Of a stretch of DNA of 44,395 nucleotides, positions 1 through 44,395 are shown piece by piece. Origin of the DNA: Chloroflexota bacterium (lineage in GTDB: Bacteria; Chloroflexota; Limnocylindria; Limnocylindrales; CSP1-4); NCBI GenBank assembly GCA_015478725.1, contig JADMIG010000008.1, forward strand, positions 65,174 through 109,568. The letters run 5' to 3'. Under the pieces are notes generated by a model, which ran no database searches, was not told the origin of the DNA, and worked only from the letters and a program-made list of their open reading frames with translations. A program made the translations under genes and the position numbers. The first letter of the stretch is position 1. Each line of letters starts with the position of its first letter.

Positions 1-1425
1 GACGGCAACGCGACCGCGGAGATCGAGGCGGCGATCGATGCCGCACTCATCGACGAGCGGCCGAGCCTCATCGCCGTCCGCACGCATATCGGCTACGGCA
101 GCCCGAACAAGCAGGACAGTTCGAAGGCCCATGGCGCGCCGCTCGGCGTGGAAGAAGTCCGCCTGACGAAAGAGGCGTACGGCTGGGACCCGGATCGATC
201 GTTCTACGTGCCGGACGAGGTGCGCGTCGCGATGGGCGGGGCCGTCGAGCGGGGCGAGCGGCTCGTCGCCGCCTGGGAGGCCCGGCTGGCTCGCTACGCC
301 GAGGCGTTCCCGGATGAGGCCGCCGAGCTGCGACGACGGATCGCCGGCGAGCTCCGCGCCGGCTGGGCGGACGGTCTCCAGACGTATGACGTCGGCGAGG
401 ACTACGCCACCCGTCAGGTGAGTCAGCGATCGATCCAGGCGCTCGCGGACCGGGTGCCGGAGCTCTTCGGCGGCGCCGCGGACCTCTCCGAGAGCAACCT
501 CACGGACATCGCCGAGGCCGGCGACTTCGAGGCCGACGAACCCGGACGGAACCTCAGGTTCGGGGTCCGCGAGCATGGCATGGGAGGCATCGGGAACGGG
601 ATCGCCTATCACGGCGGCTTCATCCCGTACGTGGGGACCTTCCTCCAGTTCAGCGATTACATGCGCGGCTCGGTCCGCCTCGCCGCACTCGCCGGGATCC
701 ACATCGTCTACGTCTGGACCCACGATTCGATCGGTCTCGGCGAGGACGGTCCCACGCACCAGCCGATCGAGCACTATGCGGCACTCCGCGCGATCCCGAA
801 CCTGTGGTTCGTGCGACCGGGCGACGCGAACGAGGCCACCGCGGCATGGGTGCTCGCACTCGAGCGTCGGGACGGCCCCGTGGCGCTCGCCCTCACCCGC
901 CAGAAGCTCACCACCTACGCCGAGACCGCGGACCGCGCGCGCGATGGCGTCCGGCGGGGCGGCTACGTCGTCCGCGAGTCGTCCGGCGGCGCGTCCGGCA
1001 TCGACCTCATCGTCATGGCGACCGGCTCGGAGCTCGGCCTCGCCATGGAGGCGAACGTCCGCCTCGAAGCGGACGGGGTCCGGACACGGGTCGTGTCGCT
1101 GCCGTGCTGGGAGGCGTTCGAGCGCCAGGATGCAGCATACCGGGAGGCCGTCCTGCCCCCGGCGGTCCGGCGGCGGCTCAGCGTGGAGGCAGGAGTGACC
1201 CTCGGCTGGGACCGCTGGGTGGGCGACGAAGGCGCGATCGTGGGGATCGACCATTTCGGCGCCTCGGCGCCGGCGGCCACGATCTTCAGTCACTTCGGCT
1301 TCACGGTGGACCACATCGCGGAGGTCGCCCGCGGCGTTGCCGCCGGGACGATCCGCGGTCGAGTACCCACCGTCGACCCAGGTCATCAGCCGGCCGGCCT
1401 CGGGCTCGGCCGCGGCGGCCACTGA
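1..1425 (+). CDS. tkt: Transketolase, C-terminal 474 residues (5' end outside window)
   Basis: Transketolase is the thiamine-diphosphate enzyme that moves two-carbon ketol units in the non-oxidative pentose phosphate pathway. The frame is open from the first base, so the gene starts upstream; the GTG at 148 is internal. The fragment begins at the end of the first ThDP-binding domain (THIGYGSPNKQDSSKAHG). It continues through the pyrimidine-binding domain with FGVREHGM, whose catalytic Glu is fragment residue 191, and the THDSIGLGEDGPTHQP segment, and ends in the C-terminal domain. These motifs are diagnostic of transketolase rather than of DXP synthase. The stop is one base before the start of rpiB, so the two are probably cotranscribed and translationally coupled. 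No frameshift is seen in the visible part. Confidence 0.96.
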   Translation, partial: DGNATAEIEAAIDAALIDERPSLIAVRTHIGYGSPNKQDSSKAHGAPLGVEEVRLTKEAYGWDPDRSFYVPDEVRVAMGGAVERGERLVAAWEARLARYAEAFPDEAAELRRRIAGELRAGWADGLQTYDVGEDYATRQVSQRSIQALADRVPELFGGAADLSESNLTDIAEAGDFEADEPGRNLRFGVREHGMGGIGNGIAYHGGFIPYVGTFLQFSDYMRGSVRLAALAGIHIVYVWTHDSIGLGEDGPTHQPIEHYAALRAIPNLWFVRPGDANEATAAWVLALERRDGPVALALTRQKLTTYAETADRARDGVRRGGYVVRESSGGASGIDLIVMATGSELGLAMEANVRLEADGVRTRVVSLPCWEAFERQDAAYREAVLPPAVRRRLSVEAGVTLGWDRWVGDEGAIVGIDHFGASAPAATIFSHFGFTVDHIAEVARGVAAGTIRGRVPTVDPGHQPAGLGLGRGGH

Positions 1426-1426
1426 G

Positions 1427-1885
1427 GTGCGGATCGCGTTCGCGGCGGACCACGGCGGAGCCGCGCTCAAGGGAGAGCTCCTCCGCGTCCTGCGGACCAC
1501 CGCGACCGAGCATGAGTTCATCGATCTCGGCGGGGACGGCAGCGACCCGGCGGACGACTACCCGGACTTCAGCGTCCGGGCCGGCCGAGCGATCCAGGAC
1601 GAGGCGGCGGACCGGGCGATCCTCATCTGCGGCAGCGGCGTGGGCGCCTCCGTGGCGGCGAACAAGATGCGTGGCGTCCGCGCCTCTGTCTGCCACGACA
1701 CGTATTCGTCCCACCAGGGCGTCGAACACGACGACATGAACATCCTCTGCCTCGGAGCACGGATCGTGGCGATCGAGCTCGCCCTCGAGTGCTGCCGGGC
1801 GTTCCTCGGAGCACGGTTCTCCGGTGAGCCGCGCCACGTCCGACGCCTGAGGAAGGTCCTCGCCATCGAAGCCGCGGAAGGCTGA
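1427..1885 (+). CDS. rpiB: Ribose-5-phosphate isomerase B
   Basis: RpiB/LacAB-family isomerase that interconverts ribulose 5-phosphate and ribose 5-phosphate. I chose the GTG at 1427, one base after the transketolase stop. It gives 152 residues, the usual family length, and begins directly with MRIAFAADHGG, the conserved N-terminal phosphate-binding segment. A longer frame back to 1337 would lie inside transketolase and adds a non-conserved tail. Cys68 in ILICGSGVGASVAANK is the cysteine of the E. coli-type active site. CHDTYSSHQGVEHDDMN (around residues 89-105) is the second conserved block. Next to transketolase and upstream of the oxidative-branch genes, it completes a pentose phosphate set. 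Confidence 0.95.
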   Translation: MRIAFAADHGGAALKGELLRVLRTTATEHEFIDLGGDGSDPADDYPDFSVRAGRAIQDEAADRAILICGSGVGASVAANKMRGVRASVCHDTYSSHQGVEHDDMNILCLGARIVAIELALECCRAFLGARFSGEPRHVRRLRKVLAIEAAEG

Positions 1886-2001
1886 GCGGGCCGAACGCGG
1901 GGCTGAGCCAGACCGTCGGGATGTAGTTGTCCGGGTTGCCGATCCTCGGCGATGGTACGCCGCAGCGGAGCCCGCCGATCCCACGGGGCGGCCCACGGCG
2001 G

Positions 2002-2007
2002 TAGGAT
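2002..2007 (+). promoter_or_regulatory. Candidate -10 hexamer (TAGGAT) for zwf
   Basis: TAGGAT ends nine bases before the zwf ATG at 2017. No Shine-Dalgarno sequence precedes that ATG, which would fit a leaderless or nearly leaderless transcript starting around 2014-2017. No convincing -35 box is visible. The 131-base gap 1886-2016 otherwise holds no gene. Confidence 0.35.
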
Positions 2008-2016
2008 GCGCGACGA

Positions 2017-3684
2017 ATGACGACGAAGGCATCGCCCGCGATCGATTCGCCGAACCCGGTCGCCACAAGGCCGGCGAAGGACGCACCGCGGACGATCCGT
2101 GACCTGCGGCTCGCCCGGTCCGGCAGGCGTCGCACGGACCGCCGGGACTCGAGGCGCGCGGAGAACCCCCTTCGCGAGGGCCTCCGCCTCGAGCGGATGC
2201 CGGATCCGTTCGTCTTCGTCCTCTTCGGCGGCACCGGCGACCTGGCCCACCGCAAGGTCGTGCCGGCGCTCTATCAGCTGTGGCGGACCAACCTCCTGCC
2301 CCATGAGTTCATGCTCGTCGCGATCGGCCGGCGACCGTATGACGATGAGAGCTTTCGGACGGATATCCGCGCCGCGCTCGACCGGTTCAGCCGGGTCCTG
2401 CCGGTGGACGAAGCCGTCTGGGCCGCGTTCCGCGAACGGATCGTCTATCACAGCGGTGACTTCAACGACGCCGACACCTACGCCCGGCTCTCGGCTCGCC
2501 TCGATGCGTGCGACACGGACCACGGCACGCGCGGCAACCGGCTCTACTACCTCGCCACCCACTCCTCCTCGTTCCCCGAGATCATCGGCGAGCTCGGCCG
2601 GGCGGGCCTCGACCACGAGGTCCATGGCGGTGGCTGGCGGCGGATCGTCATCGAGAAGCCGTTCGGTCGCGACCTCGAGTCCGCCCTCCGCCTCAACCGC
2701 GAGGTCGGCAAGGTCTTCCGCGAGTCGCAGGTCTACCGCATCGATCACTACCTCGGCAAGGAGACCGTCCGGAACCTCCTCGTCTTCCGCTTCGGCAACG
2801 GCATCTTCGAGCCGATCTGGAATCGGCGCTATGTGGACCACGTCCAGATCACCGTCGCCGAGTCGATCGGGATCGAGGGCCGCGGATCGTTCTACGAGGA
2901 GACGGGCGCGAGCCGCGACTTCCTCCAGAACCACCTCATGCAGCTCCTCAGCCTCGTCGCCATGGAACCGCCGGCGAGCTTCGACGCGGACGCCCTCCGC
3001 GACGAGAAGGTGAAGGTCGTCCGGGCGATCGCGCCGATGGAGCCCGACGCGATCCGGAGCGACATCGTCCGCGGCCAGTACGGCCGCGGCTGGGTCGCCG
3101 CGACGGAGGTGCCCGCGTACCGGGAGGAGCCGGACGTCGATCCCGAGTCGGAGACGGAGACGTTCGTCGCCGCGCGCTTCGAGATCGACGACTGGCGCTG
3201 GGCCGGCGTGCCGTTCTACCTGCGGATGGGCAAGCGGCTGCCGAAGCGGGCGACGGAGATCGCCATCCAGTTCCGGGCCGTCCCCCACCGTCTCTTCACC
3301 GGGGCCGGCACGGATCCGGAGCCGAACCTCCTTGCCATGCGGATCCAGCCGGACGAGGGCATCCTCCTCCGCTTCGGCGCGAAGGTGCCGGGCCTCGGCA
3401 TCGACGTGCGGGCCGTGAACATGGACTTCACCTACGGCTCGGCGTTCAATGTGGACTCGCCCGATGCCTACGAGACGCTCATCCTCGACGCCCTGCTCGG
3501 CGATGCGTCGCTCTTCACCCGCGCCGACGAGGTCGAGGAGGCGTGGGGGATCGTCACCCCGATCCTCGACGCCTGGGCCGACTCGCCACCTCCGGACTTC
3601 CCGAGCTACGAGGCCGGCTCATGGGGCCCGACCGCCGCCGACGATCTGCTCGCCCGGGACGGGCGGCGCTGGCGGCGGATCTGA
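2017..3684 (+). CDS. zwf: Glucose-6-phosphate dehydrogenase
   Basis: Catalyses NAD(P)-dependent oxidation of glucose 6-phosphate to 6-phosphogluconolactone, the first step of the oxidative pentose phosphate pathway. FGGTGDL (residues 70-76) is the dinucleotide-binding loop. RIDHYLGKE (residues 241-249) is the family's substrate-binding peptide. The 555 residues exceed the usual 490-515. The surplus is a basic N-terminal extension of roughly 50 residues. The segment NPLREGLRLER just before the Rossmann fold resembles the conserved lead-in of cyanobacterial-type enzymes, so a start later than about residue 50 is unlikely. The exact start between 2017 and that point is uncertain. It overlaps opcA by one base (TGATG), which supports coupled synthesis with its assembly partner. 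Confidence 0.96.
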   Translation: MTTKASPAIDSPNPVATRPAKDAPRTIRDLRLARSGRRRTDRRDSRRAENPLREGLRLERMPDPFVFVLFGGTGDLAHRKVVPALYQLWRTNLLPHEFMLVAIGRRPYDDESFRTDIRAALDRFSRVLPVDEAVWAAFRERIVYHSGDFNDADTYARLSARLDACDTDHGTRGNRLYYLATHSSSFPEIIGELGRAGLDHEVHGGGWRRIVIEKPFGRDLESALRLNREVGKVFRESQVYRIDHYLGKETVRNLLVFRFGNGIFEPIWNRRYVDHVQITVAESIGIEGRGSFYEETGASRDFLQNHLMQLLSLVAMEPPASFDADALRDEKVKVVRAIAPMEPDAIRSDIVRGQYGRGWVAATEVPAYREEPDVDPESETETFVAARFEIDDWRWAGVPFYLRMGKRLPKRATEIAIQFRAVPHRLFTGAGTDPEPNLLAMRIQPDEGILLRFGAKVPGLGIDVRAVNMDFTYGSAFNVDSPDAYETLILDALLGDASLFTRADEVEEAWGIVTPILDAWADSPPPDFPSYEAGSWGPTAADDLLARDGRRWRRI

Positions 3685-4958
3685 TGGCAGGCGGCTCGGG
3701 GGTCGCCGTCGCGGATCGGCCCGCAACGCCGGGAGAGCCGACCCTCCGCTGGGCGTCGCGCGCCCATTCGATCGCCGAGATCGAGCAGGAGCTCGGGAAG
3801 ATCTGGGCCGTTCCCAAGCTCACCGCCGTCGTCGAGGGAGTCGAGGAGCGACACGTCGCCGCCCGCACGAGTGTCATGAACCTCGTCGTCGTCGCCCGCC
3901 GCGACGAGCTCGGCGAGCACGCGGCGGCCGTGATCCGCCAGTTGACCGGCCGGCATCCCTCGCGGACGCTCATCCTCACCTCGGCCGATCCCGAGGGACG
4001 CTCCTGGCTCGACGCGAACATCCAGGCCTTCTGCGTCCTGCCACGGGCCGATGCGGCGGAGACGTGCGCCGAGGAGATCCACATCCGCGCCGGCGGCGCG
4101 GCCGGGCGCCACCTCGAGGCGATCGTCGCCCCGCTCCTCATCCACGACCTCCCGGTCACCCTGTGGTGGCCGTCCGAGATACCGTTCGGTTCCGGGGCGG
4201 CCCGCGACCTGCTCGCGATGGCGGATCGGCTCATCGTCGACGGATCGAGCTGGACCGGCGACGGGCTCGCCCGCCTCGGCGAGCTCGCCGCGGCGATGGA
4301 TCGCGATCGGCTCGCCGTCAACGACTTCGCGCTCATCCGGCAGAGTCGCTGGCGGGAGGCGATCGCCTCCGTCTTCGACCTGCCGGAGTTCACCCCGTAT
4401 CTCCGTTCGATCCGCCGGATCTCCCTCACCTACGGGACGCACGACGAGACCGGTGCGCCGGGCTCGACGAACGTCGTGAAGCCCGTCTACCACGTGGCCT
4501 GGCTCGCCTCCCGACTCGGGATGACCGTTGAGCGCCCGCTCGGACCGGTCGACGGCGCGAGGGCCGCCACGCGGGCCCCTGGTCGGCTCGGAGTCCGGAC
4601 CGGTGCCGGCGGCTCGCCGGCACTCCATCGTGGGCTCGTCGCGAGTCTTCGGGCCCAGCGGTCGGATGTCGCCGTCGTCATCCGACCGGTCCTCTCGGCG
4701 ATGCCCGCCGGGACGACGCTCCGGGTCGAGCTCCTCGCCGAGCGTCGCGGCTCAGAGCTTCGCGCCGACGTCACGGCGGAGGCGGAGACCGTCCACGTGC
4801 GCGTCTGGCTCGATGGCGTCGCGGCGCTGGAGCGCTCCTTCCTCGCCGCCCGCAGGACGGAGGTCGACCTCCTCGGCGACGCGATCGAGGCGGGCGGCCG
4901 CGATCCGGCGATCGCCCGCGACACGATCCGCATGGCCGCACGGCTCGCCGGCGGATGA
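3684..4958 (+). CDS. opcA: OpcA-family glucose-6-phosphate dehydrogenase assembly protein
   Basis: The 424-residue product matches the OpcA family, which assists assembly or allosteric activation of glucose-6-phosphate dehydrogenase in cyanobacteria and actinobacteria. The ATG at 3684 shares its A with the zwf stop and starts a protein that opens with a short variable tail before SIAEIEQELGKIW. Conserved-looking features are HDLPVTLWWPSEIPFG near the middle and the stretch from FALIRQSRWREAIASVF to IRRISLTYG. There is no catalytic motif, as expected of an accessory protein. Its position directly between zwf and pgl is the classical actinobacterial and cyanobacterial arrangement and is the strongest functional argument. 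It overlaps pgl by ATGA. Confidence 0.9.
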   Translation: MAGGSGVAVADRPATPGEPTLRWASRAHSIAEIEQELGKIWAVPKLTAVVEGVEERHVAARTSVMNLVVVARRDELGEHAAAVIRQLTGRHPSRTLILTSADPEGRSWLDANIQAFCVLPRADAAETCAEEIHIRAGGAAGRHLEAIVAPLLIHDLPVTLWWPSEIPFGSGAARDLLAMADRLIVDGSSWTGDGLARLGELAAAMDRDRLAVNDFALIRQSRWREAIASVFDLPEFTPYLRSIRRISLTYGTHDETGAPGSTNVVKPVYHVAWLASRLGMTVERPLGPVDGARAATRAPGRLGVRTGAGGSPALHRGLVASLRAQRSDVAVVIRPVLSAMPAGTTLRVELLAERRGSELRADVTAEAETVHVRVWLDGVAALERSFLAARRTEVDLLGDAIEAGGRDPAIARDTIRMAARLAGG

Positions 4959-5752
4959 CCGCTCCGGAAGGGTCGGCGAGCGAACCGAGCGTCATCGTCC
5001 TCGCGGATTCGGCAGCGGTGTCACTCGCCGCGGCCGAGCGGATCGCGGACTCGCTCGCCGCGGCGGTCGCGGCGCGCGGACGAGCCCATCTCGCGACGAC
5101 CGGCGGGTCCAGCCCGGCCGGCATCTATCGGCATCTGGCGATCCCCCCTCTCAGCGATCGCGTGCCGTGGGAGCGGATCGACATCTGGTTCGGCGACGAC
5201 CGGCTCGTGCCACGCGATGACCCGCTCTCGAACGTGTTCCCGGTCGATCGGGTCCTCCTGGGCGGTGCGGGCGTCAGGCTCGGCCCGGATCGCCTTCATC
5301 CGTTCCCGTGCGGGCGCGCGATCGAGGAGCGGCGCGGCGCCGCGTGGTGCGCCGCCGCATACGCCGCGGAGGTCGCCGCGGGTGTTCCAGCGGACGCGGC
5401 GGGCTGGCCGGTCTTCGACCTCGTCCTCGTCGGCATCGGGCCGGACGGCCATCTCCTCTCGGTGTTTCCCGGCAGCCTCGCCCTCGGGTCGGATCTCCTC
5501 GCCCTCGCCATCCCGGCCCCCACACACGTCGAGCCGCACGTGGAGCGAGTGACGCTGAATCCGGCGATCCTCGGCGCCGCGCGAGAGATCCTCGCGATCA
5601 CCCACGGCACGGCGAAGGCGCCGGTCATCGGCGCGATCTTCGGCCCGCTGCGCGACCCGACCCGCTGGCCGGCCCAGCTCGCGCGACGGGCGGGAGCGGC
5701 CTGGCTCCTCGATGCCGCCGCCGCCGCGGAGCTGCCTCGCGACCCGCGATGA
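4955..5752 (+). CDS. pgl: 6-phosphogluconolactonase (DevB/SOL family)
   Basis: Hydrolyses 6-phosphogluconolactone to 6-phosphogluconate, the second oxidative step. The 265-residue product has the family signatures in order: LATTGGSSPAGIYRHLA, IDIWFGDDRLVPRDDPLSN, and VLVGIGPDGHLLSVFPGS, which carries the general-base GxDGH motif. It belongs to the DevB/SOL type that is related to glucosamine-6-phosphate deaminase, but lacks signs of that activity and sits in the zwf-opcA-pgl order. The ATG overlaps the opcA stop, and its own stop overlaps the next start, so it is embedded in a tightly coupled operon. Confidence 0.94.
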   Translation: MTAPEGSASEPSVIVLADSAAVSLAAAERIADSLAAAVAARGRAHLATTGGSSPAGIYRHLAIPPLSDRVPWERIDIWFGDDRLVPRDDPLSNVFPVDRVLLGGAGVRLGPDRLHPFPCGRAIEERRGAAWCAAAYAAEVAAGVPADAAGWPVFDLVLVGIGPDGHLLSVFPGSLALGSDLLALAIPAPTHVEPHVERVTLNPAILGAAREILAITHGTAKAPVIGAIFGPLRDPTRWPAQLARRAGAAWLLDAAAAAELPRDPR

Positions 5753-6618
5753 TCGGCCACTGGGCGGGCCCGGAGCCGGCGTTGCACGTCATTGCGCCGG
5801 ACGGCGCGCGGCTCGCTGTCTTCCGATCGGGCACCGGGCCGCCGCTCCTCCTCGTCCATGGGACCACCGCCGACCACACGACGTTCCGGGTCGTCGGCCC
5901 GATCCTCGCGGCCCGCCGCACCGCCCATGCGATGGACCGCCGCGGCCGCGGCGCGAGCGGCGACCAGCCGCCATATCGCATCGAGCGGGAATTCGAGGAC
6001 GTCGCTGCCGTCGTCGAAGCGATCGCGGCCGAGGCCGGACTGACCGTGGACGTGCTCGGTCACTCATTCGGCGGCGCGGTCGCGCTCGGTGCCGCCGGCC
6101 TGACGCCGCGGATCGGCAGCCTCATCCTGTACGAGAGCGCGCCGGCCGTGCCAGGCCTCGCCGCACCGCCGGTCGACATCGTCCGCGATCTCCGTCGGCT
6201 CGAAGCCACCGGCGACGACGCCGGGCTCCTGCGGTCGTTCCTCGTGCGGGTCGTCGGGCTGACCCCCGCGGAGATCGCGCGGTTCGAGGCATCGCCGGTC
6301 TACGCGGACCGGCTCGCGGCGGCCTCGACCGTGATCCGAGAGCTGACTGCCGGCGGCCACGCGCCGGAGCCGGCGCGTCTCGAGGCCATCACGTCGAGCG
6401 TCCGGATCCCCGTCCTCCAGCTCCTTGGTGGCGCGAGCGGCGCGCTGTTCACGGCCGCCACGGCCGCCCTCGATGCCGCCCTCCCTGACGGTCGCGTCGT
6501 CCTGCTGCCCGGCCAGAAGCACGCCGCCCATCACGACGCGGCGGACGGGTTCGTCGCCGAGGTCGAGTCGTTCCTCGATGGGCGTCGGACGCGCCGGAGG
6601 ACTACCATCGAGACATGA
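5749..6618 (+). CDS. Alpha/beta-fold hydrolase
   Basis: A 289-residue alpha/beta hydrolase of unknown substrate. The visible elements are LLLVHGTTADHTTF (oxyanion-hole HG motif, about residues 36-49), the nucleophile elbow GHSFGGA with Ser106, and a late GQKHAAHH segment supplying the catalytic His. The lid region (about 150-210) looks helical and unconserved. The start at 5749 overlaps the pgl stop by ATGA; the longer frame back to 5308 is a shadow inside pgl. Its place in the pentose phosphate operon could mean a lactonase or esterase related to sugar metabolism, but nothing in the sequence fixes the substrate. It overlaps citrate synthase by ATGA. Confidence 0.85.
   Translation: MIGHWAGPEPALHVIAPDGARLAVFRSGTGPPLLLVHGTTADHTTFRVVGPILAARRTAHAMDRRGRGASGDQPPYRIEREFEDVAAVVEAIAAEAGLTVDVLGHSFGGAVALGAAGLTPRIGSLILYESAPAVPGLAAPPVDIVRDLRRLEATGDDAGLLRSFLVRVVGLTPAEIARFEASPVYADRLAAASTVIRELTAGGHAPEPARLEAITSSVRIPVLQLLGGASGALFTAATAALDAALPDGRVVLLPGQKHAAHHDAADGFVAEVESFLDGRRTRRRTTIET
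6603..6608 (+). promoter_or_regulatory. Candidate -10 hexamer (TACCAT) for citrate synthase
   Basis: TACCAT lies inside the end of the hydrolase gene, six bases before the citrate synthase ATG, the spacing expected of a leaderless transcript. The alternative is translation from the operon mRNA: GGAGG at 6596-6600 is 14 bases from the ATG, which is long for a Shine-Dalgarno sequence, but the ATGA overlap allows coupling. Confidence 0.35.
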
Positions 6619-7772
6619 CAGAACGATCCGCGACCGGTCTCGCGTCTCCCGCCGCCGCGGCGCTCGCGGCCTCCGCGCCTGCGGACGATCGTCCGTATTC
6701 ACCGGGCCTTGAAGGGGTCGTCGGCGCCGAGAGCGCCATCGGCCTGGTCGATGGCAGGAATGGGCGGCTCCTCTATCGCGGCTACCCGATCGGCCAGCTC
6801 GTCGAACGCGGGACATACGCCGAGGTCGCGGACCTCCTGTGGACCGGCGAGTGGCATCCGGGCGCGATCCTGGCGCCGACCCCGGTCCCGCCAGCGGTCA
6901 TGGCGGTGCTCCGCGAACTGCCACGGGACGCCTCGCCGATGGACGCCCTCCGGACGGCCGTCTCCGTCTGGGGCACGACGCAGCATCTGACCTGGCCGCC
7001 CACGCCGGAGCAGGCGCGGGCGCTCACGGCCTTCTCGCCGTCGGCGCTCGCCGCCTTCAGTCGGCTCCGCCAGGGCCTCGAGCCCGTCGAACCGGATCCG
7101 TCGCTCGGTCTGGCGGCAGGCTTCCTCCAGCAGCTCACGGCGACCACCCCGGACCCGGCGGCGACCCGCGCCCTCGACGCGTACTTCATCGTCGGCGCCG
7201 AGCACGGTCTCAACGCCTCCACGTTCACCGCCCGGGTCATCACCTCCACCCGGAGCGACATGGCTTCGGCCGTCTGCGGCGCCATCGGGGCGCTCAAGGG
7301 ACCGCTCCACGGCGGCGCCCCGTCGGAGGTCGTGAATCAGCTCCACGAGATCGGCTCACCGGAGCGGGCGGAGGCCTGGGTCCGGGCGGCGGTCGCTCGG
7401 GGCGATCGGATCATGGGCTTCGGCCATCGGGTCTACCGGGCCTACGACCCACGGGCAGCCGCGCTCCGCACCGTGGCCGAGCGGATGTCGACGACGGCAG
7501 AGTGGCTCGAGATGGCGGTCGTCGTCGAGGATGTCGTCCTCCGCGTGCTCGCCGAGCTCAAGCCCGGGCGGATCCTCAAGACGAACGTCGAGTACTACGC
7601 CGCGGCCGTCCTCCAGGGGGTCGGCCTCCCACCGGAGCTGTTCCCGTCCATCTTCGCCCTCGCCCGCCACGCCGGCTGGACGGCCCACGTGATCGAGCAG
7701 TCGTCGGCGAACCGGCTCATCCGGCCGGACATGCGGTACACCGGACCCGCCGACCGCGACCTGCCCGCCTGA
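6615..7772 (+). CDS. gltA: Citrate synthase
   Basis: Condenses oxaloacetate with acetyl-CoA; a methylcitrate synthase role cannot be excluded from sequence alone. The 385-residue length is typical of type I bacterial or archaeal-like enzymes. Catalytic positions are visible as His232 in KGPLHGGA, His271 in MGFGHRVYR, and Glu326 in TNVEYY. Many citrate synthases have Asp at that last position; Glu occurs in actinobacterial-type relatives. The N-terminal 27 residues are Ala/Pro-rich and variable before SPGLEGVVGAESAIG. It ends exactly where the convergent MFS gene ends, with no intergenic base. Confidence 0.93.
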   Translation: MTERSATGLASPAAAALAASAPADDRPYSPGLEGVVGAESAIGLVDGRNGRLLYRGYPIGQLVERGTYAEVADLLWTGEWHPGAILAPTPVPPAVMAVLRELPRDASPMDALRTAVSVWGTTQHLTWPPTPEQARALTAFSPSALAAFSRLRQGLEPVEPDPSLGLAAGFLQQLTATTPDPAATRALDAYFIVGAEHGLNASTFTARVITSTRSDMASAVCGAIGALKGPLHGGAPSEVVNQLHEIGSPERAEAWVRAAVARGDRIMGFGHRVYRAYDPRAAALRTVAERMSTTAEWLEMAVVVEDVVLRVLAELKPGRILKTNVEYYAAAVLQGVGLPPELFPSIFALARHAGWTAHVIEQSSANRLIRPDMRYTGPADRDLPA

Positions 7773-9011
7773 TCACGCCGCTGGCGGCACGGGCGCCGCT
7801 GGCGGCGGCACGGGCGCCCGCCGACTGAGGACGACGATGAGCGGCCCGCCGGCTAGGAAGACCGCTGCGGCGAGGACGAACGGCACGCCGACGCCGAAGC
7901 CGACGACGACCGCGGCGAGGATCGGGCCGACGATCCCGCCGAGGTAGAGCGGCAGGTAGACGAGGTTGAGCGTCTGCGACCGCCGGTCCGCCGGGACCTC
8001 CGTGCCGAGGAGCGAGAAGACCATCGGCGCGACCATCGCGTAGAACGCGGCCAGCCCGAACGCGACGAGAGCGAGGAGCGGGACGGTGGGTGCCAGGGGC
8101 ATGGCGAGGCTCGCGACCCCGGCGCCGAGGAAGGCCACGACGAGGACGGGCCGATAGCCGATCCGGTCGCCGAGCCAACCCCCGATCGGGGCCACGAGCG
8201 CCCCCACGAGCGCGGCCGAGCCGTTCACCAGACCGATCGCGCTCGTCTCGTCGAGCGACCCGTTCACCCGCGACACGAGGATCGGGATGTACGGTCGGGT
8301 CACCTGGTTGGCGAGGAAGGCGACGAAGAAGATCGCGAAGATCCGCCGAGTCGGGTGATCGCCGAGGACGCCGCGGAGCGCCCCGAACGCGAGATCGAGC
8401 GTTCGGCCGCGCGGGATCACCTCCGGCCGCACCTCCTGCGAGAGGACCGCGACGAGGAGGGCAGTACCCACGGACAGGCCCGCCGACAGGGCGAACACCG
8501 CCGGCAGACCCCAGCCGAGCCGATCGACGACGATCCCGCCGATGACCGGACCGATGGCGAACCCGATCGGCGACGAGCTGCCGAACAGCGACATGGCCAT
8601 GCCGATCCGCGCCCGCGGCACGGCATCACGGATGGCCCCGAGCATGATCCCGGTGTTGCCGAGCTGGAAGCCCACGAGGAGCATGCTCGCCGCAAGCTGC
8701 CACGGCTCGCGGGACAGGGCGACGCAGGCGAAGACGACCGCCTCCACGACGGCGCTTCGGACGATGACCGCCTTGCGGCTGTACTTGTCCGCCCAGACGC
8801 CCCACAGCGGGACGAGCGGCATGCCCACGACGAAGATGAGCGCCCCGAACAGGCCGACGAAGTGGAGGCGGTCCGACCCGTGGACTCCCATCCCCTCGAG
8901 GTAGGTCGGGACGAAGGCGAAGACCTGACTCACGCCGAGTCCCTCGACGCACGAGGTGATCCAAAAGATCGCGAGAAGGATCCGCCAATCCTGGCGGCGC
9001 GTATCGGTCAT
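7773..9011 (-). CDS. MFS transporter
   Basis: A 412-residue major facilitator superfamily protein with about twelve hydrophobic helices. It starts MTDTRRQDWRILLAIFW. I prefer the ATG at 9011 over the frame extending to 9086 because the extra 25 residues are Arg-rich and unconserved. The loop between helices 2 and 3 (PLWGVWADKYSRKA) matches the MFS D/E-R/K signature, and a second copy, IGGWLGDRIGYRP, appears in the C-terminal half. The C-terminus ends in a Pro/Ala tail. Drug or metabolite efflux is plausible but the substrate is unknown. It is convergent with citrate synthase with zero spacing and divergent from the Rieske gene. Confidence 0.88.
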   Translation of the reverse strand: MTDTRRQDWRILLAIFWITSCVEGLGVSQVFAFVPTYLEGMGVHGSDRLHFVGLFGALIFVVGMPLVPLWGVWADKYSRKAVIVRSAVVEAVVFACVALSREPWQLAASMLLVGFQLGNTGIMLGAIRDAVPRARIGMAMSLFGSSSPIGFAIGPVIGGIVVDRLGWGLPAVFALSAGLSVGTALLVAVLSQEVRPEVIPRGRTLDLAFGALRGVLGDHPTRRIFAIFFVAFLANQVTRPYIPILVSRVNGSLDETSAIGLVNGSAALVGALVAPIGGWLGDRIGYRPVLVVAFLGAGVASLAMPLAPTVPLLALVAFGLAAFYAMVAPMVFSLLGTEVPADRRSQTLNLVYLPLYLGGIVGPILAAVVVGFGVGVPFVLAAAVFLAGGPLIVVLSRRAPVPPPAAPVPPAA

Positions 9012-9020
9012 GAGACGGGG

Positions 9021-9026
9021 ATGGTA
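9021..9026 (-). promoter_or_regulatory. Candidate -10 hexamer (TACCAT, minus strand) for the MFS gene
   Basis: On the minus strand TACCAT ends nine bases before the ATG at 9011. There is no Shine-Dalgarno sequence between them, consistent with a leaderless or very short leader. No clear -35 box is seen. Confidence 0.3.
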
Positions 9027-9074
9027 GCGGAGCACCACGCGCGCCCGCGGCATCCGGGCCGTCGCGCGCCGGCA

Positions 9075-9095
9075 TAGACTCGCCACGATCGGAGG
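9075..9095 (+). promoter_or_regulatory. Candidate -10 (TAGACT) and ribosome binding site for the Rieske gene
   Basis: TAGACT at 9075-9080 is followed by GGAGG at 9091-9095, eight bases from the ATG at 9104. The ribosome binding site is strong and fixes the start. The -10 call is weaker. Confidence 0.45.
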
Positions 9096-9103
9096 ACGTC
9101 GTC

Positions 9104-9958
9104 ATGGCCCACTTCCTCGAACGTCTGATGGCCGCCCAGGATGGCTGGGCCCGGCCGTTCGGCGAGTTCAACCACCGCTGGCTCAGCGCCCTCTTCAGGC
9201 CGATCCGACCGCTCAAAGACCTCCTCAACGGGACCTGGCTCGGCCATCCCGTCCACGCCGCACTGTCCGATGCGCCGATCGGGATCCTCACCGTCGTCGT
9301 CGTCCTCGACGTGCTCGGCTACCCGGCGGCGGCCGACGTCGCCCTCGTCCTCGGCATCCTCTCGATGATCGCCGCCGCGGTCGCCGGAGTGGCGGACTAC
9401 ACGGACACGGATGGTCGGGCCCGGGCGCGTGCGACCCTCCACGCGACGCTCATGGTCGTGAGCCTCGTCGCCTTCATCGTCTCGCTCGCGATCCGGGCGG
9501 ACGGGCCCGCGGATCGGTCGGTACCGGTCGTCCTCGTGATCGTCGGCTATGTCGTCCTCCTCGCCGGAGGGTTCGTCGGCGGCGACCTGGTCTTCCGCTT
9601 CGGCAACATGGTGGACCGCCACGCCTGGCGGACCGGCGGCGCGAAGTGGCTGCCGCTCGAGGTCCCGGGTGACGACGTCCCGGAAGGATCGCCGACGAAG
9701 GCGAAGCTTGGCGCGAACACGCTCGTGCTCATCCGCTCCGGCGACACGATCCACGCGCTTCACGATCAGTGCGCCCACGCCGGCGGTCCGCTCTCCGGCG
9801 GGACCGTGATCGACGGTTGCATCGAGTGCCCGTGGCACGGCTCGCGGTTCCGCCTGGCAGACGGGCGTCTCCGCCGCGGTCCGGCGCTGTATGACCAGCC
9901 CTCCTACGAGGTCCGGCGCGGCGAGCACGGCTGGGAGGCCCGCCGAGCGGGCGCCTGA
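9104..9958 (+). CDS. DUF2231 membrane domain fused to a Rieske [2Fe-2S] domain
   Basis: A 284-residue membrane protein. The first 170 residues form a DUF2231-like domain: a short amphipathic start, then GHPVHAALSDAPIGIL and about four transmembrane helices. The C-terminal 100 residues are a Rieske iron-sulfur domain with both ligand boxes complete: Cys223 and His225 in CAHAGGPL, and Cys242 and His245 in CPWHGSRF. The domain is of the ferredoxin type found in oxygenases rather than the cytochrome bc1 type. It probably carries electrons to or from a membrane partner, but no oxygenase or cytochrome gene adjoins it. The start is supported by a good ribosome binding site. Confidence 0.9.
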   Translation: MAHFLERLMAAQDGWARPFGEFNHRWLSALFRPIRPLKDLLNGTWLGHPVHAALSDAPIGILTVVVVLDVLGYPAAADVALVLGILSMIAAAVAGVADYTDTDGRARARATLHATLMVVSLVAFIVSLAIRADGPADRSVPVVLVIVGYVVLLAGGFVGGDLVFRFGNMVDRHAWRTGGAKWLPLEVPGDDVPEGSPTKAKLGANTLVLIRSGDTIHALHDQCAHAGGPLSGGTVIDGCIECPWHGSRFRLADGRLRRGPALYDQPSYEVRRGEHGWEARRAGA

Positions 9959-10007
9959 GCGCGCGATCCTCCAGACCCACCCTGAGCGCCGCTGGCGCGG
10001 TGGAGAC

Positions 10008-10034
10008 CCGCCGCGTTCATGCCTCCCGCGGCGG
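10008..10034. terminator. Hairpin between convergent genes, possible bidirectional terminator
   Basis: CCGCCGCG (10008-10015) pairs perfectly with CGCGGCGG (10027-10034) around an 11-base loop, in the gap between the Rieske gene (plus) and the EamA gene (minus). A smaller GCGCC/GGCGC hairpin lies just upstream. Neither is followed by a T run, so intrinsic termination is unproven. Confidence 0.4.
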
Positions 10035-10041
10035 TCGTCGG

Positions 10042-10893
10042 TCAGCCGCCGGCGATGAGGACGATCGCGAGGATCGCGGCGCCGATGCCGGCCGCATGTC
10101 GGCGCGTCACGCGGTCGCGGAGGATGACGCTCGCGAGGACGATCGTCGTCACCGGATAGAGCGACGAGAGGACGCCGGCGAGGTCGAGCCGTCCGGCCTG
10201 GGCGGCGAGGATGAAGAAGCCGTTGCCGGCCATGTCGCCGAGGCCGACGGCGACGGCGATCGGCACGGCGGCGCCGCGAAGCCGCCACGCGCTCCCCGTC
10301 GCGAGGACGACCGCGCAGATGACGATCGCCTCGACGCCGCGCACGACGACGAGCGGCCCGAACACCGAGCCGGCGGCGAACCGCGAGGCGAAGACATTGA
10401 ACAAGCCGAACCCGACGCCGGCGAGGAGGCCGAAGCGGACGCCGGCCGGGCGGGCCTCTGCCGGTCCTGCCGAGGTCGAGACGAGCACGACGGCCGCGAG
10501 GGCCAGGGCGATGCCGACGACCTGGCCCGGGAGGGGCGTGCCCTGGAGGAACCAGCCGGCGACGACCGGGAGCGTCGCGGCGAGGACGCCGGTGATCGGG
10601 GCCACGACGGCGATCCGGGCGGTCGCGAGGCCGTGATACAGCCCGGCGACGCCCGCCGAGCCGGCGACGCCCGCCGCGATCGCCCAGCCGAGATCGTCCA
10701 GCCGCGGGAACGACTCGCCGCGGCCGAGCGCAAGGCCGAAGGCGATCGCCATGCCGACGGCCTGGGAGACGAGGACGACCCCGAAGACCGGTCCGCGGCG
10801 CGCGGCCATCCCGCCGCCGAAGTCGGCCGATCCCCAGGTCAGAGCCGAGAGCAACCCGTAGACGACCGTGAGCGACGGTCCATCACCGACCAT
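10042..10893 (-). CDS. EamA-family (DMT superfamily) transporter
   Basis: A 283-residue, almost wholly hydrophobic protein with about ten transmembrane helices in two EamA repeats. The first runs from the N-terminus (VYGLLSALTWGSADFGGGMA) to about residue 140, the second from about 150 to the end. The second half carries the typical closing segment SLYPVTTIVLASVILRDR. Likely an exporter of small metabolites or amino acids; the substrate is unknown. The start ATG at 10893 lies eight bases after the stop of the YhaN-like gene. The longer frame back to 11244 overlaps that gene and is rejected. It is the third gene of a minus-strand operon with the YhaO/YhaN-like pair. Confidence 0.88.
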   Translation of the reverse strand: MVGDGPSLTVVYGLLSALTWGSADFGGGMAARRGPVFGVVLVSQAVGMAIAFGLALGRGESFPRLDDLGWAIAAGVAGSAGVAGLYHGLATARIAVVAPITGVLAATLPVVAGWFLQGTPLPGQVVGIALALAAVVLVSTSAGPAEARPAGVRFGLLAGVGFGLFNVFASRFAAGSVFGPLVVVRGVEAIVICAVVLATGSAWRLRGAAVPIAVAVGLGDMAGNGFFILAAQAGRLDLAGVLSSLYPVTTIVLASVILRDRVTRRHAAGIGAAILAIVLIAGG

Positions 10894-10901
10894 CCGGCCC
10901 G

Positions 10902-13094
10902 TCAGCGGCGCGCCGGAGCGGCGCCTGCACCCTCGGCGACCCGCTCCTCGTCGGCACCCTCCGGCTCGGTGAGGACGACCACCGCGTCCGCGACCGCGTC
11001 GTAACGGTCGGAGGTCGTGAGGTACACGACCTGGAAGTCCGCCGTGAGGCGCTTGAGGAGCGCCACGCCCCTGGCGGCACGGACGTCGTCGAACGTGACG
11101 AACGGATCGTCGAAGATGAGCGGCGGGCGGCGGTCGCCCGTCACGAGCCGAACGAGCCCCAGGCGGGCGGCGAGGTAGACCTGATCGAGGGTGCCCTGGC
11201 TGAGCTCGCGAACGTCCACCCAGTCCGCCTTCTCGGGCGCCCACACGGCGATGTCGAGGGTCCGATCGTCCACGCGCACCCGCCGGTAGCGACCGCCGGT
11301 GATGTCGGCGACGCTCTTCACCATCTCCTTCTCGAGATAGCGGGTCGCCGTCCGCATCGTCGCCTGCTCGGCCGTGTCAATCGCCGCGAGCGTCTGCTCA
11401 TAGACGCGGGCCCGCCGCTGCAGGGCGGCGAGCTGCTCGCGCCACATCGCGAGACGTTCGGCCTCGCCGCTCACCGCCTCCGCGTCCACGGTGTTCGCCT
11501 CGACGCGGGCCCGGGCGCCCGCCTCGTCGTCGCGGGCGCGCTCGAGCGCGCCCTCCGAATCGCGCACCTCCGTCTCGAGGCGCTCTCTCGCGCGGGGCTC
11601 CTTCGCGATCGGTCCGAGCGCCTCGAGCGCGCCGGACTTCTGGTCGATCTCGAGGGCGGCCGCATCGCGAAGCTCCGGCAACGAGTCCGGTGGCTCCTTG
11701 CCGACGAGGCCGTCGAGTTGCGCCGAGAGCGCGTCGATCCGGGTCACGTGGGTCTCTTCCGCCTCGAGGAGCGCCTCGGCGGCGGCGAGATCCGCCAGGC
11801 CGAGGCCCGCCAGCTGCGCGGAGGTGTCCGCCTGGGCTTTCTTCAGGTCCTCCTCGAGGAGCGAGCGGCCGCGAAGTCGGCGGTCGATCTGGACATCCGC
11901 CAGCTGCCGCTGGCGCCGGAAGTCGAGGGCGAGGATCCGCTGCCGCCGGGCGAACGCGGCGATGAGCGCGCCGAGACCGATCAGGCCGAGGCCCACCGGC
12001 AGGAGGAGCGGCGAGTCGCGAAGGAAGAGCTGCGAGGTGCCGGCGAGGACGAACCCGACGATGACGACGACGAGCCCCACGGCGGCCGGCGCGACCCAGG
12101 TGGGCTCCGGAGTCGTCACCTCGTAGTCGACGTCGACCTCGCCTCCGAGCGTCGCCCGCAGCTCGCGGATCTGCGTGTCGAGCGAGCGGATCCGGTTGAC
12201 GGTCGGGCGGAGGACGGGGAGCGGATGGATCGACGGGTGCGAGGTGCGGAGCGTCGCGATCTCGTCGCGGACTCCGACCGCGGTCCGGTACCGCTCGAAC
12301 CGTTCCTGGGCCGCCGTCCGCTCGGCGATGAGGCGCTCCGCCTGGCGTGCCTTCTCGAGGAGTGAGCGACCCTCGACGAGCGCCGACTCGACCGCCGCGC
12401 GACGCTCGCGTGCCACGGCGAGGACGTCGCGATCGCGTTCGAGCTGGGCGAGGGCCGCCTCACCCTGCTCGAGACGAGCGGCGGACTGCTTGATCGCCTC
12501 ATCGGCGACCTTGAGCCGGCCGGGGTTCTTCTCGCCGCTCCTGGCGAGGTCGCGGATCGCCCGGTCCAGCGTCCGGCGGGCCGCTGAAGTCCCGCGGTCC
12601 GCGCCGCTGATCGAGGCCTGGAGGCGGTCGCGGAGCGCCCCCTCGTGGAGGGCGAGGTCCGCGATCTCATGGTGCCGGACGGACGCGGTCGAGTGGAAGA
12701 ACGCCTCGCTCGGGATCCCGGTGAGCGCCGCCACCCGGAGGTCCGCCTCCGTCGGATCGGTCGTCGTCTCACCCTCGATGTCGAGGGCGACCGTCCCCTT
12801 GGCGCCGCGGAACGATTTCTCGAGGTGGCCGTGACGGAGCCCGTCCTCATCCTCCGAGACGAACTCGAGTCGCACCCACGGCCGGGCCTCGTCCTTCGCG
12901 CCCCACGACCGCAGGCCGTCGATGTCGCCGCTCGCCGAGGTCACCTTGCGGGTGAGCGCGATCTCCACGGTCCGCTGGATCGTCGACTTGCCGGCCTCGT
13001 TCGGACCGCGGACCACCGTCAGGCCCGGGGCGAGCTCGATGTCGAGGTCGCGATGCCGGCGGATGTCGCGCGCCTGGAGCCGGGTGATCCTCAT
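10902..13094 (-). CDS. YhaN-like membrane-anchored coiled-coil AAA ATPase
   Basis: A 730-residue ABC-class ATPase of the SbcC/Rad50/YhaN group. Walker A is GPNEAGKST (residues 30-38), the signature is LSQGTLDQVYLAARL (from 631) and Walker B is PLIFDDP (658-664). Between them are two long Glu/Arg/Ala-rich coiled-coil stretches (about 170-320 and 390-590). These are interrupted by two hydrophobic helices (about 334-354 and 363-381), the hallmark of YhaN, which would tether the coiled-coil tip to the membrane. SbcC proper has a zinc hook there instead; no CxxC is present. It lies 37 bases downstream of the metallophosphoesterase gene, its expected nuclease partner, and probably acts in DNA end processing or repair at the membrane. 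Confidence 0.88.
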   Translation of the reverse strand: MRITRLQARDIRRHRDLDIELAPGLTVVRGPNEAGKSTIQRTVEIALTRKVTSASGDIDGLRSWGAKDEARPWVRLEFVSEDEDGLRHGHLEKSFRGAKGTVALDIEGETTTDPTEADLRVAALTGIPSEAFFHSTASVRHHEIADLALHEGALRDRLQASISGADRGTSAARRTLDRAIRDLARSGEKNPGRLKVADEAIKQSAARLEQGEAALAQLERDRDVLAVARERRAAVESALVEGRSLLEKARQAERLIAERTAAQERFERYRTAVGVRDEIATLRTSHPSIHPLPVLRPTVNRIRSLDTQIRELRATLGGEVDVDYEVTTPEPTWVAPAAVGLVVVIVGFVLAGTSQLFLRDSPLLLPVGLGLIGLGALIAAFARRQRILALDFRRQRQLADVQIDRRLRGRSLLEEDLKKAQADTSAQLAGLGLADLAAAEALLEAEETHVTRIDALSAQLDGLVGKEPPDSLPELRDAAALEIDQKSGALEALGPIAKEPRARERLETEVRDSEGALERARDDEAGARARVEANTVDAEAVSGEAERLAMWREQLAALQRRARVYEQTLAAIDTAEQATMRTATRYLEKEMVKSVADITGGRYRRVRVDDRTLDIAVWAPEKADWVDVRELSQGTLDQVYLAARLGLVRLVTGDRRPPLIFDDPFVTFDDVRAARGVALLKRLTADFQVVYLTTSDRYDAVADAVVVLTEPEGADEERVAEGAGAAPARR

Positions 13095-13131
13095 CGTCGC
13101 GACCGCCCGCCGGCGCGGCGCGTGCGGCAGC

Positions 13132-14301
13132 TCACAGCGTCACCTCGTGCCCGGTGAGCAGGAGCCGACCGAGGCGCAGGACGTCGCGGATCTCGGCCGC
13201 CTCGGCGTCGCGGTCCGCCGCCTCGAGCTCCGCGATGCTGGCCTCCGTGTCCCGGATGAAGGCGCCGAGGATGGTGTCCTCCGGCGGGAGTGCACCGCTC
13301 GAGAGGGCGGCGACGGATACGTCGCGGACGCGGATCTTGAGGACGGCGGGCGCGAGCGCGGCCTCGACTTCGTCGACGTCGAGGTCGAGCTCGTCCGGCT
13401 TCACCCCGGTGATCCGCACGTCGAGGACGACATCCGGATCGGCGAGCCCCGATAGTCGCTCGATGAGGGCCGGCTGCGTCTCGATCGTCGCCGCATCCAC
13501 GTCGAGTCGCTGGAATCGGGTCCGCCCGACCTGCCGCTCCTCCACCGTCACCGAGCGGGCGCCGCGGGCATCGACATCGAGCGAAACGAGGAGGACCTTG
13601 CCCGCCCGGTCCTGGTCGACGGCGACGGGCTCGGGCGCTCCGGCATAGGCCCATGTCGTCGCGCCGGCACGGCCCTGCTGGGACGAATGCCAATGGCCGA
13701 GGGCGAGATAGTCGAGTCCGGACTTCGCGATCTCCTGGGTCGAAACGACGACCTCGTCGTGCTCCGTCCTGCCGGCGATGAGGACGGATCCATGGACGAG
13801 CCCGATGCGCCACGTCCGGCGTTCCGGGAGAGCGGCGGTGAACCCGTCGAGCGGGCTGCGCGGCGCGCGTTTCGTCGCGAAGACCCGGCCGTAGACGATC
13901 GCGTCGAGGATCGGGTACTCGACCTCCGGGCGGTCCGGGGTGAGGACCACGACGAGGTCGCTGTCCGCCGCGACTCCGGCCAGTGCCGCCAGGTCATGAG
14001 CGCGATAGATGGACGAGCGGTCGTAGACGTCGTGCGTACCGGGGATGATGACCGTCCGGATCGTCGCCGCGGCGAGGCGCTTGAGTTCGGCGGCGACCCG
14101 CTCCACGCTGCGTCGCGGCTGCGTGTTCGTGTCGAACAGGTCGCCCGCGATGAGGACGAGGTCGACCTTTTCGGCAAGGGACAGATCCACCGTGGCCCGG
14201 AAGGCCGCGAACTGTCGCTCGCGCTGCGCCGCCGCCTGCTCGCCGAGGTCCCCGTGACGCGCCCCGAGGTGGACATCTGCGGTGTGGAGGAGTCGCAACA
14301 C
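13132..14301 (-). CDS. YhaO/SbcD-like metallophosphoesterase (DNA nuclease subunit)
   Basis: A 389-residue calcineurin-like metallophosphoesterase of the SbcD/Mre11/YhaO type. I chose the GTG at 14301 because it gives MLRLLHTADVHLG, with metal ligands Asp9 and His11 directly at the N-terminus; the frame to 14421 adds an unconserved Arg/Pro-rich tail. Further ligands are Asp54 in AGDLFD, His90-Asp91 in PGTHD, the VHGS histidine and ALGHWHS. The usual GNHD motif reads GTHD, so the metal-bridging Asn is Thr. The C-terminal 150 residues correspond to the capping domain. It is the first gene of the operon with the YhaN-like ATPase, a typical nuclease-ATPase pair. Confidence 0.88.
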   Translation of the reverse strand: MLRLLHTADVHLGARHGDLGEQAAAQRERQFAAFRATVDLSLAEKVDLVLIAGDLFDTNTQPRRSVERVAAELKRLAAATIRTVIIPGTHDVYDRSSIYRAHDLAALAGVAADSDLVVVLTPDRPEVEYPILDAIVYGRVFATKRAPRSPLDGFTAALPERRTWRIGLVHGSVLIAGRTEHDEVVVSTQEIAKSGLDYLALGHWHSSQQGRAGATTWAYAGAPEPVAVDQDRAGKVLLVSLDVDARGARSVTVEERQVGRTRFQRLDVDAATIETQPALIERLSGLADPDVVLDVRITGVKPDELDLDVDEVEAALAPAVLKIRVRDVSVAALSSGALPPEDTILGAFIRDTEASIAELEAADRDAEAAEIRDVLRLGRLLLTGHEVTL

Positions 14302-14626
14302 GCGCGGTGAGGCTCCCGCTGATCGGCCGTCGACGTCGAGCCCGGTCGGGCGAGCGAGGTGCCCCCGTGCCCTCGCCCGCGGGTCGAGTCTCGGCGGGCA
14401 TTGTGACAGGTTCGGTGGCACACAGGCGAGCCGTGAACGGAACGCCCGAACGGGCTCCTTCGCGAAACGGTGCTATCCTCCGGCCGGATCACCGGTGCGC
14501 CCCGTTTCGGGTCCTCGACATCGGCACCTGGGGCGCGTCGCACCCGGCCTCTCCCCGCCGACGCGTCCCGATGTCCGACCCGTGCGACGCGCACGTACCG
14601 AACGACTGGCGCCTGGGAGGCAACCC
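14302..14626. other. Divergent intergenic region, 325 bases, no gene recognised
   Basis: This gap separates the minus-strand metallophosphoesterase operon from the plus-strand zinc-ribbon gene. Open frames exist but look like random GC-rich translation with Arg/Pro/Ser excess. It contains a candidate -10 (TATCCT, 14474-14479) for the plus-strand gene and a long-range pairing (14494-14503 with 14530-14539) in what would be its leader. Confidence 0.6.
14474..14479 (+). promoter_or_regulatory. Candidate -10 hexamer (TGC-TATCCT) for the zinc-ribbon gene
   Basis: TATCCT is close to the TATAAT consensus. The same sequence is found just upstream of two other genes in the window (minus strand 17995-17990, and 33292-33297). 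It would give a leader of about 140 bases before the GTG at 14627. No -35 box is clear. Confidence 0.35.
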
Positions 14627-14965
14627 GTGACCTACACCGACCGACCGATCACCTGCGTGGACTGCGGGGTCGAGTTCATCCATTCCGCTGCCGACCAGGA
14701 GTTCTACGCCCAGAAGGGCTTCGTCGCAGAGCCGAAGCGGTGCACGAGCTGCCGGGCCAGTCGGCGCTCGGCGCGCGAGGGCGGCTACGACGTCCGCGAC
14801 ATCGGCGGCCCGCGCGGCTACGAGCGCGGCGACGACCGCCCCATGCGGGAGTACTTCGCCGTCGTCTGCAGCTCGTGTGGCAACCAGGCCCAGGTGCCGT
14901 TCAAGCCGCGAATGGACCGGCCGGTGTACTGCTCAGACTGCTTCCGGACCGTCAAGCCGAGCTGA
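14627..14965 (+). CDS. Small double zinc-ribbon protein
   Basis: A 112-residue protein of the CxxC zinc-ribbon type common in Chloroflexota and other soil bacteria. It starts at GTG 14627 behind GGGAGG (14615-14620), six bases away, which decides the start. The first ribbon uses Cys10/Cys13 (TCVDCG) and Cys39/Cys42 (RCTSCR). The second uses Cys81/Cys84 (VCSSCGNQAQVPFKP) and Cys102/Cys105 (YCSDCF). A short Gly/Arg/Asp-rich linker separates them. Nucleic-acid binding or a regulatory role is plausible, but no function is established for the family. It stands alone after a long, possibly structured leader. Confidence 0.88.
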   Translation: MTYTDRPITCVDCGVEFIHSAADQEFYAQKGFVAEPKRCTSCRASRRSAREGGYDVRDIGGPRGYERGDDRPMREYFAVVCSSCGNQAQVPFKPRMDRPVYCSDCFRTVKPS

Positions 14966-15151
14966 CCCGGGCGAGCGAGCGGCCGGCCGGGACCCCCCAT
15001 CCGCTGATGAAGCGGGCTTCCCGTCCGGCCATCGCGCACGATATCGGTCCGGTGCCGGCCGAATCGACTCGTTGACCATCCATACCGGTCGGGCCGGCGG
15101 AAGGTTCGAATCCGTCTTGTCGCGCGCGGCCCACGCGGTCCCGATCGCCTG

Positions 15152-16753
15152 ATGCGACGCCAGGATTGGACCATGGTCGCGGCGGTCCTCGGATCCTCGG
15201 CGATCTTCCTCGATGCGACGGTCGTCAACGTCGCGCTGCCCACGATCGGCCGGCAGCTGCCGGCGACGTTCGTCGGCGTCCTCGAGGGTCAGACGTACAT
15301 CACGAGCGGCTATCTCGCGACGCTCGCCGCATTCCTCATCCTCGCCGGCGCCCTGGCCGACTACTACGGCCGACGTCGCGTCTTCTCGATCGGCCTCGCG
15401 GCGTTCGCCGCGACATCCGCCCTGTGCGGCCTCGCCCCGAGCCTCGAGATCCTCGCCCTCTTCCGGGTCCTCCAGGGCGCATCGGGCGCACTCCTCGTGC
15501 CGTGCTCGCTCTCCATCATCACGGCGACGTTCGACGGGCCGGATCGTGGGCGCGCGTTCGGGATCTGGGCCGCCGCGACGTCGGCGACGTCGATCCTCGG
15601 TCCGCTCGTGGGCGGAATCCTCGTCGATACCCTGAGCTGGCGGCTCGCGTTCCTCATCAACGTGCCGATCCTCCTCTTCGCCTTCGTCGTCACCCGGCGG
15701 TACATGGCGGAGTCCCGGGATGAAGCGGCGAATGGCCGGTTTGACTGGCTCGGGGCGATCGTCGTCGCCCTCGCGGTGGGCGGCCTCGCCTTCGGTGCGA
15801 TCCGGGGCCAGGAGAAGCAGTGGGCGGATGGACTTGCCTTCGCCGCGCTCGGAATCGGGATCGTCTGCACGATCGCGTTCCCGATCCTCATGGCCGTCCG
15901 GCCGAACCCGCTCGTTCCGCTGTCCCTGTTCCGGGTCCGCGAGTTCGCCGTCATCAACCTCTCGACGCTGCTCATCTACGGCGCTCTGTACGGGACCTTC
16001 GGGTTCCTCGGCCTGTTCCTCCAGGGCGTCCTCGGCTACACGGCGTTCGCGGCGGGACTCGTCGGCCTCCCGACCGGCATCCTCCTCACGCTGCTCTCCA
16101 CGCGCGTGGGCACGGTGGCGGCCCGCGTCGGAGCGCGACCGTTCCTCGTCATGGGCCCGACGCTCATGGGGATCGCCCTTCTCTGGTATGCGCGGATCCC
16201 GGCGACGAGCCTCCCGTGGCGCGCGCTGTTCACGGACCCTGCAAGCCTCATCCCGCCGATCTCGACCCTGACGGACGTCCTGCCGGCGACCCTGCTCTTC
16301 GGCTGCGGGATCGCCCTCGTCGTCGCGCCACTGACGACGACGCTCATGGGCTCGGTGCCCGTCCGCAACTCGGGGCTCGCATCGGCGATCAACAACGCCA
16401 TCTCGCGGGTCGGCCAGCCGCTCCTCGCCGCGGTCATCTTCATTGTCGTGAGCGGGACCTTCTACGCCACGCTCGCCGCCAAGGTGCCTGGTCTCGACCC
16501 GAACTCGGCCGCGATCCGTCGCGGCGTTCCACCGCTGAACCCGCCGATCGGGGCCGTCCCGCCGGAGGTCGCGCTCGCGAGTCGCGAGGCGTCGACGGAC
16601 GCCTTCCACCTCGCCGTCACGGTCGGGGCCGTGCTCCTCTTCTCCGGTGCGGCCGTGAACTTGGTCGGCCTTCGCGGCCGGCGAGCGGCGGACCCGGAGA
16701 TCGAGTCTGACGCGGGCGGCGGCGCCCTCCCGGACCCCGACTCACGGGACTGA
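15152..16753 (+). CDS. MFS drug-resistance transporter (EmrB/QacA type, DHA2)
   Basis: A 533-residue transporter with about fourteen transmembrane helices. The N-terminal helix holds LDATVVNVALPTIG, the motif D1 of the DHA2 family. GALADYYGRRRVF is the helix 2-3 loop signature and ILGPLVGGILVDTLSWR is the antiporter motif C of drug/proton exporters. It most likely exports toxic compounds in exchange for protons. The ATG at 15152 gives the expected short cytoplasmic N-terminus MRRQDW. No Shine-Dalgarno sequence is obvious. The last 12 bases overlap the end of the convergent DUF3048 gene. Confidence 0.93.
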   Translation: MRRQDWTMVAAVLGSSAIFLDATVVNVALPTIGRQLPATFVGVLEGQTYITSGYLATLAAFLILAGALADYYGRRRVFSIGLAAFAATSALCGLAPSLEILALFRVLQGASGALLVPCSLSIITATFDGPDRGRAFGIWAAATSATSILGPLVGGILVDTLSWRLAFLINVPILLFAFVVTRRYMAESRDEAANGRFDWLGAIVVALAVGGLAFGAIRGQEKQWADGLAFAALGIGIVCTIAFPILMAVRPNPLVPLSLFRVREFAVINLSTLLIYGALYGTFGFLGLFLQGVLGYTAFAAGLVGLPTGILLTLLSTRVGTVAARVGARPFLVMGPTLMGIALLWYARIPATSLPWRALFTDPASLIPPISTLTDVLPATLLFGCGIALVVAPLTTTLMGSVPVRNSGLASAINNAISRVGQPLLAAVIFIVVSGTFYATLAAKVPGLDPNSAAIRRGVPPLNPPIGAVPPEVALASREASTDAFHLAVTVGAVLLFSGAAVNLVGLRGRRAADPEIESDAGGGALPDPDSRD

Positions 16754-17935
16754 GGACGTCTGGAACGACGCCGAGGGCGAGCCGCTCCCGGGGGACGCGC
16801 TCTGGCCGGCCGCGATCCCGGCGACGATCTTGACCGGATCCGTGGGCTCCATGACCTGGATGAAGGTCTGGCCGGCCGTGAGGACGACCTCGCTGCCCGC
16901 CGCATCGTAGAACCTCGTCGGCGCGGCAAGCGACGGCTTGCGCCAGGTCCCCTTGATCGTGACGCCGTTCGTCGCGATCCACGCCGTGCCGCTGCCGACC
17001 ACCGTCGCTTCCAGGCGGTGCTTCGCGGGCTCGCCGTCGTTGAGCGGCCCGAAGACCATCCGCATGACGATGACGTTCCTGGGCGAGACCGGGAGCCTGG
17101 TGCCGGCGTCGATCTGGCGGACGCCGCCGCTCACGTACCGCGCGTACGTGTTCGTCGCCTGGTCGTAGCGGTAGACGATCGTGTTGGCCGGGTAGTCGAC
17201 CTCGATCGAGCCGCCGCTCGGGCGTGCGGCGAGCGGGGCGTCGGTACCGAACTGCCAGGCCGCGGCCGGCGGGGCGGCCGTCGCCCCGAGCTTCGTCGCG
17301 AGCTCGCGGAGCTGCAGGCCGGTCGTGTACAGGTTGTGCGGCGGGAACCGGTCGGTCGTCCGCCGGAAATATGTCCCGTTGAAGAACTGGTCGGCGTTGT
17401 AGACGAGCTGCCCGCCGCCCTGCGCCGCGAGGGTCTCGAGCGCCTGCGGCGAACCGCCGGCGTGGACGTACAGGGCGTCCCATTCGGCTGCCCAGGCGAT
17501 GAAGTAGTAGCGGGCGCTGCGGATCGGCCCGACGTCCTTCGGCAGTCCCTCCTGGAAGACGAGCATGTAGCGCGGGATGCCGCCCTCCGCCGGCGCCTGC
17601 CAGACGACCGACGCGTCGGTGAAGCCGGACTGTGGTCGGGCCGGGTAGAGGTCGTCGATCATCACGGCGATCGGGTGGGCGAGGGCCTGTTGCGTGGTGA
17701 TCGGCAGCCCGTCGAGCGGACCGGGCACGAGGACGGGGGTGGGGATCGGGGTGGGCGTCGGGGCCGGGGTGGGCGCGGCCGACGGCGCCGGAGAGGCGGT
17801 AGCGGCGCTCGGTGGAGCTCCGAGTGCAGCGGGCCCCGACCCGCCGATCTGCACCGCCGCGCCGAGGGCGACGGCGCCGAGCGGGATCGCGATGACGGCG
17901 ACGATGGCGACCGCGACGACGATGCGGCGGCTCAC
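16742..17935 (-). CDS. DUF3048 domain-containing secreted or membrane-anchored protein
   Basis: A 397-residue protein of the DUF3048 (YerB-like) family. Residues 5-27 form a hydrophobic signal or anchor helix, followed by an Ala/Pro/Ser/Thr linker (about 40-70) and the two-part DUF3048 domain. Recognisable blocks are HPIAVMIDDLYPARPQSG, YMLVFQEGLPKDVGPIRSAR and, near the end, a domain with GTWRKPSLAAPTRFYDAAG. No lipobox cysteine is seen, so anchoring would be by the N-terminal helix. The GTG start at 17935 has AGGAG five bases upstream. The function is unknown; family members are extracytoplasmic. Confidence 0.9.
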   Translation of the reverse strand: MSRRIVVAVAIVAVIAIPLGAVALGAAVQIGGSGPAALGAPPSAATASPAPSAAPTPAPTPTPIPTPVLVPGPLDGLPITTQQALAHPIAVMIDDLYPARPQSGFTDASVVWQAPAEGGIPRYMLVFQEGLPKDVGPIRSARYYFIAWAAEWDALYVHAGGSPQALETLAAQGGGQLVYNADQFFNGTYFRRTTDRFPPHNLYTTGLQLRELATKLGATAAPPAAAWQFGTDAPLAARPSGGSIEVDYPANTIVYRYDQATNTYARYVSGGVRQIDAGTRLPVSPRNVIVMRMVFGPLNDGEPAKHRLEATVVGSGTAWIATNGVTIKGTWRKPSLAAPTRFYDAAGSEVVLTAGQTFIQVMEPTDPVKIVAGIAAGQSASPGSGSPSASFQTSSVP

Positions 17936-18078
17936 ACGGACTCCTCTCTCGAGAGACGAGGCGAATGCCGCGCGTTCGCGGCCGAGCGGAGGATAGCGGT
18001 TCGACGCTCGCCCGGCCGAGGCGTAGGCTGGTGGTCGACGCCGCCGTGCCGCGGACGATCACCACGAGGACCTCGCGA
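17936..18078. promoter_or_regulatory. Divergent promoter region with a 12-bp palindrome
   Basis: Minus strand: TATCCT (17995 to 17990) is a candidate -10 for the DUF3048 gene, and AGGAG (17945 to 17941) its ribosome binding site. The perfect palindrome TCTCTCGAGAGA (17945-17956) abuts that site. Plus strand: TCGACG (18001-18006) and TAGGCT (18024-18029), 17 bases apart, form a candidate -35/-10 pair. GAGGA (18066-18070) is the ribosome binding site for the ATG at 18079. Confidence 0.45.
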
Positions 18079-18615
18079 ATGCCCGAACCGAAACCGCCGA
18101 CTCCCGTGGAGGGCGCGCGCCCGAAGCGCCGGCGAACGCCCGCCGCCTCCGCCGCCTCCGCGGCTCCGACCAGGACGCCCAGGACGACCCCGATCGAGGC
18201 CGCGCCGCTCCAGACCACGCAGGCCGCACCCATGACCATCGAGCGGAGCGCGGTCCGCCGGCTCGACGCGGGATCCGTCACGGTCACCCAGGGTGCGGTC
18301 GGAGCCGCCCGTGTGGACGCACTCTCGATCGAGCAGGGCGCGATCGGGGCCGTGTTCGCCGGGCGGGCGGCGATCCATCAGAGCGGCGTCCGCGCCCTCA
18401 TCGCCCGCGACGTCCACCTCGAGCAGGCGGGAGCCCAGACCATCCTGGCCGAGCACGTGACGATGGGTCGCGGGAGCGGTGCCCTCATCGTCATCGCCCG
18501 GCGGGTGGACGGTGAGATGCGGGCCGTCCTCGACTGGCGCGGCGGCCTGGCGCTCGGCGCGGCGCTCGGTCTCGTCCTTGCGATCCTGCGACCCGGACGG
18601 CGGTCCCGCCGCTGA
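18079..18615 (+). CDS. Small protein with beta-helix-like repeats and a C-terminal membrane helix
   Basis: No named family is recognised with confidence. The ATG at 18079 has GAGGA eight bases upstream and gives 178 residues; the longer frame to 17965 runs through the promoter region. The first 60 residues are Pro/Ala/Thr/Arg-rich and probably disordered. Residues about 60-145 consist of short alternating units such as DAGSVTVTQGAVGAARVDAL and SIEQGAIGAVFAGRAAIHQ. Their regular V/I-x-V/I pattern suggests a right-handed beta-helix, loosely like bactofilins. The end has a hydrophobic helix (GLALGAALGLVLAIL) followed by a basic tail, so it is probably tail-anchored with the helix domain on the cytoplasmic side. 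It lies between a cell-surface protein gene and a polysaccharide cluster. Confidence 0.7.
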   Translation: MPEPKPPTPVEGARPKRRRTPAASAASAAPTRTPRTTPIEAAPLQTTQAAPMTIERSAVRRLDAGSVTVTQGAVGAARVDALSIEQGAIGAVFAGRAAIHQSGVRALIARDVHLEQAGAQTILAEHVTMGRGSGALIVIARRVDGEMRAVLDWRGGLALGAALGLVLAILRPGRRSRR

Positions 18616-18665
18616 GCCCGACCGTGCTCTGGGCGGCCGTCGGCCGACCTTCCGGGACCCTCCGG

Positions 18666-18720
18666 TATACTCGTCCATCGCCGTCGCTCACCGGCCCGGC
18701 CCACCATCCACGCAGAGGAG
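18666..18720 (+). promoter_or_regulatory. Candidate promoter and ribosome binding site for the polysaccharide operon
   Basis: GGTATACT contains TATACT (18666-18671), the best -10 match in the window. AGGAG at 18716-18720 lies 11 bases before the GTG at 18732. This would drive the first five nucleotide-sugar genes and perhaps the glycosyltransferases behind them. Confidence 0.45.
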
Positions 18721-18731
18721 CCCGCGGATCC

Positions 18732-19400
18732 GTGATCGACCCCTCCGCGCGCGTCCACGCGACCGCGGACCTCGAGTCGGACGTGACCGTCGGGCCACGG
18801 ACGAGCATCTGGCACCGCGCGGCGATCCGGTCGGGCGCGCGGATCGGCGCCGACTGCATCGTGGGTCGTGACGCGTTCATCGACGCGGGCGTCGTCCTCG
18901 GCGACCGCGTCAAGGTCCAGAACGCGGCGCTCGTGTACCACGGGGTGACGGTCGAGGATGCCGTTTTCATCGGGCCGAACGCGATCCTCACCAACGACCG
19001 CTACCCGCGCGCGGTGACGGCGGACGGGACCCTCGCCCGCGGCGACGACTGGGAGGTGAGCCCGATCGTCCTCCATCACGGCTGTTCGATCGGCGCGGGT
19101 GCGATCGTCGTCGCCGGGGTGGACGTCGGCCGATTCGCGACCGTGGGTGCCGGGGCGGTCGTCACCCGGACGGTCTCGGACCATGCCCTCGTCGCAGGGA
19201 ATCCGGCCCGTCGACTCGGCTGGGTCTGTGCCTGCGGCGCCCGGCTTGCGGATCCGGACACCGGTTCCCCGGCCCCGCCCGCCCCCGATCCGGCCCACGA
19301 CCTGGACTGCCCGGCTTGCGGACGCCGCTACCGATACCTTCCCGACGAGGACGGTCTGCGGGAGCGGCCGGTCCAAACCGAACAAGGAGTGCCAGCATGA
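18732..19400 (+). CDS. WbpD-like N-acetyltransferase with C-terminal zinc ribbon
   Basis: A 222-residue left-handed beta-helix acyltransferase. Hexapeptide repeats run from IDPSARVHATADL through VGPRTSIWHRAAI to GRFATVGAGAVVTRTV. The sequence closely follows UDP-2-acetamido-3-amino-glucuronate N-acetyltransferases (WbpD/WlbB). Unusually, a C-terminal tail carries CACG and CPACGRRYRY, a four-cysteine zinc ribbon. The GTG at 18732 was chosen because it follows AGGAG and starts directly with SVIDPSARV; the upstream frame to 18624 covers the promoter. It is the first gene of an operon and overlaps the aminotransferase by ATGA. Its expected role is to acetylate the 3-amino group made by that aminotransferase. 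Confidence 0.88.
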   Translation: MIDPSARVHATADLESDVTVGPRTSIWHRAAIRSGARIGADCIVGRDAFIDAGVVLGDRVKVQNAALVYHGVTVEDAVFIGPNAILTNDRYPRAVTADGTLARGDDWEVSPIVLHHGCSIGAGAIVVAGVDVGRFATVGAGAVVTRTVSDHALVAGNPARRLGWVCACGARLADPDTGSPAPPAPDPAHDLDCPACGRRYRYLPDEDGLRERPVQTEQGVPA

Positions 19401-20545
19401 TCCCACCCGCCCGTCCGGACGTCGGCCCCGAGGAGGCGGCGGCCGTCGCCGAGGTCCTCTCGAGCGGGATGATCGCGATGGGCCGCCGGGTCGCGGAGCT
19501 CGAGGAGCGCTGGGCTGCGTACGTGGGGGTGAAGCACGCGATCGCGGTCTCGAACGGGACGATCGCCGAGATGTGCATCTTCGCCGGCCTCGGGCTCGGG
19601 CCCGGCGATGAGGTCATCACCGTCGGCCACACGTTCAATGCGACGGTCAGCTCCATCCTCTACACCGGCGCGACGCCCGTCTTCGTCGACATCGAGCCGG
19701 ACACGTACCTCATCGACGCGTCGCGGATCGAGGCGGCGATCACGCCCCGCACCCGGGCCATCTGCCCGGTCCACCTGTTCGGCCTCGTCGCCGACATGGA
19801 CATGATCATGGCCATCGCGGACCGCCACGGCATCGCGGTGGTCGAGGATGCGTGCCAGGCGCACGGGGCGACGTTCCGCGGGCGACGATCCGGCAGCTGG
19901 GGCCACGGCGCGTTCAGCCTCTACGCGACGAAGAACATGACCACCGGCGAGGGTGGCTTCGTCACCACGAACGACGATCGGCTCGCCGACTGGATCCGGC
20001 TCTACCGGAATCAGGGCATGCGCGAGCGCTACCACCACGAGATCCTCGGCTACAACTTCCGGCTCACGGACATCGGCGCGGCCATCGGCCTGGTCCAGTT
20101 CGGCAAGCTCGAGCGCAACACGGCGAAGCGGCAGGCGCTCGCGGCCCGCTACGACACGGCCTTCGCGGACCTGCCGATCCAGCTGCCGATCACCCCCGAC
20201 GGCCGAACGCACATCTACCACCAGTACACGATCGGGGTGGGCCCGGCTCGCGACGTCGTCGTCGCCGATCTCGCCGCGGCCGGCGTCGGGGTCGGGATCT
20301 ACTACCCGATCCCCGTCCATCGCCAGCCGTATGTCCTCGAGCTCGGGATCCAGGCGGACCTGCCGGTGACGGATCGCATCGCCGCCGGTTGCCTGAGCGT
20401 GCCGATGTATCCGGGGCTCACGGAAGACGAGGAGCGGACGGTCATCGCGGCCGTGCGCGCCGCCGTCGAGCGCCACGTGGGTCCGGCCCGGACGAATGCG
20501 GTCGCCGGCGAGTCGCGCGAGCGGGCGGGGACGCTCGCGCGGTGA
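19397..20545 (+). CDS. DegT/DnrJ/EryC1/StrS aminotransferase (WbpE-like)
   Basis: A 382-residue PLP-dependent sugar aminotransferase. Lys179 in YATKNMTTGEGGF is the PLP Schiff-base lysine. VEDACQAHGATFRG contains the Asp that contacts the PLP ring, and YNFRLTDIGAAIGLVQ is a typical family block. The ATG at 19397 has AAGGAG seven bases upstream and overlaps the acetyltransferase stop. By family and context it should transaminate a UDP-3-keto-2-acetamido sugar uronate using glutamate, as WbpE/WlbC does together with the WbpB-type oxidoreductase encoded next. The 3-amino product would be acetylated by the preceding gene product. Confidence 0.92.
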   Translation: MIPPARPDVGPEEAAAVAEVLSSGMIAMGRRVAELEERWAAYVGVKHAIAVSNGTIAEMCIFAGLGLGPGDEVITVGHTFNATVSSILYTGATPVFVDIEPDTYLIDASRIEAAITPRTRAICPVHLFGLVADMDMIMAIADRHGIAVVEDACQAHGATFRGRRSGSWGHGAFSLYATKNMTTGEGGFVTTNDDRLADWIRLYRNQGMRERYHHEILGYNFRLTDIGAAIGLVQFGKLERNTAKRQALAARYDTAFADLPIQLPITPDGRTHIYHQYTIGVGPARDVVVADLAAAGVGVGIYYPIPVHRQPYVLELGIQADLPVTDRIAAGCLSVPMYPGLTEDEERTVIAAVRAAVERHVGPARTNAVAGESRERAGTLAR

Positions 20546-21600
20546 CCGCCTCCGGCGCATGGCGTCCGGCCGGCGAGCGGGAGCTGCGGCTCGGCCTCGC
20601 CGGCATCGGCTCGATGGGCCGCAACCACCTCCGGGTGGTCTCGGCACGGACGGACGTCCGGCTCACGGCCATCGCCGACCCGGCAACGGACGCGCTCGCG
20701 GCCGCCGCGGCCCAGACGGGGGCACAGCCGTTCGCCGAGCCGCTCGCGATGATCGGCGAGGCGGACCTCGACGCCGTCATCGTCGCCTCGCCGACGACGA
20801 GCCATGCACCGCTCGCGCTCGCAGCGCTCGAGCGCGGGATCGCCGTCCTCGTGGAGAAACCCCTGGCCGGCACGGAGGACGAGGCGCGCCGCATCGTTGA
20901 CGCGAGCCGGGCGTCCGGTGTCCCGGTGCAGGTCGGCCATGTGGAACGGTTCAACCCGGCCGTCCTCGAGCTCGGCCGGCTCCTCGCGGCCGGCTGGCTC
21001 TCGACGATCTATGCGATCTCGAGCCGTCGGGCGGGTCCGTTCCCGGCCCGGATCCGCGACGTGGGGGTGACCGTCGACCTCGCGACCCACGACGTGGACA
21101 TCCTCAGCTGGATCGCCGGCGAGCGGCCGGTCCGCGTCTACGCCGAGACCGCCCAGCGGATCCATGCGACCCACGAGGACCTGCTCTTCGGGCTCCTCCA
21201 CTTCCCGTCCGGAGTCGTCGGACATCTCGACGTGGACTGGCTCACCCCCGCGAAGCGGCGGCAGCTCACGGTCGTCGGCGAGGAGGGGATGTTCGAGCTC
21301 GACTATCTCACCCAGCGCCTGACGTTCACGAAGGCCGCCGGCCTCGAGCACCCGCACCTCATCGCCGGCTACGCACCGACGTTCGAGGGGGATGTCGCCG
21401 TCCTCCCGGTCAGCAATGCCGAACCGCTCGCCGCCGAGCTCGACGCGTTCCTGCGGGTCGTGCGCAACGGCGGCCGGCCCGTCGTGAACGGCGAGGACGG
21501 CCTGTGGGCCGTGACGATCGCCAACGCTCTCCTCGCCGCGGCAGCGCGGCGAAGTCCCATCGACCTGTCCGATCCCACCGCGAGGCTTCCCGTCAGATGA
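20542..21600 (+). CDS. Gfo/Idh/MocA oxidoreductase (WbpB-like)
   Basis: A 352-residue NAD-dependent sugar oxidoreductase. RLGLAGIGSMGRNHLRV (about residues 14-30) is the Rossmann GxGxxG motif. VLVEKPLAGTEDEA holds the family EKP lysine. GVTVDLATHDVDILSW matches the conserved Asp/His active-site block. The GTG at 20542 overlaps the aminotransferase stop (GTGA). In the WbpB/WlbA role it would oxidise C-3 of UDP-GlcNAcA, with 2-oxoglutarate regenerating its NAD in the coupled WbpB-WbpE reaction. Other sugar substrates are possible for this broad family; the neighbouring genes are the main argument. The next gene overlaps by ATGA. Confidence 0.9.
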   Translation: MTASGAWRPAGERELRLGLAGIGSMGRNHLRVVSARTDVRLTAIADPATDALAAAAAQTGAQPFAEPLAMIGEADLDAVIVASPTTSHAPLALAALERGIAVLVEKPLAGTEDEARRIVDASRASGVPVQVGHVERFNPAVLELGRLLAAGWLSTIYAISSRRAGPFPARIRDVGVTVDLATHDVDILSWIAGERPVRVYAETAQRIHATHEDLLFGLLHFPSGVVGHLDVDWLTPAKRRQLTVVGEEGMFELDYLTQRLTFTKAAGLEHPHLIAGYAPTFEGDVAVLPVSNAEPLAAELDAFLRVVRNGGRPVVNGEDGLWAVTIANALLAAAARRSPIDLSDPTARLPVR

Positions 21601-23033
21601 CCATCACGACCCGCCCCTCCTCCAGCGGCCCGAGCCTCCTCGGCGGCTCGATCGAGCTCGCCGCGAACATCTGCCGTCACCCGACCGCGCGGCCCGTCGC
21701 GCCCTGGACGGGCGAACCGGGCACGGTCGGCACCGTCGCGGTCGTGGGAGCCGGCAAGATGGGTCTGCCGCTGTGCGCCCAGTACGCCGGCCACGGCTGG
21801 TCTGTCATCGCCGTGGACGTCCAGCAGGCGGTCGTCGATGCGATCAACGCGGGGGTCAGCCATGTCGCCGAGGAGCCGGGGCTCGCCGACCTCGTGCGAT
21901 CCGCCCACGAGGCGGGCCGACTCCGCGCCACGACGGACGGCACGGCGGCCACGCGAGAGGCGGACGTCGTCGTCCTCATCGTTCCGGTCATGCTCGACGA
22001 CGAGCAGCAGCCGGACTACCGGTACATGGACGCGGCCGTGGCCTCGATCGCGCCGGGCGTCCACGAGGGCTCGACGGTCATCTTCGAGACGACGCTTCCT
22101 GTCCGCGACACCCGCGACCGGTTCACGCCGCGCCTCGCGGCGGCCTCCGGCCTCGTGGCGGGTGCGTCGTTCTTCGTCGCGTTCAGCCCGGAGCGCCTGT
22201 ACAGCGGGGCGGCGCTCCGCAACCTCGCCACCTACCCCAAGCTCGTCGGCGGCATCGGCGACGCATCCGGAGATCGGGCCACCGCGTTCTATGCGTCGGT
22301 CCTCGACGCCGAGGTCGTCCGCATGAGCACGGCCGAAGCGGCCGAGTTCAGCAAGCTCGCCGACACGACCTACCGCGATGTCAACATCGCGCTCGCCAAC
22401 GAGTTCGCCCGGTACGCCGACCGTGTCGGCGTCGACATCCAGGAGGTCATCGCGGCGGCGAACAGCCAGCCGTACAGCCATATCCACCAGCCCGGGCTCG
22501 GCGTCGGCGGCCATTGCATCCCCGTCTATCCGCACTTCCTCCTGTCGCGAGCGCCCGAGATGGAGCTCGTCGCGGTCTCGCGACGCGTGAACGACAGCCA
22601 GGTGGGCCTCGCGATCCGGTCCATCCAGAAGGCGCTCGGCGGACTCGAGGGTGTGCCGGTCCTCGTCCTCGGCCTCACCTACCGGGAGGGTGTCCGCGAG
22701 CTCGCCTACTCGCGGGCGCTCCCGCTCATGGAGCGACTCGCCTTCCACGGCGCCCGCGTCTCGGCCTTCGATCCGCTCCTCTCGGCGGAGGAGGTCGAGC
22801 GGCTGTCGGTGACCCCGTACCGCTGGGGTGACGGCGGGCCGTTCCGGGCGATCGTCACCCAGACCGCGGACGTGCTCTTCGGCTCGCTCGCCTGGGACCG
22901 CTTCCCGGAGCTCGCGATCCTCTACGACGGGCGGAACAGTCTGCGGGGGATCGATCTCCCGACGGGCGTCGCGTATCACGGCGTCGGCGTCCAGACCCCG
23001 GACCGCGGCAGGTCGCGGGTCGGCGCACGCTGA
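21597..23033 (+). CDS. Nucleotide-sugar (UDP-HexNAc) 6-dehydrogenase
   Basis: A 478-residue UDP-sugar dehydrogenase of the UDP-glucose/GDP-mannose dehydrogenase family. VAVVGAGKMGLPL is the Rossmann loop. FSPERLYSG and EFSKLADTTYRDVNIALANE contain the conserved Glu and Lys. Cys307 in GVGGHCIPVYPHF is the catalytic thiol that carries the two-step oxidation to the uronate. About 43 residues precede the Rossmann fold, more than usual, but the ATGA overlap with the preceding gene supports this start. It is a candidate for the WbpA/WecC step, oxidising C-6 of UDP-GlcNAc or UDP-ManNAc. A second dehydrogenase at 33305 is a closer match to WbpA, so the division of labour is open. Confidence 0.9.
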   Translation: MTITTRPSSSGPSLLGGSIELAANICRHPTARPVAPWTGEPGTVGTVAVVGAGKMGLPLCAQYAGHGWSVIAVDVQQAVVDAINAGVSHVAEEPGLADLVRSAHEAGRLRATTDGTAATREADVVVLIVPVMLDDEQQPDYRYMDAAVASIAPGVHEGSTVIFETTLPVRDTRDRFTPRLAAASGLVAGASFFVAFSPERLYSGAALRNLATYPKLVGGIGDASGDRATAFYASVLDAEVVRMSTAEAAEFSKLADTTYRDVNIALANEFARYADRVGVDIQEVIAAANSQPYSHIHQPGLGVGGHCIPVYPHFLLSRAPEMELVAVSRRVNDSQVGLAIRSIQKALGGLEGVPVLVLGLTYREGVRELAYSRALPLMERLAFHGARVSAFDPLLSAEEVERLSVTPYRWGDGGPFRAIVTQTADVLFGSLAWDRFPELAILYDGRNSLRGIDLPTGVAYHGVGVQTPDRGRSRVGAR

Positions 23034-23050
23034 TCCCGGCGCCGGACCGG

Positions 23051-24196
23051 ATGGACGATCCATCGCCGCGCCTGCGGATCGTCACCGTCGTCGGGACCCG
23101 CCCCCAGCTCATCAAGGCGGCGGCCCTCCAGCCGGTCCTCCGCGAACGCCACGATGAGGTGTTCGTCGACACCGGCCAGCACTGGGACGATGCCCTCGCG
23201 GGCGACTTCTTCACGGAGCTCGGTCTCGCTCGGCCGGATCACGCGCTCGGCGTCGGCGGCGGCGGTCGGGCGGAGCAGATCGGTCGGATGCTCGTGGCCC
23301 TCGAGCCGATCCTCGCCGCCGAGCGACCGGACGCCGTCGTCGTCCTCGGCGACACGAACTCGACGGTCGCCGGGGCGCTCGCGGCCGCGGCGGCCGGGAT
23401 CCCCCTCGCCCACGTGGAGGCCGGCCTGCGAAGCTTCGATCGCACCATGCCGGAGGAGACGAACCGGATCGTCGCCGATCATCTCGCGACGTGGTGCCTC
23501 GCGCCGACACCGGCCGCGGTCGCCAACCTCGCCGCCGAGGGGATCGTCGCCGGGGTGACCCTCGTCGGCGACCTCATGCGGGAACTCGCTGCGCGGACGA
23601 GCGCCGAAGTCCGGGACGCGGCGGTCCTGGATGCCATCGGATCGCGGCTCGGCCTCGAACCCCGCGCCCTCGACCCTGGCACGTACGTCTTCGCCACGAT
23701 CCATCGGGCCGAGAACCGTCGAGCCGGCGCACTCTCCGCGTGGGCGGCGATCCTCGGCGACGCCGGACGGGATCGAACGGTGGTCCTCGCCCTGCACCCG
23801 GGCACCCGGGCGGCACTCGAGACGGCGGGCGTCGCCCTGCCACCGACCGTCCACGTCGTCGAACCGCTCGGCTATCGCACGACACTCGCCCTCCAGCTGC
23901 ACGCGGCGGCGGTCATGACGGACTCCGGTGGGATCCAGCGCGAGGCCGCCTGGCTCGGCGTCCCGTGCCTGATCCTCCGCGAGACGACGGAATGGGTGGA
24001 GGCGGTCGCGGCATCCGAGGGACGGATGGTGCTCGTGGGGCTCGACCGGGAGCGGGCCGCGGCCGAACTCGGCCGGGTGGCTCCGGCGACGGCGAGCCCG
24101 GCGCGGGCACGGGCACGGGCGGCGACGATCGATCTGCGATCCGCGGGCGTGGCGGAGGCGATCGTGGCCAGGCTGGAAACGGCCCGCGGCTCGTGA
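23051..24196 (+). CDS. UDP-N-acetylglucosamine 2-epimerase family protein (WecB/WbpI-like)
   Basis: A 381-residue non-hydrolysing UDP-HexNAc 2-epimerase. It shows GTRPQLIKAAAL at the N-terminus, VDTGQHWD, VLGDTNSTVAGAL, AHVEAGLRSFDRTMPEETNR and, late, MTDSGGIQREAAWLGVP, all standard blocks with the conserved Asp, Glu and His residues. It begins 17 bases after the dehydrogenase stop. In this operon its likely substrate is UDP-GlcNAc(3NAc)A, giving the manno isomer as WbpI/WlbD does. Epimerisation of UDP-GlcNAc to UDP-ManNAc is the alternative. Its stop overlaps the first glycosyltransferase start by GTGA. Confidence 0.93.
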   Translation: MDDPSPRLRIVTVVGTRPQLIKAAALQPVLRERHDEVFVDTGQHWDDALAGDFFTELGLARPDHALGVGGGGRAEQIGRMLVALEPILAAERPDAVVVLGDTNSTVAGALAAAAAGIPLAHVEAGLRSFDRTMPEETNRIVADHLATWCLAPTPAAVANLAAEGIVAGVTLVGDLMRELAARTSAEVRDAAVLDAIGSRLGLEPRALDPGTYVFATIHRAENRRAGALSAWAAILGDAGRDRTVVLALHPGTRAALETAGVALPPTVHVVEPLGYRTTLALQLHAAAVMTDSGGIQREAAWLGVPCLILRETTEWVEAVAASEGRMVLVGLDRERAAAELGRVAPATASPARARARAATIDLRSAGVAEAIVARLETARGS

Positions 24197-25551
24197 CCGA
24201 TCGATCGGCCGACCCGCAGCGACTCGTCCTCGTCCTGCCGACGAGCGGGGCGTTCGACTCGCGGACCTACCGCATCGCGAGCACCGTCGCCGGTCGGGGC
24301 CATACGGTCACGGTCCTCGCCCGCGCCGGAGCCGGACTGCCGAGCGAGGAGACCGACCCGAGCGGCTATCGGATCGTCCGGGTGGCCGTCGACCCGGTGG
24401 ATGCGCTCCCATTCCCAAGCTTCTGGCGGGCGCTCCGGCGACGAGTCCACCAGCGGTCAGCCGCCACCTCCGGCGCCGCGGCAGCGGACCGGGTGTCCGG
24501 CGCGGGGCCCGCGCTTCGTCGCGGATCGGACCTCGTCGGTCGCGGATCGGACCTCGTCGGTCGCGGGCGCGCGGCGGTCGGGTCGACGATCCGGATCGCC
24601 GCGATCGTCCTCACCGTGCGGGCCCAGGTCCGGGCGAGTCGGACGGTGGACCCGGGAGCCGAGCTCTACCACGGCATGGCCTACATGGGGATCCCTGTCG
24701 CGCTGTCGCTCGGACGCCGGAGCGGCGGGAGGGTCGTCTACGACGCTCGCGACATCTATGTCTCGGCCGGCAACCTCGCCCGCCTCCCAGGGCCGCTCCG
24801 CTGGCTCGTCGGGCGACTCGAACGCGGATGGGCCCGCCGAGCGGATCGGGCCGTGACGGTGAACGAGGCGTACGCTGACGTCATGACCCGGGCGTGGGGC
24901 GAGCGGCCGCTCGTCGTCATGAACTGCGCGTATCGGTTCGACCCCCCGGACCCGCCGATCCGCCGCTTCCATGAGCGCCTCGGACTGGCGCCGGAGACGC
25001 GGATCGTGCTCTACCAGGGTGGCTTCTCGCCGGACCGCGGCATCGAGCAGCTCATCGCTGCGATCCCGGACGTTCCGCATGCGGTCCTCGTGCTCATGGG
25101 TTACGGCGGGCTCCAGGCGGCGATCGAACGGGCAGCTGCCGATCCGGCCATGGATGGCCGTGTCCGGGTGCTCCCGCCGGTTCCGCCCGGGGATCTGGTC
25201 GCCTGGGTCGCGGCGGCGCACGTCGTCGCGATGCCCATCCAGTCGTCGACGCTGAACCATCGTCTCACCACACCGAACAAGCTCTTCGAGGCGCTGGCGG
25301 CCGGGGTCCCGGTGCTCGCGAGCGATCTGCCCGGCATGGCTCCGATCGTCCTCGGTACGGGGGCTGGTCTCGTCGTGGATCCGGCCGATCCGGCGGCGAT
25401 GGCGGCCGGGCTCCGGCGGATCCTCGAACCGGACGTGCGAACGACGATGGCTCGCCAGGCGCTCGCGGTCGCCCATGCCCGCTACAACTGGGAGTCGCAG
25501 GCCGCGATCCTGCTCGGGGAGTACGGGCGGCTGACCGGACGGCCCTGGTGA
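24193..25551 (+). CDS. Glycosyltransferase family 4-like protein
   Basis: A 452-residue GT-B glycosyltransferase. The N-terminal Rossmann-like domain starts LVLVLPTSGAFDSRTYRIAS. The C-terminal nucleotide-sugar domain has VLYQGGFSPDRGIEQLI and NHRLTTPNKLFEALAAGVPV, the place of the family's E-x7-E motif. Residues about 85-150 are an Arg/Gly/Ala-rich insertion with a hydrophobic stretch, containing an exact 7-residue duplication. The GTG at 24193 overlaps the epimerase stop. It shares VTVNE, TPNK and a terminal YNWES with the next two glycosyltransferases, so the three are probably paralogues. It is likely to add one sugar of the exported glycan. Confidence 0.88.
   Translation: MTDRSADPQRLVLVLPTSGAFDSRTYRIASTVAGRGHTVTVLARAGAGLPSEETDPSGYRIVRVAVDPVDALPFPSFWRALRRRVHQRSAATSGAAAADRVSGAGPALRRGSDLVGRGSDLVGRGRAAVGSTIRIAAIVLTVRAQVRASRTVDPGAELYHGMAYMGIPVALSLGRRSGGRVVYDARDIYVSAGNLARLPGPLRWLVGRLERGWARRADRAVTVNEAYADVMTRAWGERPLVVMNCAYRFDPPDPPIRRFHERLGLAPETRIVLYQGGFSPDRGIEQLIAAIPDVPHAVLVLMGYGGLQAAIERAAADPAMDGRVRVLPPVPPGDLVAWVAAAHVVAMPIQSSTLNHRLTTPNKLFEALAAGVPVLASDLPGMAPIVLGTGAGLVVDPADPAAMAAGLRRILEPDVRTTMARQALAVAHARYNWESQAAILLGEYGRLTGRPW
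24520..24561 (+). repeat. Perfect 21-bp tandem duplication
   Basis: Two identical 21-base units, 24520-24540 and 24541-24561, encode RGSDLVG twice in frame (residues 110-123 of the glycosyltransferase). The repeat lies in the non-conserved inter-domain insertion. Confidence 0.9.
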
Positions 25552-25588
25552 TCGGCCGCGTTCGCGACGGTCGGCGGACCGGTCGCTC

Positions 25589-26851
25589 ATGACTCCGCCG
25601 CGGGCCGTGCTCCTCGTCGCGAACGCAGCCGATCCGTATTCGCGCGGGCTCCGCGTCGCCCGGAGCCTCGCTGCGGCCGGGTACGACGTGGAGATCGCGG
25701 CGGTCGCGGATGCCGACCATCCGCGATCCGGGACGGACGGCGCGGTGCGGATCGAACGCTACGCACCCTCCGGCGGTTGGGCGCGGTATGCCCGCGATCG
25801 CCGGCAGCAGGCGGGCGGAAGCAGAGTGCTCGACCGGATCCGCCGGATCCCCGATCTCGCGGTGCGGGCGCTCGCCTGGCCCGCCCACGTCCGGGGCTGG
25901 TGGCGCACCCTGCGGCAGACGCTCCCGCCGGCCGATCTCTACCACGCCTTCGGCATCCTCACCGTGCCGGTGGCGATCGCGCTGGCCCGGGACGCCCGAC
26001 GACACGGGCGAGCGGGACGGGTGGTGTACGACGTGATCGACGTGATCCTCGAGTCGAACAATGTGGAGCGGATACCGCGTCCGCTGCTCCTCGCCGACCG
26101 CATCCGCGAGCGTCGCTGGGCCGCCGCCGCGGACGCCGTCGTCACCGTCAACGAGGAGATCGCGGACCACCTCGTCCGGACGTGGCGGCTCGGGGCGCGG
26201 CCGACCGTCCTGCTCAACTGTCAGCCGCGATGGGTGCCGGCGGATCCGGAGCCGGATCTCATCAGGGCGGCGACCGGGATCCCGGTCGAGCGGCGGATCG
26301 TCCTGTTCCTTGGCCGTCTCGGTCGCGATCGCGGTCTCGACGAGGCCGCCGAGGCGGTGCTGCGCCTCCACGACGCGGCGCTCGTCATGGTCGGATTCGG
26401 GCCGTGGACCGATCGGCTTCGCGCTCGCGACTCGGACCCCCGGTTCGTCGGACGCCACTTCACCCTGCCGCCCGTCCATCCGGATGACGTCCCGCTCTGG
26501 AGCGCCTCCGCCGATGCCTCGATCATCGCCGTCCCCGGCCGCTCGCTGAACCAGCGCCTCTCCACGCCGAACAAGTTCTGGGAGAGCCTCACGGCGGGCA
26601 CGCCGGTCGTCGTGGGACGCGATCTCGCCGTCATGCGCCGGATCGTCGAGACCGAGGGGCTCGGATCCGTCGCCGACCCGTCCGATCCGGCGGACCTTGC
26701 GCGCGCCCTCGGCGAGGTGCTCGACGGTGCGCCCGCCGAGGTCGCGGCGATGCGGGAGCGATGTCTCGCCATCACCCGCGACGTGTACAACTGGGAGTCC
26801 GCGGTCCAGTCGTACCTCGAGCTCGTCCGGACCCTGGTGCCGTCCCGATGA
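25589..26851 (+). CDS. Glycosyltransferase family 4-like protein
   Basis: A 420-residue GT-B glycosyltransferase, second of three tandem paralogues. The N-terminal domain has VLLVANAADPYSRGLRVA, then an Arg-rich region and DLYHAFGILTVPVAIAL. The C-terminal domain has IVLFLGRLGRDRGLDEA and LNQRLSTPNKFWESLTAGTP, and ends in YNWESAVQSYLELVR. It starts 37 bases after the previous gene, the largest gap in this part of the operon, and overlaps the next gene by ATGA. There are no membrane helices; it probably acts at the inner face of the membrane. The donor and acceptor sugars cannot be told. Confidence 0.88.
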   Translation: MTPPRAVLLVANAADPYSRGLRVARSLAAAGYDVEIAAVADADHPRSGTDGAVRIERYAPSGGWARYARDRRQQAGGSRVLDRIRRIPDLAVRALAWPAHVRGWWRTLRQTLPPADLYHAFGILTVPVAIALARDARRHGRAGRVVYDVIDVILESNNVERIPRPLLLADRIRERRWAAAADAVVTVNEEIADHLVRTWRLGARPTVLLNCQPRWVPADPEPDLIRAATGIPVERRIVLFLGRLGRDRGLDEAAEAVLRLHDAALVMVGFGPWTDRLRARDSDPRFVGRHFTLPPVHPDDVPLWSASADASIIAVPGRSLNQRLSTPNKFWESLTAGTPVVVGRDLAVMRRIVETEGLGSVADPSDPADLARALGEVLDGAPAEVAAMRERCLAITRDVYNWESAVQSYLELVRTLVPSR

Positions 26852-29800
26852 GCCGGGTCGTCATGTTCGTCTTCAACGACTGTCGGAACGACGCCCGCGT
26901 CCTCCGCGAGGCCGCGAGTCTCGTTGCCGCCGGCCACACCGTCACGATCATGGCCCGGCCTCGCGACCCCGTCGCCGTCGTCGGCGATCGAGAGGTCCGC
27001 GGCGGGTTCGAGATCGTCCGGGTGGCGGTCCCCCATCGGTGGCGATTCTTCTGGACGTGGGCCCGCTATCCGTGGCGGATGCGGCGCTGGTGGGTCGGGC
27101 GCGTCAATCGCGCCATCCACCACCTCCCGACGGGCGCCGCCGAGCTGGTGGGGCTCGCCGCGGCCGCCGCGCTGACGCTCGTCTGGGCGGCGATCCGGGC
27201 CCCGTTCCACCTCGCCGCCCGGGGTCGAGGAGTCCCGCCGGGCGGGTCGAACATCGACTGGGCGGTCCGCTGGCGATGGAGCGTTCTCGGCTGGGCGGAC
27301 CGCGTGGCCGACGAGGCGCCGCCCGCGGACGTCTATCACGGACACGATCTGAGCGGACTCGAGGCGGCCGGGCGGGCGCAGCGCCGGAACGGCGGAGCGC
27401 TTGTTTGCGACAGCCACGAGATCTTCCTCGAGTCCGGCACGAACGCCGGCCGGCCACGGATCCTCAAGGCGTGGCTCGCCCGGAGCGAGCGGCGCTGGGT
27501 GGGCCAGGCCGCGGCGCTCGTCACCGTGAACGAGTCGCTCGCGGACGATCTCGGTCGGCGGTACGGACCGAGCCGGACGGTCGTCGTCCACAACTGTCCG
27601 GCGAGGTGGGACCCGCCGACGCCGCGACCCGACCTCATCCGCACGACTGCCGGCATCCCGGTCGACGCGCCGATCGCCCTCTACCACGGAAGCTTCGCGG
27701 CCCACCGCGGCCTGGAGGAGCTCGCCGCGGCGATCCTCCGCCCGAGCCTCGAGCGGGTCCATGCCGTCTTCCTCGGCTACGGCTCCCAGCGGGCGCTCCT
27801 CGACCGGATGGTCCTCGACCCGCTGTACGAGGGTCGACTCCACATCCTCGACGCCGTCCCACCGGACGAGCTCCTGCCGTGGGTCGCCTCGGCCGACGTC
27901 GGCGTGATGGCGATCCAGGCCTCGACCCGCAACCATCGTCTCTCCACCCCGAACAAGCTCTTCGAGTGCCTCGCGGCCGGGCTGCCCGTCGTCGTGAGCG
28001 ACTTCGACGAGATGCACCGGATCGTCCTCGACGATCCCTCGGGACCCCTCGGAGCGACGTGCGTCCCGGACGACGTCGACGATGTCGCCCGGGCGATCCG
28101 TTCGGTGGTCGACCTGGCGCCGGCGGACCGTGCGGCACTCCGGACTCGCTGTCTCGAGGCCGCGCATCGGCGCTGGAACTGGGAGACGGAGGTGGCGGGA
28201 CTCCTCGCCCTCTACCGGGACCTGCCGTCGACGGTCGTTGCTCCCGTGGCCACCGCGAGCTCGCCGGCGGGCCAGGTCGTGCCATCCCCCGCGAGCGGCG
28301 CCATCGCGTCGCCGGCGGCGAGCGCGATCCCCTCCAGGGTGCTCTTCGCCGCGCGCTGGTACCCGGCCCACGACGATCCGGGGCGTGGCATCTTCGTGGC
28401 CGACCTCGCCACGGCGCTCACCGAAGCCGGCATCGACATCGAGATCGCGTCGTGGGAACCGGCGCTCGCCCGTGGCGTGAACGGGCCGGCGGAGGCCGCG
28501 ACGACGGTCGCGGCGGCGCGCGAGCGGTGGGCTGCGGTCGCTGGTTCGGCGGTCGCCGCTCGACCGCGCTCCTGGGGATCACCCGGCGTGCCGGTCGTCC
28601 GCCTGCCGGCGATCGTGCCGAGCGTGGCGGGCGTGGAGCGTGACCCGCTCGAGCTCGCGGAGCTGCAGGCGGCGACGCTCGTTCCGTACGGCGAAGCGGT
28701 CGCGGCTCGACGACCTTATGCGCTGATCCACGCCCATACGGGGATCCCGGACGGCCTCGCCGCGAGCCGGCTTGCCGATCGGCTCGGCCTCCCGCTCCTC
28801 GTGACCGAGCACGACTCGCTCATCGTCGGCCGCCTTGCCGACGGGCGCCTCCGCGATGCGTACCGCCCGCTGCTGGAAGGGCCACGCCGGGTGGTCGCGG
28901 TGAGCCCATCGCTCCGCGACGACCTGGCCCGGGTCCTCGTCGTGGATCCGGCCCGGATCGGGGTCGTGCCGAACCCCGTCGACCTCGTCGCCTTCACCTC
29001 GACGGGGCCCGCCGGTCGCGATCCGGACGAGCTCCTGTGGGTCGGCGCGCGCAAGGCGAGCAAGGGCACGGACACCCTCCTGCAGGCGTTCGCGATCGCG
29101 CGCGCCGAACGGCCGCTCCTTCGCCTCAGGCTCGTCGGTGCGGCGCCCACAGCGGACGAGGAGGCGCGATTCCGCGGCCTTGCGAGCGAGCTCGGGCTCG
29201 CCGACGCCATCGCCTTCGAGCCGGCCACGGACCGGGCGGGGGTCGCGGCGGCGATGGCGCACGCAGCGATCTTCGTCCACCCGAGCCCGCGCGAGACGTT
29301 CGGGGTGGTGGCAGCGGAGGCGCTCGCGTCGGGACTGCCGGTCGCGGCGACCCCGTCGGGAGGCGTCGAATCGATCGTCGGGACGGATGGGACCTGCGGG
29401 ACGGTCGCCGACGGGTTGACGGCCGGCGCCCTTGCCGCGGCGATCGGCCGGACCCTCGATCGCCGGCTGACGTACGACGCGGCGGCACTCCGGGCCCGCG
29501 CCGAGACGTTCAATCCGACCGCCGTCGCCGTCGCGACGATCGCCGAATACCGGCGGCTGCTCGGCGGGGCCGAGTTCGGCCGGACCGAGCGGGACGGGGC
29601 GACGCCCAGGCCTCGCCCGCCGCAGCGCCGGCTACCGCGGGCAGGTGAAGGTTCCGTGGGTTCGGTTCCCGGCCGCGGACTGCCGCTCGTCGTCGGATTC
29701 AATCGGCGCGCGGCGCTCACGCGGATCGCGGCACTGCCCGTCGACCTCCGTGACGAGCTCGAGATCGTCAGTTCCATCGCCGCCGCGCACGGCGGGGATG

Positions 29801-30171
29801 CGCTGCCCGCCGCGACGTGGCACGACGTGGACGCGGAGGCCTCCCACCGCGCCGCCGTGGTCGCTGCCGGTGGGCCCGTTCGCCCGACCGGGTCCGCGGG
29901 CCGCATGCTTCGCCTGGTCCTCCATCCGATGCGCACGATCCGCCTCCGCGCGCTCGCGGGCCGGCGCGTCCGGATGATCGCGGCTGACCGCGCTGCGGCG
30001 GTGGCCGCCGTCCTCGACCAGCGCGTCGCCCGCGGCCTGCAGCGCGGCCCGCTGCTCGCCCTCGAGGCCGACGATGTCGCGACGCTCGCGCCGCTGCTCG
30101 ATGACGGGGTGCCCCTCGAACCGACGACCCTCCGCGCCCTCGCGGACCGCTGGGACGAGGTGGACCACTAG
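26848..30171 (+). CDS. Double glycosyltransferase fusion with unknown C-terminal domain
   Basis: An 1107-residue protein with three parts. Residues 1-455 are a GT4-like enzyme paralogous to the two upstream genes (VVMFVFNDCRNDARVLREA, NHRLSTPNKLFECLAAGLPV, WNWETEVAGLLALY), with a hydrophobic stretch near residues 100-120. An Ala/Ser/Pro linker (456-497) leads to a second, different GT-B enzyme at about 498-910 (LFAARWYPAHDDPGRGIFV, LLVTEHDSLIVGRL, FVHPSPRETFGVVAAEALAS). A second basic Pro-rich linker joins a 165-residue alpha-helical C-terminal domain that I do not recognise. The frame is continuous, with no internal stop or shift. It may add two successive sugars. The start overlaps the preceding stop by ATGA. 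Confidence 0.85.
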   Translation: MSRVVMFVFNDCRNDARVLREAASLVAAGHTVTIMARPRDPVAVVGDREVRGGFEIVRVAVPHRWRFFWTWARYPWRMRRWWVGRVNRAIHHLPTGAAELVGLAAAAALTLVWAAIRAPFHLAARGRGVPPGGSNIDWAVRWRWSVLGWADRVADEAPPADVYHGHDLSGLEAAGRAQRRNGGALVCDSHEIFLESGTNAGRPRILKAWLARSERRWVGQAAALVTVNESLADDLGRRYGPSRTVVVHNCPARWDPPTPRPDLIRTTAGIPVDAPIALYHGSFAAHRGLEELAAAILRPSLERVHAVFLGYGSQRALLDRMVLDPLYEGRLHILDAVPPDELLPWVASADVGVMAIQASTRNHRLSTPNKLFECLAAGLPVVVSDFDEMHRIVLDDPSGPLGATCVPDDVDDVARAIRSVVDLAPADRAALRTRCLEAAHRRWNWETEVAGLLALYRDLPSTVVAPVATASSPAGQVVPSPASGAIASPAASAIPSRVLFAARWYPAHDDPGRGIFVADLATALTEAGIDIEIASWEPALARGVNGPAEAATTVAAARERWAAVAGSAVAARPRSWGSPGVPVVRLPAIVPSVAGVERDPLELAELQAATLVPYGEAVAARRPYALIHAHTGIPDGLAASRLADRLGLPLLVTEHDSLIVGRLADGRLRDAYRPLLEGPRRVVAVSPSLRDDLARVLVVDPARIGVVPNPVDLVAFTSTGPAGRDPDELLWVGARKASKGTDTLLQAFAIARAERPLLRLRLVGAAPTADEEARFRGLASELGLADAIAFEPATDRAGVAAAMAHAAIFVHPSPRETFGVVAAEALASGLPVAATPSGGVESIVGTDGTCGTVADGLTAGALAAAIGRTLDRRLTYDAAALRARAETFNPTAVAVATIAEYRRLLGGAEFGRTERDGATPRPRPPQRRLPRAGEGSVGSVPGRGLPLVVGFNRRAALTRIAALPVDLRDELEIVSSIAAAHGGDALPAATWHDVDAEASHRAAVVAAGGPVRPTGSAGRMLRLVLHPMRTIRLRALAGRRVRMIAADRAAAVAAVLDQRVARGLQRGPLLALEADDVATLAPLLDDGVPLEPTTLRALADRWDEVDH

Positions 30172-30214
30172 AGGTCGCGCCCGGCCGAGTTCCCGCCGCT
30201 CCGCCGCTCCGCCG

Positions 30215-31135
30215 CTACCGCCGCGTCCCGACCGCGCTGCGTGGCACGCCGAGCGCCGCTGCCGTCTCCGCGCTCGTGCCGAGGAACGTGGCCGCCTCGG
30301 CGGCTTTCCGCGCCCGTTCCGCGTCCGAGCGCTCACGGTGGATCCGCACGATCTCGGCCGGGTCGCCCTCGGCGACCACGTGACCGAGCTCGATGAGCAT
30401 CGCCCGGTTGCAGAACGCCGTCACCCATTCCATATCGTGGGTGACGAGGACGATCGCCTTCGCTGCCCGGGCGAGCTCAAGGACCCGCGCCCTGCTCTTC
30501 TCACGGAAGACCTGATCGCCGGTCGCGAGCACCTCGTCGAGGAGGAGGACGTCCGGGTCGACCGAGGTCGCGATCGCGAAGCCGAGGCGGGCCCGCATGC
30601 CGGACGAATACGTCTTGATCGGCGCATCGATGAACTGGCCGATGTCCGCGAAATCGATGATCCGATCGATGCCGTCCACCATCTGGTCGTGCTCGATGCC
30701 CATGAACGCACCGGCGAGGTGGATGTTGTCGCGGCCGGTGAGCTCCTGGTCGAAGCCCGCCCCGAGCATGAGCAGGCTCGAGATGTGGCCGCGAACGTCG
30801 ATCGCGCCCTCGGACGGGGTGATGATGCCGGCGAGGACCTGGAGGAGCGTGCTCTTGCCGGCGCCGTTCGGGCCGATGACGGCGAGTGACTCGCCCTGGA
30901 CGAGACGGAACGAGACGTTGCGGAGCGCCCAGAACGTCCGATCGCCCTCCCCCCGGTGGAGCATCGTCGCGAGCGTCTGGCGGAAGGTGTTCTTCTTCGT
31001 CAGCCGCAGGTTGTAGCGAACGCCGAGGTCCTGCACATCGATCGCATAGGGCGCGGCGAGGCCGGCAAGGGCCCCGTTTTTCGACCCGGCGGCCGCTCCT
31101 GACCCGTTCTTCGACCCGCCGTTCCGGAGGCCCAT
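30215..31135 (-). CDS. Polysaccharide ABC exporter, ATP-binding subunit (Wzt/TagH-like)
   Basis: A 306-residue ABC ATPase of the polysaccharide/teichoic-acid export group. Walker A is GPNGAGKST (88-96), the signature YSSGMRARLGFA starts at 176, and Walker B is VLLLDE (196-201) followed by VLATGDQVF. The first 30 residues are a Gly/Asn/Ser/Lys-rich tail. The domain ends soon after the ATPase core, so the C-terminal carbohydrate-binding domain of Wzt proteins that recognise capped chains is absent. The start ATG at 31135 overlaps the permease stop by ATGA. It energises export of the glycan made by the flanking glycosyltransferases. Confidence 0.93.
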   Translation of the reverse strand: MGLRNGGSKNGSGAAAGSKNGALAGLAAPYAIDVQDLGVRYNLRLTKKNTFRQTLATMLHRGEGDRTFWALRNVSFRLVQGESLAVIGPNGAGKSTLLQVLAGIITPSEGAIDVRGHISSLLMLGAGFDQELTGRDNIHLAGAFMGIEHDQMVDGIDRIIDFADIGQFIDAPIKTYSSGMRARLGFAIATSVDPDVLLLDEVLATGDQVFREKSRARVLELARAAKAIVLVTHDMEWVTAFCNRAMLIELGHVVAEGDPAEIVRIHRERSDAERARKAAEAATFLGTSAETAAALGVPRSAVGTRR

Positions 31136-32001
31136 CAGAGGACCTTCGCGAAGGCGGGCTCGAGGCGCTTGAAGAACATCGTCGCGACGACGAGGAGGAG
31201 GGCGCTCCCGACGAGGACGACACCGAGGTTCACGAAGTCGGGGGCGGTCCCGTAGTAGATCGCGTTGCGGTACGAGTCGAACAGCCAGAAGAACGGGTTC
31301 AGCTGCATGAGGTGGAAGATCGTGGGGTGCTTGTCGGCGAGGGACGCGAACTCCGGCTGGCCCCACAGCCCCGGCGACAGGTAGAACCACAGGCGGAGCA
31401 GATGTCGGGCGAGGTTGCCGACATCGCGGAAGAAGACGTTGAGCGCGGAGACGACGAACCCCATCCCGAGGGTGAACACGAACTGGACCGCGGCGATGAG
31501 CGGGATGTACAGCAGGGTGATGTGGATCCGGTCCGGATAGAGCAGGACGAGCATCCCGGTGAGCGGGATGATCCCGAAGGCGAACTGGACGACCGCGCTG
31601 AGGAGCGCGGACAGCGGCAGGACCACCTTGGGGAACTGGATCTGCTTGATGAGCTTGTCCTGGCCGCTCACGGAGCTGATCGAGTCGCTCATGGAGGTGG
31701 AGAACCACTTCCACGGCAGGATCGCCGCGAAGATGAAGAGCGGATACGCAGGCGTCGTGCGCTGGAAGACGAGCGTCACGAGGACGACGTAGACGGCCAT
31801 CTGGAGGAGCGGATCGAGGATCCACCAGATGTTCCCGAAGAGGGTGTCCGTGCCCTTCTTCTTGAGATCCGCCCGGGCCAGGTAGGCGATGAGGCGGCGG
31901 CGCGACCTGACCTCAGCCAGCGCCTCGCCGACGAGTCCGATCGGTCCGGGACGGGTGGCCGTCGTCCGGTATGCGACCGGGATGTCGTTGGTGATGTCCA
32001 T
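31135..32001 (-). CDS. Polysaccharide ABC exporter, permease subunit (Wzm/TagG-like)
   Basis: A 288-residue ABC-2 type membrane protein with about six transmembrane helices. It begins with an amphipathic cytoplasmic N-terminus (LIAYLARADLKKKGTDTLFG), then WWILDPLLQMAVYVVLVTLV. LNVFFRDVGNLARHLL and the late LMQLNPFFWLFDSYRNAIYY are the characteristic conserved blocks of Wzm/TagG permeases. It forms the channel with the ATPase encoded downstream. The gene is divergent from the glycosyltransferase at 32028, with only 26 bases between the two starts. Confidence 0.93.
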   Translation of the reverse strand: MDITNDIPVAYRTTATRPGPIGLVGEALAEVRSRRRLIAYLARADLKKKGTDTLFGNIWWILDPLLQMAVYVVLVTLVFQRTTPAYPLFIFAAILPWKWFSTSMSDSISSVSGQDKLIKQIQFPKVVLPLSALLSAVVQFAFGIIPLTGMLVLLYPDRIHITLLYIPLIAAVQFVFTLGMGFVVSALNVFFRDVGNLARHLLRLWFYLSPGLWGQPEFASLADKHPTIFHLMQLNPFFWLFDSYRNAIYYGTAPDFVNLGVVLVGSALLLVVATMFFKRLEPAFAKVL

Positions 32002-32027
32002 GCGCGTCCGGAGGGTAGCATGCTCCC
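32002..32027. promoter_or_regulatory. 26-base divergent start region with overlapping -10-like hexamers
   Basis: Plus strand: TAGCAT (32016-32021) ends six bases before the GTG at 32028. Minus strand: TACCCT (32017 to 32012) ends ten bases before the ATG at 32001. The centre AGCATGCT (32017-32024) is a perfect 8-bp palindrome. Neither gene has a Shine-Dalgarno sequence here, so both may be leaderless. Confidence 0.4.
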
Positions 32028-33308
32028 GTGAGTTCCGGCCCCGAGGCCGACGGACGGCCGAGACCGGCCCCCGCCCGGCCCGTCTGCATGATCGTCCACG
32101 CCTATTACGACGAGGACTCGCGCGTCCGGCGCCAGGCCGAGTCCCTCGTTGCGCGCGGGCGACCGGTGGACGTCTACTCCCTCCGCCGTCCCGGCGATCC
32201 GTCGACCGGCACGCTCGCCGGGGTCCGCATCGTTCGCCTCGACGTCCAGCGTCACCAGGGCGCCGGGATCGTCACCTATCTCCGCGAGTACCTCTCGTTC
32301 CTCGTGCGGGCCGGCTGGACGGCCACCAGGGCCCACCGCCGTCGTCGCTACGCGGTCGCGGAGGTCCACACCCTGCCGGACTTCCTCGTGGCGGCTGCGC
32401 TTCCTCTTCGCCTCGCCGGCGTGCCGGTCATCCTCGACCTCCATGAGGCGATGCCGGATTTCTTCCGGATGCGATTCCGGCGCCTCGCGAACCCAGCCTC
32501 CTATCGGATCCTCCTCCTCGCCGAGCGGATCTCGATCGGCTGCGCGAGTGCCGTCATGACGGTCAACGACGCCCTCGCCGATCGACTCGTCGCCCGGGGC
32601 GTCCGCCGCGACCGGATCACGGTCCTCCTCAACAGCCCATCCCTGGAGCGCTTCGATCCGGCCCTCCACCCGGCCCGCGCCTTCATGGCGGACGGGACGC
32701 TGCGCCTCGTCTACGCCGGCGCGCTCACGCCGACCTACGAGCTCGACGTCGTCCTCGAGGCGGTCGCGACCCTCCGGCGCGCCCGACCCGGACTGCCCGT
32801 CGCACTCAAGGTCTACGGTCGGGGCGATTCGGCCGCCACGCTCGAGGTCCGCGCGGCCGAGCTCGGTCTCGCCGAACGGGTCGCCTTCCCCGGCCGCATC
32901 CCCATCGAGGACGTCCCGGCCGCGATCGCCGGGGCGGACATCGGCCTCGCCCCCACCCGCCGCGATCCGTTCACGGACGCGTCCCTCTCCACGAAGATCT
33001 TCGAGTACGGCGCAATGGGCAAGCCCGTCGTCGCGTCGCGACTGCCGATGGTCGAACGGACCTTCCCGTCCGGTGGCGTCGCGACGTACGAGCCGGGCGA
33101 TGCGGGGGACCTCGCCCGGTCTATCCTCGCCCTCGTGGACGACGCGGCGGCTCGCGACCACGCCGTCGCGACGACCCTCTCCCGGATCCGGGAGCTCTCG
33201 TGGGAGCACTCGGCCGAGGCGCTCGAGAAGCTGATCGAACGCCTCGCGTCCCGAGCCGTGCCGTCGGCCCCCTCCAGCCCCTCCGCGCCGCTATCCTCCG
33301 TCCCATGA
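32028..33308 (+). CDS. Glycosyltransferase family 4-like protein
   Basis: A 426-residue GT-B glycosyltransferase. A short Pro-rich tail precedes VCMIVHAYYDEDSRVRRQAE. VPVILDLHEAMPDFFRMRF and VMTVNDALADRLVARG follow in the N-terminal domain. The nucleotide-sugar domain has LRLVYAGALTPTYELDVVLE, AFPGRIPIEDVPAAIAGADI and STKIFEYGAMGKPVVAS, typical of GT4. It is more distant from the three tandem paralogues upstream, sharing only the VNDALAD-like block. The GTG start is set by the 26-base divergent region. It overlaps the following dehydrogenase by ATGA. It probably adds a sugar to the exported glycan. Confidence 0.88.
   Translation: MSSGPEADGRPRPAPARPVCMIVHAYYDEDSRVRRQAESLVARGRPVDVYSLRRPGDPSTGTLAGVRIVRLDVQRHQGAGIVTYLREYLSFLVRAGWTATRAHRRRRYAVAEVHTLPDFLVAAALPLRLAGVPVILDLHEAMPDFFRMRFRRLANPASYRILLLAERISIGCASAVMTVNDALADRLVARGVRRDRITVLLNSPSLERFDPALHPARAFMADGTLRLVYAGALTPTYELDVVLEAVATLRRARPGLPVALKVYGRGDSAATLEVRAAELGLAERVAFPGRIPIEDVPAAIAGADIGLAPTRRDPFTDASLSTKIFEYGAMGKPVVASRLPMVERTFPSGGVATYEPGDAGDLARSILALVDDAAARDHAVATTLSRIRELSWEHSAEALEKLIERLASRAVPSAPSSPSAPLSSVP
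33292..33297 (+). promoter_or_regulatory. Candidate -10 hexamer (TATCCT) for the second dehydrogenase
   Basis: TATCCT lies within the end of the glycosyltransferase gene, seven bases before the ATG at 33305, the standard leaderless spacing. Translational coupling through the ATGA overlap is the alternative. Confidence 0.4.
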
Positions 33309-34594
33309 CCCGGGTGGCCATCATCGGCCTCGGCTACGTCGGCCTGCCGCTCGCCCTCGCCTTCCTCGAGGCGGGCCACGAGGTGATCGGCGTGGACGCG
33401 AGCGGCCCCCGCGTCGAGGAGCTGCAGGCCGGCCGCTCCCCCATCGACGATATCGACGACGCGCGCCTCGGCCGTGGCCTCGCCGACGGGTTCCGGATCG
33501 TGACCTCGGCGGATGCCGACCTCGCCGCCGCCGACAGCATCTTCGTCTGCGTCCCGACCCCGATCACCCAGTCGAAGGATCCGGATCTCGGCCCGGTCCT
33601 CGCCGCGGCCGACCTGGTGGCGTCCCACCTGCGCGCCGGGCAGCTCGTCGTCCTCCAGTCGACGACGTTCCCCGGCACGACCAGCGGACCCTTCCGGGTC
33701 GCCCTCGAGGGCTCCGGCCTCCTCGCCGGCCGCGATTTCGACCTCGCCTTCGCGCCCGAGCGGGTCAACCCGGGCGACCCGGCGAGTGCCCGCCGGGACG
33801 TCCCACGCCTCGTCGGCGGAAGCACTCCGGCGGCCACGGCCCGCGCGGCGGTCCTCCTCCGGACGATCAACACGACCGTCCACGAGCTCTCCTCGCCGGA
33901 CGCGGCCGAGCTCGCGAAGCTCCTGGAGAACGTGTTCCGCAACGTAAACATCGCCCTCGTCAACCAGCTCGCTCTGCTCTGCGAACGGATGGGTCTCGAC
34001 GTATGGGAGGTGATCGACGCCGCGGCGACGAAGCCGTTCGGATTCATGCCGTTCCGGCCGGGCCCCGGCGTCGGCGGTCACTGCATCCCGGTGGACCCCT
34101 ACTACCTCGCCTGGCGTGCCCGGGAGTTCGATTTCGTCGACCGCTTCGTAGAGCTCGCCGGCGACATCAACCTCGCCATGCCGCGCCACGTCGTCGACCT
34201 CGTGGCCGAGGCCCTCAACGATCGCGGACGAGCCCTCCGCGGCGCGCGGGTGGGCGTGCTCGGCGTGGCCTTCAAGCCGAACGTCCGGGATCCACGCAAC
34301 TCGCCGGCCGCGGACATCATCGCCGGCCTCCGGGCGCGGGGGGCGGTCGTCGCCTACCACGATCCTCATGTCGCCCGCTTCACCGCCTCGGACGGGGCGG
34401 AGCTCGAGTCCGTGGACCTCGACGCCATCCTCGCCGACCGTGATGTCGTTGTCGTCGTGACGCCGCACGCGGCGATCGACTGGGCCGCCGTCTATGAGCG
34501 GGCGCCGCTCGTCGTCGACACGACGGACAGTTCGCGCGGGCGGCGGACGCGCTCCCGGCAGGTGCTTCGGCTCGGTGCCGGCTGGACGGACTGA
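33305..34594 (+). CDS. UDP-N-acetylglucosamine 6-dehydrogenase-like protein (WbpA/TviB type)
   Basis: A 429-residue nucleotide-sugar dehydrogenase. VAIIGLGYVGLPLALAF is the Rossmann motif at the very N-terminus. FAPERVNPGDP and ELAKLLENVFRNVNIALVNQ hold conserved Glu and Lys residues. Cys260 in GPGVGGHCIPVDPYYL is the catalytic thiol. The segment FVELAGDINLAMPRHVVD and the later GVLGVAFKPNVRDPRNSPA match the UDP-GlcNAc dehydrogenases WbpA and TviB better than UDP-glucose dehydrogenases. It could supply UDP-GlcNAcA to the pathway encoded at 18732-24196. Its separation from that operon, and the presence of a second dehydrogenase there, leave the pairing unsettled. Confidence 0.9.
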   Translation: MTRVAIIGLGYVGLPLALAFLEAGHEVIGVDASGPRVEELQAGRSPIDDIDDARLGRGLADGFRIVTSADADLAAADSIFVCVPTPITQSKDPDLGPVLAAADLVASHLRAGQLVVLQSTTFPGTTSGPFRVALEGSGLLAGRDFDLAFAPERVNPGDPASARRDVPRLVGGSTPAATARAAVLLRTINTTVHELSSPDAAELAKLLENVFRNVNIALVNQLALLCERMGLDVWEVIDAAATKPFGFMPFRPGPGVGGHCIPVDPYYLAWRAREFDFVDRFVELAGDINLAMPRHVVDLVAEALNDRGRALRGARVGVLGVAFKPNVRDPRNSPAADIIAGLRARGAVVAYHDPHVARFTASDGAELESVDLDAILADRDVVVVVTPHAAIDWAAVYERAPLVVDTTDSSRGRRTRSRQVLRLGAGWTD

Positions 34595-34604
34595 TACGAC
34601 TCGC

Positions 34605-34620
34605 GCCCCAGGGCAGGGGC
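34605..34620 (+). terminator. Weak hairpin after the dehydrogenase gene
   Basis: GCCCC (34605-34609) and GGGGC (34616-34620) can pair around a six-base loop, ten bases after the stop. No T run follows, so termination is doubtful. Confidence 0.2.
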
Positions 34621-34649
34621 ATGATCCGGGCCGCCGGGGAGCGATGCGG

Positions 34650-34655
34650 TAGCAT
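34650..34655 (+). promoter_or_regulatory. Candidate -10 hexamer (TAGCAT) for the foldase operon
   Basis: The same TAGCAT hexamer, preceded by GG, also occurs at 32016-32021. Here it would give a leader of about 75 bases before the ATG at 34736. AAGGA at 34718-34722 is a weak ribosome binding site. Confidence 0.35.
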
Positions 34656-34735
34656 ACCGTCCGGTCCGGCCGACCGGCCGTCGACCCACCCCCCTGATGT
34701 CGACCCTCTTCCTTGACAAGGATCACTGAACCCGC

Positions 34736-36490
34736 ATGACCCTCCGATCAGCCTCGCGTCGGATCGATCGCTCACGCCACGGCAGTCGCCGGACGCTCTA
34801 CACGAACCTCGCCTTCGGGGCGATCCTCGTCATCGCCCTCGTCATCCTCGCCGTCGCGGCCGGGGTGAGCTACTACAGCGACCACCTCGCCCCCGTGGCG
34901 ACGGTCAACGGCCACTCGATCTCCAAGGACGACCTTCGCGCTCGCATCGCGATCGACACCTGGCGGATCAACTCGCTCGAATCGCAGCTCCGCAACGCGG
35001 TGAGCAGCGGTCGACTGTCCAAGGCCACCTCGGACCAGCAGATCGCCTCCCTCGAGCGGGTGAAGACGAACACGAACACGTTTGTCGCGCAGTCGCTCCA
35101 GAGCCTCATCGACAACGAGCTCATGAACGAACTCGCGAGCCAGAAGGGCATCGCCGTGACGGCGGCCCAGATCGACGCTCGCCTCGCCCTCGAGGCGACG
35201 ACAGCCGAGGCCCGCCACATCTGGATCCTCGAGGTGAAGCCCCAGGTGACCGCCCCGGCGACGACGCCGACTCCGCTCCAGCTGACCACGGCGCAGACGA
35301 CGATCAACGCCGCCGAGGCAGCGCTCAAGGCCGGAACCACCTGGGAGACCGTCGCGAAGCAGGTGACTCCCAACGACACGACCGCCGGCGACCAGGGCTT
35401 CACGGAGAAGGACGGCAGCGTCATCGACGCGGCCCTCCTCAACGCCCTCTTCGCGCTGCCGGCGAACGGGTTCACGGGCGTCATCAAGGGCGCGGACGGG
35501 ACGTTCCGCATCGGTCGGGTGACCCAGATCATCCCGCAGTCCATCGACCCGAACTACCAGCAGTCGATCACGGCCGCTGGCATCTCGCTCGATACCTACC
35601 GCGTGGCGGCCGAGGGCGACCTCGTCCGCACGGCGCTCTCGGACAGGATCGTCGCCGACGCCACGACGAAGCCGTCCCTCCAGCGCCACGTCCTCGAGAT
35701 CATGATGACCCAGCAGATCGACCAGACGACGAAGGCGCCGATCCTCACCGACCAGGTGGACGCAGCCCACATCCTCTACCTCCCGTACAGCGCGAGCGGC
35801 AATGGCTCGCCCGTGCCGTCCGGCGATCCGGGCTGGGAGGTCGCCCACCAGCGGGCGCTCGCGACGTACTACGCCCTCCTCAAGGACCCGACGCAGTTCG
35901 CCGCGATCGCCAGGCGCGACAGCGCGGACACGGGCTCGGCGGCAAACGGCGGCAACCTCGGCTACCTGAGCCAGAACGGCCTCGTCAAGCCGTTCGGCGA
36001 CGCGATCTTCAAGCCGGGCCTCGTCAAGGGCGAGATCCTCCCCCCCGTCCAGACCCAGTTCGGCTGGCATGTCATCGAGTTCCTCGGCCGGCGCCCGCCG
36101 GCGCTCACCGCGATGAACGGCCTGGCCCTCCAGCTCGCCAAACCCGGAGCCGATTTCGCCGCCCTCGCGAAGGCGAACTCGACGGCGGCGAACGCGAGCA
36201 CTGGCGGCGACATGGGCTGGGTCGCACCGTACCAGCTGAGCCAGAAGCTGGAGGACGCGATCACCGCGACCGCGGTCGGCAAGGTCTCCGCCGTCGTGAC
36301 GGACGGCAACAACGTCTACCTCTACAAGGTGGTCGACGAGCAGACGCGCCTGCCCGACGCGAGCCAGATCGCGACCCTCAAGTCGAGCGCGTTCCAGAAC
36401 TGGTACAACGCCCAGCGGGCGAAGGCGACGATCACCACGGATCCGGCGTTCACCGTCTCCAGCTCCGGCTCCAGCATCCCCGGCGGCTGA
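34736..36490 (+). CDS. Membrane-anchored parvulin-type peptidyl-prolyl isomerase (SurA/PrsA-like)
   Basis: A 584-residue extracytoplasmic foldase. A basic N-terminus leads to one membrane helix (about residues 25-46, FGAILVIALVILAVAAGVSY). A SurA_N-like helical domain follows, with VATVNGHSISKDDLRARI, and then up to three PpiC-like domains. The middle one (about 340-455) is clearest, with DAAHILYLPY, NGGNLGYLSQNGLVKPFGDA and TQFGWHVIEFLGRR. The third keeps GGDMGWVAPYQL. The first (about 160-265) is degenerate. The C-terminus is Ser/Gly-rich. It probably helps fold secreted proteins outside the membrane. It begins an operon with mazG ten bases downstream. Confidence 0.9.
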   Translation: MTLRSASRRIDRSRHGSRRTLYTNLAFGAILVIALVILAVAAGVSYYSDHLAPVATVNGHSISKDDLRARIAIDTWRINSLESQLRNAVSSGRLSKATSDQQIASLERVKTNTNTFVAQSLQSLIDNELMNELASQKGIAVTAAQIDARLALEATTAEARHIWILEVKPQVTAPATTPTPLQLTTAQTTINAAEAALKAGTTWETVAKQVTPNDTTAGDQGFTEKDGSVIDAALLNALFALPANGFTGVIKGADGTFRIGRVTQIIPQSIDPNYQQSITAAGISLDTYRVAAEGDLVRTALSDRIVADATTKPSLQRHVLEIMMTQQIDQTTKAPILTDQVDAAHILYLPYSASGNGSPVPSGDPGWEVAHQRALATYYALLKDPTQFAAIARRDSADTGSAANGGNLGYLSQNGLVKPFGDAIFKPGLVKGEILPPVQTQFGWHVIEFLGRRPPALTAMNGLALQLAKPGADFAALAKANSTAANASTGGDMGWVAPYQLSQKLEDAITATAVGKVSAVVTDGNNVYLYKVVDEQTRLPDASQIATLKSSAFQNWYNAQRAKATITTDPAFTVSSSGSSIPGG

Positions 36491-36500
36491 CCGGCCTCCG

Positions 36501-37634
36501 ATGCTCGACGCGCTCGTCGCGGAGGCGCGGGTCCGCTGGGGTCTTGACCCCGCCGCAGGGCTCCAGGTCGTCATCGCCGAGCGACTCGTCGGGACGCCGA
36601 TCGATCCAACGCGGCCGGTCCTCGTCGTGCCGGCGGTGATCCTCGGCACCGCGAACGACGGCCCCGTCCGACCGCTGCCGGGTCGCCACGGTCCGCGCGG
36701 CCAGGATCCGCTGGCGGTCGTCGGCCGCCTGTATCCCGCCGACCACTCGGTCGGGCGCTTCGGGGTGGCGGTCGGAACCGTCGTCGGAGACCTCGTGCCG
36801 GACGATCTCACGGCACCCCTCTACCTCGCCCCGGTCCCGCCGGAGCTCGCCCCGGCGAGCCCATGGTCCCTGCCATGGCTCTCGGATCGGCTCCGGGCGC
36901 CGGATGGCTGTCCGTGGGACCGCGAGCAGACCCACGATTCGCTCCGCGGCCATCTCCTCGAGGAGACGTACGAGGTGTACGACGCCCTCGCGTCCGGCGC
37001 CTCGCCAGCCCTCGCCGAGGAGCTCGGCGACCTCCTCCTCCAGATCGTCCTCCACGCCCAGCTCGCGGCAGAGGCCGGCGTCTTCGACCTGGCGGATGTC
37101 GAGGCGGCGATCGGGGCGAAGATCGTCCGCCGGCATCCCCATGTCTTCGGCGACGCCGAGGCCCGCACGGCGAGCGACGTGAACCGTCAATGGGAGCGGA
37201 TCAAGGCCGCCGAGCGCGCCGAGGCGGCCGAGGCAGCCGAGGCCCCAAAGAGCGCACTCGACGGGATCAGCCCTTCCCTCCCGGCCCTCGCCGCGAGCCA
37301 GGAGATGCAGGAGCGGGCGGCCAACCTCGGCTACGACTGGCCCACGATCGACGGCGTCATCGACAAGGTCCACGAAGAGCTCGGGGAACTGCTCGCAGCC
37401 GACTCGGACGCGAACCGGCGGGAGGAGCTCGGCGACCTCCTCATGGTCCTCGTCAACGTCGGCCGCAAGCACGGCATCCAGGCGGAGGCCGCCCTGCGCG
37501 AGGCGAACGGCAAGTTCCGGCGGCGGTTCGGCGAGGTCGAACGGCTCGCCCGAGAGCGGGGCGTCGCGCTCCGCGACCTGGACTTCGACGCGCTCGATGC
37601 GCTGTGGGACGCTGCCAAGGCGGCGACCGGATGA
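36501..37634 (+). CDS. mazG: Nucleoside triphosphate pyrophosphohydrolase MazG with partial methylase-like N-terminus
   Basis: MazG hydrolyses NTPs, including aberrant or damage-derived ones, to monophosphates. The 377-residue protein has two MazG domains: residues about 128-220, beginning [20 protein letters not shown] with the metal-binding EETYE and EELGD, and about 255-350, with HEELGELL and [14 protein letters not shown]. The 120 residues before them resemble only the C-terminal half of the tetrapyrrole-methylase domain found at the N-terminus of YabN-type MazG proteins. The recognisable parts are [24 protein letters not shown] and the closing [11 protein letters not shown]. The SAM-binding half is missing. 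The start lies ten bases after the foldase stop. Confidence 0.92.
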
Positions 37635-37647
37635 GGGAGATACGACG

Positions 37648-38385
37648 ATGACGATCGGGAACCGACCGCCGACGATCCGCACGGACGGACGCGGACCGGA
37701 CGAACCGCGCCAGGTGACGTTCACCCTGGGCGTTCAGAAGTGGGCAGAAGGGTCGTGCCGGATCCGCGTCGGTGACACGGAGGTCCTGTGCGCCGCCACG
37801 ATCGCGGACCGCGTCCCGCCCCATCTCCGCGGCAAGGGCACGGGCTGGATCACCGCCGAGTACGCGATGCTCCCGCGGGCGACGTCCGAGCGGACGGACC
37901 GCGAGTCCGTCAAGGGCCGGATCGGCGGCCGGACCCACGAGATCCAGCGGCTCATCGGCCGCTCGCTTCGCGGCGTCGTGGACCTTGCCCGGATCGGCGA
38001 GCGGACGATCACCGTGGACTGCGACGTCCTCCAGGCGGACGGCGGCACGCGGACCGCCTCGATCACCGGGGGCTATGTCGCCCTCGCGGCCGCCCTCATC
38101 AGCCACGGCATGGAGCGCCACCTCGTCGCCAAGATCGCGGCGATCAGCGTCGGGATCGTCGACGGGCGACCGCTCCTCGACCTCGACTACAGCGAGGACT
38201 CCCGGGCGGATGTCGACTTCAATGTCGTCGGCACGGACGCCGGGACGTACGTCGAGCTGCAGGGCACGGCGGAGGGGAAACCGTTCGATCGGGCGGCGAT
38301 GAACGGGCTGCTCGACCTCGCCGGACGCGGCCTGGACCGCCTCTTCGCCGCCCAGGCGGAGGCGATCGCCACGGTCCGCCGGTGA
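37648..38385 (+). CDS. rph: Ribonuclease PH
   Basis: A phosphorolytic 3'-to-5' exoribonuclease that trims tRNA 3' ends. The 245-residue length is usual. It opens with [18 protein letters not shown] and has [33 protein letters not shown] and IGRTHEIQ-type basic blocks ([16 protein letters not shown]), plus [19 protein letters not shown], which contains the phosphate-binding and catalytic residues of the family. The ATG at 37648 lies behind a purine-rich GAGGGAGA eight bases away, which decides it over the frame to 37597. It overlaps rdgB by GTGA; this rph-rdgB pairing is common across bacteria. Confidence 0.96.
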
Positions 38386-39050
38386 CGCACGGTCGCGCCG
38401 GCATCGCCGACCACACCGTCGGCGGCGGCCGGCTCCTCGTCGCGACACGCTCCGCCCACAAGCTCCGCGAGCTTCGCGAGCTCCTCGGGCCCATCGCGCC
38501 CACCCTCGTCTCCCTCGACGATCTCGGCATCGCCGACGAGGTGGAGGAGACCGGGATGACGTTCGAGGCGAACGCCCGGCTCAAGGCCAGGATCTACGCC
38601 CAACGCTCCGGGATCGCCACCCTCGCCGACGATTCGGGGATCGAGGTCGACGCGCTCGGCGGAGGGCCCGGCGTCCGGACGCGGCGCTACGCCGGCGACG
38701 ACGCGACGGATGCGGAGAACAACGCCAGGCTCCTCGCCGCGCTCGACGGGCTGCCGCCGGGGCGGCGCGGCGCCCGCTACGTCTGCGTCCTCGTGCTCGC
38801 CGATCCGGCACGGACCGGGCCGCGGGGCGGGATGGCGGTACGGACCGCGCGCGGCACGTGCCGCGGCAGGATCGCCTCGCTGCCGCGCGGCAGCGGCGGG
38901 TTCGGCTACGATCCCATCTTCGAGCCGGCAGCCGAGCCGCCAGGCGGCCGGACCCTCGGCCAGTACAGCCCGGCGGAGAAGCACGCGATCTCGCACCGCG
39001 CCCGAGCCGCTCGGCGGATGGCCCGCCACCTCCGGGACGGCCTCGAGTGA
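38382..39050 (+). CDS. rdgB: XTP/dITP diphosphatase (RdgB/HAM1)
   Basis: Removes non-canonical purine nucleotides (dITP, XTP) by hydrolysis to monophosphates. The 222-residue product starts with GTG overlapping the rph stop. Typical blocks are [52 protein letters not shown] with the catalytic Asp, [11 protein letters not shown], and the final SHRARA with the substrate-contacting His-Arg. The first loop reads TRSAHK where most homologues have TxNxxK, so the usual Asn is Ala. Next to mazG and rph it forms a nucleotide-sanitation group. It overlaps the methyltransferase by GTGA. Confidence 0.94.
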
Positions 39051-39871
39051 CGCCGCCGGAGGCGTACGACCCGCGCGCGTACTGGTCGCGCCTCCACGCG
39101 GAGGGGTCCCTCCGGTCCGTCGGCCAATCCGCCCTGCCGGTCGAGCTCAACGTGTGGCTCTATCGCGTACTCGAGCGGAACCTCCAGGCGTTCGTCCGGC
39201 GCCACGGACTCGCGAGGCCGGTGCCGAAGCGCGTCTTCGAGGTGGGGGCCGGCACCGGCTACTGGACCGCGTTCTGGCATCGACTCGGCGCCGACCGGGT
39301 GGACGGCTGCGACCTCGCCGCGTCGGCGGTCGAGCGGCTCCGCGAGCGATTCCCGGACGGCATGTTCGTCGCCGGCGACATCGCCGATGGCGGCGTCATC
39401 CCGACGGACGCCCCGTACGATCTCGTCACCATCATCAACGTCCTCCTCCACATCATCGACGAAGACCGTTTCGCGGCTGCCGCCCGGAACGTCGCCGGAG
39501 CCGTGGCGCCCGGCGGCCACGTCCTGCTCGTGGAGCCAGCCCTCCTCCTCGACACATCCGTTCGCCCGCTCCGCGACGGTGCGAGCTCCACGGCGCGCCC
39601 GCTCGAGCGATATCGGGAGGCGCTCGAGGCCGGCGGGCTCGCGTTCGTCGCCGCGGAGGCGAGCACGGTCGTCGCGAACAATCCGATCGAGCACGGTCTT
39701 CCGCACATCGAACGGTTCGCCCGGTCGTGGAAGACCGCGGTCCGGGAGGCCCGCAAGGGACCGCGTCGGGCGGATCTCGTCGGGCGGATCCTCTCGCTCG
39801 TCGATCGCCCCCTCATGCGGACGGGCGCGGCCCCGTCCGGCAAGATCCTCCTCTTCCGGCGCCCGTCCTGA
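39047..39871 (+). CDS. Class I SAM-dependent methyltransferase
   Basis: A 274-residue methyltransferase with the Rossmann-like SAM-binding fold. VFEVGAGTGYWTAFWHRLGA (around residues 64-83) is motif I, VDGCDLAASAVERLRERF supplies the acidic ribose contact, and PYDLVTIINVLLHIIDEDRF is motif II/post II. The rest, including a C-terminal helical stretch with basic residues, gives no substrate clue. The GTG start overlaps the rdgB stop, so it is the last gene of this operon. Small-molecule or lipid methylation is possible. Confidence 0.85.
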   Translation: MTPPEAYDPRAYWSRLHAEGSLRSVGQSALPVELNVWLYRVLERNLQAFVRRHGLARPVPKRVFEVGAGTGYWTAFWHRLGADRVDGCDLAASAVERLRERFPDGMFVAGDIADGGVIPTDAPYDLVTIINVLLHIIDEDRFAAAARNVAGAVAPGGHVLLVEPALLLDTSVRPLRDGASSTARPLERYREALEAGGLAFVAAEASTVVANNPIEHGLPHIERFARSWKTAVREARKGPRRADLVGRILSLVDRPLMRTGAAPSGKILLFRRPS

Positions 39872-40019
39872 GCGGTGCGTTCCGGCCCCGCCGAAAGGTC
39901 CGGCGCAAGGTCCGAGGCGCACTATCCGCGGGCCTCCCTGCGCCCCGACCGCCCGTCCCCCGACAGAGAAAAGGCGATGCCCGTCCTCGACATCGATCGG
40001 CAAGCCCCGGTTCGAGCGT

Positions 40020-40042
40020 AACGACTCGTGTTCCGAGTCGTT
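40020..40042 (+). promoter_or_regulatory. Perfect 9-bp inverted repeat enclosing the sigma-factor start codon
   Basis: AACGACTCG (40020-40028) and CGAGTCGTT (40034-40042) pair perfectly around the loop TGTTC. The GTG start codon occupies 40028-40030, straddling the stem top and the loop. As DNA it is a 23-bp interrupted palindrome of operator type; as RNA it is a hairpin that could hide the start codon. Confidence 0.6.
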
Positions 40043-40621
40043 GATGCTGTACATGAGGCTGTTGTCGATCGAATCGTCGCGCGGGCGCGTGCGGGTGACT
40101 CTGCCGCGCTTGCCGAGATCTACGACCTGTATGCCGGTCGGGTCTACCGGTTCGTGCTTCAGCGGCTTCGCAGGTCATCCGACGCCGAGGACCTCCTCCA
40201 GCGGATCTTCCTCAAGATGATCGAGGCATTGCCACGCTACGAGGCCCGTGGCATGCCGTTCAAGGCGTGGCTCTTCCGGATCGCCCGGAACGCCGTCATT
40301 GACTACGAGCGGACCCGTCACGACCACGCCTCGCTCGACGACGTCTTTGACCTGTCGGATGCCCAGCTGGGACCAGCCGAACTTGCGGAATCGGCGGCAG
40401 AGATGGACGCGGTTCGCGCCGCCCTCGATCTGCTCACGCCGGATCAGCGCGATGTGATCGTGTATCGGTTCTTCGCCGGCCTCTCGCCCCGCGAGATCGG
40501 CCTGCTCATGGACAAGCGCGAGGGAACGATCCGCGCACTCCAGTTCCGAGCGATGCAGACGCTGCGCAGCAGCCTCGCACTACGGATCGAGCTTGCCGGC
40601 GCGGAGGGAGCCGGCGCATGA
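40028..40621 (+). CDS. ECF-like sigma-70 family RNA polymerase sigma factor
   Basis: A 197-residue sigma factor with region 2 at about residues 25-95 (EIYDLYAGRVYRFVLQRL, DAEDLLQRIFLKM, FKAWLFRIARNAVIDYERT) and region 4 at about 135-185 (LTPDQRDVIVYRFFAGLSPR, EIGLLMDKREGTIRALQFRA). Region 3 is absent, as in ECF sigma factors. A TAA three codons upstream and the lack of other start codons nearby fix the GTG at 40028. No Shine-Dalgarno sequence is seen. It overlaps the next gene, a membrane protein that is a candidate anti-sigma factor, by ATGA. The adjacent Tad-like genes may be its regulon. Confidence 0.93.
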   Translation: MFRVVDAVHEAVVDRIVARARAGDSAALAEIYDLYAGRVYRFVLQRLRRSSDAEDLLQRIFLKMIEALPRYEARGMPFKAWLFRIARNAVIDYERTRHDHASLDDVFDLSDAQLGPAELAESAAEMDAVRAALDLLTPDQRDVIVYRFFAGLSPREIGLLMDKREGTIRALQFRAMQTLRSSLALRIELAGAEGAGA

Positions 40622-41415
40622 GCTGGCGTGCATCCCTCCCGTTCGGATCAGCCCTGGCCAGGCTCGCCCACCAGCGCGCCGAGCGTGAGCTTGCAAGGCG
40701 GATCGACGGAGCGTTTCGTATCGACCCCGATGCTATCGCGAGGGTCCGCGCGCAGGTACTCATCGCGGGTTCGGCTCTCGCGCCGGTAACAGTCGCTTCC
40801 GTTCGAGGAACCGGCGCTCGAGCGCGGCGAAGTATGCCGGTGGTCGTCGCGTTCGCGATGGTCATCATCGTCGGGTTGGTCGCGACCGGCGTCCGGCCGG
40901 GCGAGCCGTCGCCAGCGAGCAGCCTCGCGGCTGGAGGACTGGGCAGTCCGGTGGCCGCCACGGCGGCGAGCATCACGGCGTATCTCGATCGATCTGCCGC
41001 CGACCTCCAGAGCGTGACCACGACTGCTCGATCCGGTGACCCATCGGCGCTCGCTGCGGTGTTGATGAGGTATGGGACCGATCTGGCCGCCCTCGAGGCA
41101 GAGCTCCACATGCCCGGCGCAGATCTCGTGACGGCGGGGATCCTCCTGCGGTCCCAGGCATTCGAACTGTCGACCATGGCGAGCGTCATACCCGCCGCCA
41201 ACGAGAACCTGTTCCGCCAGCTCACGAGCGACCTCGACCGACTCATTGCTTCGCTCGCGAACGGGAAGCCGCCCGCGAGCCCGCCCGGGAACGGGAAGCC
41301 CGCCGACGCAGGCAATGGCAAGCCGACGGCGAGCCCGCCAGGGAACGGCAAGCCGACGGCGAGCCCGCCCGGGAACGGCAACGCCGCCGCCAACGGACAC
41401 GCCAAGGCGCACTGA
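40618..41415 (+). CDS. Single-pass membrane protein with repeat tail, candidate sigma-factor regulator
   Basis: No family is recognised with certainty. The 265 residues comprise a cytoplasmic N-terminus (1-72, Arg-rich), one membrane helix (about 73-92, MPVVVAFAMVIIVGLVATGV), a helical outer domain (about 110-215) and a low-complexity tail of NGKPTASPPG repeats. The outer domain alternates Ala/Leu-rich helices (ITAYLDRSAADLQSVTTTAR, LAAVLMRYGTDLAALEAEL) and recalls DUF5667 proteins encoded next to sigma factors. The ATGA overlap with the sigma factor suggests that it controls that factor's activity, but there is no zinc-binding anti-sigma motif. It could instead be a surface protein. Confidence 0.7.
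   Translation: MSWRASLPFGSALARLAHQRAERELARRIDGAFRIDPDAIARVRAQVLIAGSALAPVTVASVRGTGARARRSMPVVVAFAMVIIVGLVATGVRPGEPSPASSLAAGGLGSPVAATAASITAYLDRSAADLQSVTTTARSGDPSALAAVLMRYGTDLAALEAELHMPGADLVTAGILLRSQAFELSTMASVIPAANENLFRQLTSDLDRLIASLANGKPPASPPGNGKPADAGNGKPTASPPGNGKPTASPPGNGNAAANGHAKAH
41260..41397 (+). repeat. 30-bp in-frame tandem repeats (NGKPTASPPG)
   Basis: Units: 41260-41289 (NGKPPASPPG), 41290-41313 (NGKPADAG, shorter), 41314-41343 and 41344-41373 (both NGKPTASPPG), and 41374-41397 (NGNAAANG). The two full copies differ at only a few bases, mostly synonymous, suggesting recent slippage or unequal exchange. Confidence 0.85.
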
Positions 41416-41466
41416 ACCGAGGCACGGCCCTCATAACGGGAGGGCACGTCGTTCGTTAGCAGCAAC

Positions 41467-42534
41467 GTGGCCCTTATCCATCGGTCTGACTCACGATCCT
41501 CGGCACGTCTCGCCTTCGAACGCGGGGCCGGGCAGTCGGTCGTCGAGTTCGCGGTCCTGCTGCCGTTGTTCATGCTCCTGCTCCTCGTCACGGTGGACTT
41601 CGGGCGTCTCTTCTTCTCCTACATCCAGATAACCAACGCCGCACGCGAAGGCGCCGCCTATGCGGCAGTCGATCCCACGAATCTCGCCGCTATCACGACC
41701 CGCGCCACCGCCGAGGCCAACTCCCAGGCCCAGGGCGGTGAGCATCCGATCGCGGTGACGACCGCGTGCGTCGACACGACCGGAGCGACGATCCCGTGCA
41801 GCGGCGCCCCCGGCGGGGGCGGCCCGGGCTACACGGTGACCGTGACCGCGAGCGAGGTGTTCAGCTTCCTCACGCCGTGGATGAATGGGCTCCTCGGCAA
41901 CAACTTCACGATGTCCACCTCGGCATCCGCAGTGGCCCTCGGCCTCGCGCCGAACAGCTCGGCCACGCAGCCGCCCGGCTGTGCGGCCCCATCGAGCGCG
42001 GTCATGTCCGTGGCCGGCTCCGGCCTGACGATCGACGTCGACGGCTCGGCGTCCCAGCCCTCGAGCGGCCTGTGCCACATCTCGGGCTACAACTGGTCCT
42101 TCGGCGACGGCACGACGGACGTGAGCTACGCCACGGGAACGGTCCACACGTACGCGTTTCCAGGCGTCTATGTGGTGACCCTGACCGTGACCAACCAGGG
42201 CGGAACGGCGACGACCACTTCGACCGTGACGGTCCCCCTGTCGACCACCTGCCTTGCTCCGCACGCGGCATTCTCGATCGCGCCGCCGACCGGGAGCGCC
42301 GGCTCGAGCGGGACGATCTTCGGCTTCGACGCCTCGGCAAGCACGAACATGGGAGTCGAGGCTTGCCATCCCCACTACACTTGGGACTTCGGCGACGGCG
42401 CCACGGGACCCGACGCCCCGACCACGACGCACCAGTACGTGCACTCCGCGCCGGGGACGACGGTTCGCGTCCGGCTGACCGTCTCGAACGACGCCGGGAG
42501 CGGCCAATCCACACAGACGATCACGCTCCAGTGA
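41467..42534 (+). CDS. TadE-like pilin/assembly domain fused to two PKD domains
   Basis: A 355-residue secreted or membrane protein. Residues about 20-65 are a TadE-type segment: GQSVVEFAVLLPLFMLLLLV then DFGRLFFSYIQITNAAREGA, a prepilin-like hydrophobic helix. After a region with a Cys pair come two PKD domains, about 165-256 (NWSFGDGTTDVS, Trp210) and 262-355 (YTWDFGDGATG, Trp306). PKD domains are extracellular beta-sandwich modules; fusion to a TadE segment suggests a displayed pilin-like adhesin. Seven cysteines outside the helix point to disulfides. The GTG at 41467 is the only reasonable start; the nearest GGAGG is 22 bases away. It overlaps the next gene by GTGA. Confidence 0.85.
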   Translation: MALIHRSDSRSSARLAFERGAGQSVVEFAVLLPLFMLLLLVTVDFGRLFFSYIQITNAAREGAAYAAVDPTNLAAITTRATAEANSQAQGGEHPIAVTTACVDTTGATIPCSGAPGGGGPGYTVTVTASEVFSFLTPWMNGLLGNNFTMSTSASAVALGLAPNSSATQPPGCAAPSSAVMSVAGSGLTIDVDGSASQPSSGLCHISGYNWSFGDGTTDVSYATGTVHTYAFPGVYVVTLTVTNQGGTATTTSTVTVPLSTTCLAPHAAFSIAPPTGSAGSSGTIFGFDASASTNMGVEACHPHYTWDFGDGATGPDAPTTTHQYVHSAPGTTVRVRLTVSNDAGSGQSTQTITLQ

Positions 42535-43088
42535 CGATCGCCGTGCGCCATCGATCAGCCTCCGACGCTCACCGGAGGGCCGGCCGGTCCGGACAGGGTC
42601 TCGTCGAGTTCGCCCTCGTGGTGCCCGTGTTTCTCCTGATGGTCTTCGGGATCATCGACGGCGGTCGGTTCGTCTACATGAGCAGTGTCCTGTCGCAGGC
42701 CGCCCGCGAGGGGGCGCGAACAGGATCGGTCGAGGCGAGCTGGCTTGGCAAGGTCGACCCGAGCTGCGGGCAGCCCGGCGGTCCCACCTGCCCGGCCACG
42801 GCCGCGACGCTCAAGGCGGATGTTCTTTCCGCCGCGGATCGGATGGTCACGCCCTTCGCGAACATCGTGAGCTCGCAGATGTACATCAGCTGCGATCCAC
42901 CGAGCACGGTGCCCAGCGGCGCCTGGACCAGCGGCACCGCGTGCACCGCCGGGACGGGTGGGACCGGCGTCACCGGCAATGTCATCTCGGTGCGCGTCGC
43001 CCTCACCTACCAGCCGCTCACCCCGATCGTCGGACAGGTCATCGGACCGACGACCATCTACGGGTCGGCCTCGATGGTCATCAACTAG
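42531..43088 (+). CDS. TadE-like pilus assembly protein
   Basis: A 185-residue protein with the TadE signature near the N-terminus: GQGLVEFALVVPVFLLMVFG followed by IDGGRFVYMSSVLSQAAREGAR. The remaining 125 residues are an extracellular domain with four cysteines (PSCGQPGGPTCP, ISCDPP, TACTAG). The GTG start overlaps the preceding stop; the frame extending further upstream is a shadow. It is probably a minor pseudopilin of a Flp/Tad-type system whose ATPase and secretin genes are not in the window. Confidence 0.87.
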   Translation: MTIAVRHRSASDAHRRAGRSGQGLVEFALVVPVFLLMVFGIIDGGRFVYMSSVLSQAAREGARTGSVEASWLGKVDPSCGQPGGPTCPATAATLKADVLSAADRMVTPFANIVSSQMYISCDPPSTVPSGAWTSGTACTAGTGGTGVTGNVISVRVALTYQPLTPIVGQVIGPTTIYGSASMVIN

Positions 43089-43097
43089 GAGTCGAAC

Positions 43098-44192
43098 ATG
43101 CTTCGTCGAGGCGTCAGGTCACGTTCCAGCGGCCAGATCCTTGCGCTCTTCGCCCTCTCGGCCACGGCGATCATCCTCGCCCTCGGCCTCGTCATCGATG
43201 GCGGTTACGCACTGACCCAGCGGCGCGCCTCCCAGAACGCGTCCGACTTCGCGGCGCTCGCGGGTGCACGCGTGATCGCCGAGTGGATCGGCGGTGACAC
43301 GGCCAACGGCACGGACGCCAACGTCAGGCTGGCCATCACGAACACGCTCAACATCAACGGCGCGGCCCCGATCACCTTCGGGACAGCGGGCGGGCCCGTG
43401 TACGTGGACAGCAACGGGACGATCGTCCCAAGTGCCGGAGCGGCCGCGAGCTACGTCGGCAACGGGACCATCCCGGTCGGAGCCGTCGGCGTGACGGTGA
43501 CCTCGGGCCGGACGTGGACGCCATTCTTCCTCGGGATCGCCGGGATCAGGAACTGGTCGGCCGCGGCTGATGCGACGGCCAGGGGAGGCTGGTCCACCGC
43601 GCCGCCGAGCGGGGCCATCTTTCCGGCCGGGATCGCGTCGAGCTTCTTCTCGACCCATCCGTACTGCTCGGGCCCCATCAACACCACGACACCCTCCGAT
43701 CCCTGCTACGCGCAGCGGCTGACGCCAGGCAATCTCAATGTCCCCGGCGGCTTCGGGTGGCTCAAGTTCGGAGCCACCGGCAAGTGCAGCGGCTTCGGGC
43801 TGGGGATGGATCCCAACAACGGGTGTCAGGAATCAGCGACGTTCCTCCAGAGCGAGATCGGCCCGCCGATGAACAGTTACGGCTGCTGCACGAGCGTCGG
43901 ACTGTCCGGGAGTGCCGACAAGATCGGGAGCCTGCCCGGCAACAAGGCAAGCGCTGACTGCTCGAACTACATCCAAAACAACGTTGTCGTGACCGTCCCG
44001 GTCTGGGACACGGCGGGCGGCACGGGCGCCAACGCCTGGTACCACATCATCGGGTTCGCAGGCTTCCAGCTGACGGACTGTTTCGGAGGCAAGGACATCA
44101 CCGGCGTCTGGCGTCGGCTCATGACGGTCGGGCCGGTCACGGACACCCCCGGACCGGGCGGCTTCCAGCTCGGCGTGCAGCTGATCCGCTAG
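43098..44192 (+). CDS. TadG-like Tad-domain surface protein
   Basis: A 364-residue protein with an N-terminal Tad/TadG segment: SSGQILALFALSATAIILAL, then LVIDGGYALTQRRASQNASD, the typical Flp-pilus helper motif with the aligned Gln/Asn-rich exit. The rest is an extracellular domain rich in Gly, Asn, Thr and with nine cysteines clustered in the second half (PYCSGP, KCSGFGLG, YGCCTSVG, TDCFGG). There is no von Willebrand A domain such as full-length TadG proteins carry. AGGAG at 43087-43091 lies six bases before the ATG. It closes the three-gene Tad-like group, convergent with the gene that follows. Confidence 0.85.
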   Translation: MLRRGVRSRSSGQILALFALSATAIILALGLVIDGGYALTQRRASQNASDFAALAGARVIAEWIGGDTANGTDANVRLAITNTLNINGAAPITFGTAGGPVYVDSNGTIVPSAGAAASYVGNGTIPVGAVGVTVTSGRTWTPFFLGIAGIRNWSAAADATARGGWSTAPPSGAIFPAGIASSFFSTHPYCSGPINTTTPSDPCYAQRLTPGNLNVPGGFGWLKFGATGKCSGFGLGMDPNNGCQESATFLQSEIGPPMNSYGCCTSVGLSGSADKIGSLPGNKASADCSNYIQNNVVVTVPVWDTAGGTGANAWYHIIGFAGFQLTDCFGGKDITGVWRRLMTVGPVTDTPGPGGFQLGVQLIR

Positions 44193-44205
44193 CGCGAAGG
44201 TCGGC

Positions 44206-44395
44206 CTACTGCCCCGAGCCTGAGCCGCCGCTCTGGCCAGACGGGGTCGGGCTGGGCGGCGCCGACGTTGAGCCGGAGCCGCCGTTCTGGTCGGCTGGAG
44301 CGGGCGTCGGAGCCGAGGTCGCGGGCGCCGAGGTCGAGGTGGAGCCGCCGTTCTGGTCGGCTGGAGCGGGCGTCGGAGCCGAGGTCGCGGGCGCC
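44206..44395 (-). CDS. C-terminal end of a repeat-rich Ala/Pro/Ser/Thr protein (5' end outside window)
   Basis: The minus strand is open from the window edge to a TAG at 44208-44206, giving 62 residues. The translation is low-complexity: SAPATSAPTPAPADQNGGS recurs with a period of 22 residues and the end is SPTPSGQSGGSGSGQ. Such tails are typical of surface or secreted proteins. Only 13 bases separate its stop from that of the TadG-like gene, so it is convergent with the Tad group. The plus strand is also open here (EPPFWSAGAGVGAE repeats), but its composition is less natural. Nothing can be said about the N-terminal function. Confidence 0.55.
   Translation of the reverse strand, partial: APATSAPTPAPADQNGGSTSTSAPATSAPTPAPADQNGGSGSTSAPPSPTPSGQSGGSGSGQ
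44275..44395. repeat. 66-bp tandem repeat running off the window
   Basis: Bases 44275-44329 recur identically at 44341-44395, a period of 66. The repeat continues beyond the window edge, so the copy number is unknown. It encodes the 22-residue repeat of the minus-strand protein. Confidence 0.85.

Follow-up and report, generated by a model that had tools for sequence, protein, structure and literature searches.

In the ABC-transporter-dependent assembly of glycans by Gram-negative bacteria, several glycosyltransferase (GT) modules often share one polypeptide, and separate GT modules can interact (PMC11231755). The WbdA-type polymerases of Escherichia coli O9 and Klebsiella pneumoniae O3 and O5, which have two or three GT modules, serve such an ABC-transporter-dependent O-polysaccharide system (PMC11231755). 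A gene for a protein of comparable build lies in the DNA analyzed here, a 44,395-nt stretch of a Chloroflexota genome (GCA_015478725.1, contig JADMIG010000008.1, positions 65,174–109,568; hereafter called the window). Like the WbdA-type enzymes, the predicted protein combines two GT4-type modules in one polypeptide, and its locus contains a Wzm/Wzt-type ABC-2 exporter. Unlike them, it belongs to another phylum and is known from sequence, its modules represent two different GT4 subfamilies, and it ends in an undescribed C-terminal domain (CTD); no coiled-coil terminator was identified in the window locus. A search of the literature on glycosyltransferases under Limnocylindr- names yielded nothing but a taxonomy paper.

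The second described system that resembles the locus is the five-enzyme route to UDP-ManNAc3NAcA, the Wbp/Wlb pathway of Pseudomonas aeruginosa, Bordetella pertussis, and Thermus thermophilus (PMC10622841). The same five gene types are grouped in the window, in this case in a Chloroflexota genome, in a locus that also encodes an ABC exporter, and assigned by similarity alone: five plus-strand genes (18624–24196) resembling WbpD, WbpE, WbpB, WbpA, and WbpI, all located together upstream of the fusion gene. The epimerase has its best match in the T. thermophilus UDP-2,3-diacetamido-2,3-dideoxy-glucuronic acid 2-epimerase (E 5e-75, compared to 4e-39 for WecB-type enzymes), and the aminotransferase of the locus matches WbpE (E 2e-77).

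Organization of the Fusion Gene

The fusion gene occupies positions 26848–30171 on the plus strand. It is one open frame of 1107 codons terminated by TAG, as an earlier note on this DNA had read it, and its start overlaps the upstream GT gene by four bases (ATGA). Pfam recognizes two separate GT4-type units in the 1107-residue protein, the first ending at about residue 453 and the second spanning about 516–875. From these matches, alignments, and models we delimit a first glycosyltransferase module (GTA, residues 1–462; 26848–28233), a second one (GTB, residues 495 to ~907; 28330–29568), and the CTD (residues 945–1107; 29680–30168). The C-terminal domain proposed in the earlier note could indeed not be assigned to any family, but begins near residue 945 instead of 941 and thus comprises 163 residues. 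Both junctions consist of the Pro/Ala/Ser-rich linkers described previously. The first (residues 463–494; 28234–28329) is the point of fusion, and the second (residues ~908–944; 29569–29679) is predicted to be disordered (pLDDT <50 in the model of GTB with the CTD). Through both linkers the G+C content at third codon positions is 0.72–0.95, which is in the coding range. The frame exceeds what chance would produce, because both enzymes and the CTD have in-frame homologs and because the CTD has a codon-position bias: among close relatives, its third positions differ at ~1.7 to 3.7 times the rate of the first two.

Glycosyltransferase Modules

The proposed second, distinct glycosyltransferase from about residue 498 was borne out: the module starts at residue 495–498, and GTA and GTB are two different enzymes of the GT4 clan. 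GTB matches GT4 profiles (Pfam E 1e-31 to 1e-37), and both glutamates of its EX7E motif (E-TFGVVAA-E, in the region of E815 and E823) are invariant in 26 sequences. It has the GT-B fold with two Rossmann lobes and aligns over its full length with the GT4 structures 3c4q, 6d9t, and 7qsg (Z 24–26). These retaining GT4 enzymes, MshA, BshA, and a mycobacterial mannosyltransferase, thus have the EX7E motif and the full-length alignment in common with GTB, but none of them possesses the CTD found in the GTB-CTD protein. Since GTB scores far under the cut-offs that NCBIfam sets for MshA and BshA, its substrate may differ from theirs.

GTA is likewise a GT4-clan enzyme, with a match to Pfam Glyco_trans_1_2 at residues 330–453 along with second stretches assigned to other GT families. 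As had been suggested, it is paralogous to its neighbors, sharing 36 and 41% identity with the products of two upstream genes (24217–25551, start approximate, and 25589–26851, the latter with the ATGA overlap; both plus strand and supported by Pfam). Its nearest homolog is a stand-alone GT of a relative, which is 76% identical and ends at about residue 463. Inspection of the GTA sequence revealed no complete EX7E motif: the site reads STPNKLFECLAAG (KLFE), with the second glutamate kept and the first replaced by leucine. The first glutamate is missing in many GT4 members, and this is a common variant. Given the missing glutamate, GTA is less than certain to be catalytically active. A hydrophobic stretch in its N-lobe (residues ~96–118, AAELVGLAAAAALTLVWAAIRAPF) could perhaps insert into the membrane.

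Ancestry of the GTB-CTD Protein and Possible Origin of the Fusion

A profile built from seven GTB-CTD proteins was run on 107 genomes of the same Limnocylindrales family, in which the relatives of the source genome form ~27 genera. It matched 31 of these genomes, and after removal of duplicates 31 loci besides the window were retained. In public genomes, the best relatives come from uncultivated Chloroflexota, and two of these carry the label Candidatus Limnocylindrales. The CTD follows GTB in frame at 25 of the 31 loci; at two others (L063, L065) the contig ends inside or just behind GTB, and at the remaining four (L073, L074, L075, L095) the CTD is out of frame or fragmented. These four are frameshift-broken GTB-CTD genes, either assembly errors or decaying copies. 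No clear GTB without a CTD was found among the 31 loci. GTB-CTD is an ancestral two-domain protein, and the CTD is an old partner of GTB. The interpretation of the frame as a tripartite fusion therefore holds insofar as three modules share one frame, but these are not three independent parts, as GTB and CTD already form one protein in relatives. GTA occurs in the frame of GTB at none of the 31 loci, which leaves the GTA-GTB junction as the only new one.

In three relatives GTA is located directly upstream of GTB. At L047 (the same place as L029 and L079) both genes are in the same frame, and a lone TAG directly precedes the ATG of GTB; at L055 and L058 the two are spaced by 38 nt. Loss of a single stop codon, such as the one between the L047 genes, could yield the arrangement in the window and is a possible route to the fusion.

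A stop codon removed by sequencing error had been named in the earlier note as what would undo the fusion, and such an error, with GTB-CTD encoded separately as it is in every relative, would account for the absence of a fused GTB from all 31 other loci. It would also take little, as one base change is enough and several linker codons are one base away from a stop. We nevertheless regard a misread stop or assembly error as improbable, for the junction, in the one assembly available, does not resemble a lost stop. The 32-residue linker retains coding composition, no frame shift is seen, and the usual start signals are missing. Among the stand-alone GTB genes of relatives, 11 of 25 have a TANNNT element ending 4–9 nt before the start, compared to 0.6% of random positions in the same loci, and two more carry GATAAT or CATAAT at this position. 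The element resembles leaderless promoters, and leaderless transcription seems to be common in the family (loci L046–L092). The junction in the window, however, contains no ATG and no TANNNT or other promoter-like element, and upstream of the GTB homology the nearest in-frame GTG codons are at a distance of 17 and 28 codons. As a separate GTB gene in the window would thus be devoid of ordinary start signals, a real fusion is favored. The GTA-GTB fusion, seen in one assembly and in this genome only, is likely genuine, and judging from the frame it would be translated as one chain in the cell. It would then be a clear case of neighboring glycosyltransferase genes turning into one polypeptide.

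The C-Terminal Domain

An alignment of 26 CTD sequences contains one invariant aspartate and near-invariant aspartate, arginine, and leucine residues, and its consensus ends with LAPGGLRWLADRW. The string ADRWDEVDH near the end of the window CTD forms the tail end of the conserved LRxLADRW motif. The CTD matches no Pfam or NCBIfam family; Pfam searches with the 26 members gave isolated chance matches only, and a sequence search of the PDB returned nothing above chance. AlphaFold2 predicts a well-folded alpha/beta domain (pLDDT 91.1, pTM 0.83), in which a strand, a helix, and two strands are followed by several helices, a further strand, and then more helices. Together with the 25 in-frame homologs, this speaks against an unstructured and unconserved C-terminal region, the other objection raised beforehand. 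The CTD is a conserved, undescribed domain family. Within the sampled genomes it occurs in a single Limnocylindrales family only, where it is nearly always located behind GTB: 400 sampled Chloroflexota genomes contained no convincing CTD outside the family, and matches with E 1e-4 to 1e-2 look like chance. Apparently free-standing CTDs in three genomes (G046, G055, and G093:C370) were rejected, because these fragments sit at contig ends.

The fold offers some indication of what the CTD might be. In VIA-align comparisons GT-B enzymes lead the matches (best 8ie4_B, Z 8.1 over 129 residues at 4.3 Å), with other Rossmann-like proteins close below. A GT-B N-lobe-like fold is suggested by the model, but the likeness is weak. 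Profile comparison gave no sign that the CTD is a copy of a lobe of GTA or GTB (hhalign probability <1% for both lobes of each). In the two-domain model of GTB and CTD (pTM 0.88) disorder is confined to the linker. An unplaced CTD should bring the pTM down to about 450/613 = 0.73; the domain thus probably packs on GTB in this prediction.

One could accordingly ask whether the CTD is a reduced GT-B N-lobe, left behind after loss of the C-lobe, with a present role in binding the acceptor or the membrane. We consider this only tentatively. The order of strands and helices fits a GT-B N-lobe, and several of the GT-B enzymes at the top of the structural comparison align from the first strand to the C-terminal helix. 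On the other hand, Z ~8 is what models lacking a clear match usually reach, the CTD also scores Z 5 to 6 with threonine dehydrogenases and other Rossmann folds, and the lobes of GTA and GTB gave the negligible profile similarity mentioned above. Furthermore, Foldseek found no PDB match with E <0.001 (best E 0.067), which is not proof of a new fold. A different role, as a docking domain through which different enzymes (GTB or a methyltransferase) join a common complex that perhaps includes the ABC exporter, is brought up by a single relative, G045. Here, a diverged copy of the CTD (E 3.2e-18) stands at the N-terminus of a protein of 484 residues that also contains a class I methyltransferase (G045:C74; L199, 1676–3121, minus strand), and the domain consequently does not always follow a glycosyltransferase, a point for which a profile search had been proposed. 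Owing to this copy, the role of the CTD need not concern GTB alone. Directly behind this gene comes the homolog of the GT4 gene at 32028, and the locus also includes a GTB-CTD gene; G004 has a homologous methyltransferase gene that begins ~20 nt behind GTB-CTD. In addition, the exporter is found near GTB-CTD in 20 of the 23 relatives with long flanks. Still, the methyltransferase case is a single one, its CTD lacks the LRxLADRW motif, and the pTM of the GTB-CTD model suggests that the domain rests on GTB itself, so we deem a docking function unlikely. The CTD may perhaps dock to the exporter, as the earlier note had supposed, with the shared, conserved locus as the sole tie between them. It would be a long shot to propose that the CTD is a new assembly domain, which joins glycosyltransferases, chain-modifying methyltransferases, and the exporter in one membrane complex for polysaccharide export in Chloroflexota. 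If so, the shared CTD would do the job of the coiled-coil terminator proteins in Gram-negative O-antigen systems. In the window, the homolog (46%) of the CTD-bearing G045 methyltransferase is encoded by a separate gene (~39065–39868), ~9 kb from the fusion gene.

Proposed Function

The reading that we favor, with moderate confidence, is that the product of the fusion gene unites two glycosyltransferases acting in an ABC-exporter-dependent surface polysaccharide pathway, with the CTD as a long-standing accessory lobe of GTB. A lipid-linked polysaccharide would be assembled at the cytoplasmic side of the membrane, and the ABC transporter would export it. In this process, the flexible linker would join two GT4 enzymes that relatives produce separately, often from neighboring genes, and the fusion might keep two consecutive transferases on one membrane-held acceptor for the addition of successive sugars. 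The CTD, most likely packed on GTB, may help to hold either the lipid-linked chain or the membrane surface, or else a partner protein. In GT-B enzymes the N-lobe is the acceptor-binding lobe, and binding of acceptor, membrane, or partner by the CTD is suggested by its position, by a basic helical region in it, and by the weak resemblance to such a lobe. We infer the sugar specificity, the successive transfer, and the binding target of the CTD alike. The CTD adds a conserved, well-folded, and undescribed family, so far from one uncultivated Chloroflexota family, to the parts associated with surface polysaccharide assembly.

Genomic Context

The fusion gene is followed on the minus strand by the ABC exporter whose adjacency had been pointed out before, consisting of a Wzt/TagH-like ATPase (30215–31015, start approximate; Pfam ABC_tran, NCBIfam) and an ABC-2 permease (31135–32001; Pfam ABC2_membrane). 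The ATPase, with ~266 residues, apparently lacks the C-terminal carbohydrate-binding domain of Wzt-type exporters. Two plus-strand open reading frames (30074–30889 and 30886–32031) have no family match and were dismissed as shadows of the opposite-strand ABC genes. A further GT4 glycosyltransferase gene (32028–33308, plus strand; Pfam) is conserved beside GTB-CTD in relatives, where GTA arrays, the epimerase, and the dehydrogenase also recur. From the sugar genes and the exporter together, an envelope polymer containing ManNAc3NAcA can be predicted for this group, about whose envelope chemistry very little is known. Toward the end of the window, TadE/Tad-like pilus genes are located at 41467–44192, one of which encodes PKD domains.
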